Origin: Rhodothermales bacterium
GTDB taxonomy: Bacteria > Bacteroidota > Rhodothermia > Rhodothermales > JANQRZ01
Assembly: GCA_039944855.1 (NCBI GenBank)
Contig: JBDUXZ010000022.1
Coordinates: 1 to 64,000, forward strand
Reading direction: 5' to 3'
DNA length: 64,000 bases
In this document: positions 1 through 64,000 of the stretch, in pieces
Numbering within the stretch: position 1 is the stretch's first letter
Layout: each line of letters starts with the position of its first letter
The notes under the pieces: model-generated
Database searches by the model: none
The model's input: only the letters and a program-made list of their open reading frames with translations
Told to the model about the DNA's origin: nothing
Translations under genes and position numbers: made by a program

Positions 1-134
1 CTGGCGGAGACCTGAGAGATCTAGGAAGGTGGCGCTGCGCTCTTGGAGCCGCGTCGTGCCTTCGTACGACGCCGGACCCCGTACGCCTTTGTGAAATCGA
101 ACCGTGCCTCTTGACAAACCACCTTGTTATGGGG
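1..134. other. left edge, no gene seen
   Basis: No supported gene. The stretch begins just past the last recognisable cassette-end box of the left array (135-141). The sequence beyond that box does not match the other attC sites, so the array either ends here or the attC was cut by another event. Confidence 0.4.
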
Positions 135-157
135 GTTCTGCCGCCGGAGCTCCGGTA

Positions 158-718
158 CTACGGCCGGATCTGGAAGGGTGGCGTGAACAGCGTGTCCCGC
201 CTCGCTTGCCCAGACGCCGCTCGCTCCGGACGCCCGCTTCCGGCCACTTCCACCGGGCGCACCACGTCGGACAGCCGGTACGTCCCGGGTGGGAGCGCAT
301 CGCTCAGCCGTACCGCGTACCGCGCGGTGTTGCTCGCCTCCACCCGGTATGCGATGTCGGGGCAGAAGGGGATCGCTCCCACACGCCGATCCTCCTCGCT
401 GAGGTAGACGTACTCCTCCCGCACCGGCACCCACGCCGGCCCTTCCAGCCGCTCCAGCCGGGCCCCGCACAGGTTGTACTCCAAGGGCTCGGCTGCGAAC
501 AGGAGGAGCGCGAGGGAATCACCGGGGGCGTAAGCGCTCTCGTCGGTGGCGAGCGAGGTCTCTCGCGGAGTGGGCAGTGCGAGGTCTGCCGTGTCGGGAG
601 TGGGGGCCTCCTGCCTCGACGGCTCCCCGGAGGAGCGGGTTGCCGGAGGGGTTTCAGGCGGCCTTGCCTGGCAGGCAAGGCCGAAAGCGAAAGTGATTAG
701 GAGCGCAGCACGTAACAT
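158..718 (-). CDS. cassette-encoded lipoprotein (left cassette 6)
   Basis: A 186-residue exported lipoprotein of unknown role. The N-terminus MLRAALLITFAFGLAC is a short hydrophobic signal ending in a lipobox-like LAC. A Pro/Glu/Thr-rich linker follows (about 17-55), then a beta-rich domain with two Cys (near LCGARLERL and IPFCPDIAYRV) and a GTYRLSDVVRPVEV segment. Its layout resembles the lipoprotein at 2639-3130, which also has two Cys and a TYRLVWSV segment, so the two may be paralogues. The gene lies within a cassette bounded by GTTCTGC upstream and GCAGAAC downstream. Confidence 0.7.
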   Translation of the reverse strand: MLRAALLITFAFGLACQARPPETPPATRSSGEPSRQEAPTPDTADLALPTPRETSLATDESAYAPGDSLALLLFAAEPLEYNLCGARLERLEGPAWVPVREEYVYLSEEDRRVGAIPFCPDIAYRVEASNTARYAVRLSDALPPGTYRLSDVVRPVEVAGSGRPERAASGQARRDTLFTPPFQIRP

Positions 719-749
719 GAGGCCAGCAGGAACGGCAAGGTTCGAGGCG

Positions 750-871
750 GCAGAACAGGATAGCGTTCAGCCGCACCGGGCGGTAGAACCTGAACGGGGG
801 TAAAGTAGGCGCCGACGTCGAGACAGGCAAAGCCGTGGAGCCCGGTGTCGGCCTGGGACGCGGGGTTAGGC
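750..871 (-). repeat. attC-like site after left cassette 5
   Basis: Read on the minus strand it begins with R'' GCCTAAC and ends with R' GTTCTGC (the start of cassette 6). Inside are GCCGACACCGGG near the left arm and CCCGGTGCGG near the right arm, which can pair. The loop carries TTTG, 20 bases, then TACTTTAC, a possible promoter facing cassette 6. It belongs to the same subfamily as the sites at 3218-3340 and 8813-8935. Confidence 0.8.
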
Positions 872-891
872 AGAAGCGGGTGGCAGAGGCC

Positions 892-1275
892 TTAATCTTG
901 CTCAAGCTGAGCTGTCAAACGAACGGTCCGAGGACCGCAGTCGTCGCCACGGACTCGGACGCCTTCGCGTGTCCACGTCTGATAACCCTCCTTCTCCACT
1001 CTCACATCGTAGGTGCCGGTCCGCTCGTAAGCACCCCCTAACAGGAACTCTTGGTTGTCGGCGTTGATGCCAATGACGATGAGGGAATCGGAGTAAGCGC
1101 CTTCGGTCACGACGCCGGTCGCCCCTTCGGCAGCGGGCTCGCCCGTAGCGGCGTCGATCACTTCGACCTCTATGGCAGGCTCCGCTTCAGCCGTACAGTT
1201 GCCGGACTGGATCGCGTCACACCCCGCGCTGAGGAGCACAAACGCAAGCGGAAAGAGTGAGATGAGCGTACGCAT
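892..1275 (-). CDS. cassette-encoded lipoprotein (left cassette 5)
   Basis: A 127-residue lipoprotein. The signal peptide MRTLISLFPLAFVLLSAGC ends in a clear lipobox (LSAGC). The mature part (IEVEVIDAATGEPAAEGATGVV ... GTYDVRVEKEGYQTWTREGV) reads like a carboxypeptidase-regulatory or transthyretin-like beta-sandwich, a common module in Bacteroidota envelope proteins. Two further Cys (NCTAEAE and DDCGPRTV) could form a disulfide. The precise role is unknown. The gene sits alone in its cassette, between GTTAGGC and GCCTAAC. Confidence 0.75.
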   Translation of the reverse strand: MRTLISLFPLAFVLLSAGCDAIQSGNCTAEAEPAIEVEVIDAATGEPAAEGATGVVTEGAYSDSLIVIGINADNQEFLLGGAYERTGTYDVRVEKEGYQTWTREGVRVRGDDCGPRTVRLTAQLEQD

Positions 1276-1350
1276 GGCTTGGGGTAGCTATCGGAAGGCA
1301 GGACCGGCGAAGTGGGAGTATCTAGTCAAGGCACTCCGCTTGGCGCTTCT

Positions 1351-1471
1351 GCCTAACAGTGTGGCGCTTCACCCGCCGCAACACGGGACGGGCAGGCAGG
1401 GCAAAGTAGGCGGTGATGGTGAGGGACGCAAACGGGTCGAGGTGCGGTCGGCGTGGGAGGGCGGGTTAGCC
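1351..1471 (-). repeat. attC-like site after left cassette 4
   Basis: A 121-bp site. Read on the minus strand: R'' GGCTAAC, CCGCCC, inner arm CCGACCGCACC, loop, TTGCGGCGGGTGAAG, R' GTTAGGC. It is nearly the same as the sites at 8143-8263 and 9599-9719 in the right array, and of identical length. The loop has TTTG, 20 bases, then TACTTTGCC, a possible promoter for cassette 5. Confidence 0.88.
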
Positions 1472-1506
1472 GACACCCCAGCGCGGCCCCCCCCCGCCCC
1501 GCGCTC

Positions 1507-2061
1507 TCACCGGAGCGACGTGCGGAGCCCGACGCCGAGGGCGAGCCCGCTGAGCCCGTCCGGGCCTCCCGGCGAGACGCTGTGGGCGTAAGTCGCCGCT
1601 AGCCGGAGCCCGAGCCGGCCCGTCAGCACGGCCGTCAGCCCCACCTCCGGCCCCACGCCAAGGAACAGGCCCGTGCCGACGCAGGCGTCCCCGCCGTCGC
1701 AGTCCAACGCGTCCGTCGTGCCGGCCGCCACCGCAGCGCCGAGGTCGTAGCGCACGCGCGGGAGCAGCGCACCGCCGTAGCGGAGGGCGGCCGAACCTCG
1801 GACGAGGCGGTCGACGGAGGCGTCGAGGTGGCCGCTGGGCGTGTGCGTCTCGACTGACCGAAGGGCGGCGTCCACGCCGAAGTCGTACCCGAAGCCCGCA
1901 GCGCTGGCGCGCCCGGCGCGGACCCCGACCGTGGGCGTGGGCTCGCCGAGCACCCACGCTACGCCGGCGCTCGGCTCGACGAAGAAGCTAGCCGGGGCTT
2001 GGGCCGCTGCGGTCGGCAGGAGGGCCGCGAGAAGGGCCGCGCCGAGGAAGGCGGTGCGCAT
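1507..2061 (-). CDS. cassette-encoded outer-membrane beta-barrel-like protein (left cassette 4)
   Basis: A 184-residue protein with a signal peptide (MRTAFLGAALLAALLPTAAAQA, cut likely after AQA). Alternating hydrophobic/Gly-rich strands follow (FFVEPSAGVAWVLGE, VGVRAGRASAAGFGYDFGVDAALRSVE, RYGGALLPRVRYDLGAAVAAG, LGLRLAATYAHSVSP), ending in LALGVGLRTSLR. The pattern fits a small OmpA/OprF-type outer-membrane barrel of about eight strands. This is a family resemblance only; no substrate can be inferred. The cassette runs from GTTAGCC just upstream of the gene to GGCTAAC just downstream. Confidence 0.7.
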   Translation of the reverse strand: MRTAFLGAALLAALLPTAAAQAPASFFVEPSAGVAWVLGEPTPTVGVRAGRASAAGFGYDFGVDAALRSVETHTPSGHLDASVDRLVRGSAALRYGGALLPRVRYDLGAAVAAGTTDALDCDGGDACVGTGLFLGVGPEVGLTAVLTGRLGLRLAATYAHSVSPGGPDGLSGLALGVGLRTSLR

Positions 2062-2072
2062 GAGAGGGTGCT

Positions 2073-2203
2073 GGCTAACAGAGTTGCCGTTCAGCCGCCT
2101 TTGGCTGGCGGCACGGGGGATGTGACGAGCGATGATAGCGCGGGCCTCACACCGGAGCTGAGAACGCTCGCGACAAAGGTCGGCCTGCAGTGGCGGGTTC
2201 TAC
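2073..2203 (-). repeat. attC-like site after left cassette 3
   Basis: A 131-bp site, the longest in the window. On the minus strand R'' is GTAGAAC (its TAG is the stop codon of the gene) and R' is GTTAGCC. The left arm has CAGGCCGACC and the right end GGCGGCTGAACGGCAACTCT. It lacks the clear TTG-N20-TA promoter pattern of most other sites. Confidence 0.7.
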
Positions 2204-2487
2204 GGCGTCGCCTCGTCGATTCGGGATAGGAACCGCTCGACCCTCGCTATGAGCTCGTCCGGACCAAAGTAGACCGAGTGCTGGCTCCGCACGGTCGGGT
2301 CTGGCTCGTAGTAGTCGAGGTCCAAAGTCAAGTCGTCAAGGGCTGCTTGCACTGGCTCAGCGAGGCTCTGATACTCGGCCTCGTCGTTGAACTCGAGTTC
2401 CTCGGCCGCAGCCAGCGCAGGTCCGAGTCGCCTGGGGTCTCGCTGCGCGGCCCGGAGTAGTTCAACGACGTAGCCGAAGGATGGCAT
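2200..2487 (-). CDS. cassette-encoded hypothetical protein (left cassette 3)
   Basis: A 95-residue soluble acidic protein starting MPSFGYVVELLRAAQRD. I chose this ATG because a longer reading would begin with TTG inside the recombination box GTTCTAC. The sequence is mainly helical (LAAAEELEFNDEAEYQSLAEPVQAALDDLTLDLDYYEPDP), ending in ELIARVERFLSRIDEATP. It has no signal peptide, unlike most neighbouring cassette products. I do not recognise the family. The stop codon overlaps the R'' box of its attC. Confidence 0.6.
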   Translation of the reverse strand: MPSFGYVVELLRAAQRDPRRLGPALAAAEELEFNDEAEYQSLAEPVQAALDDLTLDLDYYEPDPTVRSQHSVYFGPDELIARVERFLSRIDEATP

Positions 2488-2502
2488 AGCGGTAGCAGCG
2501 CC

Positions 2503-2625
2503 GTAGAACAATTTGGCCGTTCAGCCGCCGACGCGGCGCAAACGGGTGAGCGAGCAACTTAGAGAGTGACGGTGAGGAAGGCAAGACCGTCGAGCGGCAG
2601 GTCGGCCTGCGACGGCGGGTTCTGC
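2503..2625 (-). repeat. attC-like site after left cassette 2
   Basis: A 123-bp site. On the minus strand R'' is GCAGAAC, followed by CCGCCGTCGCAGGCCGACC. The right end is GTCGGCGGCTGAACGGCC and R' is GTTCTAC. The loop has CTTG, 20 bases, then TAAGTTGC, a possible promoter toward cassette 3. Confidence 0.78.
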
Positions 2626-2638
2626 CGCCGGAGCCAAC

Positions 2639-3130
2639 TCAGTTGCCGTCCTCCACCGACAACTCGAACTCGTTCGAGATCGCTCGCCGACGGTCGCCTC
2701 GCTCCTCCACGCTCCAGACCAGACGGTACGTTCCCTCTACGCCATCCGCGTCCCACTCCGGAACGACGTTGCTGCCCGGGAGTCCGGCGCGTGGAGTGAA
2801 CTCGTAGCGGTACGTATCGCCTGGGGCGACCGGCGTCAGTGGCGATTGGCACAGGGCTACGACGGGGTTGTAGACGTTGACCCACTCCTCCCCGACCCGC
2901 TTCTCGATGGAAGGCGGCGCAGGGCCCCCACACCCGTGGAGGTACGCCGTGCGGCCGGATACGTTGACGTAGGTAAAGGCGAGCGAGAGCTCCACGATGC
3001 GGTCAGCGACGCGGGCGGTGTACGCTTCGGCGTCGGTCCGGATGCGGGCGGGGTCGGCGTCCCCAGCGGAGAAGGTGTCGCACGCGGCGAGGGGGAGGAG
3101 TAGAGCGAGGGTCAACAGGAGGCGCATCAT
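2639..3130 (-). CDS. cassette-encoded lipoprotein (left cassette 2)
   Basis: A 163-residue lipoprotein: signal MMRLLLTLALLLPLAAC with lipobox LAAC. Upstream in-frame codons lie in the attC/leader and give no plausible signal peptide, so the MM start (3130, or the second Met at 3127) is preferred. The mature part looks like an immunoglobulin-like beta-sandwich (AYLHGCGGPAPPSIEKRVG, EEWVNVYNPVVALCQSPL, GDTYRYEFTPRAG, GTYRLVWSVEERG) with paired Cys. It resembles the lipoprotein at 158-718 in layout. Function unknown. Confidence 0.75.
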   Translation of the reverse strand: MMRLLLTLALLLPLAACDTFSAGDADPARIRTDAEAYTARVADRIVELSLAFTYVNVSGRTAYLHGCGGPAPPSIEKRVGEEWVNVYNPVVALCQSPLTPVAPGDTYRYEFTPRAGLPGSNVVPEWDADGVEGTYRLVWSVEERGDRRRAISNEFELSVEDGN

Positions 3131-3217
3131 AGACGGAGCAGGAAGGTTTGGAGTCGGCCAGTAAGCTCTGGAACTGCTCATATGAGGGCAAGGCAGAAAG
3201 GCGTGACTGCGAAGGCG

Positions 3218-3340
3218 GCAGAACATGAGGCCGCTCACCCGCGCCGGGCAGCGCGACCGTTGACAGTGGCAAAGTAGACGCCGACGTTCAGACGAGCAAA
3301 ACCGTGGAGCCCGGTGTCGGCGTGCTGCGGCGGGTTATGA
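3218..3340 (-). repeat. attC-like site after left cassette 1
   Basis: A 123-bp site. On the minus strand: R'' TCATAAC (overlapping the gene's TAA), CCGCCGCAGCACGCCGACACCGGG, loop, GCCCGGCGCGGGTGAGCGG, R' GTTCTGC. The loop has TTTG, 20 bases, then TACTTTGCC, a possible promoter. R'' departs from the integron consensus RYYYAAC but is exactly complementary to its own cassette start GTTATGA at 4074-4080. Confidence 0.8.
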
Positions 3341-4063
3341 TGCCCGGCGGGCGATCACCATGCTGAACTCGTGCGAGTACCCGTCGATGCATGAGCCGTC
3401 GTACACCATGCGGCTGGAGACTCGGACCTCCACGTCGTAGCCCCCGAGCGTGCCCCGCTCCCCCTGTAAGAGGCGGATGCGCGAGCCGTCGTGCTCAACG
3501 ATAGCGCGGTATGCCGTTGCGGTACCGCACCCCACCTCGGCCTCACGCCCTGTATCTTCGAAGCGGAGCCCCCATCCGTCGGGGAGAAGCAGAACCTCGT
3601 CGAGCCCGGTTCCGGAATCGTCGGTGCCGGGGAGGGCGGCGACGCTCACGCCGTAGAAGGCGAGGCCTTCGTCGTCGCTCACCCGGAGGGCGGTAGGATT
3701 GGGGAAGACGAGGCCGTAGAAGATGGCGTCGGCCTCAAACCGGTAGCGCTGGCCGACATCGAGGGGAAGTTCCGCCGCGCTCACGCCGACGTTGACGAGG
3801 TGGAGGGCGTGGTCGGGGAGGTCAAGGGCAACGAACCGGGTGAGTCCCTCGCCGAATCCATAGGAGGAGTCGGCCTTGGCGACGACTTCGGCTTCCATTT
3901 CCCACCCGCACTCGGGATCACATATGAAGCTGGGGCGGGCCGAGAAGAAGAAGTTTTGCTCGGCCCTTGGGTAGGGTTCGTCGCCGAAAACAGAGCACGA
4001 GGAGAGGACAGTGGCTGAAAGCAACAAGCCGATGACGCAGAAGATGCTCTTCATGTGGCGCAT
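3335..4063 (-). CDS. cassette-encoded lipoprotein (left cassette 1)
   Basis: A 242-residue lipoprotein in the leader-proximal position of the left array. The signal is MRHMKSIFCVIGLLLSATVLSSC (lipobox LSSC). The mature protein is beta-rich and acidic, with a Cys pair early (FICDPECGWEMEAEVV) and another later (EVGCGTATAYRAIVEH ... DGSCIDGYSH). I do not recognise the family. It starts 11 bases inside the cassette border, so transcription from the leader promoter (4227-4255) would reach it first. Confidence 0.7.
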   Translation of the reverse strand: MRHMKSIFCVIGLLLSATVLSSCSVFGDEPYPRAEQNFFFSARPSFICDPECGWEMEAEVVAKADSSYGFGEGLTRFVALDLPDHALHLVNVGVSAAELPLDVGQRYRFEADAIFYGLVFPNPTALRVSDDEGLAFYGVSVAALPGTDDSGTGLDEVLLLPDGWGLRFEDTGREAEVGCGTATAYRAIVEHDGSRIRLLQGERGTLGGYDVEVRVSSRMVYDGSCIDGYSHEFSMVIARRAS

Positions 4064-4079
4064 TGGGAGTGCATCATAA

Positions 4080-4303
4080 CCCCTGCTTAGGTGCCCTGTG
4101 GGCGTGTTGTAACGCGCCCTCTGGCCGCATAAGCAACACGGGGAGGCTACGGGGAGCGGCGGTCCGTGTCTTACGAGGTACGCCCCGGAGGGCCACCTAC
4201 GCCGCTATAGGGCCGCCTTGCGCCGACAAGATAAGCGCCCGGGCCCGGATCGCAACCCGCCCGCGCCCTGCGCAAATGCGCCCGCCGGCCGCATAAGCGA
4301 CAC
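4080..4303 (-). repeat. left copy of 224-bp leader / attI-like element
   Basis: Its reverse complement aligns end to end without gaps to 7401-7624; a hand count gives about 24 differences in 224. It ends at the G of GTTATGA, exactly where the left array begins. It contains two related 26-bp segments starting GTGTYGCTTATGCGGCC (positions 4278-4303 and about 4113-4139). These resemble the direct integrase-binding repeats of attI sites by arrangement, not by sequence. It also holds a promoter candidate and arms CGTGTTG...CAACACG. Its role as an insertion site is inference. Confidence 0.75.
4227..4255 (-). promoter_or_regulatory. promoter candidate in left leader
   Basis: On the minus strand TTG, 19 bases, then TATCTTG. 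This approximates the Bacteroidota pattern TTTG / TAnnTTTG and is conserved at the same place in the other leader (7449-7477). It would transcribe into left cassette 1. Confidence 0.5.
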
Positions 4304-4805
4304 GCTCGATCGCGTGATCGAGCGCGCGCCCGATCTCAACCGCCAACAACCTCGCCCTGGACCCATGGAGCCGGCCGCCGCCATCGTCGGAGATCCCGTC
4401 CGAGACGTCGTCGAAGAGCCTCGAGAGCCGTGCGCCGTCGGAGGCCGAGCCAAAGGGAGGGCCCACGAAGTCGCTCGACCGGCTCCGCCTTACCGGCTCC
4501 GCCTTACCGGCTCGTCCCTGATCCTACCGCACGGAGCAGACTTACTCGGGGGCTACAGGGGGGAGCGAACCGTGTACAATTTACACGGAGCAGCGGCGGG
4601 GTGCGATCTGCAACCTACTCCGGGCCGCTACAAGATCCCGCCGCCGTCCTGCTCGCCGGACATAGCTGGGGTCCGTTGCACGAGGGGTAGATGGTGCTCA
4701 AAGCACATCGCTTGGTCGATCGACGTCCTACGAGGTTCTTCCTGGCGTTCAGTTTATACCCGGTACTAGAGCCCTTTCTATCAAAGGGATGCGCCCTTCA
4801 AGGTT
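4304..4805. other. intergenic stretch between left leader and recombinase
   Basis: No gene supported. It holds tandem repeats of ACCGGCTCCGCCTT (4478-4491, 4492-4505, partial to 4514) and a 19-base inverted repeat CCGTGTACAATTTACACGG (4570-4588, 7-base arms) that could be an operator or a weak hairpin. Just past the recombinase stop, AAGGG/CCCTT arms make a weak hairpin. Confidence 0.5.
4570..4588. promoter_or_regulatory. 19-bp inverted repeat
   Basis: CCGTGTA and TACACGG arms flank CAATT. Symmetric, AT-centred and isolated in a gene-free stretch, so a protein-binding site is possible. Nothing ties it to a particular regulator. Confidence 0.3.
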
Positions 4806-5924
4806 TTAATCGTACGGCACGTCGAGGCGGGAGGCCGCCTGCTCCTTCGCCCGCTCCCCGCGCCGGTCGTACCCCGCCGTCGTCGTCGGGCTCGCGTGGC
4901 CGGCGAGCTGTTGCGCCACGGAGAGGTCGGCCCCCTCGTCGAGGAGGTCGCCGACGTAGCTCCGCCGGAGGTCGTGGGGGCTGAAGGCGGCGACGCCGGC
5001 CTCGGCCGCCCGCGTCCGGAGCACGTGGTAGACCGCCTGCCCCGTGAGGGCGTCGGCCGCTCGGTCGAGCGCGCCCCCCCGCCTGGCGCGCACGAACAGG
5101 GGGAGGTCGCCGTGGGGGGAATCCGCAGCCCCCGACACCTTATATATAGGCGAGGGGGGAGGGGTGCCTCCCGCAGCGGCCGTCGCTACCCCCTCGTCGT
5201 CCGTCGTCGCGTCGCCCCCGGCGCTCTGCAGCCGTACGTCCAGGTAGTCCCGGAGCGCGTGGAACGCCCCCGGCGGGATCGGCACGACGCGCTCCTTGTT
5301 CCCCTTCCCGCGCACGAGCACGCGCCGCTGTGCGAGGTCGAGGTCGCCGACGGCGAGTCCGGCGAGCTCCTCCCGCCGGAGCCCGCACCCGTACCCGAGC
5401 GCGACGAGGGCGGCGTCCCGCCGCCCCTTCGCTGTCACGACCGCCGGCGCACCCTTCCTCGGCGGGGTAGGACGGAGGCACGCCTCGATGAGGGCGCGGA
5501 GCTCGGCCCGCGCGAGGGAGCGCCCCGTCGCCTGGCTCGCCCGCTGGCCCTTCACCGCGCGTACGGCCGCGGCGCGGTGGTAATGGTCGGTCTCCATGAG
5601 CCCGAGCTCCCACGCCTCGCGGAGCACGCCGCGGAGCGCCGAGAGCATCTTGTTCACGGTGGAGTACTTGTAGCGCTCGGCGAGCGCGGCGCGGATGGCC
5701 TTCGCGTGCTCGGCCCGGAGCCGCTCCCACGGGAACGCCTCGGGCTCCGGGGGCGGATCGGCGTCGGGCACGCAGACCGAGGCGATGGTTCGGAGCGCGC
5801 CGCGCATGGTGCGGCGGCTCCCCGGCGCGAGGCGGGCGAGGTAGACCGTGGCGGGGTCAGGGCCGCGGCGGCGCTCGACCTCGATAGTGAGGGCGGCGGA
5901 GTTGGCAGGGGTGAGTTCGTTCAT
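4806..5924 (-). CDS. tyrosine recombinase (XerC/phage-integrase type) between the two arrays
   Basis: A 372-residue site-specific recombinase. The N-terminal part (about 20-125) fits a SAM-like core-binding domain. The catalytic domain has all expected residues: R183 (GCGLRREEL), K207 (GKGNK), H317 and R320 (SPHDLRR), H343 (LAGHAS) and nucleophile Y352 (GYDRR). An unusual linker of about 40 residues rich in Gly/Ala/Pro/Asp (about 233-272) separates the beta-hairpin Lys region from the rest. I do not see the extra motif between the Arg and HxxR boxes that marks integron integrases (IntI). It lies between two inverted leaders and two divergent cassette arrays, so it may act on them; that is inference. 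The ATG is preceded within 3 bp by a palindrome and has no obvious ribosome site. Confidence 0.88.
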   Translation of the reverse strand: MNELTPANSAALTIEVERRRGPDPATVYLARLAPGSRRTMRGALRTIASVCVPDADPPPEPEAFPWERLRAEHAKAIRAALAERYKYSTVNKMLSALRGVLREAWELGLMETDHYHRAAAVRAVKGQRASQATGRSLARAELRALIEACLRPTPPRKGAPAVVTAKGRRDAALVALGYGCGLRREELAGLAVGDLDLAQRRVLVRGKGNKERVVPIPPGAFHALRDYLDVRLQSAGGDATTDDEGVATAAAGGTPPPSPIYKVSGAADSPHGDLPLFVRARRGGALDRAADALTGQAVYHVLRTRAAEAGVAAFSPHDLRRSYVGDLLDEGADLSVAQQLAGHASPTTTAGYDRRGERAKEQAASRLDVPYD

Positions 5925-6618
5925 TCCGTTATTGCATAACGTTCGTCCTCTTCACATCGATGACACACGGGAGACTCGGTCTGCGGCGACATCGGGTGAG
6001 GTGAAGGTACAACTGCTGAGAAGGTTCATTCTCATACATTATAATGACCCCGATCGGACCGCTCTCCAGGACGCCCTCGAACCCCAAGACCCCGCCGAAT
6101 CGAGCCCACTCCAGCGGGCTCCTCACGTCGCCCCCGCGTCGGCCCCGCCCTCTCCGGGCTCGCCTTCCCGGGCTCGCCCCGGGGGACCACGACGACATCC
6201 TCGGCGCGATGCGCCGGGCCTCCGACCGCGAGCGCCTCCGGAAGGAGCTGCGCTCATCGTCGCGTTCGCTGGCGACTCGTTTCACGGAGCGTGCGGACTC
6301 GCAACGCGATCTCGGCCGACTCGCATCATCGCCGGGGGGAAGCGCAAGCGCCGGGCGTAGACTCGGCCATCGTGACGACGCGGTACGGCATCGGGCGTCG
6401 TCGCAGGCTCGACGGCAGCGCTGTCGCCGTAGCCCTCTCTACCCGTGCGCTTAGCTCCCGCTCGTTGCGCCATACCCCAGTCCCTCCTCGCGCTGCCCGT
6501 CGCGATCCTCTTTATTGCGACGGGATGCCGGACCGCGGTGCCCGGCGGCATGGCCCGTTACTCCGAGCGCGCTCCACGCGTCTCTACCGGTGACCTGCGC
6601 GCCCACCGTTCCCATCCT
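5925..6618. other. intergenic stretch upstream of the recombinase
   Basis: No convincing gene. Readable frames here are Arg/Ser/Pro-rich and look like GC-driven noise. An AT-rich spot with the 10-base palindrome CATTATAATG lies at 6037-6046. GTTGCGC at 6465-6471 could be a worn cassette-start box for the next gene, since the box after that gene is GCACAAC (6 of 7 complementary). Confidence 0.45.
5927..5941. promoter_or_regulatory. palindrome at the recombinase start
   Basis: CGTTATTGCATAACG: 6-base arms around TGC, starting 3 bp upstream of the recombinase ATG. The position suits an autoregulatory operator or translation-start cover. No matching regulator is identified. Confidence 0.35.
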
Positions 6619-7137
6619 ATGAACGCCCGCTCTCTTTCCCTCATCGCTACCGCCACGCTGTTCGCCATGAGCGGCTGTGCGCTCTTCGAAGAGGAGCGTG
6701 GGGCTATCGCTGAGGGGGACTACCGCGCCGCGGCCTCGTGGCGGACGCTCGGAGACAGCCTCTTCGACCCGGCGTACTCCAGTCGGTTCGAGGGGCACAC
6801 GCTGCGCTTCACCGACCCCGACGAGTTCGAAATCCGAACCGGCGACACGTCCGGGAGCGGCCGAGCCTCCGGGAACTACGTGGCGGGATTCGACGCGGGC
6901 GGGTCCTTCGTGGAGCTCCGCGTGGAGGAGTCCTCGTCGGGGTTCTACCCCGTGGGAGATCGGATGCACCTCAACTACGAGGTGGTCGAGGAGCTTCCGG
7001 CGACCGTGGGACACGTCCAGATTGAAGAGCGCGGGGTCGTGCTCTGGGACGGCGGCGCCGCTGATGTGCAGGACGCGGACGGGGACGGCGATGAGTACGA
7101 GCGGTTCTTCTCCTGGTACCAGTTCGTACGGGAGTGA
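6619..7137 (+). CDS. lipoprotein, probable relic cassette gene
   Basis: A 172-residue lipoprotein: MNARSLSLIATATLFAMSGC ends in lipobox MSGC. The mature part is acidic and beta-rich, with RFEGHTLRFTDPDEFEI and YEVVEELPATVGHVQIEERG. It ends in an Asp-rich stretch (DVQDADGDGDEYER) that could bind calcium. Function unknown. It lies outside the right array, between the recombinase and the right leader, and is followed by a degraded attC-like site. It may be a cassette stranded upstream of the attI-like element. I chose the start because it gives the signal peptide. Confidence 0.65.
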   Translation: MNARSLSLIATATLFAMSGCALFEEERGAIAEGDYRAAASWRTLGDSLFDPAYSSRFEGHTLRFTDPDEFEIRTGDTSGSGRASGNYVAGFDAGGSFVELRVEESSSGFYPVGDRMHLNYEVVEELPATVGHVQIEERGVVLWDGGAADVQDADGDGDEYERFFSWYQFVRE

Positions 7138-7143
7138 TCCGGG

Positions 7144-7313
7144 CGGCACAACCCAGTGGTGCAGTCCGACCCCACGCTGCAAGGCTCGTACGCATCGGCG
7201 TCTATTTAGCCTCGCCTCTCCCCCGCTCCATACCAGGGTGGAGGGCATCGCTCTTCGCCGGCCAAACACCGAGAAGGGCCGCGGGCCGATCCGCGCAGAT
7301 CTGTACGTTAGCC
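7144..7313 (+). repeat. degenerate attC-like site
   Basis: GCACAAC, then GTCCGACCCCACGCTGCAAGG and CGGCGTCTATTTAGCC, match the left half and loop of the other attC sites (compare GGCGTCTACTTTGCC at 3218-3340). The right arm CCCGGYGCGG is missing. GTTAGCC at 7307-7313 is a possible end, but the length would then be unusually long. Confidence 0.4.
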
Positions 7314-7400
7314 GGTCGCGGCCGACTCCGCAGACAAAGACGACTCCTCCCGTCCCGATCGGGCTCCGAATCCGGCTCCGAATCGGGCGCCCACTCAGGT

Positions 7401-7624
7401 GTGTCGCTTATGCCGCCGGTGGGCGCAATTGCGCAGGGCGCGGGCGGGTTGCGATCCGGGTCCGGGCGCTTATCTTGTCGGCGCAAGGCGGCCCTGTCGC
7501 GGCGCAGGAGGCCCTCCGGGCTGCTCCTCATTAGACACAGGCCACCGCTCCCCGTAACCTCCTCGTGTTGCTTATGCGGCCAGAGGGCGCGATACAACAC
7601 GCCCGAAGGGCACCTAATCAGTGG
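7401..7624 (+). repeat. right copy of 224-bp leader / attI-like element
   Basis: An inverted copy of 4080-4303, same length, about 89% identical by hand alignment. It ends at the G of GTTGGGC (7624-7630), the first base of the right array. Two 26-bp direct segments, GTGTCGCTTATGCCGCC... (7401-7426) and GTGTTGCTTATGCGGCC... (7565-7591), lie inside. A promoter candidate lies between them. Confidence 0.75.
7449..7477 (+). promoter_or_regulatory. promoter candidate in right leader
   Basis: TTG, 19 bases, TATCTTG, identical in elements and spacing to the left leader. It points into the right array. Confidence 0.5.
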
Positions 7625-7649
7625 TTGGGCCGCCTCTACACATCTCGCT

Positions 7650-8117
7650 ATGCCTGCGCGCCTCCTTGTCATCGCAGCGCTCGCTCTCACTCTCGCAGCC
7701 TGCGATGCGAGCCCGGGCGACTCCGGCATCTGCCTCATCGACGCTACCGACGAAGGCCGCTTCCGTGGGCGGGTCGTCGCCCCTAGCTACGGCGACACCC
7801 TCCGCCTCGGTCAGCCGTTCGCGTTCCGAGCGGAGATCGACGCCGACTCGAACGTGACGGAGATCGGCGCGCTCCTCCTCACCTCCGCCCGGGACTCGCT
7901 CGGCCGTCCCGACTTGGACACCCTCTTCAGTCGACGCCTCACGACGGAGACCGGTCGCTACACCCTGGAGCGGACGGTCGTGATCGACACCCTCAGCAGC
8001 CCCCTTCCCACGGACGGCCGTCTCGTGAGCCTCGGCGTCTACGGCGTGGCCAGGTTCGGCGACTGCGGGGGAGCCGAATCGCGCTCGGCTACGTTCGTCG
8101 GCGTGGTGGTCGAGTGA
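7650..8117 (+). CDS. cassette-encoded lipoprotein (right cassette 1)
   Basis: A 155-residue lipoprotein with signal MPARLLVIAALALTLAAC (lipobox LAAC). The mature domain is beta-rich (FRGRVVAPSYGDTLRLGQ, PFAFRAEIDADSNVTEIG, TGRYTLERTVVIDTL, LVSLGVYGVARFGDCGG), suggesting an immunoglobulin-like sandwich. No known family recognised. It is the leader-proximal gene of the right array, starting 25 bp after the GTT border. Confidence 0.72.
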   Translation: MPARLLVIAALALTLAACDASPGDSGICLIDATDEGRFRGRVVAPSYGDTLRLGQPFAFRAEIDADSNVTEIGALLLTSARDSLGRPDLDTLFSRRLTTETGRYTLERTVVIDTLSSPLPTDGRLVSLGVYGVARFGDCGGAESRSATFVGVVVE

Positions 8118-8142
8118 TGAGGCGGACGGGGTCTCCACGGCG

Positions 8143-8263
8143 GCCCAACCCGCCCTCGCACGCCGACCGCACCTTCACCCGCTTGCCTCCCCTAGCGTGA
8201 CCACCTACTTTGCCCTGCCTGCCCGTCGCGTGGTGCGGCGGGTGAAGGGCAACTCCGTTGGGC
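8143..8263 (+). repeat. attC-like site after right cassette 1
   Basis: A 121-bp site with classical boxes: R'' GCCCAAC and R' GTTGGGC both fit the integron consensus RYYYAAC/GTTRRRY. Arms CCGCACC and GGTGCGG pair. The loop has CTTG, 20 bases, TACTTTGCC, a promoter candidate for cassette 2. Confidence 0.9.
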
Positions 8264-8337
8264 AGAAACTCCTGCCTTGCGAACCACCGTCTCCCTTCAG
8301 CTATTTGTGCGCCCTACTACGACGGACGTGAACCGAA

Positions 8338-8796
8338 ATGAGAACCCTCGCCGCCCTCTCCCTGCTCCTCACGCTCCCGGCCTGTAGTCTCCTCGGCTTG
8401 GACGACGAGGTGCCCTTCACGAACGTCCCGCAAGCGGAGTGGCTGCGGCTTCCGGAAGCAGGCACGGCCGTGTTCAACGATGCCGCGTCCTGGGAGGCTT
8501 TCTGGTACGACCACACTAGCGCGTCCGATAGCGAAGGCAACCCCATCCCACCTCCCGAGATCGACTTCGCCGACAAGACCGCCGCGGCCGCATTCCTCGG
8601 CGGTGGCATGAGCGGGTGTTCGAACCTCGCCCGCCTCGTACGCTCTGTTTCGCTCGACGACGATACCGCCGTGGTGCGAGTGGGGCGACTGGAAGTGGAG
8701 GGAGGGGTGACCTGCGACATGCTCATCTCTCCGGTACACGTGGTCACGTTCGAGAAGGCCGCAGCGGTGAGGTTCGTGGGCGAGGTTCCGAGGTAA
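8338..8796 (+). CDS. cassette-encoded lipoprotein (right cassette 2)
   Basis: A 152-residue lipoprotein, signal MRTLAALSLLLTLPAC (lipobox LPAC). The mature part has a W-rich stretch (AASWEAFWYDHTS), PPEIDFADKTAAAAFLGGG, then MSGCSNLARLVRSVSLDD and a Cys-containing TCDMLISPVHVVTFEK. The order loosely recalls small PrcB-like lipoproteins, but this is a weak resemblance. It sits alone in its cassette. A further TTG...TATTTGTG promoter-like match lies between the border and the ATG. Confidence 0.7.
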   Translation: MRTLAALSLLLTLPACSLLGLDDEVPFTNVPQAEWLRLPEAGTAVFNDAASWEAFWYDHTSASDSEGNPIPPPEIDFADKTAAAAFLGGGMSGCSNLARLVRSVSLDDDTAVVRVGRLEVEGGVTCDMLISPVHVVTFEKAAAVRFVGEVPR

Positions 8797-8812
8797 GGCC
8801 CCGCCGGTTTCT

Positions 8813-8935
8813 ACCCAACCCGCGCTCGCAACCGATGCCGGGCTCCACCGCCTTGCCACTTTCCATCGGTAGCGCCTACGTTGCCCCTTCCAAACGCTCT
8901 GCCGCCCGGCGCGGGTGAGCGGCCTCATGTTAGAC
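8813..8935 (+). repeat. attC-like site after right cassette 2
   Basis: A 123-bp site: R'' ACCCAAC, GATGCCGGGCTCCACC, loop, GCCCGGCGCGGGTGAGCGG, R' GTTAGAC. Same subfamily as 3218-3340 in the left array. The loop has CTTG, 21 bases, TACGTTGCC. Confidence 0.85.
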
Positions 8936-8941
8936 TTCCAT

Positions 8942-9604
8942 ATGCCCACCGTGTCCAAGTTCATCCTCCCGATCCTCCTCTCGGCCGTGTTGCTCGGGTG
9001 TGACTACTTCGACAGCGATGCGGAAGTCCCAGCTGTGATCGCCGCGTTCGTCGCCGGACACGACCTCCCCGATCCCCAGCCGGTCCGCGTCTTCGATCTG
9101 GCCGCCGGTGACGGCGAAGACATCGACCTCTTCACCGTCTCCTACGGCCCCCCGATGGATTGCCCAAGCGGGTGTTTCTACGCGACGGCTCACGGTCTCC
9201 GACGAGGGGAGGCGGTGGGATGGCTGGTGCCGGACCTCCCGGGACGGAGTCCGTTCGTCGCGTACGACTTCGGGGAGGCCGACGCCGCTCTCTACACCGC
9301 CGAGCTCTTCGCGCGCTTCGAAGCGGTGGATGCGTGGGCGTACCGCTACGCGTTCCTCCCGGTGCTGGCCCGCGATCCTGACGTCCCCCGCGACGTGCTC
9401 TCGCGCGTCGCCCGGGGGCTCTACGACTACATCCACTCCGGCCTCGGGTGGGCCCTGCTGGAGAACGAAGCCGTCGTCGCCGACGAAGGGCTGCTCACCC
9501 TCCTCGCGGAACTACCCGTCTTCGACGACGGGTACGACCCTTACGCCACCGTGCGCGAACGAGCGCGGGAGCTCTTGGAGGCGCTGGACGGTGGGGAAGT
9601 CTAA
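8942..9604 (+). CDS. cassette-encoded lipoprotein (right cassette 3)
   Basis: A 220-residue lipoprotein, signal MPTVSKFILPILLSAVLLGC (lipobox LLGC). The mature protein is acidic. The first half includes DLFTVSYGPPMDCPSGCFYA with a close Cys pair. The second half is helical (ALYTAELFARFEAVDAWAYRYAFL, VRERARELLEALDGG). I chose the Met at 8942 because an upstream start would lie inside the attC. The stop codon overlaps the R'' box. Function unknown. Confidence 0.72.
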   Translation: MPTVSKFILPILLSAVLLGCDYFDSDAEVPAVIAAFVAGHDLPDPQPVRVFDLAAGDGEDIDLFTVSYGPPMDCPSGCFYATAHGLRRGEAVGWLVPDLPGRSPFVAYDFGEADAALYTAELFARFEAVDAWAYRYAFLPVLARDPDVPRDVLSRVARGLYDYIHSGLGWALLENEAVVADEGLLTLLAELPVFDDGYDPYATVRERARELLEALDGGEV

Positions 9605-9719
9605 CCCGCCCTCGCACGTCGACCGCACCTTCACCCGTTTGCGTCCCTCACCGCCGCCATCTACCTTCCCTTGCCCGCTCGTCGCGTGGTGCGGCGGGTG
9701 AAGGGCAACTCTGTTGGGC
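9599..9719 (+). repeat. attC-like site after right cassette 3
   Basis: A 121-bp site: R'' GTCTAAC, CCGCCCTCGCACG, arm CCGCACC, loop, GGTGCGGCGGGTGAAGGG, R' GTTGGGC. A near-copy of 8143-8263. The loop has TTTG, 20 bases, TACCTTCC. Confidence 0.9.
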
Positions 9720-9785
9720 GGCTTAAGAAGGCACCTCGCTCCGGCGATCCTCTCACGAGGTTACTCCTCCCCCGCCCCAGTGATC

Positions 9786-10286
9786 ATGTCGGACGAACTC
9801 CTCGCTTCGATCATCGTCGGCCTCGGTGCGATCGCGCTCGGCCTCCTCGCTTGGTTCCTCCCCTACCGCTGGAACCTCTTCCGCCTTAAGGCCGGGGTCG
9901 CCAAGCTATTCTCTGAGCGTGTCAACCGCGCCATCCCGAAGGGGATAGGCGCCCTGCTCATCGCCTTCGGTGTGGTCATGGTCGGTGCCGCTCTATTCTG
10001 GGAGGTACCCCTCGGCGCGCCTCCCCCGGATGCCATCCCGGAAGAGCGCGCGGCTAGGCTGGCTGGGCCCTCGGAGGCGGAATCTACAGGCCGGGGGTTG
10101 CTCATCTTCCTGCTTGCCTCAGGCCTCGGCCTCTCTGGGTGGCTCCGCCCTTACGAGCGGAACCCGTTCCGACTGCGCCCCTCTCTCTCGCGCCGTCTCC
10201 CTGAGCGGTGGAACCGCATCATGCCAAAGGTATTCGGCACCATCTTCATAGGCGCTGGGGTCTACGCGCTCTTTGGAGGGGCTTAG
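9786..10286 (+). CDS. cassette-encoded membrane protein with internal duplication (right cassette 4)
   Basis: A 166-residue integral membrane protein. Two similar halves, each a hydrophobic helix, a basic PYRWNLFRLK / PYERNPFRLR segment, then an amphipathic ERVNRAIPKGIGALLIAFG / ERWNRIMPKVFGTIFIGAG helix. This gives four membrane segments in a 2+2 arrangement. The repeat is clear by eye; the function is unknown. The cassette ends match over ten bases (GTTGGGCGGC and its complement), the longest match in the window. Confidence 0.72.
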   Translation: MSDELLASIIVGLGAIALGLLAWFLPYRWNLFRLKAGVAKLFSERVNRAIPKGIGALLIAFGVVMVGAALFWEVPLGAPPPDAIPEERAARLAGPSEAESTGRGLLIFLLASGLGLSGWLRPYERNPFRLRPSLSRRLPERWNRIMPKVFGTIFIGAGVYALFGGA

Positions 10287-10323
10287 GAGATCCACGCGAC
10301 AAGCGCGTCCCACGTAGCGAGCC

Positions 10324-10416
10324 GCCCAACCCGCAGTCGCAGCCGACGCCGGGCTGCAAGGTTTTGCTCGCCAAACGGCCGCATGCCCGGTGCGGCTGAA
10401 CTGCCAAATGTACCGC
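10324..10416 (+). repeat. shortened attC-like site at the right array end
   Basis: R'' GCCCAAC, CCGCAGTCGCAGCCGACGCCGGG and the right arm CCCGGTGCGGCTGAAC match the other sites. About 30 bp of the loop, including the TA element of the promoter pattern, are missing. The end box is GTACCGC instead of GTTNNNN. Probably a decayed site. Confidence 0.6.
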
Positions 10417-10426
10417 GATCCAGCGT

Positions 10427-10756
10427 ATGAGGCGATACCACCACCTCGGCATCCCAACCGACACGCCCCGTCCGGGCGAGGTCTACATCCCGCACCTGAA
10501 GATGTACGCCTCCGGGTTCGAGGCGAGCGAGTACGGGATCGAGTGGATCCGCTTCGACGACGACGCGGACTTCCCGGACCTCGTCAAGAGGGTCCCCCAC
10601 GTGGCGTTCGAGGTCGACGACCTGGACGCGGCGCTCGCAGGCAAGCGCGTCATCATCGAGCCGAACAGCCCGTCTCCCGGCGTCTTCGTCGCGTTCATCG
10701 AAGAGGGCGGGGCGCCCATCGAGTTCCTTCAGATCGACCGCTCGGTCGCAACGTAG
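10427..10756 (+). CDS. VOC (glyoxalase-fold) family protein
   Basis: A 109-residue protein of the vicinal-oxygen-chelate fold. It starts MRRYHHLGIPT, with a metal-ligand type His, has VPHVAFEVDDLDAALAG in the middle (second His) and ends GAPIEFLQI, with the usual terminal Glu. Such proteins act on small molecules through a bound metal, or bind drugs; the substrate is unknown. It follows directly on the shortened attC. GCGGTAG just after its stop is nearly the complement of GTACCGC before it, so it may be a fifth cassette whose attC has been lost. Confidence 0.7.
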   Translation: MRRYHHLGIPTDTPRPGEVYIPHLKMYASGFEASEYGIEWIRFDDDADFPDLVKRVPHVAFEVDDLDAALAGKRVIIEPNSPSPGVFVAFIEEGGAPIEFLQIDRSVAT

Positions 10757-10863
10757 GGGGCGGTAGGATGCGTAACGTTTCTGGCCGGGCGGATCGGTGA
10801 CACCACCTGATGCCCCTCGGCCTTAGCAGGCCCGTTCGACCACAACCCAAGCCCCGGTGTGCG

Positions 10864-12459
10864 ATGAGTAGCGGCGGACGTCTCCTCACCTTAGCGGTCG
10901 CGGCCGGCGGCCTTGCCGTGCTGGTTCTCGTACTCGGATTCCCTGGGATCCACTTGGCGCTCCGCCCATCCCACCCGGGACCGGCCTACGACGTCGCTAC
11001 GGTTCCCGGTCCGTCGAGCTCAGAGCCCCTATCGTTCACCGTCGCGGCCTCGGACGAGGGAGCTCTCTACCTCGCGTGGGACCAGGACGAGGGACTCCGC
11101 TTCACCCGTCGGGCGAGGGAGGGGGCGGACTGGTCCGCTCCCCAGACGCTACAGGGCGATGGCGTCCCCACGCTCTTCGCCGACGGGGACCGGGTCGTCC
11201 TCTTCGTCCGGGGCGAAGGGCTCGAACGCCGGGTCAGCGAGGACGGCGGCGCGACGTGGTCCGAGCCCGCCTACGCCTTCGGCCGCGATGCCTTCGGCCG
11301 CGCCACCGTAAGCCGCGATCCCGGAAGCCGCGACGTCGTGAGCCGCGACACCGCCGCGAGCTACCCCGGGGAGGTCCGGGTGAGCGGGAGGCCCTCGCAG
11401 GGCGTACCCTACATCTACCTCGGGGACCGGTCCACCCTCCACAGGGGCAGCGGGGGCGACGTGTACCTCGTGTACCTCCACCAAGAGTCGTACGTGACCG
11501 ACGGGGGGAGCACCCTCGTGGAGCCGCCGCACCGGATCTACTTCTCCCACAGCGACGACCTGGGGGAGCGGTGGACGCCCCCGGTCGCCGTGGCCGACAC
11601 CGAGGGGAGGCTCGGGTCCGCCCCCTCGGTCGTGGACTTCCACGGCGCGCTCGTCCTGTGCTGGAGCGAGCGCTACCGACGGGGCGACCTGCTCCGGGTC
11701 GCGACGAGCCTCGACGGGGGGGCCACGTGGTCGGAGCCGATCACGCTCAACACGGACGCCTACGTCCTCGCCGAGCAGCAGCGAAGCGCGGTCCTGGTAA
11801 CAGCCCCCCGCTTGGTGCGGAGCGGCCACGACCTCTACCTATGCTACGGCGGGCGCGGCCTCCAGTGCCTGGAAGCACGGGGAGTTGAGCGGGCGCTCGG
11901 TGGGGCCTCGGTGCCGGGTCAGGCCTGGTCCCCCGCTTTCACCCTCACCGGTTCGACGCCGCTCGCCTTCGACTTCCTCTCCGCTCCGGGCGCTCCCAGT
12001 CCGGCCCCTGCACATCGACCGCCCCCCAGCCCCCTCTCACACGGCCGGCCGGAACCGGCGGACGCTCCCGAGGCACCCCTCGCGCTCTGGGTGGACCAGC
12101 GGCATCAGGAGGTGGAGTGGTGGGGGTACTCCTTCGCCTTGACGCTCTTCAAGGGCGGCAACCCGAGGTGGGCGAACAACGACCTGATCGTGGCCCGCCT
12201 GGGCGAGGAGGGGAGCGCGGAAGAGCGCGTGCTCACGCCCCACCTCTCGTACACCCGCGGGAGCATCGGCGCCGTCCAGGCGCAGGGGCGGTGGCACGTG
12301 TTCTGGAGCGGTAAGGAGCGCGTGGACCGAAATGGGGGCGACGGTCGACATCGCACGGACAGCGCCGGGGTCAGTCATCCCTACCGCATGGGCCGGACCG
12401 AGGGCGGCATCCCCTACCGCGTCTTCTATACGTCGGTACCGCTCGAGCTCTCCGAGTAG
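10864..12459 (+). CDS. membrane-anchored sialidase-fold (BNR/Asp-box) protein
   Basis: A 531-residue protein beginning MSSGGRLLTLAVAAGG with one transmembrane or uncleaved signal segment (about 7-30). At least three Asp-box motifs follow: VSEDGGATWSEP, HSDDLGERWTPP and SLDGGATWSEP, the mark of six-bladed sialidase propellers. The family includes exo-sialidases and carbohydrate-binding propellers. I cannot confirm the catalytic Arg triad, so activity on sialic acid is uncertain. Near residue 145 a low-complexity insertion repeats GRDAFGRATVSRDPGSRDVVSRD. It lies between the cassette array and a decayed region. A start 18 codons upstream is possible but less likely. Confidence 0.72.
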   Translation: MSSGGRLLTLAVAAGGLAVLVLVLGFPGIHLALRPSHPGPAYDVATVPGPSSSEPLSFTVAASDEGALYLAWDQDEGLRFTRRAREGADWSAPQTLQGDGVPTLFADGDRVVLFVRGEGLERRVSEDGGATWSEPAYAFGRDAFGRATVSRDPGSRDVVSRDTAASYPGEVRVSGRPSQGVPYIYLGDRSTLHRGSGGDVYLVYLHQESYVTDGGSTLVEPPHRIYFSHSDDLGERWTPPVAVADTEGRLGSAPSVVDFHGALVLCWSERYRRGDLLRVATSLDGGATWSEPITLNTDAYVLAEQQRSAVLVTAPRLVRSGHDLYLCYGGRGLQCLEARGVERALGGASVPGQAWSPAFTLTGSTPLAFDFLSAPGAPSPAPAHRPPPSPLSHGRPEPADAPEAPLALWVDQRHQEVEWWGYSFALTLFKGGNPRWANNDLIVARLGEEGSAEERVLTPHLSYTRGSIGAVQAQGRWHVFWSGKERVDRNGGDGRHRTDSAGVSHPYRMGRTEGGIPYRVFYTSVPLELSE

Positions 12460-12488
12460 CCCTCAGGAGCTACCGTCGATCCGATAGC

Positions 12489-12518
12489 GCGCTCGTCTGC
12501 ACGGCGCTCGTCTGCACG
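12489..12518. repeat. tandem 15-bp repeat
   Basis: GCGCTCGTCTGCACG occurs twice in a row after the sialidase-fold gene. No known role; it may be replication slippage. Confidence 0.6.
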
Positions 12519-12683
12519 AGGTGGGGCGGGGTGCCGCGGTCGTATTGAAGAGGCGGTTTCAGTCACCCGCCGGGCTGGTTCATCACGAGCCGTGTTCGAC
12601 CCACCCGTTGTTCACAGTTCGTACTAGGTCTGCTATTGCATGTTGCTTGCGACAGCGTTCCTCAGCGGCGGAACCAGCTGTCG

Positions 12684-13066
12684 CTAAAGCCTACCCAGCA
12701 CTGCGTCGGAGATCTTCTGGTCTCTCGGCTTGTCGATGAGGTGGCGGTAGGCCATATCACAGGCTCCCAGTTTCTCCGTGATGTCAACGCCTACTGCCTC
12801 TCGGAGGTAGAGGAGCTGTCTCCTGACTGCTTGGATGACGTCCTCATGGAGGAACTCCGGAACGGCGTGCCATGTGGGCCGGCCTGCGTGGTTGGGCTGG
12901 CCGGGATGGCCAAAAGCTCCGTTCCAGCGGATTCCGAGGTCGGGATAGGAATAAGGGGAGTCGCGATCCCGTAAGCGGAACCGAATACCACAGAGGAATC
13001 GCCATCGTCGTACAGGACTTTTCCCACAACCCAGTTCTTGGGCCGGACTTCATGTGCGGTTGGCAT
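12684..13066 (-). pseudogene. frameshifted hypothetical protein
   Basis: Reading from the ATG at 13066 gives MPTAHEVRPKNWVVGKVLYD ... SSVVFGSAYG. Around 12970 the sense continues in another frame: DSPYSYPDLGIRWNGAFGHP, then RPTWHAVPEFLHEDVIQAV, ending ...ISDAVLGRL and a TAG at 12684. Both halves look like ordinary protein (W/Y/D-rich, no low complexity), and the join needs a single-base change. It appears to be a broken gene of about 127 codons from an uncharacterised family. A sequencing error is the alternative. Confidence 0.65.
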
Positions 13067-13339
13067 AATGGTATACTGTTGGGTTTAGGTGAATGTAGTA
13101 CGATGCGCCTGGTGCAGAGGGGAAGCCAGGGCGTACCGAGGCTGTGCCCCTTTTACCATCCTAGACCCGCCACCAGGCAGCGGGTTAAGTGGGTGACACG
13201 TAGTCTTCCTGTCAATGCCTTTCATGTCGTCGTCCCACACGATCCGACTGAGGGGCGAGCCGGGGTGGCCAGCTACCTTGATCCCCCTGTGATAGCGGGG
13301 ACCTCAAAGGGTTTAGTGTCCCGACTCATCCATACTGAT

Positions 13340-13360
13340 GGACCGGCCACTGGCCGGTCC
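13340..13360. repeat. hairpin, 9-bp perfect arms
   Basis: GGACCGGCC and GGCCGGTCC flank ACT. No T-run follows on either strand, so it is not a standard terminator. It may be a cruciform or protein-binding site. Confidence 0.5.
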
Positions 13361-13455
13361 GTTAGCCCTTTCATCCGCACACGGCCCGAGCCGGAGGCCG
13401 GGCCAACCCACGTGGAGTCGACCGATGTCGTCCTACTACCATCTATATAGATATC

Positions 13456-13563
13456 CCTGATGATGCACCGAAGCGTCGGCCACCGCGCTGCTATCTCGCC
13501 CACGAGGTCGATCTCGCTCATGCCTGGGAGCGAGACGTCGATGAGAAGGAGGTTGGCCGCTCT
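13456..13563 (-). pseudogene. response-regulator receiver fragment
   Basis: A 36-residue stretch RAANLLLIDVSLPGMSEIDL... ends ARWPTLRCII. It matches the phospho-acceptor region of receiver domains: hydrophobic strand, D at LLLIDVSLPG as the acceptor, then the SLPGMS turn and helix 3. What precedes and follows does not look like a receiver or output domain. This is a relic of a two-component regulator. Confidence 0.6.
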
Positions 13564-13590
13564 CCCTATGCAGGGCGTGTCATAAACGGC

Positions 13591-13611
13591 CCCCGTGGCA
13601 CACCCACGGGG
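13591..13611. repeat. hairpin, 8-bp perfect arms
   Basis: CCCCGTGG and CCACGGGG flank CACAC. It lies just upstream, on the minus strand, of the receiver fragment. No T-run. Confidence 0.45.
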
Positions 13612-13885
13612 ACTCCGTCTCAATCGCGTCATCCGGGTCATCTGCGCTGGCATGGTCGTACCAGAACCCGTCCCGCTATCTACGTCCCGGTAACCCCGGC
13701 CGCCTCGGCTTCCGGGAAACCCGTTGGACCCCGTCCCACTGGGGCGCGCAGCCGGCTAAGGGTCAGGGGCAAGGAGCAACGCACGTGTATCGGCGTGGCA
13801 TCGGTCGTATTCCCTGTGAAGGAGACCGCCCAGGGCCGAGCGACGGCGCATGCCACGGATCACCGTCGAGACGATCTACCCTGTG

Positions 13886-14112
13886 TTATCCACGAATACG
13901 AACCCCATCACGTCCCGAATAGCAGCCCCATCATCGAATACGGACCCCATCAGCCTGTATGTATGGGGTCCGCCGCTGCGCTGAATACGGACCCCATCAC
14001 CTTATAACTATAGAGTCCCAACCCCCGCTCCGGCCGGCGAATACGAGCCCCACCATCCTGTAATACCCATCCTCTAATCCTCCTGTAACAGGCTCGCCCC
14101 CGTTGTGGATAA
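13886..14112. other. iteron-like repeats with DnaA boxes, candidate replication origin
   Basis: The 17-mer GAATACGGACCCCATCA occurs exactly or nearly so at 13894-13910, 13917-13933, 13936-13952, 13983-13999 and 14039-14055, all in the same orientation, with a partial inverted copy at 13960-13972. It is flanked by TTATCCACG (13886-13894, one mismatch to the DnaA box) and a perfect DnaA box TTATCCACA on the minus strand (14104-14112). Repeats plus DnaA boxes are the layout of iteron plasmid origins. No initiator gene is seen next to it, and repeat spacing is irregular, so the origin call is tentative. Confidence 0.5.
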
Positions 14113-14193
14113 AACGAGCGAACTCACGAGGCGAAGAAGTAGAGCAGTAGGTGGAAGCGGTTACCCCAAGACAGGGCTCTGAGGCTCATCAGT

Positions 14194-14218
14194 TTCCGAT
14201 AAGTTTCAATTATCGGAA
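14194..14218. repeat. inverted repeat, dif/cer-like
   Basis: TTCCGATAA and TTATCGGAA flank seven bases (GTTTCAA). Arm size, central length and the ATAA/TTAT inner ends resemble XerC/XerD recombination sites (dif, cer, pdif). It could equally be a hairpin terminator without a T-run. Confidence 0.35.
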
Positions 14219-14547
14219 GCCAGACTCACACTCGGAGCGCCGGGGGTGAAGACGCTCCTGCCGCGTCTCGAAAGCTGTAGCGGTGGGGGTAACGAGACAC
14301 AGATACCGGAACGGGTTCTGGGATGACGGCATCTTCACATGTGAGCCGTATTGACCGCCCAGGAGAGCGCCGTGCAGACCGTGCCATGGGGGCCGTTTAT
14401 GACACTGCACACCATCAAGATGGAGGGCTACGGTCGGGCACTCGCGGGCCAAGTCGTGCAGCATTGTGTCGGCAACGGAGGAGCGCATAGCCTCCTCCAG
14501 GATGGCCTCGAGCGGCTCAGCATTGAGATCCATGGCTGTACAGGGGA

Positions 14548-17835
<3,288 letters not shown>

Positions 17836-17852
17836 AGGAGGGGCGGGCTCGG

Positions 17853-19007
17853 TTATTCGGAGTCGGTGGTGGAGCGAGCGGGGCTTGCCGTGCCGGAGGT
17901 GCGGACGCGCGCGCCGGCCACGGTGTCGGTCGTCGGGGCTACGATCACGGTCTCGCCGGCGGCGAGGTCGCCGCTGACGGCGACGACGCCGCGGGCGGGG
18001 TCCCTCGCGACGACGGCGACCTGGCGGCGCCGGATCACGCCGCCTTCGACGGTGAGCACGTAGGACACGCCGTCGGCCTCGCGGAGGGCGGTGGCAGGAA
18101 CAAGCAGTTCCTCCTCCAGCGTCTCCGACACGACGGTGCCCGTGGCGAAGAGGCCGCCGACGAGGTTGCCGGGGTTGTCGAGCCGGAGGAACACGCCGAC
18201 CTGGCGCGTGGCCGGGTCGGCCGTCGGTTGGATGCGCGAGACGGTGCCGCGGAAGGTCTGGCCGGGGTAGGCGTCGATGCGGAACTCGACGGGGTCGCCC
18301 ACCGAGATCTGCGCGGCCTGGTCCACGCCGACTTGCCCTTCGAGTTCGAGCGCGCTCGTGTTGACGACGGTGAAGAGCGTCTGGCCAGGGGTCACGGCCT
18401 CGCCGAGCTCGACCACCTTATCGCTGACAGCGCCAGAGATCGGCGAGTTGACGACGGTGCGGGAGGCCTGCTCGCCCGCCCCCGTCGCCTGGGCCTGCGC
18501 CGCTTCGAGCTGGGCCTGCGCCGCTTCGAGCTGGGTCTCGTTGCTCTGGAACTCGATCTGCGACATCGCCCCGGCCTCGTAGAGCGTCTGCGCCGACTCG
18601 TACTGTCGGCGCGCGAGGGCGACTTGGGCCTCGGCCGCGGCGACGCCCGCGCGGGCGCTGGCCGCCTGGCTGCGGATGCCCTCCGCCGTGATCGTCGCCA
18701 GCACGGCCCCGTCCCCCACACGGTCCCCTTCCTGCGCGCGGACGGAGCCGATGGTGCCGGACACCTGCGCCTTCACCTCCACGACGCGGTAGGGGTCGAG
18801 GCTGCCGGTAAGCGAAACGCCGGCGCTGATGGCGCCGCGCTCGACAGCGGCGACGTCGGACGAGACTAGCACGAGCTCGCGGGATTCAGCCGCCATCTCG
18901 GCGGGCTCGTCGGAGCCGCCGCAGCCGGTGAACGGGACCACCGCGAAGGCGATGGCCGCGAGGGCGAGCGCGGCGCGGCGCTGGAGGCGGAAAGGGAAAG
19001 CGTTCAT
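17853..19007 (-). CDS. efflux RND periplasmic adaptor subunit (MFP)
   Basis: A 384-residue lipoprotein adaptor. The signal MNAFPFRLQRRAALALAAIA ... FTGC ends in a lipobox. Next comes the lipoyl/barrel-sandwich half (KAQVSGTIGSVRAQEGDRVG), then a coiled-coil hairpin (about 115-180) with tandem LEAAQAQLEAAQAQ. The second lipoyl half (NSPISGAVSDKVVELGEAVTPG) and beta-barrel domain follow. It bridges pump and outer-membrane channel. The start is set by the signal peptide; a much longer frame upstream is Pro/Ser noise lying over the outer-membrane gene. Confidence 0.92.
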   Translation of the reverse strand: MNAFPFRLQRRAALALAAIAFAVVPFTGCGGSDEPAEMAAESRELVLVSSDVAAVERGAISAGVSLTGSLDPYRVVEVKAQVSGTIGSVRAQEGDRVGDGAVLATITAEGIRSQAASARAGVAAAEAQVALARRQYESAQTLYEAGAMSQIEFQSNETQLEAAQAQLEAAQAQATGAGEQASRTVVNSPISGAVSDKVVELGEAVTPGQTLFTVVNTSALELEGQVGVDQAAQISVGDPVEFRIDAYPGQTFRGTVSRIQPTADPATRQVGVFLRLDNPGNLVGGLFATGTVVSETLEEELLVPATALREADGVSYVLTVEGGVIRRRQVAVVARDPARGVVAVSGDLAAGETVIVAPTTDTVAGARVRTSGTASPARSTTDSE

Positions 19008-19047
19008 CGGAGATACTCGGTCGGACTCGAGGGCGAGAGGGTGGGGA

Positions 19048-20604
19048 CTACTGGTCGCCGAGGTCGTCGGCGGGGGTGATGTCGGAGGGCTCGGGCGCGG
19101 GAGGCTCGACGGGCGCCGGCGTGGCGTTCTCGGGGAGCGTGGGCTGCGCGTTCCCCAGCCCGGGCGCGACCTGGGCGCGGACGAGGTTGGAGTCGGCGAG
19201 GTAGAAGTCGGCGAGGGCTTGGACGAGGTTGCTCCGGGCCTGGAGGAGGGCGAGGCGGGCGTTCGAGACGTCGAGCTGCGTCGTGACACCCTCGTCGTAC
19301 TGGAGCGTGGTGAGGTTGTAGACGCGCTCGGCCTGGTCCACCGTCCGCTGCCGCGCGGCGATGAGCGAGCGGGCGCGCTCTTTCTCTCCGCGCGCCTGTT
19401 CGAGCTGGAGCTGCACGGCCTCGCGGAGCTGGCTCAGCTGGTACTCCGCCTGGCTCAGTTGCACACGCGCCTGCTGCACCCGTGCCGAGCGCTGGAACCC
19501 GTTGAAGATGGGGATCTGGATGCCTACGCCGACGGTGAAGTCGGGCCGCCACTCGCCGCCGAAGTCGAAGATGCCGTCGGCAAAAAGCTGGCGGGCGTAG
19601 CTGGCGCTCGCGGCGACACGCGGGAGGTAGGCCGCCCGCTCCAGCCGCACCTGTGCCTCGCGGATCTCGACCTGTTCCTGGGCCGCCAGCACCGACGCGC
19701 GCGCCGACGTGATGGCCTCGGGGTCGAGCGCGGGGTCGGCGAGCGCGTCGGCGGGCGGCAGCGTCAGCGGCGTCGTCAGCGCGAGGGGCTGGTCGTACGG
19801 GATGTTCGCGAGGCGCTTCAGGTTGAGCACGGACACCTCGAGCGCGTTCTGCGCCTGGACGAGCTGCGGGCGGAGGTTCTCCAACTCGACCTCGGCGCGG
19901 AGCACCTCCAGTTCGGAGGCGCGGCCGGCGCGGAGGCGGAGTTCCTCCTCATCGAGGAACGCCTGCGCCTGTTCGAGCGCGACGTTCGAGATCGTCACGA
20001 GTTCGCCGGCGAGGAGGGCCTGGATGTAGGCCTCCTCCACCTGGAGCCGGACATCGGCCTGCTCCTCGGTGAAGTTGTAGCGGGCGGCGTCGCGGAAGTG
20101 CCGGGCGATCTGGATGCCGGCCCCGGCCTGCGGCGCGAAGAGCACCTGCGAGCCGCTGAGCGCGAAGGAGTACGTGTTCTCCTGCCCGAACGGGAGGTCG
20201 CTGAAGAGACCACCGAGCGCGCCGAGCGCCGCGTTCGGCGCGTTCTGTTCGAGGTACTCGACGCGGTCCTCCAGCGGGAGGGTCGGGTCCGGGTTGAACA
20301 TGAGCGAGTCCGGGACAGCCGCGCCACCGCCCGTGTCGAACGACGACTGGAGGGTGCGGGTGTAGCCGGCGCTCGCGTCGATCTGCGGGTAGAGCGAGGA
20401 GTAGGCCTCACGCACCTGTGCGTCGGCGAGGTCGATCTGCGACTCGGCGAGCCCGATCTCCTCGCTCGTCGAGAGCGCGCGGGTGAGGGCGTCGGAGAGG
20501 CTGAGGGCGAGGGTGTCGCCAGGGGCGACGGCGGGCTGCGCGGCGAGCGGGCGGAGCATCGCCAGCCCGAGGAGTGCGGCGAGGGCCAGCGCGGTCCTGC
20601 TCAT
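19048..20604 (-). CDS. TolC-family outer-membrane efflux channel
   Basis: A 518-residue protein with signal MSRTALALAALLGLAM...LAAQP, then ALSLSDALTRALSTSEEIGLAES, the usual start of the TolC repeat. Long helices are rich in Ala/Leu/Gln, and the family's second repeat is visible at LPRVAASASYARQLF...VGVGIQIPIFNGFQRSARVQQAR. It ends in a Pro-rich acidic tail. First transporter gene of the operon after the regulator (44 bp), consistent with order regulator-TolC-MFP-RND. An in-frame ATG 11 codons upstream is less likely. Confidence 0.92.
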   Translation of the reverse strand: MSRTALALAALLGLAMLRPLAAQPAVAPGDTLALSLSDALTRALSTSEEIGLAESQIDLADAQVREAYSSLYPQIDASAGYTRTLQSSFDTGGGAAVPDSLMFNPDPTLPLEDRVEYLEQNAPNAALGALGGLFSDLPFGQENTYSFALSGSQVLFAPQAGAGIQIARHFRDAARYNFTEEQADVRLQVEEAYIQALLAGELVTISNVALEQAQAFLDEEELRLRAGRASELEVLRAEVELENLRPQLVQAQNALEVSVLNLKRLANIPYDQPLALTTPLTLPPADALADPALDPEAITSARASVLAAQEQVEIREAQVRLERAAYLPRVAASASYARQLFADGIFDFGGEWRPDFTVGVGIQIPIFNGFQRSARVQQARVQLSQAEYQLSQLREAVQLQLEQARGEKERARSLIAARQRTVDQAERVYNLTTLQYDEGVTTQLDVSNARLALLQARSNLVQALADFYLADSNLVRAQVAPGLGNAQPTLPENATPAPVEPPAPEPSDITPADDLGDQ

Positions 20605-20648
20605 GTGGGGAGTCCTGCTCATGCGGGGGAGGGTCACGGAGTTCGGGG

Positions 20649-21125
20649 TCAGGCAGAGGGCTGGTCGCGCTGCTGGTCGCGCCAGCGTTCCACCTTGCGG
20701 TCGAGGTCGTCGAGGAGGAAGGCGTAGAAGGAGGACCAGGCGGTGACGCGGGCTCGCGCCTCCTCCATCTCCTCCGGGAGCGTGTGGCGTGTCGTGTCGA
20801 AGAGACGGCGCGTTTCCTCCAGGCGCTGCCGGGCGAGCTCGAACATGTGCTCGCCGGGGTTGTCGCCGATCCGGTAGAAGTCGCGGCGGTCGCCGGGGAC
20901 GGTTTGGCGCTCGATGAGCTGGAGGTTCTCGAGGACGCGAGCGTTCGTGCTGACCGAGGCCTTGCTCACCTGGAGCCGCTCGGCGAGGTCGTCGAGCGAG
21001 TGGGCGCCGCCGTCGAGGAGGAGGAAGCCGAGGAGGCGACCGGCGATGCGGGGCATCCCGTGGCGCTCGGAGGTGAGCCCCATCTGCTCGATGAAGGTCT
21101 GGGAGGAGGCGTCCATGGTGGTCAT
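20649..21125 (-). CDS. GbsR/MarR-type transcriptional regulator
   Basis: A 158-residue winged-helix protein. The HTH is SLDDLAERLQVSKASVSTNARVLENLQLIERQTVPGDRRDFYRI, typical of GbsR-like regulators. C-terminal helices for dimerisation follow (ARQRLEETRRLFDTTRH). It is the first gene of the efflux operon, so probably a local repressor of it. A palindrome (21136-21151) lies just upstream of its start. ATG at 21125 or 21116 are both possible. Confidence 0.85.
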   Translation of the reverse strand: MTTMDASSQTFIEQMGLTSERHGMPRIAGRLLGFLLLDGGAHSLDDLAERLQVSKASVSTNARVLENLQLIERQTVPGDRRDFYRIGDNPGEHMFELARQRLEETRRLFDTTRHTLPEEMEEARARVTAWSSFYAFLLDDLDRKVERWRDQQRDQPSA

Positions 21126-21135
21126 GTTTAATTCA

Positions 21136-21151
21136 TTCAGTGCGGACTGAA
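21136..21151. promoter_or_regulatory. operator candidate for efflux operon
   Basis: TTCAGT and ACTGAA flank GCGG, 11 bp upstream of the regulator's first ATG, in an AT-rich promoter-like stretch (TTTAATTCATTCAG ... GTTAATGAATCA). Suits autoregulation by the GbsR-type protein; the divergent TetR gene begins 81 bp further on. Confidence 0.5.
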
Positions 21152-21231
21152 CAAAGTTAATGAATCACGGTTCCATCGATCGGACTCCTCAGTCACCGCT
21201 CCTGTCATCTCCCACGTAGCTTCACACGATC

Positions 21232-21897
21232 ATGCCGCGACTCCGACCCGACCCCGCCGCGCTGTCCCGGCGCGAGCGCGAGCGCCTGCTCCGCCGGCAG
21301 GCGATGCTTGCCGCTGCCCGTGATGTCTTCGCCGAGCGGGGCTACGTCCACGCTACGCTCGACGAGGTGGCCGAGCGGGCCGAGTTCGGGAAGGGCACGC
21401 TCTACAATTACTTCCCCGGCGGAAAGGACGAGCTGTTGCGGTCGGTGCTCGACGAGCTCTTCGACGAACTCGAAGAGCTCATGGAGCCGCTGCTCGATGC
21501 GCAGGTGACAGACACCGCGGCCCTCCGTGAGGCGCTCCACGCCTACCTCGCACGCAGCGCGCGGTACTTCTACCGGAACCGGGCCCTCTTCCACCTCATG
21601 ATGCGGGAGGCGTGGCGGCTCCAGCTTTCGGTGGTGGAGGAGAGCCGGGACTACTTCCATGCCCAGGTCGAGCGGAGTGTGGCGGCGCTGAGCGAGGTCG
21701 TCGGGCGCGCCATCGCGGCCGGGGCGATCCGGCCGTTGCCGGCTCGATCGTTCGCTCACATCATCCTAGCCAGTGTCGCTAACCACATCGCAGCGCAGGA
21801 GGTCGTCGGCTGGCCGGAGGACCCCGCTACGGCGGCCGGCGAAGCGGCGGCCTTCCTCACCACATTACTCATGGACGGTGCCACCCCCGGCCGTTGA
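21232..21897 (+). CDS. TetR/AcrR-family transcriptional regulator
   Basis: A 221-residue regulator. The N-terminal HTH, AARDVFAERGYVHATLDEVAERAEFGKGTLYNYFPGGKDELL, is canonical for TetR. The ligand-binding half is helical, with AHIILASVANHIAAQEVVG. It is divergent from the efflux operon across a 106-bp intergenic region, so it may co-control the pump; its inducer is unknown. Confidence 0.9.
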   Translation: MPRLRPDPAALSRRERERLLRRQAMLAAARDVFAERGYVHATLDEVAERAEFGKGTLYNYFPGGKDELLRSVLDELFDELEELMEPLLDAQVTDTAALREALHAYLARSARYFYRNRALFHLMMREAWRLQLSVVEESRDYFHAQVERSVAALSEVVGRAIAAGAIRPLPARSFAHIILASVANHIAAQEVVGWPEDPATAAGEAAAFLTTLLMDGATPGR

Positions 21898-21932
21898 CGC
21901 CGCCTCTGCTTGACGCAGGAGCATCGTAGGGG

Positions 21933-22045
21933 CCTCCGGCAAGGCTCCATGTCACGGGTATCCAGGCGCTGGTGAAGCGCCCCGCCAATTGAAGAAGGCC
22001 AACGGTATCCGGCCGTTTTCGGGAAGTCGCCTTCTCAACGGCGTG
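21933..22045. repeat. dispersed repeat, copy 1
   Basis: Related to 33451-33555: both start CCTCCGG(C/A)AAGGCTCC, continue GGGTATCC(A/T)GGCGCT(G/A)GTGA, then CGCCAATT...GCCAACGG(T/C)ATC and end GC-rich. By eye about three-quarters identical with a short gap. Both copies lie just after a regulator gene. No known element recognised. Confidence 0.55.
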
Positions 22046-22093
22046 AGTCTCGCAGCATTCATCGTAGCAGCATGTCGTTGTTGCCTGCACCTG

Positions 22094-24364
22094 TCACTCT
22101 GCCAACAACTCCTCAACGGGAGGGGGGCGGAGGTTGTACGCTGAGGCCATAACGCGACCGTAGGCCCCGACCGTCGCAACGAGCATGACGTCATCCTCGG
22201 CCGTCTCGGGCAGCCGGCGGGCGTGGCCGAGCACGTCGCCGCTCTCGCAGATCGGACCGACGACCTCGGCGGTCCACACGGGAGGCTCGTCGAGCCGCGT
22301 GAGGTTGACGATCTCGTGGTAGGCCCCGTAGAGTGCGGGGCGAAGGAGTGCGTTCATCCCCGCGTCGAGGCCGACGAACCGGACGTCGCCCTTCTCCTTG
22401 AGCTGCGTCACGCGAGTGAGGAGCACGCCGGCCTCGGCTACGAGGTAACGGCCGGGCTCCAGCCACAGCACGAGACCGGGGTTCGCCGCCTTGAACTGCG
22501 CGAGCGGCGCGGTCGCGGCCGCGACGTCGAAGCCCGGCGCGCTCGGCGAGTCCGGCACGCCGAGGCCGCCGCCGAGATCGAGCACGCGGACGTCGGGGAA
22601 CCGCGCAGCGAGTGCGGCGAGCGCCGCCGCCGTCTCGGCCCACGCCGAGGGGTCGGTGATCCCGCTTCCGAGGTGGGCGTGGAGCCCCACCACGCGGAGG
22701 CCGACCTCGTCCGCCCGCGCCGCAACCTCCTCCAGCGCGTCGGGCGCGACGCCGAACTTCGAGCGGGCGCCGGCCGTGCGGACGTGGGCGTGGTGCCCGC
22801 GCCCCTGCCCCGGATCGACGCGGACGAACGCCTCTCGCCCGGCGAACACGTCGGGCCACGCCTCCAGCACGAAGAGGTTGTCCACGGTGACATGCACGCC
22901 GCGCGCAAACGCCCGCTCGTACTCCGCTCGCGGCGCGAAGTTGGGCGTGAACAGCACCCGATCGGAGTCGAGGTCTGGGAAGAGGTCGAACACGCGCTCG
23001 ACCTCGGCCAGCGAAACGCACTCGAACCCGACGCCCTCGTCGTGGAGGACGCGGAGGACGTCGGGGTGCGGGTTCGCCTTGAGCGCGTAGAGCACGCGGT
23101 CGACCGGCTCCACCCCGAGCAGGGTCCGCGCCGCCCGGCGGAGGGTGGTGGCGTCGTAGACGTAGCGCGGCGTCGCCTCCTCGGCCAGCGCCAGCAGGTC
23201 AGCACGGCGGTCGCGCCACCAGACAGGCCGCGCCGACGGCCCGTGCCGTCGGCCCATCACCACGTCGAGCGTCGGCCCGAACACGGGTCCGTCGGCGACA
23301 GCGCCGAACTGGCGGGCGTGCACCTCGCGCGCGATCCGGTCGGCCTGCTCGGGGTCCACGACGAAGGTGAGGTTGAGGTCGCTCGCGGCTTGGCTGACGA
23401 GGTGGACGGGGTGGCCTTCGAGCACCTCCAGCGTCGGGGCCAGTTCAGGCAGCACGGCGCGAAGGCCGGGGCCGACGAGGCTGACGGCAGCGTAGGGCCC
23501 GGCGGCGCGGGCGTCGCAGTAGGCACGGAGGTCGGCCAGCAGCGACTCCACCACGCGCGCGTCGAGCGCGTTAGCGACGGGGTCGAGCGTGACGCTGACG
23601 TTGGTCTCGGAGGTTGAGACGAGGTCGACCGAGAGCCCGTGCCGCTTGAATGCAGCGAACACGTCGGCGAGGAAGCCGACCTGCTGCCACATCCCGGAGG
23701 ACTCCATCGCGACGAGCGTGACGTCCCGCTTTATGGAGAGGGCGAGGACGCCGGCCCCGGCGTCGGGCGCGGCATCAGAGATGACGGTGCCCTCGGCCTC
23801 GGGGCGGAGCGTGGAGCGGAGGTGGATGGGGATGCCGGCGCGGCGGGCGGATTCGATGGTCCGCGGGTGGAGCACCTTCGCGCCGGTCGAGGCCAACTCC
23901 TGCGCCTCGGCGTAGCCGACGTGCCGGAGCAACCGCGCCGACGGCACCATCCGGGGGTCGGCCGTGAAGAGGCCGGGCACGTCGCTCCAGATCTCCAGCC
24001 GCTCCGCGCCGAGCAGCGCGGCGCCGTAGAGGTCGCGGCCGAGCACCTCGAAGTGCGGCGCGAGCCGGGACTCCGCGGTCATGCCGAGGTCGCGGGCGAG
24101 CGCGTGGTGCCGCTCGCGGAGGTCGTCGACCGCGTGGGCGACGGCCTCCGGGTCGTCGGTGAAGGCGCCGCGCGCGGCCTCGTTCAGCAGGCGGTCGAGC
24201 GTATCGGAGACGCCGGCGAGGGCGGAGCAGACGAGGAGCGGCCGTCGGCCGTCGGCGGCCGTGGCGCGGGCGGCAGCGGCGATGGTGCGCCAGCCGTCTG
24301 CTGTGGCGACGCTGGTGCCGCCGAACTTGAGGACGGCCCAGTGGGTCAGGCGAGCTTCGGACAC
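22094..24364 (-). CDS. LysC-LysA fusion: degenerate aspartate kinase with diaminopimelate decarboxylase
   Basis: A 756-residue fusion. The C-terminal half is a full meso-diaminopimelate decarboxylase, the last step of lysine synthesis: PLP lysine in VLYALKANP (K429), LHAHLGS (562-566), GGG at 598-600, EPGRYLV (636-642), catalytic ICESGD (C706) and YNLRP. The N-terminal half starts as an aspartate kinase (VLKFGGTSV, 11-19) and resumes at AALLGAERLEIWSDVPGLFTADPR through TGAKVLHPRT, then regulatory ACT-like domains. The intervening 120-140 residues, including the GRGGSD catalytic loop, are missing at about residue 113. The kinase is therefore probably inactive. Such fusions exist in Xanthomonas and some Bacteroidota. 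Confidence 0.9.
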   Translation of the reverse strand: MSEARLTHWAVLKFGGTSVATADGWRTIAAAARATAADGRRPLLVCSALAGVSDTLDRLLNEAARGAFTDDPEAVAHAVDDLRERHHALARDLGMTAESRLAPHFEVLGRDLYGAALLGAERLEIWSDVPGLFTADPRMVPSARLLRHVGYAEAQELASTGAKVLHPRTIESARRAGIPIHLRSTLRPEAEGTVISDAAPDAGAGVLALSIKRDVTLVAMESSGMWQQVGFLADVFAAFKRHGLSVDLVSTSETNVSVTLDPVANALDARVVESLLADLRAYCDARAAGPYAAVSLVGPGLRAVLPELAPTLEVLEGHPVHLVSQAASDLNLTFVVDPEQADRIAREVHARQFGAVADGPVFGPTLDVVMGRRHGPSARPVWWRDRRADLLALAEEATPRYVYDATTLRRAARTLLGVEPVDRVLYALKANPHPDVLRVLHDEGVGFECVSLAEVERVFDLFPDLDSDRVLFTPNFAPRAEYERAFARGVHVTVDNLFVLEAWPDVFAGREAFVRVDPGQGRGHHAHVRTAGARSKFGVAPDALEEVAARADEVGLRVVGLHAHLGSGITDPSAWAETAAALAALAARFPDVRVLDLGGGLGVPDSPSAPGFDVAAATAPLAQFKAANPGLVLWLEPGRYLVAEAGVLLTRVTQLKEKGDVRFVGLDAGMNALLRPALYGAYHEIVNLTRLDEPPVWTAEVVGPICESGDVLGHARRLPETAEDDVMLVATVGAYGRVMASAYNLRPPPVEELLAE

Positions 24365-24498
24365 GGGAGGTCGGGTTCAATGTGCGCCGAGGCGCCGAGG
24401 GTGAGGCGATCCTTTAAGTGCGATGATGAGGCCGCAGCCTGCAGCCGCCGACTACTCGAGCGGCGCGTATGCGAGCCCGTGTTTCGGGTTCATCGGGA

Positions 24499-24582
24499 TC
24501 ACCAGCTGGCCGGTTCGGGTTGCGGATCGCATCCGACGAGGAGCACGGATGTGAGCACGGATACGGCGATCACGTCTTCCAT
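24499..24582 (-). CDS. possible 27-residue lipoprotein or lipoprotein remnant
   Basis: MEDVIAVSVLTSVLLVGC followed by DPQPEPASW and stop. It has a good lipobox (LVGC) but almost no mature part. It could be an entericidin-like small lipoprotein or the 5' end of a truncated gene in the 265-bp gap between lysC-lysA and the cupin gene. Weak evidence. Confidence 0.3.
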   Translation of the reverse strand: MEDVIAVSVLTSVLLVGCDPQPEPASW

Positions 24583-24629
24583 GGGACGCCTGCGTTGGTG
24601 ATGGAGGCTACGGGGCCTTGACTCCGGCC

Positions 24630-25439
24630 TCAGTTCTCCTGGAAGACCTCCCTGGCCACGCCGATAGCGGTGACGGCGTTGGGCCAGCCGGAGTAGAAAG
24701 CGAGGTGCGTGATCGCCCCTATCAGCTCGTTCTCCGTCACCCCGTTCTGCAGCGCCAGGCCGAGGTGGGACCGGAGCTGAGGCGGGCGGTTCATCGCGAC
24801 GAGCGCGCTGACGGTTACCAGGCTCCGGTCGCGCTGGGAGAGTTCGGGGCTCGCCCACACCTGCCCGTAGAGGACGTCGTCCGTAAGGCCAGCCAACTGA
24901 GGGGCGATGTCGCCCATGAGCTGCTGCGCACGCGACGGCCCGTCCTCGCCGGACTCAGGCGGCGGGGGCGACCCCGCGGCGTACTGCTCGTCCGTGACCG
25001 GCTCCATCCACTCGGTGGACGGCCCCTCATCGGGGCGCTCCACCGTGGCGACGTGGGTCATGGGGGCGTCCGATGAGGCCCCATGCCAGTGCTTCACGCC
25101 GGGCGGGATCACGACGACATCGCCGGGGTGGATTTCCTGAACCGGGCCGCCCCAGTGCTGCACGCGCCCGGTGCCGGCGGTGACGACGAGGGTCTGGCCG
25201 AGGGGGTGCGCGTGCCAGTGGGTCCGGGCGCCGGGCTCGAAGGCGACCGTCGCGCCGTAGGTCCTGGCAGGCGCCTCCGACTCGAACCTCCCGCTCACTT
25301 GGACGGCGCCGGTGAAGTTCTCGGCCGGCGCCGGTTGGGACGGCGACGCCCCCCGGACGACGGTCAGGCCGTCCTGGGCATGGGCGAGCCCTGGGGCGAC
25401 GAGGGCGAGGAACAGGGCTGTGGCGGCTATTCGTGTCAT
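24630..25439 (-). CDS. secreted cupin / carboxymuconolactone decarboxylase-like fusion
   Basis: A 269-residue exported protein (signal [22 protein letters not shown]). A cupin domain follows (about 45-125): [14 protein letters not shown] with three metal-ligand type His, and [10 protein letters not shown] with the last one. The C-terminal carboxymuconolactone decarboxylase/AhpD-like domain (about 170-265) has [24 protein letters not shown] and [15 protein letters not shown] do not see the AhpD CxxC. This pairing occurs in proteins linked to aldehyde or quinone handling. It ends the minus-strand redox gene set. Confidence 0.88.
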
Positions 25440-25535
25440 GGTGTCGCGGGGGTTGGCGTGGGCGTGTCGGTTCTAGAGGCGCTCTGTAGGCGATGCCAGC
25501 GGTGCATCGGGATGCCGCGGGCGACGCGGGGTCTG

Positions 25536-26573
<1,038 letters not shown>

Positions 26574-26614
26574 TCAGAGGGAGGTGGGGTGCGTGGGGGA
26601 TTGGCGAGAACGCG

Positions 26615-27295
26615 TCACCGCAGGAAGCCGATATCCCGGAGCCAGCGCTGGACCTGCTCGTCGGCCTCCCGCCTCCGCTCCCCCTCCATCACGAACAGGA
26701 CGCCGTCCCGCTCGATGCCGCCGGTGATCGAGAGGCCGTCGAGGACCCGGCTGTCGGGGGCCAACTCGCGCACCGTCCGGAAGCCGCTGCCCACGCCGTA
26801 TCCGGCGTTCGTGTTGAACGGGACGACGGTCTTCCCGCTCAGGTCGTGCGCGTGGAGGAAGCTCTTCATGGGGGGCGGGAGCTGCATGCCCCACGTCGGG
26901 AAGCCCAGGAAGACCACGTCGAACGAGTCGAGGTCTATCCGGGTCGTCAGCGGAGGCAAGAACCCCGATTCGTTCTCCTCCTCAACCTGCCGAACGATCT
27001 CCTCGTAGTCCTCCGGGTACGGCGTCTCCAGCTCCAGCGACACGAGCTCGCCGCCGACGCGACTCTGGATGAGCCGGGCAACGGCCTCGGTGTTCCGCGT
27101 GCGTGTGAGGTAGACGATGACGATCCGCTCCTCGTCCGCAGCGGTGATCGAATCCGCGACGGGCGCTGCGACGGTGGAGGCTCGCGACACCTCCTCCCGG
27201 TCGGAGCAGCCGGCGAGCGCGAGGAACGCGGCTAACCAGAGGAACAGCGAAGGACCCGTTCGACACGGGCGAATCGGGAGTCTTCCGGTGCTCAT
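26615..27295 (-). CDS. flavodoxin-fold lipoprotein
   Basis: A 226-residue protein with a lipoprotein signal (MSTGRLP...LWLAAFLALAGC). A flavodoxin-like domain follows: IVIVYLTRTRNTEAVARLI is the FMN phosphate loop, FDVVFLGFPTWGMQLPPPMK the second FMN loop. The C-terminus carries EGERRREADEQVQRWL. An FMN carrier outside the cytoplasmic membrane is unusual; delivery of electrons to envelope reductases is inference. An upstream ATG at 27358 would add 21 residues before the signal and is less likely. Confidence 0.85.
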   Translation of the reverse strand: MSTGRLPIRPCRTGPSLFLWLAAFLALAGCSDREEVSRASTVAAPVADSITAADEERIVIVYLTRTRNTEAVARLIQSRVGGELVSLELETPYPEDYEEIVRQVEEENESGFLPPLTTRIDLDSFDVVFLGFPTWGMQLPPPMKSFLHAHDLSGKTVVPFNTNAGYGVGSGFRTVRELAPDSRVLDGLSITGGIERDGVLFVMEGERRREADEQVQRWLRDIGFLR

Positions 27296-27402
27296 GCGTT
27301 CCCCGTCGCCGTGGAAGGCGGAGAAGGTGGAGTCGGGGCCGAGGGTGCGCGTGTGCATGTCGGTTCGTGGGTCGTCGTGGCTCCGAGTCGTAGCGGGGGT
27401 CG

Positions 27403-28518
27403 TCAGTCCAGCCCCTTGCTCTGGAGCCACCCGGCCAGGTGGTCCGCGACGTCGCGGTTGTTGAGGTCCGACATCGGGAAGTGCGTGTTGCCCCGGATCC
27501 CGATCGACGGGAGCTCGACGAGGGTGACGTCGCCGCCGTGGCGGTTCACCGCGTCCTGCCAGAGCCGCGCCAGGGCGAGGTACGCGCGCCACTGGTCCTG
27601 CCCCGGATACGCGACCGGCTCCTCCGGGATGTTGCCGCCGTAGTAGACGACGATCGGGATCTCCGTGAGCCGCTCGAACTCCGCGAGCGGCACGGTCGTG
27701 GGCGTAGCCGCGCCGCCTACGTGCGGGATGGGATCGGGCGCCTCGCCCTCCGGAAAGACGAAGCCGCTGGCCGGCTCGAAGGACGCGATGGCGCGGACGT
27801 CCTCGTCCTCCATCGCCACGCGCCACCCCAGCCCGCCGCTCTGCGAGTGCGTGACGAGGACGCCCGGCCCGACCCTCTCGAACAGGGCCGACACGGCGTC
27901 CGTGTAGACCTCGGCGTCGTACGGGCCCGTGTTGGGCGTCATCTGCCGGAAGAACTGCTCGAGCGCTTCCGGGTCGCGCGAGAACTGCACGTTGGGGAAG
28001 AAGTCCGGCCAGATGCCGAGGCGGAAGATGCCGTACCAGAGCTGCTCGTCGGGCGTGGCCTCGATGGTCGCCGGTTCCGTGCTGCGCCCCGCCCGGCCGC
28101 GGCGCGGCTGGTCGATGAGGTAGACCGGGAAGCCGCGGCGCAGGAAGATCGTCTGGAAGCCCTCGCGCCCGTCGGGCGTGGTCTGCCACGTCTTCGCGGA
28201 TTGCCCGTAGCCGTGCCAGAACACGAGCGGCAGCTCTCTGGCATCGGCCGGGACCTGGTAGAACACGTAGGCGTGGTCGCCGTGGAGCGTCTGCCCCGCA
28301 GGATCGACGCCGCTGGGGTCGTAGGCGCCCTGTTCGATCGGGTCGAACGTGCCGGGCGCGGTGACGACCGTGCCGCCGACGGCGAAGCTCCCCTGCTCCT
28401 GGAGGACGATGGGCTCGGACTCCCCGCCGTCGACTGCCGTTGTCGCGCAGCCCGGGGACAGGGCCGCGGATGCGATTAGCACGAGGAGGCGGGCGATCTT
28501 CATCTTCTTGTTCGTCAT
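27403..28518 (-). CDS. exported alpha/beta hydrolase (lipoprotein)
   Basis: A 371-residue protein starting MTNKKMKIARLLVLIASAALSPGC with a lipobox-like SPGC. Alpha/beta-hydrolase fold: oxyanion region PLVFWHGYGQSAKTW, nucleophile elbow VTHSQSGGLG (Ser in SQSGG), C-terminal His in IRGNTHFPMSDLNN. Acts on an ester or lactone of unknown nature. Lies between the flavodoxin and an NTF2-like protein in the same direction. Confidence 0.88.
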   Translation of the reverse strand: MTNKKMKIARLLVLIASAALSPGCATTAVDGGESEPIVLQEQGSFAVGGTVVTAPGTFDPIEQGAYDPSGVDPAGQTLHGDHAYVFYQVPADARELPLVFWHGYGQSAKTWQTTPDGREGFQTIFLRRGFPVYLIDQPRRGRAGRSTEPATIEATPDEQLWYGIFRLGIWPDFFPNVQFSRDPEALEQFFRQMTPNTGPYDAEVYTDAVSALFERVGPGVLVTHSQSGGLGWRVAMEDEDVRAIASFEPASGFVFPEGEAPDPIPHVGGAATPTTVPLAEFERLTEIPIVVYYGGNIPEEPVAYPGQDQWRAYLALARLWQDAVNRHGGDVTLVELPSIGIRGNTHFPMSDLNNRDVADHLAGWLQSKGLD

Positions 28519-28580
28519 GGTCGTCTTGTGCTGTGGGGGTGCCCGTCGAGGAGCAGCGTCTGCCCTCTTGAAACGGACGG

Positions 28581-29057
28581 CTACTGCAAGAGTCGGGTGA
28601 ACGAGAGCGAAGCGAGCTTCCAGCCGCCGTTCTCCCGCACGTACACCTCCGTCACCTCGAACGGGTTGGTGACCTCGTTGTCGCCGACGACGGCGTCGAG
28701 GCGGATCGTGTTGAGGACGATGGCCGTCTCGCCCGCGAACCGGACCGACGCCTCCTGGATCTCGGCGTGCTTGTAGTGGATCCCGCCGCTCCGGATGACC
28801 TCGAGCTCCCGCTCCGTCCCCCACGCCCCGCCCATGTGGACGAACACGGCTTCGTCGTGGAACAGGTCGGCCAGGGCGTCCACGTCGCGGTCGGCCATCC
28901 ACAGCCACTTCTGCCGGGAGAGGTCGAGGAGCTCCTGCTCGTCGTACGCGTCGTCAGCCGCGGGCGTCGCTAGCTCGCGCTGCGGGGTGCACGACCACAG
29001 CGCGGTCGCCATCAGCACGCAGAGTCCGACCGATGATGCTCTCATGGGGAGGTTCAT
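28581..29057 (-). CDS. NTF2-like (SnoaL/DUF4440) lipoprotein
   Basis: A 158-residue lipoprotein (signal ...LMATALWSC) with an NTF2-like cone fold: QKWLWMADRDVDALADLFHDEAVFVHMGGAWG, then strands ending VTEVYVRENGGWKLASLSFTRLL. Family members are small-molecule isomerases, cyclases or binding proteins. The role here is unknown; membership in the redox cluster suggests a detoxifying partner. Confidence 0.82.
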   Translation of the reverse strand: MNLPMRASSVGLCVLMATALWSCTPQRELATPAADDAYDEQELLDLSRQKWLWMADRDVDALADLFHDEAVFVHMGGAWGTERELEVIRSGGIHYKHAEIQEASVRFAGETAIVLNTIRLDAVVGDNEVTNPFEVTEVYVRENGGWKLASLSFTRLLQ

Positions 29058-29175
29058 AGGTCCGGCTGCGATGAGCGGAAATTCGTTCGGAATGATCGAC
29101 GGGCAGCGTACCGGCGCCGGGGATCAGGTTGTTGATCTAACCCGGAGCGGACGGGGACAGCCTCGCCGACGGCAC

Positions 29176-31368
<2,193 letters not shown>

Positions 31369-32115
31369 TTAGAGCCGCTGGCGGGTGGGGCGGAAGAGGA
31401 TCTCGTTGACGTCGACCTCCTCCGGCTGACTGATGGCGAAGGCCACGCAGCGGGCGAAGCTCTCGGCCGGGATCGCGTGCGCCTCGTAGTAGGCGGCGAT
31501 CCCCTCGGCCACGCCCTCCGCCTTCACCGACGACGGGAGCTCGGTGTCGACGGCGCCGGGCGAGATGATCGTCGAGCGGAGCCCGTAGTCCTTCACCTCC
31601 TGCCGGAACGCTTCCGAGATCACGCGGACGGCGTACTTCGTGGCAGAGTAGACCGCGCCGCCGGGGCCGATCGTATGGCCGGCGACGGAGGAGACGTTGA
31701 TGACGTGGCCGCTCTTCTGCTCCTTCATGTGGGGGAGCGCGGCGGCGATGCCGTAGAGCACGCCCTTGACGTTGACGTCGATGGCGCGGTCCCACTCGTC
31801 GACGCGGAGCATTTCGAGCGGGGAGAGCGGCATAATGCCGGCGTTGTTGATCAGGACGTCGATGCGTCCGAACCGGTCGACGGCGGCGTCGACGAGGGCC
31901 TGCACCTGGTCGCGGTCGGTGACGTCGGTGGTGACGGCGAGGGCCTCGGCGCCGGACTCGGTCAGCTCGTTCGCGAGGGCTTCGATCCGGTCGGTGCGAC
32001 GGGCGCCGAGCACGAGGCGGGCGCCCCGGGCCGCGAGGTGGCGGGCGGCGGCCTCGCCGAGCCCGCTGCTCGCGCCGGTGATGACGATGACTTTCCCTTC
32101 GATGTGGTCGCTCAT
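31369..32115 (-). CDS. SDR-family oxidoreductase
   Basis: A 248-residue short-chain dehydrogenase: cofactor motif [20 protein letters not shown] (LINNAGIMP), catalytic Ser (INVSSVAG) and YSATK (Tyr/Lys). Similar to clavulanate dehydrogenase-like SDRs. First gene of the minus-strand redox set, facing the AraC gene. The start is set by the conserved N-terminus [14 protein letters not shown]. Confidence 0.94.
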
Positions 32116-32270
32116 GGGGTAGGCGTGCGGGGTGGCTGCGGTTGAGACGAGGGGGCGACGGAGTACGAGGCGCCTTCGCTCATCGGATGAAACTCCGGGC
32201 CCGTCGAGGACGAGGGGATCCCTCACCGTTCGAACCCCAGTCTAGGGAACACGTTCAGCTATACTGTAGC

Positions 32271-32303
32271 ACGATCCTCCGATATCATTGAACGATCCTC
32301 CGA
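32271..32303. promoter_or_regulatory. AraC-type operator candidate (direct repeats)
   Basis: ACGATCCTCCGA occurs twice, at 32271-32282 and 32292-32303. The 21-bp centre-to-centre spacing (two helical turns) is typical of AraC-family half-sites. It lies in the divergent promoter region between the SDR operon (minus) and the AraC gene (plus). Confidence 0.6.
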
Positions 32304-32386
32304 AGGGGCGTATCTAGCGACACCCATCACGTATCCTCCGCTCCCCGACACCCATCCCATTCCCAGACGTTGGTCTCCTCCCTCCC

Positions 32387-33385
32387 ATGGACGTCATCCG
32401 CCCCCCTGCCTCGGACCGATCTCCCGCCTCGGGCCGCCCTACTACCGATCGGGACGCGCCTAGCCGCGACACCACCCGTGCCCGCGCCGACCGCGCCGAG
32501 CTGGCGGAGCGGATCGTGCGGATGCTCCCCGAGGACGGTCGAGCCGAGCCGGTCCCCGGCCTCTTCGTCGTCCGGGCGTCCCGGCCGTCGGCCCCGTTCT
32601 ACGGGGTCTTCCGGCCGTGCTTCTGCGTGATCGCCCAGGGAGGCAAGGCGCTCCAGCTCGGCGAGGGGCGGTACTACTACGACCCGTTTCACTACCTCCT
32701 CGTCTCGGCCGAGCTCCCCATCGTGGGCCGCGTCGTCGAGGCGTCGGAGGAGGAGCCGTACCTCGGCCTCCGGCTCGACCTCGACCCTGCCGTCGTGAGC
32801 CAGGTGATGGTGGAGGCCGGCGGCGTGCGCCCGTCCGGCGGCGCGGAGCGGCGGGCGCTCGACGTCAGCCCGCTCGACGCCGATCTCCTCGACGCCGTGC
32901 TCCGCCTCGTCCGCGCCGCCGGGTCCCCGCGTGAGGCGGCCGTCCTCGCCCCGCTCGTCGTCCGCGAGATCGTCTACCGCCTCCTCGTGGGGGACCAGGG
33001 CGACCGGCTCCGCCACATCGCCGTGCTCGGCGGTCAGAGCCACCGGATGACCGAGGCCATCCGCCGGCTCCACGCCGAGTTCGACCGGACGGTCCGGATG
33101 GAGGAGCTCGCGTCGGAGCTCGGGATGAGCGCCTCGACGTTCTACCAGCGGTTCAAGGACCTCACCGGCATGACACCGCTCCAGTTCCAGAAGGAGGTCC
33201 GGCTCCAGGAGGCGCGGCGGCTCCTCCTCGAAGGCGACCTCGACGCGGCGACGGCGGGGTACCGCGTGGGATACAACGACCCCTCCCACTTCAGCCGGGA
33301 CTACAAGCGGCTCTTCGGGGACCCGCCGATCCAGGACGTGGAGCAGTTGCGGAAGGCGACGACGGGCGCCGTGCCTACCGAGTGA
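32387..33385 (+). CDS. AraC-family regulator with AraC_N domain (YqhC-like)
   Basis: A 332-residue regulator. The N-terminal sensory cupin-like domain (about 35-190) has FVVRASRPSAPFYGVFRPCFCVIAQGGKALQLG, characteristic of the AraC_N family. It includes a Cys in PCFCVI that could sense electrophiles. The C-terminal double HTH covers MEELASELGMSASTFYQRFK and GYRVGYNDPSHFSRDYKRLFG. Divergent from the SDR/AKR genes, with direct-repeat sites between them, so a likely activator of that set; YqhC does this for yqhD-dkgA. Confidence 0.9.
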   Translation: MDVIRPPASDRSPASGRPTTDRDAPSRDTTRARADRAELAERIVRMLPEDGRAEPVPGLFVVRASRPSAPFYGVFRPCFCVIAQGGKALQLGEGRYYYDPFHYLLVSAELPIVGRVVEASEEEPYLGLRLDLDPAVVSQVMVEAGGVRPSGGAERRALDVSPLDADLLDAVLRLVRAAGSPREAAVLAPLVVREIVYRLLVGDQGDRLRHIAVLGGQSHRMTEAIRRLHAEFDRTVRMEELASELGMSASTFYQRFKDLTGMTPLQFQKEVRLQEARRLLLEGDLDAATAGYRVGYNDPSHFSRDYKRLFGDPPIQDVEQLRKATTGAVPTE

Positions 33386-33450
33386 CGGGGCTGGATGGCC
33401 AGCGTCGTGCTGAGCGACACGGTCTGCCCCCACCCAAGATCTTGAGGGAA

Positions 33451-33555
33451 CCTCCGGAAAGGCTCCTTGCCGTGGGTATCCTGGCGCTAGTGACTACGTC
33501 CGCCAATTCGCCAACGGCATCGGGCCGCTTCCGAGGCCCCTTCAGAACGGGTCCG
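33451..33555. repeat. dispersed repeat, copy 2
   Basis: The partner of 21933-22045 (see that entry for the shared blocks). It fills most of the 284-bp gap between the AraC gene and wrbA. It has a quasi-palindromic start, GGAACCTCCGGAAAGGCTCC. Confidence 0.55.
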
Positions 33556-33669
33556 GCCACGTTCGCAAGGACGGCCACGTGTGCCAGGAACAGCCCCACC
33601 GCTTCTACGTGAGTAGGGGTCCCTTCTCCGAAGCCCGTCTCAGCTAACACATCCTCAGAGGAACGCCTC

Positions 33670-34269
<600 letters not shown>

Positions 34270-34334
34270 CATCCGCCTCGGAGGGACCACCGCCTAACCT
34301 CGCCCCGGCGTCAAGCGGGTGCGGCGGACGTGGC

Positions 34335-34952
34335 CTACGGGACGTCCCCTTCCGGCGGCACCGGGCGGGGGAGCCGGAGGCCCCGCCACATCGCGAGCAG
34401 GCGGAGCCCCGTCGTTACGGCGGCCGCCGCCGCGAGCCCGATCCCCGCGCCGACGCCGAGCGCCTCGGCACCCGCGTACACCCCGCCCCCGACGAGGGCC
34501 GCCGTCGCGTAGAGGTCGTGGCGGAGGACCGACGGCACCTCGCGCACGAGGACATCGCGGATCACGCCCCCGCCCGTGGCCGTGAGCCCGGCCATGAGGA
34601 CGACGCCGATCGGGCCGAGCCCGTACGCCGCCCCCTTCGAAGCGCCCATGGCCGCGAACACGCCGAGGCCGACGGCGTCGGCGAACTGGACGGCCGGGCG
34701 GAGCCGGGTGAGGGCCGTCGCAGCCCCCGCGGCGAGCGCGCCGCCGGCGAGGCAAACCACGAGGTACCGCTCGTCGACGAGGGCGGCCGGAGGCGTGGCC
34801 CCGAGCACCACGTCGCGGACGAGCCCGCCCCCGACGCCCGTCGCCACGGCGAGGACCAGGACGCCGAGGAGGTCGAGCCGGTGCTGGACGCCACGGAGCG
34901 CGCCCGCCGCGGCGAACACGAACGTGCCGGCGAAGTCGAGGGCGGTGAGCAT
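34335..34952 (-). CDS. trimeric intracellular cation channel (TRIC/UPF0126) family membrane protein
   Basis: A 205-residue protein with seven hydrophobic helices and two-fold internal symmetry. Each half carries a Gly-rich kinked helix motif: GVGGGLVRDVVLGATPP and TGGGVIRDVLVREVPSVL. These are the family's pore motifs. Bacterial members conduct K+; physiological role unclear. Start at MLTALDFAGTFVFA. Confidence 0.9.
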   Translation of the reverse strand: MLTALDFAGTFVFAAAGALRGVQHRLDLLGVLVLAVATGVGGGLVRDVVLGATPPAALVDERYLVVCLAGGALAAGAATALTRLRPAVQFADAVGLGVFAAMGASKGAAYGLGPIGVVLMAGLTATGGGVIRDVLVREVPSVLRHDLYATAALVGGGVYAGAEALGVGAGIGLAAAAAVTTGLRLLAMWRGLRLPRPVPPEGDVP

Positions 34953-35013
34953 GGGGGTAGCGGGTTGCGAAGGGGGACGACGGGGCCGGTGTAGGCCCGC
35001 CGTACGTTGTCGC

Positions 35014-35715
35014 TCAGGTGGCACACGCGCCGTCTGCGCAGCCGTCAGCGCCCGTCGCTTCAGCGGACGGTACGGGACCCTCACGCCGCTCGGCCCACGC
35101 CTCCTCCAGCACCTGGAGGAACGCCGAGGCGGGCTGCGCGCCCTGGACGGCGAACCGGCCGTCGAAGACGAACGTAGGGACGGCGCGGATGCCGAGGCGC
35201 TGCGCTTCGGCGATCTCGGCGCGCACCTCGTCTTCGCCGTCGCCCACCCCGAGGTAGACGAGGGCGTCGTCGCGGTCGAGCCCGACGGCCTCGGCGAGGT
35301 CGGCCAGCACGGTGTGGTCGGCGACGTTGAGGCCGCGCGTGAAGTGCGCCTCGAAGAGCTTGTCGGCGAGGGCGCGTTGCACGTCCGGCCCGCCCCGCTC
35401 CAGCGCGAAGCGGAGCAGCCGGTGCGCCGTGAGGGTGTTGACGGCGAGGGCGTCGTCGAAGCGGAGATCGAGGCCGTCCTCCCGGGCCGTCGCCGCCGTT
35501 TGGCGGAGCGTGGCGTCGAGGCGGGGGCCGAACTTCTTCCGCAGCGACTCCGTCAGCGGGCGCGGCGTCTCCGGCAGCGTCGGGTCGAGCTGGTAGGAGC
35601 GGAAGACGACCTCGACATCTTCAGTGTGGGGGAAGGCGGCGAGGGCGCGGGCGAACCGACGCTCGCCGACGTAGCACCAGGGGCAGGCGACGTCGGAGTA
35701 GATCTCTACGGTCAT
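35014..35715 (-). CDS. DsbA-family oxidoreductase, FrnE-like
   Basis: A 233-residue cytosolic thioredoxin-fold protein. Active-site motif DVACPWCYVGERRF (CPWC). A helical insertion follows, then the cis-Pro region GIRAVPTFVFDGRFAVQGAQP. The C-terminal tail has two further Cys (GCADGACAT). FrnE-like proteins are polyketide-associated isomerases or stress disulfide enzymes. Start chosen at MTVEIYSDVACPW; upstream codons are low-complexity. Confidence 0.92.
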   Translation of the reverse strand: MTVEIYSDVACPWCYVGERRFARALAAFPHTEDVEVVFRSYQLDPTLPETPRPLTESLRKKFGPRLDATLRQTAATAREDGLDLRFDDALAVNTLTAHRLLRFALERGGPDVQRALADKLFEAHFTRGLNVADHTVLADLAEAVGLDRDDALVYLGVGDGEDEVRAEIAEAQRLGIRAVPTFVFDGRFAVQGAQPASAFLQVLEEAWAERREGPVPSAEATGADGCADGACAT

Positions 35716-35735
35716 GGTAACAGGGGCGTCGGAAG

Positions 35736-36623
35736 TCAGTCGGTGGTGGCGAGGCGGAGCACGGTGCCCCACGGGTCGGCGACGCGGCCCACGGGATCGA
35801 TGGGATGCCCTGCGGCGGTGAGGCTCTCGGCGGCCGCCGCGACGTCGTCGTCGGTCGGGAGGACGAGCGTCCAGTCGAGCAGCCGCACGTCGTCGTTCCC
35901 GGCCTGCGGCGCGCCTGCGGCCCACGTGTTCGTGCCCAGATGGTGGTGGTAGCCGCCGGCGGAGAGGAAGAGGGCGCCGGGGTAGCCCCAGACGACCTGG
36001 TCGAGGCCGAGCGCCTCGTGGTAGAACGCGGCGGCGCGGTTGAGGTCGCCCACGTGGAGGTGGACGTGTCCGACGACCGTGCCGGTCGGTGCGCCGTCCC
36101 ACGGCGCTTCGCCGCCGGCCCGAAGGAGATCCTGCACGTCGAGCGGCTCCGTCGCCATGGCGATCTCTTGGCCCCAGCGCTCCCACGCGCTGCGGGGGCG
36201 GTCGGCGTAAACCTCGATCCCGAGACCGTCGGGGTCGGAGAGGTAGACGGCCTCACTCACGAGGTGGTCCGACATCCCGGGCCGGACGCCCCCCTTAGCG
36301 AGGTGCCGCAGGAAGCGGGCGAGGGAGGCCCGACCGGGGAGGAGGAGGGCGACGTGGAACAGGCCGAGGCGCCCGCGCCGGGACACGGGCCGCGCCCCGG
36401 GGCGCTCGACGAGCTCGATGAGGGGGCGATCGGCGCCGAGGGTGGCGGTGGCCCCGGAGCGGTCGAGCACACGAAGGCCGAGCACGCCCTCGTAGAAGGC
36501 GAGCGAGCGGTCGAGGTCGGTGACTTGGAGGCGGACGCGGCCGGGCCGCGTCGCCGCCGGAAGCCGGTAACCGGGTGGGGCGATGCCGGTGTCGGGGCGG
36601 GCGTCAGAAACGGGGTAGGCCAT
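35736..36623 (-). CDS. VOC family protein, CatE-like (two domains)
   Basis: A 295-residue protein with two glyoxalase/extradiol-dioxygenase domains. The N-terminal one is RLQVTDLDRSLAFYEGVLGLRVL...GLFHVALLLPGR. The C-terminal one is VGHVHLHVGDLNRAAAFYHEALGLDQV...GGYHHHLGTNTW. Metal-ligand His residues and a terminal-type Glu (GIEVYADRP) are present. CatE-like proteins are predicted ring-cleaving dioxygenases; some sense catechols or quinones. In line with the DsbA and NmrA genes (short gaps), probably one operon. Confidence 0.9.
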   Translation of the reverse strand: MAYPVSDARPDTGIAPPGYRLPAATRPGRVRLQVTDLDRSLAFYEGVLGLRVLDRSGATATLGADRPLIELVERPGARPVSRRGRLGLFHVALLLPGRASLARFLRHLAKGGVRPGMSDHLVSEAVYLSDPDGLGIEVYADRPRSAWERWGQEIAMATEPLDVQDLLRAGGEAPWDGAPTGTVVGHVHLHVGDLNRAAAFYHEALGLDQVVWGYPGALFLSAGGYHHHLGTNTWAAGAPQAGNDDVRLLDWTLVLPTDDDVAAAAESLTAAGHPIDPVGRVADPWGTVLRLATTD

Positions 36624-36654
36624 GGCATTCGGGGGGCGGTTCTGGAGGTCGGCC

Positions 36655-37512
36655 TCAGCCCGGGAGGTCGTCGGCGACGGCGTCGGCGAGCGGGGTGGTC
36701 GGGCGGCCGATGATCCGGCGGAGGTCGCCGCTCTCGACGCGGAGGGCGCCCTGCGCGATGGCCTCGTCGAAGTCCCGCAGGAGGGCGGCTACGTCGTCGG
36801 GCAGTCCGAAGCCGACGAGCGCCCGCTCGTACTCCTCGGGGGGCACGTCGCGGTAGACCACCTCGGTGCCGCTCTGGCGCGTGATCTCCTCGGCCATTTC
36901 GGACATCGTGAAGGCGTCGTCGCCGCCGAGCTCGTAGACGGCGCCCTCGTGGCCGTCGGACGTGAGTACGACGGCGGCGGCCTCCGCGTAGTCGTCCCGG
37001 GTGGCGGCGCTCACGCGGCCCTCGCCGGCGCTGCCGAGGATGGCCCCCTGCTGGAGCGTCTGCGCGAGCGTGCCCGTGTAGTTCTCCGTGTACCACCCGT
37101 TGCGGAGGAGGGCGAACGGGAGCCCGGACGCGCGGATCGCCGCCTCCGTCTCGCGGTGCTCGGCGGCGAGCATCAACGGGCTCGTGTCGGCGTGGGCGAC
37201 GCTGGTGTAGACGAGGAGGCCTACCCCGGCGCCCTTCGCGGCCTCGATGACGTTCCGGTGCTGCGCTGTGCGCTTGCCGACGTCGGAGGCGGAGATGAGG
37301 AGGAGGCGGTCCACGCCGTCGAAGGCGGGGCCGAGCGTCTCGGGCCGGGTGTAGTCGGCCTCGCGGACGACGACGCCCCGCGCGGCGAGGTCGGCGGCCT
37401 TCTCGGGGCTCCGCACGGCGGCGATGATCCCGGAGGGCTCGGCGCCCCGGCGGATGAGGTGGTCGATGACGAGGCGGCCTAGGCGGCCGGTGGCTCCGGT
37501 GATGGCGATCAT
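36655..37512 (-). CDS. NmrA-like NAD(P)H-binding protein
   Basis: A 285-residue atypical SDR: N-terminal MIAITGATGRLGRLVIDHLI (GxxGxxG nucleotide motif), then VVREADYTRPETLGPAFDGVDRLLLIS and a C-terminal substrate domain. Resembles QorB/YtfG quinone reductases and NmrA redox sensors. Neighbouring redox genes fit quinone or redox-cofactor handling. Start set by the Rossmann motif. Confidence 0.92.
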   Translation of the reverse strand: MIAITGATGRLGRLVIDHLIRRGAEPSGIIAAVRSPEKAADLAARGVVVREADYTRPETLGPAFDGVDRLLLISASDVGKRTAQHRNVIEAAKGAGVGLLVYTSVAHADTSPLMLAAEHRETEAAIRASGLPFALLRNGWYTENYTGTLAQTLQQGAILGSAGEGRVSAATRDDYAEAAAVVLTSDGHEGAVYELGGDDAFTMSEMAEEITRQSGTEVVYRDVPPEEYERALVGFGLPDDVAALLRDFDEAIAQGALRVESGDLRRIIGRPTTPLADAVADDLPG

Positions 37513-37610
37513 GGCGGTGGGGGTCTGGTACTGAGGTAACGTGCTGGAAGGCGGTGGGAACCGAGGATACAGGGCCGGGAGCGGGAAGGCCCCCGGCCCC
37601 ACGCATCACC

Positions 37611-38258
37611 TCAGGACTGAGTCACGGCCTCGACGTCGAGGACGAGCTGGACTTGGTTGCCGACGGCGGGGATCCCGCCCGGCAGCTCGCTGCCCCAGTC
37701 GATCCCGAAGTCGCGGCGGTCGATCGTCGTCGTGGCGTGGAAGCCGACGCGCTGGCCGTTCTCGATCGGGATCGGCCCGGCGGCCTCCACGTCGAAGACG
37801 ACCTCCTCCGTGGTGCCCTTGATCGTGAGGTCACCGATGAGCCGGAAGCCGTTCTGCCCCGTCGGCTGTACGCCCGTCGTCGTGAACGTCATCGTCGGGT
37901 ACGTCTCGGCCTCGAAGAAGTCGGCCGAGCGGAGGTGGTCATCGCGCTGCTGGACGTCGGTGTCGATGCTGTTCGTCTGCACGCTCACGTCGGCCCGCGT
38001 GGCGGCGACGTCGTTGGGGTCGTAGGTGATCGTCCCGGTGAACTCGTCGAACTCGCCCTCGACGAAGGCGATGCCCATGTGGCGGATGCGGAAGCCGACC
38101 GTGGTGTGGGCCGGGTCGATCTGGTAGGTCGCCGCCGTAGCAGTTGCGGCTGTAGCGGTCACGGCCGCAGTCGGGGCCGGTTCAGGCGTCGTGGCAACCG
38201 GGGTCGTCTGCGCGAGGGGGAGCAGGCCGACGATGAAGGCGAGGAGGAGGGTTTTCAT
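37611..38258 (-). CDS. YceI-family periplasmic lipocalin-like protein
   Basis: A 215-residue exported protein (signal MKTLLLAFIVGLLPLAQT). The YceI barrel (about 45-215) begins TYQIDPAHTTVGFRIRHMGIAFVEGEFDEFTGTI and includes RDDHLRSADFFEAETYPTMTF. It ends GIPAVGNQVQLVLDVEAV. YceI proteins bind polyisoprenoid or amphiphilic molecules. It shares direction with doxX 49 bp upstream; both may be under the MarR protein. Confidence 0.92.
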   Translation of the reverse strand: MKTLLLAFIVGLLPLAQTTPVATTPEPAPTAAVTATAATATAATYQIDPAHTTVGFRIRHMGIAFVEGEFDEFTGTITYDPNDVAATRADVSVQTNSIDTDVQQRDDHLRSADFFEAETYPTMTFTTTGVQPTGQNGFRLIGDLTIKGTTEEVVFDVEAAGPIPIENGQRVGFHATTTIDRRDFGIDWGSELPGGIPAVGNQVQLVLDVEAVTQS

Positions 38259-38307
38259 GGCGCGTGGGGTCGTTGGTGGTCAGGGTTGGGGAGGTAGGGT
38301 GACGGCA

Positions 38308-38751
38308 TCAGCGCGTGCGACGGCGGCCGTCGAGGCTCCACGCACCGGGGCCGGCGGCGGCGAGGAAGGCGAAGACGAGCGCGTAGAGGAGCGCGAGCTC
38401 CCCGCCGTTCTGGACGGGGAAGACCGCCTGGAAGGCGTGGGCGATGGAGTAGGCGGCGACCATCAGCGCCGTGAGCACGGCGGCGACGGGCCGCGTGAAG
38501 AGCCCAAGGACGACGAGCGCGCCGCCGAAGAACTCGAGCACGCCGGCCAGCCCGAACTGCGAGAGGAGCTCGACCGTGGCGCCGTTGCCGTCGACGCCGC
38601 CGAGGAAGCCGAAGAGCTTCTGCGCGCCGTGCTGCATGAAGAGGAGCCCGGCGCCGATGCGGAGCACGGCGTGGGCGACGGGAGCGAACGTGGGGACGGC
38701 GAGCGCGGAGAGACGCGAGGGGGCCGTCGCTGTGGCGGTGGTGGTAGGCAT
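38308..38751 (-). CDS. DoxX-family membrane protein
   Basis: A 147-residue protein with four membrane helices. The DoxX signature is VLRIGAGLLFMQHGAQKLFGF, then GLAGVLEFFGGALVVLGLFTRPVAAVLTALMV. DoxX proteins are quinone-linked or sulfur-redox membrane subunits, often with YceI-like partners. A half-copy of the MarR operator (38786-38798) lies 35 bp upstream of the start. Confidence 0.92.
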   Translation of the reverse strand: MPTTTATATAPSRLSALAVPTFAPVAHAVLRIGAGLLFMQHGAQKLFGFLGGVDGNGATVELLSQFGLAGVLEFFGGALVVLGLFTRPVAAVLTALMVAAYSIAHAFQAVFPVQNGGELALLYALVFAFLAAAGPGAWSLDGRRRTR

Positions 38752-38785
38752 AGGAGGTTGGGGTCTTTATGTGGTGTGACGAATA

Positions 38786-38798
38786 GTGTTTACAACAC
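38786..38798. promoter_or_regulatory. MarR operator-like site upstream of doxX
   Basis: GTGTTTACAACAC resembles one arm (GTGTTCATAACAC, 11 of 13) of the perfect palindrome upstream of marR, and is itself nearly palindromic. It suggests that the MarR protein also controls the doxX-yceI pair. Confidence 0.5.
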
Positions 38799-38837
38799 GC
38801 AATTGAGCAAAGAGGGATGCGCTGTGAGCTTCGAGAC

Positions 38838-39305
38838 TCACTCCCTCTGGCGAGCATCAGCGAGGACGTCGATGAGGACGCGGAGGCGGTCTGCACCGAG
38901 GTGGCCGAGCTGGCGGCGGTGCAGCGCTTCGAGCACCCCGTCGAGCTCGCCGAGGAGGTCGAGCCCCTGCGGCGTGATCCGCGCCCTCACCTGCCGCCGG
39001 TCCTCGGAGTCCCGCGCGCGGTCGACGAGTCCGCCCGCTTCGAGACGGTCGAGGAGCCGCGTCACGTCGGGGACCGGGGTCACGAGGCGGTCGCCCACCT
39101 CGTAGCGGCAGAGGCCGGAGTCGCCAGCCCCGCGGAGGATGCGGAGGACGTTGTACTGCGTCGGCGTGAGCCCGTGCGGCTTGAGGGCGTCGGCGATCTC
39201 AGCGTCGAGGATGGCCGCCGTACGGGCGACGTTGAGGGCGGCCTCGGCCTCAGGGCTCGCGAACGGCTTCGACTGGCGGATCTCGCGTTGGAGGGCTGTG
39301 CTCAT
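38838..39305 (-). CDS. MarR-family transcriptional regulator
   Basis: A 155-residue winged-helix protein: TPTQYNVLRILRGAGDSGLCRYEVGDRL (HTH start), VTRLLDRLEAGGLVDRARDSEDRRQVRARITPQG (recognition helix and wing). A single Cys (GLCRYE) near the HTH could act as a redox switch, as in OhrR/MarR proteins; that is inference. A perfect 26-bp palindrome lies 8 bp upstream of its ATG, so it is probably autorepressed. Confidence 0.92.
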   Translation of the reverse strand: MSTALQREIRQSKPFASPEAEAALNVARTAAILDAEIADALKPHGLTPTQYNVLRILRGAGDSGLCRYEVGDRLVTPVPDVTRLLDRLEAGGLVDRARDSEDRRQVRARITPQGLDLLGELDGVLEALHRRQLGHLGADRLRVLIDVLADARQRE

Positions 39306-39313
39306 GGGGTTGT

Positions 39314-39339
39314 GTGTTCATAACACGTGTTATGAACAC
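39314..39339. promoter_or_regulatory. perfect 26-bp palindrome, MarR operator
   Basis: Left arm GTGTTCATAACAC (39314-39326) is followed directly by its exact reverse complement (39327-39339). It lies immediately upstream of marR; size and symmetry fit a MarR dimer site. Confidence 0.75.
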
Positions 39340-39474
39340 GTAATGCGCCCCCCGGTTCCAGTGTGAACTGGGTCTCGTGTGGGCTCCGCGTGAAGAGGAC
39401 CACGGGCGAAGAACAAATTATCCAAAGCGACGATGACCCCTCAAGTAGCAAACGAAGAGTGACCGCGCCTAGCG

Positions 39475-40173
39475 CTAATCCGTGACGTGGCTAGCTATCA
39501 CGCCGCGGCGGTATTGGCTTGGGGTCATTCCCACACGCTCACGGAACGTCTTGGCGAAGTGGCTCGCGTTGCGGAGACCAACGCGGCGGGCGATCTCGCC
39601 CACATGGAGCTCACTGTGCCTCAGAAGCCGCTGAGCTTGCTCGACGCGGCACCGCGTGACGTACTCCAGCGGCGTTTCTCCGAGCGTCCGCTTGAATTCT
39701 CGCGCGAAGTGCGCCTCACTGAGGTGAGCTCGCTGTGCGATGTGGGCCACTTTGATGGGCTCGCTGAGATGAGCGCGGACGTAGTCGAATACGTCACGCA
39801 GCCGGGCGCGAGGGATGCCGCCGCGCCACTCCTCCTCGTTTATCCCCTCGCTGGTTCCGAATACGATGAGCCTGTAGATCTTCGCGGCTAGCTCCTTCGC
39901 CGTCGGGGCAGCGAGCATGTCGTCGCGGCCGAGACGATAGGCTGCAAAGGCAGGTGGCCCGCCCCCAGCCTGGACCTTCAAGCAGACCAGAGGTCGAGGC
40001 CCGTCGGAGGGTTCCGCGTCGCCGACTTCCCGTTCGAATTCGGTGAGAGCGCGCTCCACAACCTCCCGCTCCGCTTCGGACCAGTCACCGGCGAAGTGGA
40101 TGTAGCCATCGGTTTCCATAGCGATGCGAGGGACATGAGCGTGCCGAGGTGCATCCAAGCTTCCGACCGTCAT
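39475..40173 (-). CDS. AraC-family transcriptional regulator
   Basis: A 232-residue protein. A short N-terminal region (HFAGDWSEAEREVVERALTEF) precedes a C-terminal double HTH: IKVAHIAQRAHLSEAHFAREFKRTLGETPLEYV and VGEIARRVGLRNASHFAKTFRERVGMTPSQYRRGV. No clear effector domain. Start at 40173 or, more likely by content, the Met at 40119. No obvious target next to it; the plasmid genes start 170 bp away in the opposite direction. Confidence 0.88.
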   Translation of the reverse strand: MTVGSLDAPRHAHVPRIAMETDGYIHFAGDWSEAEREVVERALTEFEREVGDAEPSDGPRPLVCLKVQAGGGPPAFAAYRLGRDDMLAAPTAKELAAKIYRLIVFGTSEGINEEEWRGGIPRARLRDVFDYVRAHLSEPIKVAHIAQRAHLSEAHFAREFKRTLGETPLEYVTRCRVEQAQRLLRHSELHVGEIARRVGLRNASHFAKTFRERVGMTPSQYRRGVIASHVTD

Positions 40174-40343
40174 ATGTGCTAACCATAGGGCGCGTTAACT
40201 GTTTCTTCACGATAGTGCAGTAAGCCGTCGCCACTCTTGATCGGCGGTAACGGCCGGGTCGCTCCTGGCGGAGCGAAGAGCGACCCGGCCTCTCAATGAG
40301 GTGAGCGCTCGCCCAGTAGTCCATCCACGAACGCCTTGCCGCC

Positions 40344-41540
40344 ATGTCTGTCCAACCAACAGCACGGAGCCTCGCACTCGAAGCCGTAGCCGAGGAACTT
40401 GCCCGTTCTCTCCTTCCCGAGAACCCCTTCCCCACCAGCATCACCTCCTGCAACTCGGCCGTCGTCGGGCGATTCGGCGAGTGGGTCGAGGCGCAGCGGG
40501 CGAGGGTCGAGGCCGATCTAGGACAGTTACGAGGCCGCGACGAGTCTCCCGAGGCGTGGGAGTTGAGCGCACTCGCCGGTGCCGTCCGCGAGTGGCGGGT
40601 CTTCGCCGCCTTTCACCGGCTCCACGAGGAGCGTTGGTGCCCCGCCCTCCTCTTCCGTCTCGCGACGAAGACCGACCTCCTCGTCCTCTGCGATCCCTCT
40701 GCGGACTCGTCACCGTCGGGGTTCGGGGAGCGGGAGAAGCGTGTGCTCGCCAAGCGCGGCATCGACCACCGCCTCAAGTGGATAGCGGCTCGGCAGCTGG
40801 TGGCAGCGATGGGGCTGCTGGAGGCAGCAGTGCCCGATCCAGAGGGTGCCGAACCGCAAGAGTATGACGGAGCAACTCCCGCCGTGGACGTCGCCGGCGA
40901 TGGTGCTCTTGGGGCTGCGGAGGTCGCCGTCGTGGTGGCCGCCGACGTGCGGGCTGAGGAGGCTGCTACTGAAGAGCCGCCCGCTGCGGAGTCCGTCCCC
41001 GAGGCGGAGCCGTCGAGTGAAGAGACCCCACCCGAACGCGCGTCGGGCGAGACGCTCCCGCCACTCCGTCTGAACCGCGTCTGGTCAGCGCTCCCGACCT
41101 ACACGAAGAAGCAGCTCGAAGCGGTGCACGAACGGTCCGGAGTCGGGCTGTGGAGCCAGTTCGGGGAACGCTTCTACTCCTCGATGAGGAAGGCGGAGAT
41201 GCTGGAGTTCGTCCAGCGCGTTGTGCGGCATCACGCCTGCCTCGACGCGGCGCAGCACCTCACGGACTGCCAGCTCGACGAACTCCACGACTGGATGCGG
41301 TTCAACCTGACCGAGCGCTACCAGCGGGACGAAGACCTCCGCATCGCCGCACGACTGTTCGGAGACTTCCTGGCTGGTGCCGCACTCAGCCGCGACGGGC
41401 ACGGGCTCTCGCCGGAGGCCTGGAATCGGTATCGCAAGGCCGAGATCAGGCGGATCGCGGCCTTCTGCTACCACCGCTTCTACGAGGCAGCGTCCACAGA
41501 AGGAGCACGCCCGGAGACGGCGGAGGTGGCGCTCGATTGA
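40344..41540 (+). CDS. hypothetical plasmid protein
   Basis: A 398-residue soluble protein in three parts: a helical N-terminal domain (1-170) with WELSALAGAVREWRVFAAFHRLHEERW, a Glu/Pro/Ala-rich linker (about 175-255), and a helical C-terminal domain with SALPTYTKKQLEAVHERSGVG and WNRYRKAEIRRIAAFCYHRFYE. No family recognised. It opens the plasmid-type gene block and is followed by a long structured intergenic region. Confidence 0.65.
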   Translation: MSVQPTARSLALEAVAEELARSLLPENPFPTSITSCNSAVVGRFGEWVEAQRARVEADLGQLRGRDESPEAWELSALAGAVREWRVFAAFHRLHEERWCPALLFRLATKTDLLVLCDPSADSSPSGFGEREKRVLAKRGIDHRLKWIAARQLVAAMGLLEAAVPDPEGAEPQEYDGATPAVDVAGDGALGAAEVAVVVAADVRAEEAATEEPPAAESVPEAEPSSEETPPERASGETLPPLRLNRVWSALPTYTKKQLEAVHERSGVGLWSQFGERFYSSMRKAEMLEFVQRVVRHHACLDAAQHLTDCQLDELHDWMRFNLTERYQRDEDLRIAARLFGDFLAGAALSRDGHGLSPEAWNRYRKAEIRRIAAFCYHRFYEAASTEGARPETAEVALD

Positions 41541-42218
41541 CCGACTCTCGAGTGCGCCGAGGGCGACCCCGGTCTTCCTCGGTGCGTTCTATCCCTCTCC
41601 GTGCGCCTGGCTGCGGGCACTTCGCCTGCGGCCGGGCCGGTGAGAGCGGCGGCCTCGGTGGCTTTGGTGCGTGCTCGCGCACGGGTGGGAGTTGAGAGCC
41701 CCGCCCGCCATCGGGGTCGCCGCATTTCCGTGCGCTGGGGAGAATCGACAGAAGCGAGCCTGTGGCCGCTTCCGGCTGGTCGGCCCGGTGAGGCTGCTCT
41801 GTGGACTCGGGAAGTCCGTCCGCTGCCTCATCGGAGGGACCCTCGGGGAGCGGCCCTCGGGTCCACCCCCCAACAGGGCTGGCTGGCAGCGGGAAGGGAA
41901 AATTAGGCGACGGCCGGACAGCGTCAAGGTCGTTCGGCCCCGTGCTCGCGCTGCGCCACTTAAGCGGGCGCTGTAAGCGCCTGAGCGCCTAAGTGCCGGT
42001 CGCTCCGCGCGGGGGCGCTCCACCTTGACTCAACCGGACGAGCGGGAGCAGGTCGCTTTGCGCGGCCCGCTCTGTCGGCTTCGCCTCTTCCACTCGTCCT
42101 GTCCGTCCTTACGCCTGCCAGCGGGGTGGCCGCTGGCCAGCGCAAACATGCCTGGCCCTCCGGCTCGGCTGCGAATGCAGCCGTCGCTCTCATCTCATCA
42201 CCAGCACGGAGGTCCACC
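41541..42218 (+). other. 678-bp intergenic region with hairpins
   Basis: No gene supported. It holds a stem-loop at 41957-41995 and a perfect hairpin CGGCTGC-GAAT-GCAGCCG (42166-42183). Just before the next ATG is a leader TCATCACCAGCACGGAGGTCC that recurs before the DUF932 gene. It could contain an untranslated leader RNA. Confidence 0.5.
41957..41995. repeat. composite stem-loop
   Basis: Outer arms CACTTA/TAAGTG enclose an inner perfect hairpin GGCGCT-GTA-AGCGCC (41967-41981). Lies in the gene-free leader region of the plasmid block. Possible RNA structure or protein-binding site; no T-run. Confidence 0.45.
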
Positions 42219-42998
42219 ATGACCAACCCCCGCACCACGTATCGCTCTACTCCTGGCGGCGCACAGCGCCCGCACTACGCTCAGGCCCGCACCTGGTACC
42301 GCTACGCGAAGCGGCTCCGAAGCGCGGCAGCGCGGAGCACATGCCCATCCTTCAACCCGCACCTCCTCAAGGAGGAGGCCCTCGCGCAAAGCCTCCGGCT
42401 TCGCACGCGCGGGTTGGTCGTTCCTACAGCGCTTGAGCTCACGCCCGAGGCCGAGAGTGGGCTCCGACGGCTGGAGCACTGGACGGGGCAGCAGGGCGCA
42501 CGTTTCCCCGAGCTGGTCGCTCGCATCGCCGTCACCGATCCCGACGATCCCACGGCGGACGAGGTCCACCTCTTCCTCGAAGAGCACGACCGCACGAGCT
42601 CCCGAGGCCGCAAGAGCTTCGTCGGACGCCTCCCGGCAGCGCACGCGCTCTGGGTGGTCCCGCTCCTCCGGCTCGAAACCGACGCCTACGGGACCGGCCC
42701 GGTCCTCCGGTTCTACGTCACCGGCAACACCGTCCGGCTGACGCGGCCGGGCCTCGACGCTGAAGCCTCCGGGGTCCAGGTCGCCATCGCTGAGGCGCAC
42801 GAGGCTGCGCGGGCCTGGATCGACTGGGCCGACGACCGGCGCACGTGGGCTGACGCGCACGCCGTAGCCGAGGCGAGCCCCTACGCCTACCGGGCCTCCT
42901 ACCTCGACGGGCTGCTCTACGGCACGGACCACTTCGGCCCGAGCACCTACGAGCTGAACGGTCACGAGAGCGAGGAGGCTGACGAGACAGGCTGGTAG
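42219..42998 (+). CDS. hypothetical plasmid protein
   Basis: A 259-residue soluble protein, start MTNPRTTYRSTPGGAQRPHY chosen by the GGAGGT ribosome site 6 bp upstream and a leader shared with the next gene. An Arg-rich N-terminus is followed by TEGW-free but Trp/Tyr-containing segments (LEHWTGQQGARFPELVARIAVTD, AARAWIDWADDRRTWADAHAVAE, YRASYLDGLLYGTDHFG). No known family recognised. Located with DUF932 and RadC genes, so probably a plasmid maintenance or host-defence function. Confidence 0.65.
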   Translation: MTNPRTTYRSTPGGAQRPHYAQARTWYRYAKRLRSAAARSTCPSFNPHLLKEEALAQSLRLRTRGLVVPTALELTPEAESGLRRLEHWTGQQGARFPELVARIAVTDPDDPTADEVHLFLEEHDRTSSRGRKSFVGRLPAAHALWVVPLLRLETDAYGTGPVLRFYVTGNTVRLTRPGLDAEASGVQVAIAEAHEAARAWIDWADDRRTWADAHAVAEASPYAYRASYLDGLLYGTDHFGPSTYELNGHESEEADETGW

Positions 42999-43068
42999 CA
43001 GGAGCTCCCGCTCCACGGCCGCCGGGTGGCGCGCCCCTCTCAGTGAGGCGCGTCGCCCGGCTCGCCTT

Positions 43069-43085
43069 GAGGCTTCGGCCTCTTT
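43069..43085 (+). terminator. UUCG-loop hairpin, terminator-like
   Basis: GAGGC-TTCG-GCCTC followed by TTTG, 70 bp after the preceding stop and just before the DUF932 leader. Short stem; may attenuate rather than end transcription. Confidence 0.45.
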
Positions 43086-43119
43086 GCTCTCATCATCACC
43101 AGTATGGAGGTGCAACACC

Positions 43120-44208
43120 ATGCACGACATCTTTGGAAACCGCTTCTACAGCCGCCAGAAGGCAGCATGGCATCGCCTCGGCGAGACGTTCGACCTCGAC
43201 GACGAGGTGTCCGTCGTCGACGCCGTGGGCAAGACCGCCGTCGGCATCGAGATCGACGCCGCGCCGCTGAAGTACGTCTACGAGGGGGAGGCTTATCAAA
43301 CCGACCAGAGCGCCATCATTCGCAAGCCGACGCCTGACGACCCCGAGCCGCGCGTGTTCGGTATCGCGTCCGAGAACTGGACCGTCGCGCAGTACCTCGA
43401 CTACGCGACGGCGCTCGACCCGCTCTCCGAGACGTTCCCCGTCGAGACCTGCGGCGTGCTCAAGGGCGGCGAGACCCTCTTCCTCGCGCTCCGCGGCGAC
43501 GCCTTCGCAGTCCAGAGCGTGGACGAGATCGAGAACTACTTCGTCTGCGTGCTGAGCCAGGTGCCGGGGAAAGGCCACCGCGTCCTCTTCACGCCCCGCC
43601 GCGTCGTCTGCCAGAACACCCTCTCGCTCGGCATCCGCCAGGCGACGATCAACCTCCGCATCCCGCACACGGGCGACCCGACGGGGACCGTGGCCTTCGC
43701 CGCACAGCTCGTGACCGAGATGACGCGAGCGACGGAAAAGGTGCAGGCCTACTTCGAGGCGATGGCGAAAACGCCCGTGGGCGAGGAGGGGCTGGATCGG
43801 ATTCTGAAGGAGGCCTTCCCCGACCCCGCGATGCCGACGAAGGTCCGCCTCTTCCAGAGCCTCACGCCGCAGCAGCTCGGGGTCATGAAGAACAGCACGA
43901 CGGGTAGCCGTCGTCTCAACCAGGCGATCATGGACGCCGAGGCCGCGATGGAGTCGTGGATGACCTCGACCGACCGCGTCCGGCAGATCCGCGACGGCGC
44001 GCGCGTGCTCTACTCGAAGTTCAACGACGAGCACCCGCAGTTCGCCCGGACCGTCTGGGCCGCCTACAACGCGGCGACGGAGACGAGCGACTGGCGCGAG
44101 GGCCGCGGCGACGTGGACCACTCCGTCGTCTTCGGCCCGAGGTCGCAGGAGAAGGTCCGCGCCTTTCGGGCGGCCATTGAGCTGGCGGTCGGCCTCAGCA
44201 TGAACTGA
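43120..44208 (+). CDS. DUF932 (phage/plasmid-like TIGR03299) protein
   Basis: A 362-residue protein. Recognisable features: N-terminal WHRLGETFDLDDEVSVVDAV, then YQTDQSAIIRKPTP, VFGIASENWTVAQYLDY and FTPRRVVCQNTLSLGIRQA. These match the DUF932 family carried by plasmids and phages, whose biochemical role is unknown. Start MHDIFGNRFYS follows GGAGGT. The leader TCATCACCAGTATGGAGGT repeats that of the preceding gene. A strong terminator follows. Confidence 0.88.
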   Translation: MHDIFGNRFYSRQKAAWHRLGETFDLDDEVSVVDAVGKTAVGIEIDAAPLKYVYEGEAYQTDQSAIIRKPTPDDPEPRVFGIASENWTVAQYLDYATALDPLSETFPVETCGVLKGGETLFLALRGDAFAVQSVDEIENYFVCVLSQVPGKGHRVLFTPRRVVCQNTLSLGIRQATINLRIPHTGDPTGTVAFAAQLVTEMTRATEKVQAYFEAMAKTPVGEEGLDRILKEAFPDPAMPTKVRLFQSLTPQQLGVMKNSTTGSRRLNQAIMDAEAAMESWMTSTDRVRQIRDGARVLYSKFNDEHPQFARTVWAAYNAATETSDWREGRGDVDHSVVFGPRSQEKVRAFRAAIELAVGLSMN

Positions 44209-44219
44209 GGGAACTGGGT

Positions 44220-44272
44220 GGGGAGGGCGCTTCGGCTGGAGTCGTGGCCGAAGCGCCCTCCCCTATTCATTT
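44220..44272 (+). terminator. strong intrinsic terminator
   Basis: A perfect 17-bp stem, GGGGAGGGCGCTTCGGC (44220-44236) with its exact complement at 44247-44263, has a 10-base loop and is followed by TATTCATTT. It ends the DUF932 transcript. Confidence 0.85.
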
Positions 44273-44285
44273 AACCACACGGTCC

Positions 44286-44882
44286 ATGAAAGCGACCCCG
44301 AAGAACCTCCTCGTCCTGACCCGTCTCGAAGAGCGGATGCAGGAAGGCTGCGCGCGCGACCGCATCGGCGGCCACCCCGCCCTCACGGCCTACGACCTCT
44401 GGCCGGGCGAGCGCTACCACGCCGACCGCCTCGTCCGGCTCGGCTTCCTGAAGAAGACCCGGACGTGCACGCCGTGGTATGGCCGCCAGCCCGTCACGCT
44501 CTATTACGCGGACGGCGACTGCGAGGCGAACCCGTTCCCCGAGGGGCACCCTCTGCGGGGGATGCAGAACCGCCGGATGCAGGAGAAGCTGGCGAGCGGC
44601 GAGGCTGTAGACCTCTCCGGCTGCGCGCGCTCTGCGCACGGCGACTACCTCCTCGGGGAGGTGGACGCCCGCGACCTCGCTGCTGCGGCGACGGATCACG
44701 AGGTGCTGCTCCTCGCCGCGCGCTCGGGCACCCTCTTCGCCGAGGACAAGGACTACTGCAACGCGGCCACCGAGGCGTGGATCTGGTCCATCGGCGTCCA
44801 CCGCGAGACGGGGCGGGTGTGGGCCTCGCACCGGGCGAGCAAGTACCGCAACCCCGCCTTTGTCTGCATCTGGCTTCGGTGA
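44286..44882 (+). CDS. hypothetical plasmid protein
   Basis: A 198-residue soluble protein starting MKATPKNLLVLTRLEERM. Features: DRIGGHPALTAYDLWPGERYHADRLVRLGFLKKTRTCTPWYG (winged-helix-like), and a Trp/Cys-containing C-terminus with DKDYCNAATEAWIWSIGVHRETGRVWASHRASKYRNP. The latter resembles small plasmid proteins found beside radC and DUF932, but I cannot name the family. It nearly touches the RadC gene. Confidence 0.65.
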   Translation: MKATPKNLLVLTRLEERMQEGCARDRIGGHPALTAYDLWPGERYHADRLVRLGFLKKTRTCTPWYGRQPVTLYYADGDCEANPFPEGHPLRGMQNRRMQEKLASGEAVDLSGCARSAHGDYLLGEVDARDLAAAATDHEVLLLAARSGTLFAEDKDYCNAATEAWIWSIGVHRETGRVWASHRASKYRNPAFVCIWLR

Positions 44883-44899
44883 TGGGAGGAGGAACCGTC

Positions 44900-45454
44900 A
44901 TGCAGCAAGACCTCTTCACCGACGGCGTGGCCGAGGCGACAGCGGCACGCAGAACGAGGCACGCGACGAGCTCTCGGACGATGTCGCCGGCGACGTACCG
45001 CGAAGCCCTCTTCTCCGGTGTCCCGCTCTACACGACGCGGCTCGTGCGCGAGCGGGTGTTCACCTTCCCCGAGCGAGAGCAGGTGAGCTCACCTGCCGCC
45101 GCCGCGGCCGTGCTCCAGGACTACTTTGCCGACCGCGACCGCGAGGAGTTCGTCGTCTGTCTCCTCGACACGGCCAGCACCCTCGTCGGGCTGCACGTTG
45201 CCTCCGTGGGCGGGCTGGCAGCGAGCATCGTCGAGCCTAGGCAGGTGTTCAAGGCGGCCGTCCTCGCCAACGCCGCCTCCCTCCTCCTCGCCCACAACCA
45301 CCCCTCGGGCAACCCCGAGCCGAGTCGGGAGGACGTCGAGATCACGAAGCGGCTCGTCGAGACGGGGCGGCTCATGGGCATTCCGGTCCACGACCACCTG
45401 ATCATCACGGGTGACAGCTACACCAGTCTCGCTGAGCGAGGGCTGATGGGGTAA
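44900..45454 (+). CDS. RadC-like JAB-domain protein
   Basis: A 184-residue JAMM/MPN-domain protein: YFADRDREEFVVCLLDTASTLVG, SIVEPRQVFKAAVLANAASLLLAHNHPSGNPEPSREDVEITKRL. The HNHPSGN...S..D motif supplies the zinc ligands, and VHDHLIITGDSYTSLAERGLM is the usual end. RadC proteins are not established repair enzymes; they are common on mobile elements next to anti-restriction genes. It lacks the N-terminal HhH half of chromosomal RadC. Start with GGGAGGAGG upstream. Confidence 0.9.
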   Translation: MQQDLFTDGVAEATAARRTRHATSSRTMSPATYREALFSGVPLYTTRLVRERVFTFPEREQVSSPAAAAAVLQDYFADRDREEFVVCLLDTASTLVGLHVASVGGLAASIVEPRQVFKAAVLANAASLLLAHNHPSGNPEPSREDVEITKRLVETGRLMGIPVHDHLIITGDSYTSLAERGLMG

Positions 45455-45656
45455 GGAGCGCTGAGGGGGTAGGGAGCGGAGCCTTGCGGAGGCCTCGGCG
45501 TTTCGGCTAAGCTTGAAGAGCAAGCAATGTTCTCGCTTAGCAAGAAGAAGTCCGCCGGCGCTCTCACAGCGGTGTTCCATCTACGGCTGAGGGGGTTACT
45601 CCCATCGCTGTTACTAACACGAATGGGAGCGTGGGTGCTGATCGCACGTCGAGTGC

Positions 45657-46154
45657 TCAGGTCGTGAGCCTCGGATCTACGGGGAAGGGCTGCGGTGCTC
45701 CGATCTCCAACTCCCCGAAGCGCGGGTGTGTCGGGTTCAGCAGCGCGTTCCGCTCGTGTGGGACGACGGCGCTCGGCACGACGAGCGCGACCGAGCGCCG
45801 GGCGTCGAACCATTCCGCCCCGAGCGCCTGCGTCGAGGCGGGGTAAGGCCACGCCTGCCAGTCCGCCGGGAGGTCGCCCACATCGAGCGACTCGATGAGA
45901 TCGCCGAGCGCGTCCGGGACCGTCACGGGGATCGCCACGTAGTCGAACCGGAGGAGGTCGGCCCGCTCGACGTGGACGAGGGTTTCGAGGAGGGCGAGCG
46001 CGGCGCTCTCAGCGGCGTAGACCACCGGTGTCCCCTTCGGGTGCCATCGGCCAGCGTGGAGGGTGGAGCCGTAGCCGGAGAAAGGGCCGCGCGCCTCCCC
46101 CCTTCCAAGACGGCCGTACTTCGCCTTCGTGAGTCTCCAGAACGTTCTCGCCAC
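45657..46154 (-). CDS. RES-domain toxin
   Basis: A 165-residue toxin of the RES family, which depletes NAD+ in the cell. Motifs: FWRLTKAKYG (N-terminal Arg), SGYGSTLHAGRWHPKGTPVVYAAES (GxRW-VYA core), ALLETLVHV (Glu) and a C-terminal ERNALLNPTHPRFGELEIG (Asn-Pro-xH). Located 6 bp after the Xre/ParS-type antitoxin, same operon. A classical RES-Xre type II pair that stabilises the replicon. Confidence 0.9.
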   Translation of the reverse strand: MARTFWRLTKAKYGRLGRGEARGPFSGYGSTLHAGRWHPKGTPVVYAAESAALALLETLVHVERADLLRFDYVAIPVTVPDALGDLIESLDVGDLPADWQAWPYPASTQALGAEWFDARRSVALVVPSAVVPHERNALLNPTHPRFGELEIGAPQPFPVDPRLTT

Positions 46155-46160
46155 GGCTCG

Positions 46161-46601
46161 TCAGGCAGCAGCGGAGAACTCGACGGCGAAGAGCATGTCC
46201 TCGACCTCCCGCACGCCCGGTGCGGTGTCGGCGCGCTCCAGGGGCGTCTCGCCGTCCAGGAGCCGCTTCGGCGTCGTGAGCCACTCGGCCGCCGCCTCAG
46301 CGTCCTCGAAGACGGCGAAGGCGAGTTCGGCCAGGCGCGCCGTGCGGAGGAGCCGGTCGGACTCGTCCGGCGAGAGGCGACCGGCCTGGCGGCGACGGGC
46401 GAGCGTGCGCGGGGCGATGCCGAGCGTGCCGGCGAGGACCGAGACGGAGCAGCCCAGGAACGCCTGGAGCTGGTCGAAGGCCTCGGCCGAGAGGCCGTCT
46501 CGGATGACCGAGACCGGGGCCTCGTCTAGGTCGAGGAGGCGTCTGCCGTCGAGACGGTCGAGCAGGACGTCGCGGAGGTCCGGGAGCGTCAAGGCTTCCA
46601 T
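46161..46601 (-). CDS. Xre/MbcA/ParS-type antitoxin
   Basis: A 146-residue antitoxin. N-terminal HTH region: AFLGCSVSVLAGTLGIAPRTLARRRQAGRLSPDESDRLLR. The C-terminal toxin-binding domain has AFAVFEDAEAAAEWLTTPKRLLDGETPLERADTAPGVREVEDML, which fits the ParS/MbcA pattern (W, L-GxxPL, D.xxG...V...L). First gene of the pair. Start MEALTLPDL; an upstream Met would add 21 residues. Direct repeats GCACAAC (46640-46646 and 46661-46667) upstream may be its operator. Confidence 0.88.
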   Translation of the reverse strand: MEALTLPDLRDVLLDRLDGRRLLDLDEAPVSVIRDGLSAEAFDQLQAFLGCSVSVLAGTLGIAPRTLARRRQAGRLSPDESDRLLRTARLAELAFAVFEDAEAAAEWLTTPKRLLDGETPLERADTAPGVREVEDMLFAVEFSAAA

Positions 46602-46818
46602 CGGAATGCTGTTGGGTTCGGTGATGGTACGGCCATTTGCACAACGGGTTTCGGCAAGTGGCACAACGATCTAAAGCGCGAAGTTGCCCGCGGGTCGCTC
46701 GGGCAGAATCCGGCAGGACGGCGGCACAGATGGCGGGATCGCGTCAGGCACCCGTTGGACGCGAAGCGCAAGGTCCAGTATCGTGCTTCCGGTTCTGGAT
46801 AAGTGGATTCAGCAAGCA
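46602..46818. other. intergenic region upstream of mobC: TA promoter and possible oriT
   Basis: Near the antitoxin start are two GCACAAC direct repeats, 21 bp apart. Nearer to mobC is GTTCTGGATAAGTGG (46792-46806); GGATAAGTG resembles the nick regions of Q/P-type mobilisation origins. oriT commonly lies next to mobC, but no good inverted repeat was found, so this is tentative. Confidence 0.3.
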
Positions 46819-47247
46819 ATGACGCCGCTAAGCGAAAAGGTCGAAGAGGGGTTTGGGCTAAGCGAGATCGCACCCGCCAGCGCGCCGACTGAGGCGGCCT
46901 CTGAAGGGGCTACCCGTGGCGGCCGGCGGGGCGGACGACCGAAGAAGCCCCCGTCGGAGCGTCGGCGGCACAAGTACCTCGTCAGCGCGAACGACGCCGA
47001 GCGTAAGGCCATCGAGTCCGCGGCAGAGGCGACGGGTCTCGCGCCGTCGGCGTACCTCCGCGAAGTCGGGGTCGGTGGGGGCTCCGGGGGCCGCATTGAG
47101 CGGCGCGCCGGCGAGGTGGTCTACCACCGCCTCAGCCGGATCGGCGTCCGCCTCCAGGCGCTCGCCCGGCGCGTGTCAGAGCAGGAGCAGGCGGAGGAGC
47201 TGGAAGCGCTCGTCCGCGAGGTCGTCGAACTGAGGTCGAAGCTGTAG
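46819..47247 (+). CDS. mobC: MobC-like relaxosome accessory protein
   Basis: A 142-residue basic protein. A low-complexity N-terminus is followed by GRPKKPPSERRRHKYLVSANDAERKAIESAAEATGLAPSAYLREVGVG, a ribbon-helix-helix-like DNA-binding segment typical of MobC. The C-terminal coiled coil is RIGVRLQALARRVSEQEQAEELEALVREVVELRSKL. Directly before the relaxase (16 bp), as in mobilisation operons. Helps open oriT for nicking. Confidence 0.85.
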   Translation: MTPLSEKVEEGFGLSEIAPASAPTEAASEGATRGGRRGGRPKKPPSERRRHKYLVSANDAERKAIESAAEATGLAPSAYLREVGVGGGSGGRIERRAGEVVYHRLSRIGVRLQALARRVSEQEQAEELEALVREVVELRSKL

Positions 47248-47263
47248 ACGCGGAGGCGAGGCG

Positions 47264-49162
47264 ATGGTCGGAAAGGTCTCGACGGGGAGCAGCTTCAGCG
47301 GGCTGGCGCAGTACCTCACGAAGGACGAGGGGCGGGTCGCGTGGACCGAGCCGCGCTGGATGATCGGGACGGACCCGCAGGAGGTCGCCCGCGAGATGGA
47401 GGCGGCCACGCTCGTGGCGGACTCCCGCCTGGAGAAGCCGGTCTACCACGTCTCGATCTCGTTCAGCGAGACCGACCACCCGACGCGCGAGCAGATGCAG
47501 CAAGCGGCCGACCGCGTGCTCGGCGCGCTCGGCCTCTCGGAGCACCAGGCGCTCCTCGTCGCGCACGAGGACAAGGGCCACCCCCACCTCCACGTCATGG
47601 CCAACCGCGTCCACCCCGAGACGGGAAAGGCGGCGACGGTCTCGTTCGACTACCGCCGGGTCGAGTCGGTGCTCCGGGAGCTAGAGAAGGAGTGGGGCCT
47701 GACGCGGGTGCCGGGCCACCACGCCCGCGACGCCGGCGACCCGGCCCCCGACCGCACGCGGGGCCTCTCGACCGGCGAGGTCCGCCGCGCCCGCCGCACG
47801 GGCGAACTCCCCTTTTCCGAGCAGGTCCGCGAGAAGACGGGCGACGACCTGGTCCGTGCGCTCGACGGATCGAAGAACTGGAGCGAGCTGCGCGGGGCGC
47901 TCGCCCGCCACGGCTACGAAATCAAACCCACCCAAAGAGGCATGGCGATCACAGACGGCGAACGGTACACGAAGGCTTCGGCCGTGGACGAGCGGCTCAG
48001 CCGCCCCCGGCTGGAAGAGCGGTTTGGGGAGAAGCTGGAGGCCTCGAAGGGCGCTCCCCCCTCCCCTCCCCCCGAGCACTCCGGCCCGGACGTGCCGCGC
48101 GCGGCGCAGCTGGAAGCGCCGAAGCCGGAAGCGCCGAAGGTGGCCGCCGCGCCCGAGCCCTCCCGTGGGGTCTACGGCCAGGTCTTCGGACCCCCAGCGC
48201 TGTCGCCGACGCGCCAGGAGCGGAACGGCGTCGAACGTGCTCAGACGCCCACTCTGGAGGGCGAACGATCCGGTGCTCGGTCGTCGGAGGTCGCCCGCGC
48301 AGCCGTAGCCGCCGTGCGGATAATGGACGGGAACGGCGACGAGCGAGAGGTGCCGTTCAAAGCCACTGAGGTGGCCCTGCGGGCGGGGGTCGCCTTTGCG
48401 GGCTCGGGCGAGCGCAAGGAGCCAGGGGAGCGCCAGGAGCAGAAGCCGGAGCCCGGTGAACGTGTCCCGCCCCGCACCGACGCCGTCCCTCAGAGTGATC
48501 CGGCGCGGCGGCTCGTCGAGGACGTTCGGGCCTACGAGCGCGTGACGGACGTGGAGAGCCGGCTCGGGGCCGCCGTCCAGGCCCGGAGCGAGCTCGACGG
48601 CCAGCTCCGCACGGCGGGCCGACAGGTGCACGAAGCGGGACGGCTCTCCGACACGTTCGACCGCGCGCTGGCCGAGGCGTACCGCGACCCGGTGGCCGCC
48701 CGCAGCGCCTTCGAGGCGCTCGCTGCGCGCGAAACCCCGGAGACCTCCGCCAGCATCATGCGCCGGGAGCCGGAACGCTTCGGCCCCGTCGTGACCGAGG
48801 AGCGGACGAAGTGGCTCGGGCTCGCACGCGAGGTGGACTCGTCGAAGGGGTACGAGGCCGCGCGTGGGGCCGCCAACGTCGGTGAGCAGTACCTCCACAC
48901 CCGTTCGGCGGCGGGCCTGCCCTTCGAGCGGCTGCGCGGGGCGCTCGAAGCCAAGGGGGCCGAGGTCCGGTCCCTCCGCCATGAGCTGGCCGGGCTCACG
49001 CAGGCGCACGGTCGCCCCGCCGACATCCTCCAGCGTATCGGAGTGCACGCACGGGCCATCGCGCCGGCGCAGGCCGAGAGCCTCGCCCGCGCATTGACGC
49101 CCAATCAGATCGCCGTGGTAGGGAAGGCGATGGACCTGGCGAAGCGGGGCATCGAGCGATGA
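47264..49162 (+). CDS. MobP/VirD2-type relaxase
   Basis: A 632-residue conjugative relaxase. N-terminal domain (1-150): MVGKVSTGSSFSGLAQYL with candidate nucleophile Y17, then HEDKGHPHLHVMANRVHPET, the three-His metal motif (H106, H108, H110). The rest is long, acidic/basic and partly low-complexity (Pro/Glu-rich about 260-400), with a helical C-terminus. Nicks oriT and leads the transferred strand. No coupling protein or transfer genes are seen, so the element is probably mobilisable rather than self-transmissible. A relic of the copper block begins within 10 bp of its stop. Confidence 0.92.
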   Translation: MVGKVSTGSSFSGLAQYLTKDEGRVAWTEPRWMIGTDPQEVAREMEAATLVADSRLEKPVYHVSISFSETDHPTREQMQQAADRVLGALGLSEHQALLVAHEDKGHPHLHVMANRVHPETGKAATVSFDYRRVESVLRELEKEWGLTRVPGHHARDAGDPAPDRTRGLSTGEVRRARRTGELPFSEQVREKTGDDLVRALDGSKNWSELRGALARHGYEIKPTQRGMAITDGERYTKASAVDERLSRPRLEERFGEKLEASKGAPPSPPPEHSGPDVPRAAQLEAPKPEAPKVAAAPEPSRGVYGQVFGPPALSPTRQERNGVERAQTPTLEGERSGARSSEVARAAVAAVRIMDGNGDEREVPFKATEVALRAGVAFAGSGERKEPGERQEQKPEPGERVPPRTDAVPQSDPARRLVEDVRAYERVTDVESRLGAAVQARSELDGQLRTAGRQVHEAGRLSDTFDRALAEAYRDPVAARSAFEALAARETPETSASIMRREPERFGPVVTEERTKWLGLAREVDSSKGYEAARGAANVGEQYLHTRSAAGLPFERLRGALEAKGAEVRSLRHELAGLTQAHGRPADILQRIGVHARAIAPAQAESLARALTPNQIAVVGKAMDLAKRGIER

Positions 49163-49168
49163 GGCCCG

Positions 49169-49597
49169 GTGCGTAGCGAACCACGTGCTCAGTGCCGGCA
49201 GCGTCGTCACCTGTACGACGGGCGCGAGGCCGACGGTGTGGCCGAAGACGGTGAGCGTCGGCATGAGGTCGCTGTAGCCCCAGAGGTCGAGGGCCTGCGC
49301 CGCCCACTCCAGCCCCATGCTCGCCACGAATCCTACGCCGAGCAGCGTCGCCCACCCGAGTGTGTCGGGCGGCGCTACCCGGAGAGCGCCCACGAGCAGT
49401 ACGGCTCCCAGCGCGACGCCGAGCACGATCACCACGTCGCCGAGGATGGCCCCCCACATCCACGCCGTCGCGCGCCAGAAGCCCCAGTCCCACATGTCGT
49501 AGAGGAGCGTGCATTGCCCGAACTCCCAGAGTACGTTGAGCACGAAGCCCCAGAGGGCGATCCGCTTCAGCGGGAGCGAGGAGTAACCACGGAGCAT
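49169..49597 (-). pseudogene. copy 1 of four-helix membrane protein, C-terminus lost
   Basis: The first 143 codons match the intact gene at 55605-56096 (MLRGYSSLPLKRIALWGF, EFGQCTLLYDMWDWGFWRAT, GLEWAAQALDLWGYSDLMP). After STWFATH the match stops, 7 bp from the relaxase stop codon. The frame then runs antisense through the relaxase for hundreds of codons without a stop, which is an accident of GC content. So the native end has been cut off. Start overlaps the preceding relic by ATGA, as in copy 2. Confidence 0.75.
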
Positions 49598-49908
49598 CAC
49601 GCTGGGTGATGGGGCGAGCCAGCCGCGACGTACGCTGCGCCGAGGTAGAACGCCTCGTCGGTGTCGAGGGAGAAATGCTGTTGCATCAGGGGGCGGAGGT
49701 CGCGCGGCCATCGTCCACGTCTCGCCGAGGGGAGCCGTGAGGGCGAAGGCCGCCCGGCGAATTGGCCGGGGCCAAGACTCCGGAATGGGAAGTCGACGAG
49801 GGAGTAGAGGGCGAGCGCGCCGTCGTACCGACCAGCGACGCGGTCGTAGACGCGGCGGACGCGCTCGCCACAGCTCTCCTCTCCGGATGTGCGATCAGAG
49901 TCAAGCAC
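49597..49908 (-). pseudogene. copy 1 of methyltransferase, internally deleted
   Basis: Encodes only 103 residues against 230 in the intact copy (56096-56788). The N-terminus RVRRVYDRVAGRYDGALALY and the C-terminus RDLRPLMQQHFSLDTDEAFY...GAAYVAAGSPHHPA match. The SAM-binding middle (VVDLGCGTGKN) is missing and part of the join is in a shifted frame. A non-functional relic. Confidence 0.8.
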
Positions 49909-49955
49909 GGTTCAGGGCTGGACCATGATCGAGCCAGCCTGCGAGGCCGAGGTCT
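49909..49955 (-). pseudogene. copy 1 of cupredoxin gene, 3' remnant
   Basis: About a dozen codons reading SQAGSIMVQP and stop align with the end of the intact cupredoxin gene (MQRGSIMIRS and stop, 56791). They lie just upstream of the methyltransferase relic, in the same order as in copy 2. The duplication boundary is near 49950. Confidence 0.5.
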
Positions 49956-50005
49956 ATAAGAACTGGACATACGTCATCCGGTAGCCTGTGCCCTCGGCCT
50001 ATCCG

Positions 50006-52567
50006 CTAGGCGCGAAGCACCGGCGGCTCGAAGCGTCGGAGGCGGAGCGCGTTCGTGAGCACGAACACGCTGGAGACCGCCATCGCCGCTGCTGCGAAGA
50101 CCGGCGAGAGCAGCACGCCCCAGAGCGGGTAGAGCGCCCCGGCCGCCACCGGGATCAGGACGACGTTGTAGGCGAAGGCCCAGAACAGGTTCTGCTTGAT
50201 GTTGCGCAGCGTGGCCCGCGAGAGCGCCAGCGCCGTCGGGATGCCTCGGAGGTCGCCCGACATCAGCACCACGTCGGCCGACTCGATCGCGACGTCGGTG
50301 CCGGTCCCGATGGCGAGGCCCACGTCGGCCTGCGCGAGTGCCGGGGCGTCGTTGATCCCGTCGCCGACGAAGGCAACGCTCAGCCCCTCGGCCTGGAGCT
50401 GCTTGACGGCCTCCGCCTTCCCGTCGGGCAGCACCTCGGCGCGCACCTCGTCGATGCCGAGCTGACGGGCGATGGCCTCGGCCGTGCGGCGGTTGTCGCC
50501 GGTGATCATCGCCACGCGGAGGCCGAGGGCGTGGAGTGCCTCGATGGCAGCGGGCGTCTCGGGCTTGATGGGGTCAGCCACGGCGAGGACGGCGGCGAGG
50601 CGGCCGTCCACGGCGGCGTAGAGCGGGGTCTTCCCCTCCTCCGCCAGCCGCTCGGCGGTCGAGGCGAACACCCCCACGTCAAGGCCGAGGCGGCGCATGT
50701 AGCGGTCAGCTCCAGCCTGGACGACCCGCCCAGCGACGGTCGCGGCGACGCCGAAGCCGGGTACGGCCTCGAAGCCCTCAACTTCGGGGAGCGCCTGCTC
50801 GCGCGCCACCGCCTCCGCGACGATCGCGCGGCCGATGGGATGCTCGCTCTGTGCCTCGACCGCCGCGACGAGCCGGAGCACCTCGTCTTCGGTGAAGCCG
50901 TCTCGGATGTCGAGGTCGGTGAGCTGCGGGCGACCCTCGGTGAGCGTGCCGGTCTTGTCGAGCGCGACGACGTCGGCCTCGTGGAGGGTCTGCAGCGCAT
51001 CACCGCGGCGGAAGAGCACGCCGAGCTCGGCCGCTTTTCCCGTTCCGACCATGATCGAGGTGGGTGTCGCCAGGCCCATCGCGCACGGGCAGGCGATGAT
51101 GAGCACCGACACGGCCGCGACGAGGGCAATCGGGAGCGCCGGCGCCGGCCCGACGAGCAGCCACACCACGGCCGTGAGCGTGGCGATCCCTATCACGACG
51201 GGGACGAAGACGGCGACCACGCGGTCGGCGAGGGCCTGGATCGGGGGCCGCGTCATCTGTGCCTCCTCGACCATCTGGATGATCTGCGCGAGCACCGTCT
51301 CGGCCCCGACGCGCTCGGCGCGGAAGCGGAAGCTGCCTGTCCCGTTGATCGTCCCGGCGACGACCTCGGCTCCTTCGCCCTTCTCGACCGGCACTGGCTC
51401 ACCCGAGACCATCGACTCGTCCACGAAGGAGGCCCCCTCGACGACGACGCCGTCTACGGGGATCTTCTCGCCGGGCCGCACCACCACCACGTCGCCGGCG
51501 ACGACCTCCTCGACGGACACCTCCTGCTCTACACCGTCTCGGACCACGCGCGCCGTGCGGGGCTGGAGGCCGAGGAGCGTCTTGATAGCCTCGCTCGTAC
51601 GTCCCTTCGCGACGGCCTCGAGGTACTTACCGACGAGGATGAGCGTGATGATGGTCGCCGAGGCCTCGTAGTAGACGTGGACCGTCCCCTCGGGGAGCAG
51701 CCCCGGCGCGAACGTCGCGACGACGGAGTAGCCGTAGGCCGCCGTCGTGCCGAGCATGACGAGCGTGTTCATGTCCGGCGAGCCGTGGCGGAGCGAGGCC
51801 AGCCCAGCGCGGTAGAACTGCAGGCCGGGGCCGAACTGCACGACCGAGGCGAGCGCGAACAAGATAAGAAAGAGCGTCGGCATGGGGACGACGCCAGCCA
51901 GCCAGTCGTGCCCGCCGGGGACGAGCATCGGCCCCATCGAGAGCAGCAGGATGGGGACCGTGAAGCCGGCCGCGACGAAGAGCCGGCGGCGGAGCGCGTG
52001 CCGTTCGGCCTCACGTGCCTCGCGCTCGGCATCCACGCGGTCCTGCCCGCCCTCGACCTCCAGCACGTCGTAGCCGGCGTCGCGGACGGCGGCCTCGATC
52101 TGAGCCGCCGAGACCGCGCCTGGCACGTGGCGCACCACGGCGCGCTCGGTCGCCAGGTTCACGCTCGCGTCGAGGACGCCCTCCACCGTCTTCAACGCCC
52201 GCTCGACGCGGCCCATGCAGGCAGCACAGGTCATCCCCCGGACGGTCAGGCTCGTCTCATCGACCGGCACGTCGTACCCGGTCTCCCGAACGACCTCGGC
52301 GAGGGCGACCGGGGTGGTCTCGGCCGGGTCGTAGCGGACCGAGGCCCGCTCGGTGGCGAGGTTGACGCGCGCCTCGGCCACGCCGGGAGCCTTGCTGAGG
52401 GCGCGCTCGACGCGGCCGGCGCAGGCCGCGCACGTCATCCCGGAGATGGGGAGCGTCGCCCGCTCGGGCACCCTCTCCTGCTTGGGCCGTGCAGCCTCGC
52501 GCGCGGCTTCGCCGTCGGCAGGCGTGTCGTTACGGACTACCGGCTGGGTCGGTGGGTGTGTGGCCAT
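50006..52567 (-). CDS. copA: copper-exporting P1B-type ATPase
   Basis: An 853-residue Cu+ pump of the inner membrane. Two N-terminal heavy-metal domains with GMTCAAC (Cys 46/49 and 114/117). Membrane CPC motif [12 protein letters not shown] (493-495), actuator [11 protein letters not shown], phosphorylation site DKTGTLTEG (D537), [10 protein letters not shown] nucleotide motif, and [20 protein letters not shown] hinge. All key residues present and length normal. In the same direction as csoR (13 bp) and copZ. Confidence 0.96.
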
Positions 52568-52580
52568 CGGATTCGTTCGG

Positions 52581-52862
52581 TCAGCGGATCTGCTTGAAGA
52601 GCAGGTCCATGATCTCGTCGTAGGTCCGCCGCGCCGCCGCCTCGTCGCCCGAGCGGAGGGCGTCGGTGACGCACGTCTCGAGGTGGTTCCGCGTGATGAG
52701 CTTGCCCGCGCCCTGGAGCGCCCGCTGCACCGAGGCGATCTGCGCGAGCACGTCGCCGCAGTAGCGGTCCTCCTCGACCATCCGCTGGAGGCCGCGGACC
52801 TGCCCCTCGATGCGCTTGAGGCGGTCCACCACCTCTTTCCGTTTTTCCTCGTGCATGTGCAT
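52581..52862 (-). CDS. csoR: CsoR-family copper-sensing repressor
   Basis: A 93-residue all-helical repressor of the CsoR/FrmR/RcnR family. The Cu(I) ligand set is complete: C35 (DRYCGDVL), H60 and C64 (RNHLETCV). N-terminal [18 protein letters not shown] is the family signature. Releases DNA on binding Cu+. Between copZ and copA, so probably represses this operon and the divergent Cys-rich gene through the site at 53176-53200. Confidence 0.93.
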
Positions 52863-52934
52863 GGCGAGCGGGGTCCGGTGAGGGGGATGGATTGATGGGG
52901 ACGGAGGCGAAGCGTTAAGGTCGTAGCGGCGCGG

Positions 52935-53147
52935 TTACGCTGCTACGTCGAAGCCCTCGCGCTCGACGGCCTCGGCGAGGCGCTCGCGGCTCACGCGCTC
53001 GGGGTCGTAGCGCACGCGGGCCTCGCCCACCTCAACGCCGAGCACCTCGGTGCCCTCGACGCCCCGGAGGGCCTCCTCGACGGTGCGGACGCAGTGGCCG
53101 CAGCTCATCCCGGTGATCTGGAGGGTGTCGGTCTTTTGCTCGTTCAT
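52935..53147 (-). CDS. copZ: copper chaperone, HMA domain (CopZ-like)
   Basis: A 70-residue single heavy-metal-associated domain: [21 protein letters not shown], with Cu+ ligands C16 and C19, then the beta-alpha-beta fold ending VEREGFDVA. Delivers Cu+ to CopA. First gene of the copZ-csoR-copA operon. Confidence 0.93.
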
Positions 53148-53175
53148 GACGATCTGGGGTTGAGTGGGAACAACG

Positions 53176-53200
53176 GGGTGGGGTACCCCCGTACCCTATA
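53176..53200. promoter_or_regulatory. CsoR-type operator candidate
   Basis: G-run GGGGTGGGGTACCCCC joined to GTACCCTATA. Mirror-like G and C tracts around GTAC are the style of CsoR operators. It lies between the divergent copZ and Cys-rich genes, 29 bp before the copZ start. Confidence 0.55.
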
Positions 53201-53267
53201 TCTGTTCCAGAGAGCGACTCCGCTCTCCCCCCTCTCCCTCTCATCAGCCCCTCTCAGAGGAATCGCT

Positions 53268-53684
53268 ATGAACGCCCAACGCATGCTCAGCACCCACCCC
53301 AGCGCCGACGGCCGGAACCTCGACACCATCGCAGGGCTCGTCGAGGCCGCCTTCGACTGCGCCCAGACCTGTACCTCGTGCGCCGATGCCTGTCTGGCCG
53401 AGGACATGGTGAAGGACCTCCGCTACTGCATCCGCCAGGACCTCGACTGCGCCGACGTCTGCGACGCCACCGCGCGCATCCTCTCGCGCCGGACGGAGCC
53501 CGACTGGACGCTCATCCACAGCCAGGTCGAGGCGTGCCGGGTCGCCTGCAAGACGTGCGGCGACGAGTGCGAGAAGCACGCCGGCATGCACGAGCACTGC
53601 CGGATCTGCGCCGAGAGCTGCCGCCGCTGCGAGGAGGCCTGTCGCCAGGTCCTCTCGGCCATCGGCACGCCCGCACAGGCATAA
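53268..53684 (+). CDS. Cys-rich four-helix copper-storage protein (Csp-like)
   Basis: A 138-residue protein with 16 Cys arranged in CxxxC and CxxC helices (31/35/38/42, 54/61/65, 90/94/97/101, 111/114/118/121/125). This is the pattern of four-helix-bundle copper storage proteins that hold many Cu+ inside. No signal peptide in the chosen start (MNAQRMLSTHP), so a cytosolic store. Divergent from copZ-csoR-copA and followed by a terminator. Confidence 0.9.
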   Translation: MNAQRMLSTHPSADGRNLDTIAGLVEAAFDCAQTCTSCADACLAEDMVKDLRYCIRQDLDCADVCDATARILSRRTEPDWTLIHSQVEACRVACKTCGDECEKHAGMHEHCRICAESCRRCEEACRQVLSAIGTPAQA

Positions 53685-53718
53685 GAGTCCCTGAGATTTC
53701 GTAAGACCTCAGCGCGGG

Positions 53719-53754
53719 GGGGACTGGCTATATGGCCGGTCCCCTCTTTCTCTT
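53719..53754 (+). terminator. intrinsic terminator after Csp-like gene
   Basis: GGGGACTGGC and GCCGGTCCCC arms (one mismatch) with a TATATG loop, followed by TCTTTCTCTT. Also stands between the convergent Csp-like and PBP2 genes. Confidence 0.7.
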
Positions 53755-53793
53755 ACGGGCAGGTCGGTTCGGCGCGTCCCTCCTCACAGTGCG

Positions 53794-55608
53794 TCACTGA
53801 ACCGGCTCGCTCCGCACCTCCTCCACGAGGCGGCGGACGAGGTCCTGACGGGCGACGGTGCCCGTGAGGTACTGCTCGATCAGGAGGCTGGCAATCGGGG
53901 CCGCCGCCGCCGAGCCGAACCCGGCGTTCTCGACGAAGACGGCCACGGCGATCTCGGCCTCACGCCCGGAGGGGCTGTAGGGTGCGAACGCGATGAAGAG
54001 CGAGTGATCCTCGCCCTGTGGGTTCTGCGCCGTCCCTGTCTTCCCGGCCACAGGCACACCCTCGATCTGGGCGATGCGGGCCGTCCCGTTCGTCACGACG
54101 GCCCGCATACCCTCCCGGACGAGGGCGACGTAGGCGGAGTCGAGACCGAGCCGCTCAGCACGGGGCAACCCGGGCCGGACTTCTTCGTCGGTTTCGGGGT
54201 TGCGGAGGGCGCGGGCGAAGTGCGGGGCGACGAGCGTGCCGCCGTTGGCGAGGGCGGCGGTGTAGCGGGCGAGCTGCATCGGGGTCACGGCGGCGTTCCC
54301 CTGCCCGATCCCGAGCGAGACGAGGTAGCCGCGCGTCCAGCGGCCCGCGCCGTAGGTGCGGTCGAAGTAGCCCTCGTCGGGCCAGAGGCCGGCGTTCTGC
54401 GTCGGGAAGTCCGTCGGCATCAGCTCGCCGAAGCCCACCCGGCGGCCCCACGCGTGGAACCGCTCTAGTCCGAGCTCCAGGCCGAGCCAGTAGAAGAACT
54501 CGTTGCACGAGACGCGGATGGCGTCCTCCACAGCGAGGGGGCCGTAGTTGCCGTGCCCACCAAACCGCTGTCCGCCGTAGTAGAACGCCCCCGTGCAGGG
54601 GTACGTCGTTGCGGGCGTGATCGCGCCCTCCTCCAGCCCCGCCAGGCCCATGAGCGGTTTGATCGTCGAGCCGAGGGGCTGCCCGCTGAGCATGAACCGG
54701 TTGAAGAGCGGGCGCTCGGGGTCAGCATTGAGCCCCCGCCACGCGCCCACGTCGATGGGTGGGGCGAGCAGCGCCGGGTCGTAGTCCGGGGCCGAGACGG
54801 CGGCGAGCACCTCCCCCGTCTGAGGGTCGAGTGCGACGGCCGCGCCGCGCTTGCCGACGAAGAGGGACTCGGCGAGGGTCTGGAGGTCGGCGTCGAGGGC
54901 GAGGTGGAGGTCGAACCCCGAGGTAGGCGGCTCGTCCTCGGCGCCGCCCTGCCAGCGCCCGACGGTGCGCCCCCGCACGTCCACGAGTTCAAACCGGACG
55001 CCAGGCCGACCTCGAAGGAGCTCTTCGTAGGCCAGCTCCATCCCGCTCTGCCCGACGACGTCGCCCGGTGCGTACCCCTGACCTTCGAGGCGGGTGAGCC
55101 GCTCCGGGCCGATCTCGGCGAGGTAGCCGAAGGTGTGCGCGCCTCGCACCGACCCGTAGCGCCGCCGGTACCCCGCCACCACGTCCACACCGGGAAGCCG
55201 GAAGAGGGCCTCTTCGACGCGCGCTGCGACCTCGACGGGCACGTTCTGCACGATCGGGCTCGGGCGGTAAGGGTTCCAGCGCCGCGCCTCCGCTACGCGC
55301 GCTGCGACGGTCGAGTCGGGGAGGCCGAGCAGCCGGGCGAGCTCGGGCGCCGCTCCGTCGCCGAGGGCGTAGGGCACCACGCTCACGGTGAACGCCCCTG
55401 CATTATCTACGAGGAGGGCGCCGTCTCGGTCGAACATCCGGCCGCGCGGGGCCTCCACGCGCCGGGCTCGGACGGCGTTGTCGCGGGCGGCCTCCGCATA
55501 GCGGTCCCGGTCGAGGAGCTGGAGCTGGACGAGCCGCACGGTCATCGCGCCCACGGCGAGGAGGATGACGGCTACGAAGATGCGGAGGCGGAGCGGCCAC
55601 GTCTTCAC
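53794..55608 (-). CDS. mrdA: penicillin-binding protein 2-like peptidoglycan transpeptidase
   Basis: A 604-residue class B PBP. One N-terminal membrane helix (FVAVILLAVGAMTVRLVQLQLL) and a pedestal domain come first. The transpeptidase domain has PLGSTIKPL (Ser-x-x-Lys), SCNEF (SxN) and AGKTGTAQNP (KTG). The residues fit an active enzyme for cross-linking during elongation. Its start overlaps the membrane gene's stop (ATGA), tying it to the copper operon, which is odd for a cell-wall enzyme. It may replace or supplement a copper- or beta-lactam-sensitive host PBP2; that is inference. Confidence 0.93.
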   Translation of the reverse strand: MKTWPLRLRIFVAVILLAVGAMTVRLVQLQLLDRDRYAEAARDNAVRARRVEAPRGRMFDRDGALLVDNAGAFTVSVVPYALGDGAAPELARLLGLPDSTVAARVAEARRWNPYRPSPIVQNVPVEVAARVEEALFRLPGVDVVAGYRRRYGSVRGAHTFGYLAEIGPERLTRLEGQGYAPGDVVGQSGMELAYEELLRGRPGVRFELVDVRGRTVGRWQGGAEDEPPTSGFDLHLALDADLQTLAESLFVGKRGAAVALDPQTGEVLAAVSAPDYDPALLAPPIDVGAWRGLNADPERPLFNRFMLSGQPLGSTIKPLMGLAGLEEGAITPATTYPCTGAFYYGGQRFGGHGNYGPLAVEDAIRVSCNEFFYWLGLELGLERFHAWGRRVGFGELMPTDFPTQNAGLWPDEGYFDRTYGAGRWTRGYLVSLGIGQGNAAVTPMQLARYTAALANGGTLVAPHFARALRNPETDEEVRPGLPRAERLGLDSAYVALVREGMRAVVTNGTARIAQIEGVPVAGKTGTAQNPQGEDHSLFIAFAPYSPSGREAEIAVAVFVENAGFGSAAAAPIASLLIEQYLTGTVARQDLVRRLVEEVRSEPVQ

Positions 55609-56096
55609 CGCTCACCTCCTGTTTGGGAATGCGCTCCGTGTTCGGCGTGCCGGGGAATGGGGCCGCTCCGCGTGGCGAGCCAGGCGCTGAGCGCGGGTAG
55701 CGTCGTTACCTGCACGACGGGCGCGAGGCCGACGGTGTGGCCGAGCACCGTCAGCGTCGGCATGAGGTCGCTGTAGCCCCAGAGGTCGAGGGCCTGCGCG
55801 GCCCACTCCAGCCCCACGCTCGCCACGAACCCCACGCCGAGCAGCGCGGCCCAACCGACGGCGTTCGGAGGACGGAGCCGGTCCGCCCCGACGAAGAGCA
55901 CCGCGCCCAGCACGACGCCGAGCACGATGAGTACGTCGCCGAAGATCGCCCCCCACATCCACACCGTCGCCCGCCAGAAGCCCCAGTCCCACATGTCGTA
56001 GAGGAGCGTGCACTGCCCGAACTCCCACACCAGGTTGAGGAGGAAGCCCCAGAGGGCGATCCGTTTCAGCGGGAGTGAGGGGTAGCCACGGAGCAT
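55605..56096 (-). CDS. four-helix membrane protein of the copper operon
   Basis: A 163-residue protein. Hydrophobic helices at about 11-28, 45-72, 80-104 and 118-140, with conserved-looking WEFGQCTLLYDMWDWGFWRAT and GLEWAAQALDLWGYSDLMP rich in Trp/Tyr/Asp. No name recognised. A degraded duplicate stands at 49169-49597. Stop overlaps the PBP2 start and its own start overlaps the methyltransferase stop, so all three are translationally coupled. Confidence 0.8.
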   Translation of the reverse strand: MLRGYPSLPLKRIALWGFLLNLVWEFGQCTLLYDMWDWGFWRATVWMWGAIFGDVLIVLGVVLGAVLFVGADRLRPPNAVGWAALLGVGFVASVGLEWAAQALDLWGYSDLMPTLTVLGHTVGLAPVVQVTTLPALSAWLATRSGPIPRHAEHGAHSQTGGER

Positions 56097-56788
56097 CACG
56101 CGGGGGGATGGGGTGAGCCGGCCGCGACGTAGGCCGCGCCGAAGTAGAGCGACTCGTCGACGTCGAGGGCGACGTGACGCCGTGCGAGTGGTCGGAGGTC
56201 CCGCTCGGCCATCGCCCACGTCTCGCCGAGCGGAGCCGCGAGGGCGAAGGCCGCCCGGCGAATCGGCCGCGGCCACGACGGCGGGATGCGGAAGTCGAGC
56301 ACGGCGAGCCGTCCGTCCTTCTCCAGCGCACGAGCCTCCAGCGCACGAGCGGCGCGCGCGATCACCCGCTCGGGCTCCGGCATCATGCTGAGCGAGAACG
56401 TCGCGAGCACACGGTCGAGCGATTCGGGGAAGTCGAACGTGGCGGCGTCGGCTTCGACCAGCTCGACGTTCGCCAGGCCGTTCTCCTCGGTGCGAGCACG
56501 GGCCTCCTCCAGCATCGCCGGCGAGAAGTCCGCGCCGACGACGCGGCCCCCAGCGCCGACGGCCTCGGCGAGGAGCGGGAGGTTCTTCCCCGTCCCGCAG
56601 CCGAGGTCCACGACGGTCTGCCCCGGCCGCAGCCGGAGGGCGCAAACGGCGCGGCGGCGGTAAGCGCCCGTGCGGTAGCCGAGGAGCCCGAAGAGGGCGA
56701 GCGCGCCGTCGTACCGACCGGCGACGCGGCCGTAGACGCAGCGGACGCGCTCGGCCCACCCCTCGGGGTTTCGCTCCGAGTCGGGCAT
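56096..56788 (-). CDS. class I SAM-dependent methyltransferase
   Basis: A 230-residue enzyme with the Rossmann-like SAM fold: VVDLGCGTGKNLPLLAEAVG (motif I), VVGADFSPAMLEEARARTE (acidic loop), VELVEADAATFDFPESLDRVLATFSLSMMPEPE. Ubiquinone/menaquinone-type (UbiE-like) family; substrate unknown. Sits between the cupredoxin and the membrane protein within the copper operon; the truncated duplicate is at 49597-49908. Confidence 0.9.
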   Translation of the reverse strand: MPDSERNPEGWAERVRCVYGRVAGRYDGALALFGLLGYRTGAYRRRAVCALRLRPGQTVVDLGCGTGKNLPLLAEAVGAGGRVVGADFSPAMLEEARARTEENGLANVELVEADAATFDFPESLDRVLATFSLSMMPEPERVIARAARALEARALEKDGRLAVLDFRIPPSWPRPIRRAAFALAAPLGETWAMAERDLRPLARRHVALDVDESLYFGAAYVAAGSPHPPA

Positions 56789-56790
56789 GG

Positions 56791-57348
56791 TCAGGACCGG
56801 ATCATGATGGACCCGCGCTGCATGTCCATCCCGCAGACGAACTCGAACTCGCCGCTCTCATCCGGCGTGAACTCGACGGCGACGGGCTCGTCGAGGGGGA
56901 GGTCCGTCACGGGGACGTCGAAGGCAGGGATCTTCACCCGCGCCGAGCAATCAGACTCGACGGTGCGCGTGAAGACGAGGCGGGCGGGGACGCCGGCTTC
57001 GAGGGCGATTTGCTTCGGCGCGTAGCCCATCCGACCGGCTTCGATCTCGACGACCTGCACGCCGCCCTCCATGCGAGCGGAGGCGACACCGTCGGTCATG
57101 CCGTCCATACCGTCGTGGTCCATCTCGTCGTCTGACATCATCGTGCCGTCGGGCATCTCGTGCATCTCGTCTTCGGCCGTTCCGGCACCGGTGGGCGGGG
57201 CGGCCTGCATCGCTCCGGCGTCGGCATCGACGGGATCGGCGTCGCCGCACGCGGCGAGCGCGAAGGGCAGGGCGAGGAAGAGGGCGAGGAGCGGGAGCCG
57301 CGTGATGCGAGACGTCAGGGGGCGGCGTGTGAGGTTGAGCGTGTTCAT
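56791..57348 (-). CDS. cupredoxin-like copper-binding lipoprotein
   Basis: A 185-residue lipoprotein: signal ...LALFLALPFALAAC. A Met/His/Asp-rich region (about 61-84, EMHEMPDGTMMSDDEMDHDG) that can bind copper follows. The cupredoxin domain (about 97-185) has RTVESDCSARVKIPAF and FEFVCGMDMQRGSI, where C172 and nearby Met are likely Cu ligands. Probable periplasmic copper carrier for the Cus system. Only 2 bp before the methyltransferase. Confidence 0.88.
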   Translation of the reverse strand: MNTLNLTRRPLTSRITRLPLLALFLALPFALAACGDADPVDADAGAMQAAPPTGAGTAEDEMHEMPDGTMMSDDEMDHDGMDGMTDGVASARMEGGVQVVEIEAGRMGYAPKQIALEAGVPARLVFTRTVESDCSARVKIPAFDVPVTDLPLDEPVAVEFTPDESGEFEFVCGMDMQRGSIMIRS

Positions 57349-57394
57349 CGGTTCAGGAGGTCTTGGTTGGTGGTAGGTAGTGGGGAGGGAGCGT

Positions 57395-57874
57395 TTAGTG
57401 ACGAGTGAAGACCGTGGCGTCGCCGTCCTGTACGAGGAGCACTTCGTAGCGGTCGGCCCGGCGGCCGGGCGTCTCCATGCCGGGCGAGCCGATGGGCATC
57501 CCCGGCACGGCGAGGCCGGCGGCCTCGGGACGTTCGGCCAGCAGCCGCTTCACGTCTTCGGCCGGGACGTGGCCCTCGACGGCGTAGCCGTCCACGACGG
57601 CCGTGTGGCAGGACCCGTACTGGGCCGGGATGCCGTGCTCGGCCTTCACGGCACCGAGGTCGGTGACGTCAACGGTTTTTACCGGAAAGCCGGCGGCCTC
57701 GATGTGGTCAGCCCACTTCGCGCAGCAGCCGCAAGTCGGCGACTTATAGACCGTGACGAGGGGGAGGTCCGCCTCAGTGGCCGAGGCCGTCTCAGCCGGT
57801 GTGGGGTTCGCATCGTCGCCGGAGCAGGCTGCGAGCGGGAGCGTGAGGGCCAGCGTCAGAAGAAGGAGCTTCAT
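57395..57874 (-). CDS. DUF411 metal-binding lipoprotein
   Basis: A 159-residue lipoprotein (MKLLLLTLALTLPLAAC). The DUF411 domain begins VTVYKSPTCGCCAKWADHIEAAG (Cys 48/50/51) and includes GSCHTAVVDGYAVEGHVPAEDVKRLLAERP and a Met-rich end (VPGMPIGSPGME). DUF411 proteins accompany copper efflux systems and are thought to bind copper in the periplasm. 11 bp after cusA. Confidence 0.92.
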   Translation of the reverse strand: MKLLLLTLALTLPLAACSGDDANPTPAETASATEADLPLVTVYKSPTCGCCAKWADHIEAAGFPVKTVDVTDLGAVKAEHGIPAQYGSCHTAVVDGYAVEGHVPAEDVKRLLAERPEAAGLAVPGMPIGSPGMETPGRRADRYEVLLVQDGDATVFTRH

Positions 57875-57885
57875 GGGGTCGAGGG

Positions 57886-60800
57886 TCAGGAGTTGGAGGG
57901 GGCGTCCTCGCCGGAGGGGGGCAGGCCGTGGCGGGAGTCGTGTGCAGCCGCATCGGGAGCGAGGGGTTCGAAAGCGAGCTCGGGCCGCTCGGCTGCGGGT
58001 GCCTCGCGGAGTTCGCGGCGGAGGCGGCGGCCCTGCACGACGGCGTAGAGCGCGGGGATCATGATGAGCGTGTGGACCGTGCTCGTGACGAGCCCGCCCA
58101 CCATCGGCGTGGCGATCCGCTGCATCACCTCGGCCCCGGTGCCCGTCCCGATCATGATGGGGACGAGGCCGATGATCGTCGTGAACACCGTCATCAGCTT
58201 CGGGCGGACGCGGTCGACGGCGCCCTCTTCGAGCGCCTCCTTCAGCCGAGGTACGCTCGTGAGCCGGCCGTCGCGGCGGTAGCGCTTCACGGCTTCGTCG
58301 AGGTAGACGTGCATGACGACGCCCGTCTCGGCCGCGAGCCCCGCGACCGCGATCAGCCCGACGCCGACGGCGATCGAGAAGTTGTACCCGAGCGCGAGCA
58401 TGAGCCACACCGCGCCGACGACGGCGAACGGCAACGGGATCATCAGCAGCAAGGCCTCGGTCGCGCTGCGGAAGTGGAGGAAGAGCAGGAGGAAGATGAT
58501 CGCGAGCGTGATCGGGACGAGGACGGCGAGCCGCTCGTTCGCCCGCTCCATGTACTCGAACTGCCCGCTCCACTTCAGCGAGTAGCCCGGCGGCAGCGCG
58601 ACGGATTCGGCGACGACGTCGCGCGCCCGCTGCACGTAGCTCCCGACGTCGGCCTCGTCGGTGAGGTCGACGAACACCCACGCGTTCGGACGGGCGTTCT
58701 CGCTCTTCACCATCGGGGGACCGGCGACGTACGAGAAGTCGGCGAGCTGGCCGAGCGGGACGTTCGCGCCGTTCGGCGTCGGGACGAGGACCTGGCGGAG
58801 CGCGGGGAGGTCGTCGCGGAGGGCGCGGGGGTAACGGACGTTGACGGGGTAGCGCTCCAGCCCCTCCACCGTCGTCGTCACGTTCATCCCGCCGACGGCG
58901 GCCATGATCACGTCCTGCACGTCGCCCGACGTGAGGCCGTAGCGGGCGGCGGCGCGGCGGTCTACGTCGATGTCGAGAAAGCTCCCGCCCATCACGCGCT
59001 CGGCGTACGCGCTCCGCGTGCCGGGCAAGTCCTTCACGGCGGCCTCGACCTCGCGCCCGAGCCGTTCGAGCACGGCCAGGTCCGGCCCGGCGATCTTCAC
59101 CCCGACCGGCGTCTTGATCCCCGTCGCGAGCATGTCCGTCCGCGTCTTGATCGGCATCGTCCACGCGTTCGTGAGGCCGGGGAAGTTGATCGCCCGGTCC
59201 ATCTCGGCGGTCAGCGACTGCCGCGTCACGCCCTCGCGCCACTCGTCCTCGGGCTTGAGGATGATCGTCGTCTCGATCATCGAGAGCGGGGCGGGATCGG
59301 TGGCCGTCTCGGCGCGGCCGATCTTGCCGAAGACGCGCTCGACCTCGGGGAAGCTCGCGATGATGCGGTCGGTCCGCTGCAGGATCTCCTTCGCCTCCTG
59401 CGGGCTGACGCCGGGCAGCGTCGTCGGCATGTAGAGGAGGTCGCCCTCCCAGAGCGGCGGCATGAACTCGCTCCCGATCTGCGGGAACGGGACGAGCACG
59501 TCGCCGAACACGAGCCGTTGCACGGGCAACACCGTCACGAAGAGGAGGCTGAACCCGACGACGAGCACGGCGACGGGCCGGCGGAGCGTGCCGCGGATGA
59601 GCGGGCGGTACGCGCGGATGAAGAACCGCGCGATGGGGTTCTGCTGCTCGGCGCGGATCTTCCCCTTGACGAAGACCGCCATCAGCGCGGGCACGAGCGT
59701 CACGGCGAGGAGGGCCGCCGCCGCCATCGAGAACGTCTTCGTGAGCGCGAGCGGGCGGAACATCCGGCCCTCGACCTGCTCCAGCGTGAAGACGGGCAGG
59801 AAGCTGACGGTGACGATGAGGAGCGAGAAGAACAGGCTCGGCCCGACCTCCTTCGCCGCCTCGATCACCGCGTGCATCCGCTCGGCGTTCGTGAGGCCGG
59901 GCGTCTCCTCCCCCACCCCGTCGAGCCGCCGCTGCGTGCGGTCGAAGAAGCGACGCAGGCGGGCGCCGAGGCCGGGCGCCACCGCGCCGCTCCCGTCGCC
60001 CCCCGCCGCGTCGAGGAGCCGGCGGTCCACGGCGGGTACCGGCGGCGCCTTGCCGCCCCGCGCCTCGGCCTTCGCCGCCCGCGCCCGCTCGATGTGCTTG
60101 TGCGCGTTCTCGACCATCACGAGGCTCGCGTCCACCATCACCCCGATCGCGATCGCGATCCCGCCGAGGCTCATGATGTTGGCGTTGATCCCGAGGAGGT
60201 ACATCACCCCGAGCGCGATCAGGATGCCGACGGGCACCGTCACGACGGCGACGAACGCGCTGCGGAAGTGGAGGAGGAACACCATCACGATGAGCGCGAC
60301 GACGAGCAACTCCTCCCAGATCCGCGTCGTGAGCGTGTCGACGGCGCGGCCGATGAGCGCGCTCCGGTCGTACTCGGTGACGACCTCGACGCCCGGCGGC
60401 AGCCCGCCCTGCAGCTCGGCGAGCCGCGCCTTCACGCGGTCGATCGTCGCCTGCGCGTTCTCGCCGTAGCGCATCACCACGATCCCGCCGACGACCTCGC
60501 CCTCGCCGTTCACATCGGCGATGCCGCGCCGGATCTCCGGCCCGAGTTGGACCGTCGCCACGTCGCCGACGGTGACGGGCGTCCCGCCCTCGGCCTTCAC
60601 CACGACGTCGCGGATGTCGTCGACGCCTTCGAGGTAGCCCTTCCCGCGCACGATGAACTCGCGCTCGCCGAGCTCCAGCAGCCGCCCGCCGACATCGCGG
60701 TTCGAGCGCTTCAGCGCCTCGCCGACGCGCCCGATGGGGACGCCGTACGCTGCGAGCTTCTGCGGGTCGACGACGACCTGGTACTGCTTCTGGAATCCGC

Positions 60801-61341
60801 CGACGGTGGCGACTTCGCTCACGCCGCCCACGGCCTGCAGCTCGTACTTGAGGTAGAAGTCCTGCACGCTGCGGAGCTGCGCGAGGTCGTACGTCCCCGT
60901 CGTGTCGCGGAGGCTGTAGGTGTAGACCCAGCCGACGCCCGTCGCGTCCGGGCCGAGCGACGGGCTCGCGCCCTCCGGCAGCCGGTCCTGAATCTGCGAG
61001 AGGTACTCCAGCACGCGGCTCCGCGCCCAGTACATGTCCGTCCCGTCCTCGAAGATGACGTAGACGAAGCTCGTCCCGAACATGGAGTAGCCACGGACGG
61101 TCTTCGCGAATGGGACGGAAAGGAGCGCCGACGTGAGCGGGTACGTCACCTGCTCCTCGACGATCTGCGGGCCCTGGCCGGGGTACTCCGTCCTGACGAT
61201 GACCTGGACGTCGGAGAGGTCGGGGATGGCGTCGACGGGGGTATTGAGCGTGGCCCACGCGCCGAGGGAGGCGACGAGGAGGGTGAGGATGCCGACGAGG
61301 AGGCGGTTGCGGGCGCTCCAGTCGATGATGCGTTCGAGCAT
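57886..61341 (-). CDS. cusA: CusA/CzcA-type heavy-metal RND efflux pump
   Basis: A 1151-residue inner-membrane pump. Start MLERIIDWSARNRLLVGILTLLVASLGAWA; DLSDVQVIVRTEYPGQGPQIVEEQVTYPLT and FVYVIFEDGTDMYWARSRVLEYL are CusA/CzcA marks. TM4 has AIAIGVMVDASLVMVENAHKH with the proton-relay Asp. The Ala/Pro/Gly-rich insertion at about 405-465 after TM4 is larger than in E. coli CusA. A His/Ser/Asp-rich C-terminal tail ends it. Context argues for Cu(I)/Ag(I) export. Confidence 0.94.
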   Translation of the reverse strand: MLERIIDWSARNRLLVGILTLLVASLGAWATLNTPVDAIPDLSDVQVIVRTEYPGQGPQIVEEQVTYPLTSALLSVPFAKTVRGYSMFGTSFVYVIFEDGTDMYWARSRVLEYLSQIQDRLPEGASPSLGPDATGVGWVYTYSLRDTTGTYDLAQLRSVQDFYLKYELQAVGGVSEVATVGGFQKQYQVVVDPQKLAAYGVPIGRVGEALKRSNRDVGGRLLELGEREFIVRGKGYLEGVDDIRDVVVKAEGGTPVTVGDVATVQLGPEIRRGIADVNGEGEVVGGIVVMRYGENAQATIDRVKARLAELQGGLPPGVEVVTEYDRSALIGRAVDTLTTRIWEELLVVALIVMVFLLHFRSAFVAVVTVPVGILIALGVMYLLGINANIMSLGGIAIAIGVMVDASLVMVENAHKHIERARAAKAEARGGKAPPVPAVDRRLLDAAGGDGSGAVAPGLGARLRRFFDRTQRRLDGVGEETPGLTNAERMHAVIEAAKEVGPSLFFSLLIVTVSFLPVFTLEQVEGRMFRPLALTKTFSMAAAALLAVTLVPALMAVFVKGKIRAEQQNPIARFFIRAYRPLIRGTLRRPVAVLVVGFSLLFVTVLPVQRLVFGDVLVPFPQIGSEFMPPLWEGDLLYMPTTLPGVSPQEAKEILQRTDRIIASFPEVERVFGKIGRAETATDPAPLSMIETTIILKPEDEWREGVTRQSLTAEMDRAINFPGLTNAWTMPIKTRTDMLATGIKTPVGVKIAGPDLAVLERLGREVEAAVKDLPGTRSAYAERVMGGSFLDIDVDRRAAARYGLTSGDVQDVIMAAVGGMNVTTTVEGLERYPVNVRYPRALRDDLPALRQVLVPTPNGANVPLGQLADFSYVAGPPMVKSENARPNAWVFVDLTDEADVGSYVQRARDVVAESVALPPGYSLKWSGQFEYMERANERLAVLVPITLAIIFLLLFLHFRSATEALLLMIPLPFAVVGAVWLMLALGYNFSIAVGVGLIAVAGLAAETGVVMHVYLDEAVKRYRRDGRLTSVPRLKEALEEGAVDRVRPKLMTVFTTIIGLVPIMIGTGTGAEVMQRIATPMVGGLVTSTVHTLIMIPALYAVVQGRRLRRELREAPAAERPELAFEPLAPDAAAHDSRHGLPPSGEDAPSNS

Positions 61342-61421
61342 GGGTCAGTCCGTTTATTCGTGCGGGAAGCCGCAGTGCGGGAAGCCCCGCATGGTGGTCC
61401 GTCGTTCCGTCGGGAGCCGCG

Positions 61422-62864
61422 TCAGTGGTTCATCTGGCTGTGGTCGACCTCGCCCATCGGGTCGGGGGCGCTCCCGGCGTCGGTGCCGCCGTCAGCGGTG
61501 CCGCCGGCCATCGCGCCGATCGAGGCGGCGAGCCGGGCCTCGGAGTCGATGAGGAACTGTGCGCTCGTGACGACGCGCTCGGTGCCGTCGAGCCCGGCGA
61601 GGATCTGGACGGCACCCTCCCCTTCCTCGCCGAGGGTGACCGGCTGCGGACGGAACCGGCCCTCGCCGAGGGCGAGGATCACCACGGCCTCCTCGCCGGT
61701 GCGGACCACGGCCTCGCTCGGGACGGTCGGGCGCGCTTCACTCGGTGCGCCGAAGAGCGAAGCCGTGGCGTACATCCCCGGCTTAATGCGGCGGCCGGGG
61801 TTCGGGACCGCCACGCGAGCCGTGCCCGTGCGCGTCGCCGGGTCGAGCGTGTCGTAGACGTACTCCACGCGGCCCGTCAGCTCGGCGCCGGGTTGGCTCT
61901 CGAGCCGGACGACGGCGCGCGTGCCGACATCGACCCAGCCGAGGTCCTGCTCCGGCACGTCCACCTGGAGCCAGAGCCCGCTGAGGTCGACGATCTCCAT
62001 GAGCGTCATGCCCGGCATGGCCTGCATCCCCTCTACGACGCGCTTCTCCGTAACGGTGCCGCTCGCGGGCGCGTAGATCGTGAGCGTCCGCGTGACCTCG
62101 CCCGTCGATCCGAGCCGTTCGATCTGCGCCGGGCTGATGTCGAAGAGGAGGAGCCGCCGGCGGGCCGCCTCAACGACGCGGTCGCCGTCGCTGCCCATGA
62201 GCTCGCGGCTGCGGAGGGCGAGGAGGTACTCCTCCTGCGTCGAGACGAGCTGGGGGCTGTAGAGCGCGAGGAGCGGCTGCCCCGCCCGGACGCGGTCGCC
62301 CTCGGCGTCGACGTAGAGCTCCTCGACCCAGCCTCCGATCTTGAGGCTGACGGCCTCGCGGGCGCGGTCGCTCGCTTCGAATACGCCCGTCGTGCGGAGG
62401 TCGCGGCTGATCGTCTGGACCTCGACGGGCGTCGTCCGCACGCCGATGTTCTGCATCGTCACGGGGTCGATCTGGACGGTGCCCTCCTCCGCCCCGCTGA
62501 CCGAGACGGGCTGGAGGTCCATCCCGCAGATGGGGCACTGCCCCGGCTCGTCCTCGACGATCCACGGGTGCATCCCCGACTGGTAGACGATCCCGTCGCC
62601 GTCGAGGTCTTTGGCCGCGAGGCCGCCCGCCGAGGCCGCCGCTTCGCCGGCCGCGTCGCCGGGCGCTGCAGCGGGCGGAGCTTCGCCGACGGCGTCGCTG
62701 GCGTTGCCCTTGAAGAGGGTCCACGCGAGCCCGACGGCAATGAGGAGCACGACGAGCGCGCCCATGGTGATGAGGCCCTTGCGGCGCGAGCGCGGCGATT
62801 CGGGTTTGTCGTAAGGAGAGCGCTCGGGCGGAGCCACGGGCGGCGTGGGAGTCTGCGTCTTCAT
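61422..62864 (-). CDS. cusB: CusB-type efflux adaptor with heavy-metal-binding domain
   Basis: A 480-residue membrane-fusion protein. N-terminal helix 30-51; YHS-like heavy-metal-binding domain (92-120) IVYQSGMHPWIVEDEPGQCPICGMDLQPV in part, with Met98, His99, Cys110 and Cys113. Then barrel-sandwich, helical hairpin and beta-barrel domains. Acidic/Met/His tail (GEVDHSQMNH). Takes Cu+ from the periplasm to CusA. Start overlaps the TolC-like gene stop (ATGA). Confidence 0.94.
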   Translation of the reverse strand: MKTQTPTPPVAPPERSPYDKPESPRSRRKGLITMGALVVLLIAVGLAWTLFKGNASDAVGEAPPAAAPGDAAGEAAASAGGLAAKDLDGDGIVYQSGMHPWIVEDEPGQCPICGMDLQPVSVSGAEEGTVQIDPVTMQNIGVRTTPVEVQTISRDLRTTGVFEASDRAREAVSLKIGGWVEELYVDAEGDRVRAGQPLLALYSPQLVSTQEEYLLALRSRELMGSDGDRVVEAARRRLLLFDISPAQIERLGSTGEVTRTLTIYAPASGTVTEKRVVEGMQAMPGMTLMEIVDLSGLWLQVDVPEQDLGWVDVGTRAVVRLESQPGAELTGRVEYVYDTLDPATRTGTARVAVPNPGRRIKPGMYATASLFGAPSEARPTVPSEAVVRTGEEAVVILALGEGRFRPQPVTLGEEGEGAVQILAGLDGTERVVTSAQFLIDSEARLAASIGAMAGGTADGGTDAGSAPDPMGEVDHSQMNH

Positions 62865-64000
62865 CGGAGTCGGGGGTCTTCGGGGAGGGCGGGGGCATTC
62901 GTGGTGCCTTCGGCGAGGTCGAGGAGCGCGGTCCCACCGAGGGCGCGCTCCAGCCGGGCCGTGGCGTCGAGGTAGCGGCCGAGGGCTTCTTCGAGCCCGA
63001 GCTGGACCTGGAAGCGGGAGCGCTCGGCGTCGAGGAAGGCGACGTAGTCGGCCTCGCCGGTGGTGTAGGCGGCGAGCACGCTCTCGACGGTGGCCTGGGC
63101 CTGTGGGAGGAGGCGGTCGCGGAAGAGCGCGAGCGTCTCGGCCTCGCGGCGCGCAGCGTAGGCGACGTCGGCGAGCTCGGTCGTGATGGCCGTCTCGAGG
63201 GCGTCCTGCCGGGCCTCGACCTGGGCGGCGCGGAGGCGGGCCTGGTCGAGCCGGGCCCTCAGGCGCCCCCGCTGGAGGGGGATCTTCGCCGAGAGCATGA
63301 CCGCGAGCGCGTCGGTGCCGTCGGCCGTCGGCGGCATGGCACGCTCCGTCACGTCGAAGTACGTGACGCCGACGCCGAGGTCGGGGTAGAAAGCCTTCCG
63401 GGCGAGGGCCACGTCAGCCTCGGCCTGCTCGGCCGCCGCGTCGAGGGCCTGGACCTCGGGGCGGAGCCGGAGGGCGACGTCGGCGAGGGCGGTCTCGGCG
63501 CTCGGCAGCGGCGGGGGCGCGAGCACGACGGCGTCGGCGAAAACGAGGCCGGGGCGGTCGGTGAGGCGGGCGAGCGTCTGGAGCGCGGCCTCGCGCCGGG
63601 CGTCGAGGTCGAGGAGGCGAGCCCCCAGCCGCTCCTCTTCGAGCCCCACCTGGAGCACGGCCCCCTGCGGCCCACGGCCCACCTCGTAGCGGACGGCGGC
63701 GGCCTCGGTGAACGCGTCGAGGCGCTCGCGGAAGGTGCGGATGAGGGCGTCGGTGCGCTGGAGCTGGTAGAGCGCGTAGTAGGCGCGCTTGACCTGGAGC
63801 GCGAGGTCGAGCGCGAGCGCGTCGGCCTCGTACCCCGCGACCTCGGCGGAGAGGTCGGCCGCGCGTTCGCGGAGGGGGAGCGTGCCGGGCCACGGCATCA
63901 TCTGCTCGACGCGCCACTGCGTCCGCTGCGCGCCGAGCGCGGTCACGAGCGGGTACGGGAACGCCGTCACCGAAACGGTCGGGTCCGGGAGCGCGCCGAC
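62861..64000 (-). CDS. CusC/TolC-type outer-membrane factor, partial
   Basis: At least 379 codons; the reading frame is open to the window edge, so the N-terminus and signal lie outside (VGALPDPTVSV at the border is the typical early 'ALPDP' of CusC-like proteins). Helices ALALDLALQVKRAYYALYQLQRTDALI and a second repeat (RRGRL-type, IPLQRGRLRARLDQARLRAAQ) follow. Outer-membrane channel of the Cus pump. First gene of the long minus-strand operon visible here. Confidence 0.9.
   Translation of the reverse strand, partial: VGALPDPTVSVTAFPYPLVTALGAQRTQWRVEQMMPWPGTLPLRERAADLSAEVAGYEADALALDLALQVKRAYYALYQLQRTDALIRTFRERLDAFTEAAAVRYEVGRGPQGAVLQVGLEEERLGARLLDLDARREAALQTLARLTDRPGLVFADAVVLAPPPLPSAETALADVALRLRPEVQALDAAAEQAEADVALARKAFYPDLGVGVTYFDVTERAMPPTADGTDALAVMLSAKIPLQRGRLRARLDQARLRAAQVEARQDALETAITTELADVAYAARREAETLALFRDRLLPQAQATVESVLAAYTTGEADYVAFLDAERSRFQVQLGLEEALGRYLDATARLERALGGTALLDLAEGTTNAPALPEDPRLR

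Follow-up and report, generated by a model that had tools for sequence, protein, structure and literature searches.

The window analysed here (G000:C22:1-64000) covers the initial 64 kb of a contig of 162 kb from the draft genome of a Rhodothermales bacterium (41 contigs, 4.6 Mb, 97.9% complete); the contig starts within the left of two cassette arrays. An intact gene for a Xer-like tyrosine recombinase (4806-5924, minus strand, ATG start, 372 aa) lies between two inverted 226-bp attI-like leaders that are 89% identical to each other. The left leader (4078-4303, minus strand) heads a left cassette array and the right leader (7401-7626, plus strand) heads a right one. The core between them also holds a small lipoprotein-like gene (6619-7137, plus strand). 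No attC site was called after this gene by our covariance model, R1, but the segment on its 3' side (7138-7200) resembles the 5' half of such a site (CACAACCCAGTGGTGCAGTCCGACC). Genes of the left cassettes (158-4063, minus strand; 186, 127, 184, 103, about 163-199, and 242 aa) and of the right cassettes (7650-10286, plus strand; 155, 152, 220, and 166 aa) are read outward from the centre. Two of the left ones were examined, with no confident Pfam family found.

The repeats around the recombinase are of attC type, with the layout AACCCG...CCGAC / GCGG-TGA...GTT and compensatory changes in 7 of 15 predicted pairs. An Rfam search gave no useful match. Model R1, trained on 13 sites (eight from the window and five from elsewhere in the genome), detected 30 sites genome-wide, including nine in the window. 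Five are on the minus strand: 747-870 (114.9 bits), 1348-1470 (95.8 bits), 2070-2202 (77.8 bits, with a degenerate R'), 2500-2624 (106.2 bits), and 3215-3339 (132.9 bits). Those on the plus strand are 8144-8266 (96.5 bits), 8814-8935 (92.7 bits), 9600-9722 (95.5 bits), and a short site from outside the training set, 10325-10419 (64.1 bits).

When IntI was compared by tblastn with positions 1-14000 in search of an intI remnant in the core, only the Xer-like gene was significant, the other matches being weak (E of 0.03 and above). With nine attC sites and no adjacent intI, the locus falls under the definition of a CALIN, a cluster of attC sites lacking integron integrase (PMC9024848, PMC12444791); a functional IntI can act in trans to mobilise such clusters (PMC12444791). 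As in a CALIN, the arrays lack an adjacent intI while the genome encodes one elsewhere. They differ in being headed by two head-to-head attI-like leaders, similar leaders occurring at two to four more places. Further along the window, a mobilisation region (45657-49162) encodes a MobA/VirD2-type relaxase, a NikA-like protein, and an Xre/RES toxin-antitoxin pair, and a DUF932 gene (43084-44208) lies near it.

Catalytic core and class of the recombinase

The initial annotation had listed six catalytic residues of a tyrosine recombinase (R183, K207, H317, R320, H343, and Y352). Each was found at its position, and all are identical in the six close homologues that were aligned. The protein matches the Phage_integrase family of Pfam (1.2e-26), and dN/dS values of 0.17-0.24 against six homologues, about 0.2 overall, point to purifying selection on the coding sequence. 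A long disordered linker, also claimed in that annotation, corresponds to a low-complexity stretch at about residues 233-275; it is about 12-22 residues shorter in close homologues, so its length is a trait of the window copy alone. A structure prediction by AlphaFold with seven sequences had a pLDDT of 53.

The protein has the broad features of a Xer-like tyrosine recombinase, namely the R-K-H-R-H-Y residues and the Phage_integrase domain. It shares the catalytic core with integron integrases, but its score against the integron integrase model TIGR02249 (52.9 bits) is far under the cut-off of 265, and profile positions about 185-239 have no counterpart in it. Pairwise alignment with the genome's own IntI agreed with the earlier statement that the IntI-specific segment is absent, as the segment between the catalytic boxes of that IntI (RKYPNAATEWGWRYVFP) is missing from the window protein. 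The best NCBIfam models were of XerC/XerD types, every one of them scoring under its cut-off (TIGR02224, 113.8 bits against 335; TIGR02225, 107.3 bits against 330), which places the protein outside the XerC/XerD orthologues. The closest sequence with a solved structure is XerD (1a0p, 1e-17). In a small tree, with a long branch on one row, the protein clustered with plasmid recombinases, away from IntI.

The upstream core site and plasmid relatives

Close homologues with 79-80% identity are present elsewhere in the order Rhodothermales, and their similarity to the window is confined to the gene and about 100 bp on its 5' side. This upstream segment contains a conserved 28-bp site, ACTTATGAGAA-N6-TTCTCAGAAGT or near variants. 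In the window it is a dif-like core of 11-6-11 architecture, ATGTATGAGAA-TGAACC-TTCTCAGCAGT (6012-6039, minus strand), which precedes the recombinase ATG by about 90-115 bp. Symmetry extends over 7 of the 11 arm positions and is perfect in the inner six, the window copy being the most degenerate and least symmetrical of the close-homologue set. A pattern search of eight genomes found the exact site once per intact gene copy and nowhere else; with two mismatches allowed, and same sites read on the reverse strand left out of the count, one extra match appeared in the source genome (contig C30) and one in another genome (G020, contig C36). Single palindromes were mostly not significant against shuffled sequences. 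What supports a core site is therefore its conservation and its position, and an autoregulatory operator would have much the same appearance.

A matrix built from the close sites was applied to 11 plasmids carrying distant relatives of the recombinase. In four of them (L068, L071, L072, and L078) its top match lay 30-163 bp upstream of the gene; the top match found there in L074 was weak. For a fifth plasmid the distance upstream was 622 bp. By a rough calculation, with about 5% expected per plasmid, the chance of at least four in 11 is about 2 in 1000. A similar AGAA-N6-TTCTC core was seen upstream of several distant plasmid recombinases from other phyla (L068-L078); on a Trichormus plasmid, ACTTATGAGAATTACATTTCTGATAAGT lies 30 bp upstream of the gene.

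The window site has the 11-bp arms and 6-bp centre of dif. Single-recombinase Xer systems include XerS/difSL, XerH/difH, and archaeal XerA/dif, along with plasmid resolution sites such as cer, and the xerS gene adjoins its site difSL (PMC5357621). The window resembles XerS/difSL in combining a single Xer-like recombinase with an inverted-repeat core adjoining its gene, but the centre of difSL is 11 bp long and that of the window core 6 bp. By the NCBIfam cut-offs, moreover, the protein is not an orthologue of XerS, XerC, or XerD, and its type is plasmid-associated, unlike the chromosomal single-recombinase systems.

Initiator genes of three families (Rep3, RepA_C, and RPA) were found near three homologue copies. 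Relatives of the recombinase occur on 548 plasmid records, nearly all with less than 60% identity and mostly 36-39% among the matches listed, and in several of these rep or par genes are close to the recombinase. Neither phage records nor a scan of viral contigs contained a relative. The window contig itself showed no terminal overlap. With the three initiators as queries it showed no rep gene either, and much of the 64-kb window looks chromosomal, which counts against the plasmid reading; the recombinase would here be stranded away from a plasmid.

Some homologues share a contig with an intI. In G050, a 72-kb contig with Rep3 (C13; L037 1-14000) has an intI open at its start and attC at the opposite end, which gives it the appearance of a circular plasmid opened inside its integron. 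The window-type recombinase of this contig stands tail to tail with intI, whose 3' end is 234 bp away. The two genes are about 14 kb apart on contig C68 of G046 and about 93 kb apart on contig C10 of G045. The G046 contig also carries a truncated window-type recombinase consisting of the C-terminal part only (L042 10316-10630). The recombinase and the integron may thus often travel on one replicon and yet not form one system.

The integron integrase and the interpretation of the locus

A profile search of the whole genome revealed a true IntI on another contig (C5:74605-75585; TIGR02249, 425 bits against the cut-off of 265). Beyond it come a cassette gene and attC sites of the window type (116.6 and 35.3 bits). 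The initial annotation had called the window protein the only recombinase in the system, which is correct for the locus and fails for the genome. It had also offered two explanations: either a distinct recombinase family had taken over attC-like sites, or IntI lay elsewhere and the gene was a bystander. The C5 intI, its matching attC sites, and the related attI favour the latter; an intI beside similar attC sites is the very finding that the annotation had set against a takeover.

IntI scored above the cut-off in all eight genomes examined, and attC arrays adjoin intI in relatives, for example in G047 (C1:213-223k, with intI at 223.7k). In two genomes of the same family as the source (G001 and G002), IntI and this attC type are present and the window-type recombinase was not found. 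Four genomes from another family of the order contain IntI, attC arrays, and window-type recombinases; in the stretches around the recombinases of the homologue regions L035 and L037-L042, no attC site was detected by R1. The same-family intI of G001 has an in-frame TGA (L016; G001:C2:38046-38993) and may be decaying, yet this type of attC site persists a few kb from it.

We consider it about 80% probable that 4806-5924 encodes a plasmid-type Xer-like dimer-resolution recombinase that acts on its own dif-like site and lies between two attI-headed, integrase-less arrays, which the C5 IntI can serve in trans. The sequence comparisons behind this reading are the true IntI, the common attC type, the kinship of leaders and attI, the separation of recombinase and attC among relatives, the conserved upstream site, and the rep neighbours of several homologues. 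The most likely substrate of the recombinase is its own upstream core of two 11-bp arms and a 6-bp centre, where it would resolve replicon dimers; it would not move cassettes. The locus would then be two attI-like leaders placed back to back, each with an outward-facing attC array, and the enzyme encoded on C5 would be able to recombine both arrays in trans. The recombinase gene probably arrived by plasmid and now lies between the arrays.

An integrase of an integrated plasmid, ICE, or IME, with the 28-bp site as attachment site and with the core or the mobilisable region at 45-49 kb as part of the element, is the more plausible of the competing explanations, although still improbable. A tyrosine recombinase adjoining a core-like site would fit it, as would the relaxase, the NikA-like gene, and the Xre/RES pair that the same contig carries at 45.6-49.2 kb. 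The site, however, is single in the window and has one exact match in the genome, so that no attL/attR pair is seen; relatives are missing from phages and viral contigs, and three homologues have rep genes nearby.

That the recombinase moves cassettes, having taken over attC or attI recombination, might be suggested by its location between both arrays and leaders and by the one homologue adjoining an intI. This explanation was discarded, since among relatives each of the two, recombinase and attC, occurs without the other: the gene is missing from genomes with these attC sites, and R1 finds no attC in the stretches around its homologues. The genome, besides, encodes a true IntI accompanied by matching attC sites and a related attI, and the window protein lacks the IntI-specific segment and has a conserved dif-like site of its own; we regard a takeover as highly unlikely. 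Just as little credence is given to the recombinase gene being captured cassette cargo. It does lie inside an integron locus, and any gene can ride in cassettes, but R1 finds no attC directly 3' of its stop codon, both leaders have the gene on their attI-proximal side, which does not receive cassettes, and its close homologues are located outside attC arrays. A plasmid-type resolution recombinase beside arrays served by the C5 IntI thus remains the preferred reading. The likely cassette-moving enzyme is thereby settled, and the claim of a non-IntI integron is removed. A group of plasmid-borne Xer-like recombinases with core sites linked to their genes also takes shape; it is seen in this order and, less clearly, among plasmids from several other phyla.

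Dispersed attI-like leaders

Outside the window the 226-bp leader occurs again on C5 at 322k and in part on C25 at 46.6k, and its 3' part, including that of the left window copy, has a relative in the stretch that precedes the C5 intI. Most of the aligned leaders agree up to ..CCTAA-CAGGGG-TT and then diverge from place to place, the pattern expected of attI after different first cassettes at G^TT. Among the seven leaders aligned, those of C20 and C37 match weakly, and the GTT is not kept in C5b and C20. The attI-like leaders noted, namely the two of the window and those in L021 (6215-6440), L022 (about 8555-8625), L067 (about 2603-2641), and L061 (about 3450-3495), are dispersed in the genome without an adjoining intI. 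Leaders on C5 and C20 follow a purF-like gene and the end of an smc-like gene, respectively, and begin within tens of bases of the stop codon of that chromosomal gene.

With somewhat less than even confidence, we propose that one IntI serves in trans a set of scattered, attI-headed, integrase-less arrays. These would comprise the window leaders, C5:322k, C25:46.6k, and perhaps the shorter ones at C20:396.6k and C37:93.4k; in the window two such arrays would meet head to head, with a plasmid-type Xer gene between them. Little has been described of attI sites beyond class 1 integrons (PMC9024848), so the dispersed leaders would bear on the origin of integrase-less arrays. We judge these leaders more interesting than the recombinase; if the proposal is true, integron insertion sites would be spread over the genome of this bacterium and not limited to one platform.
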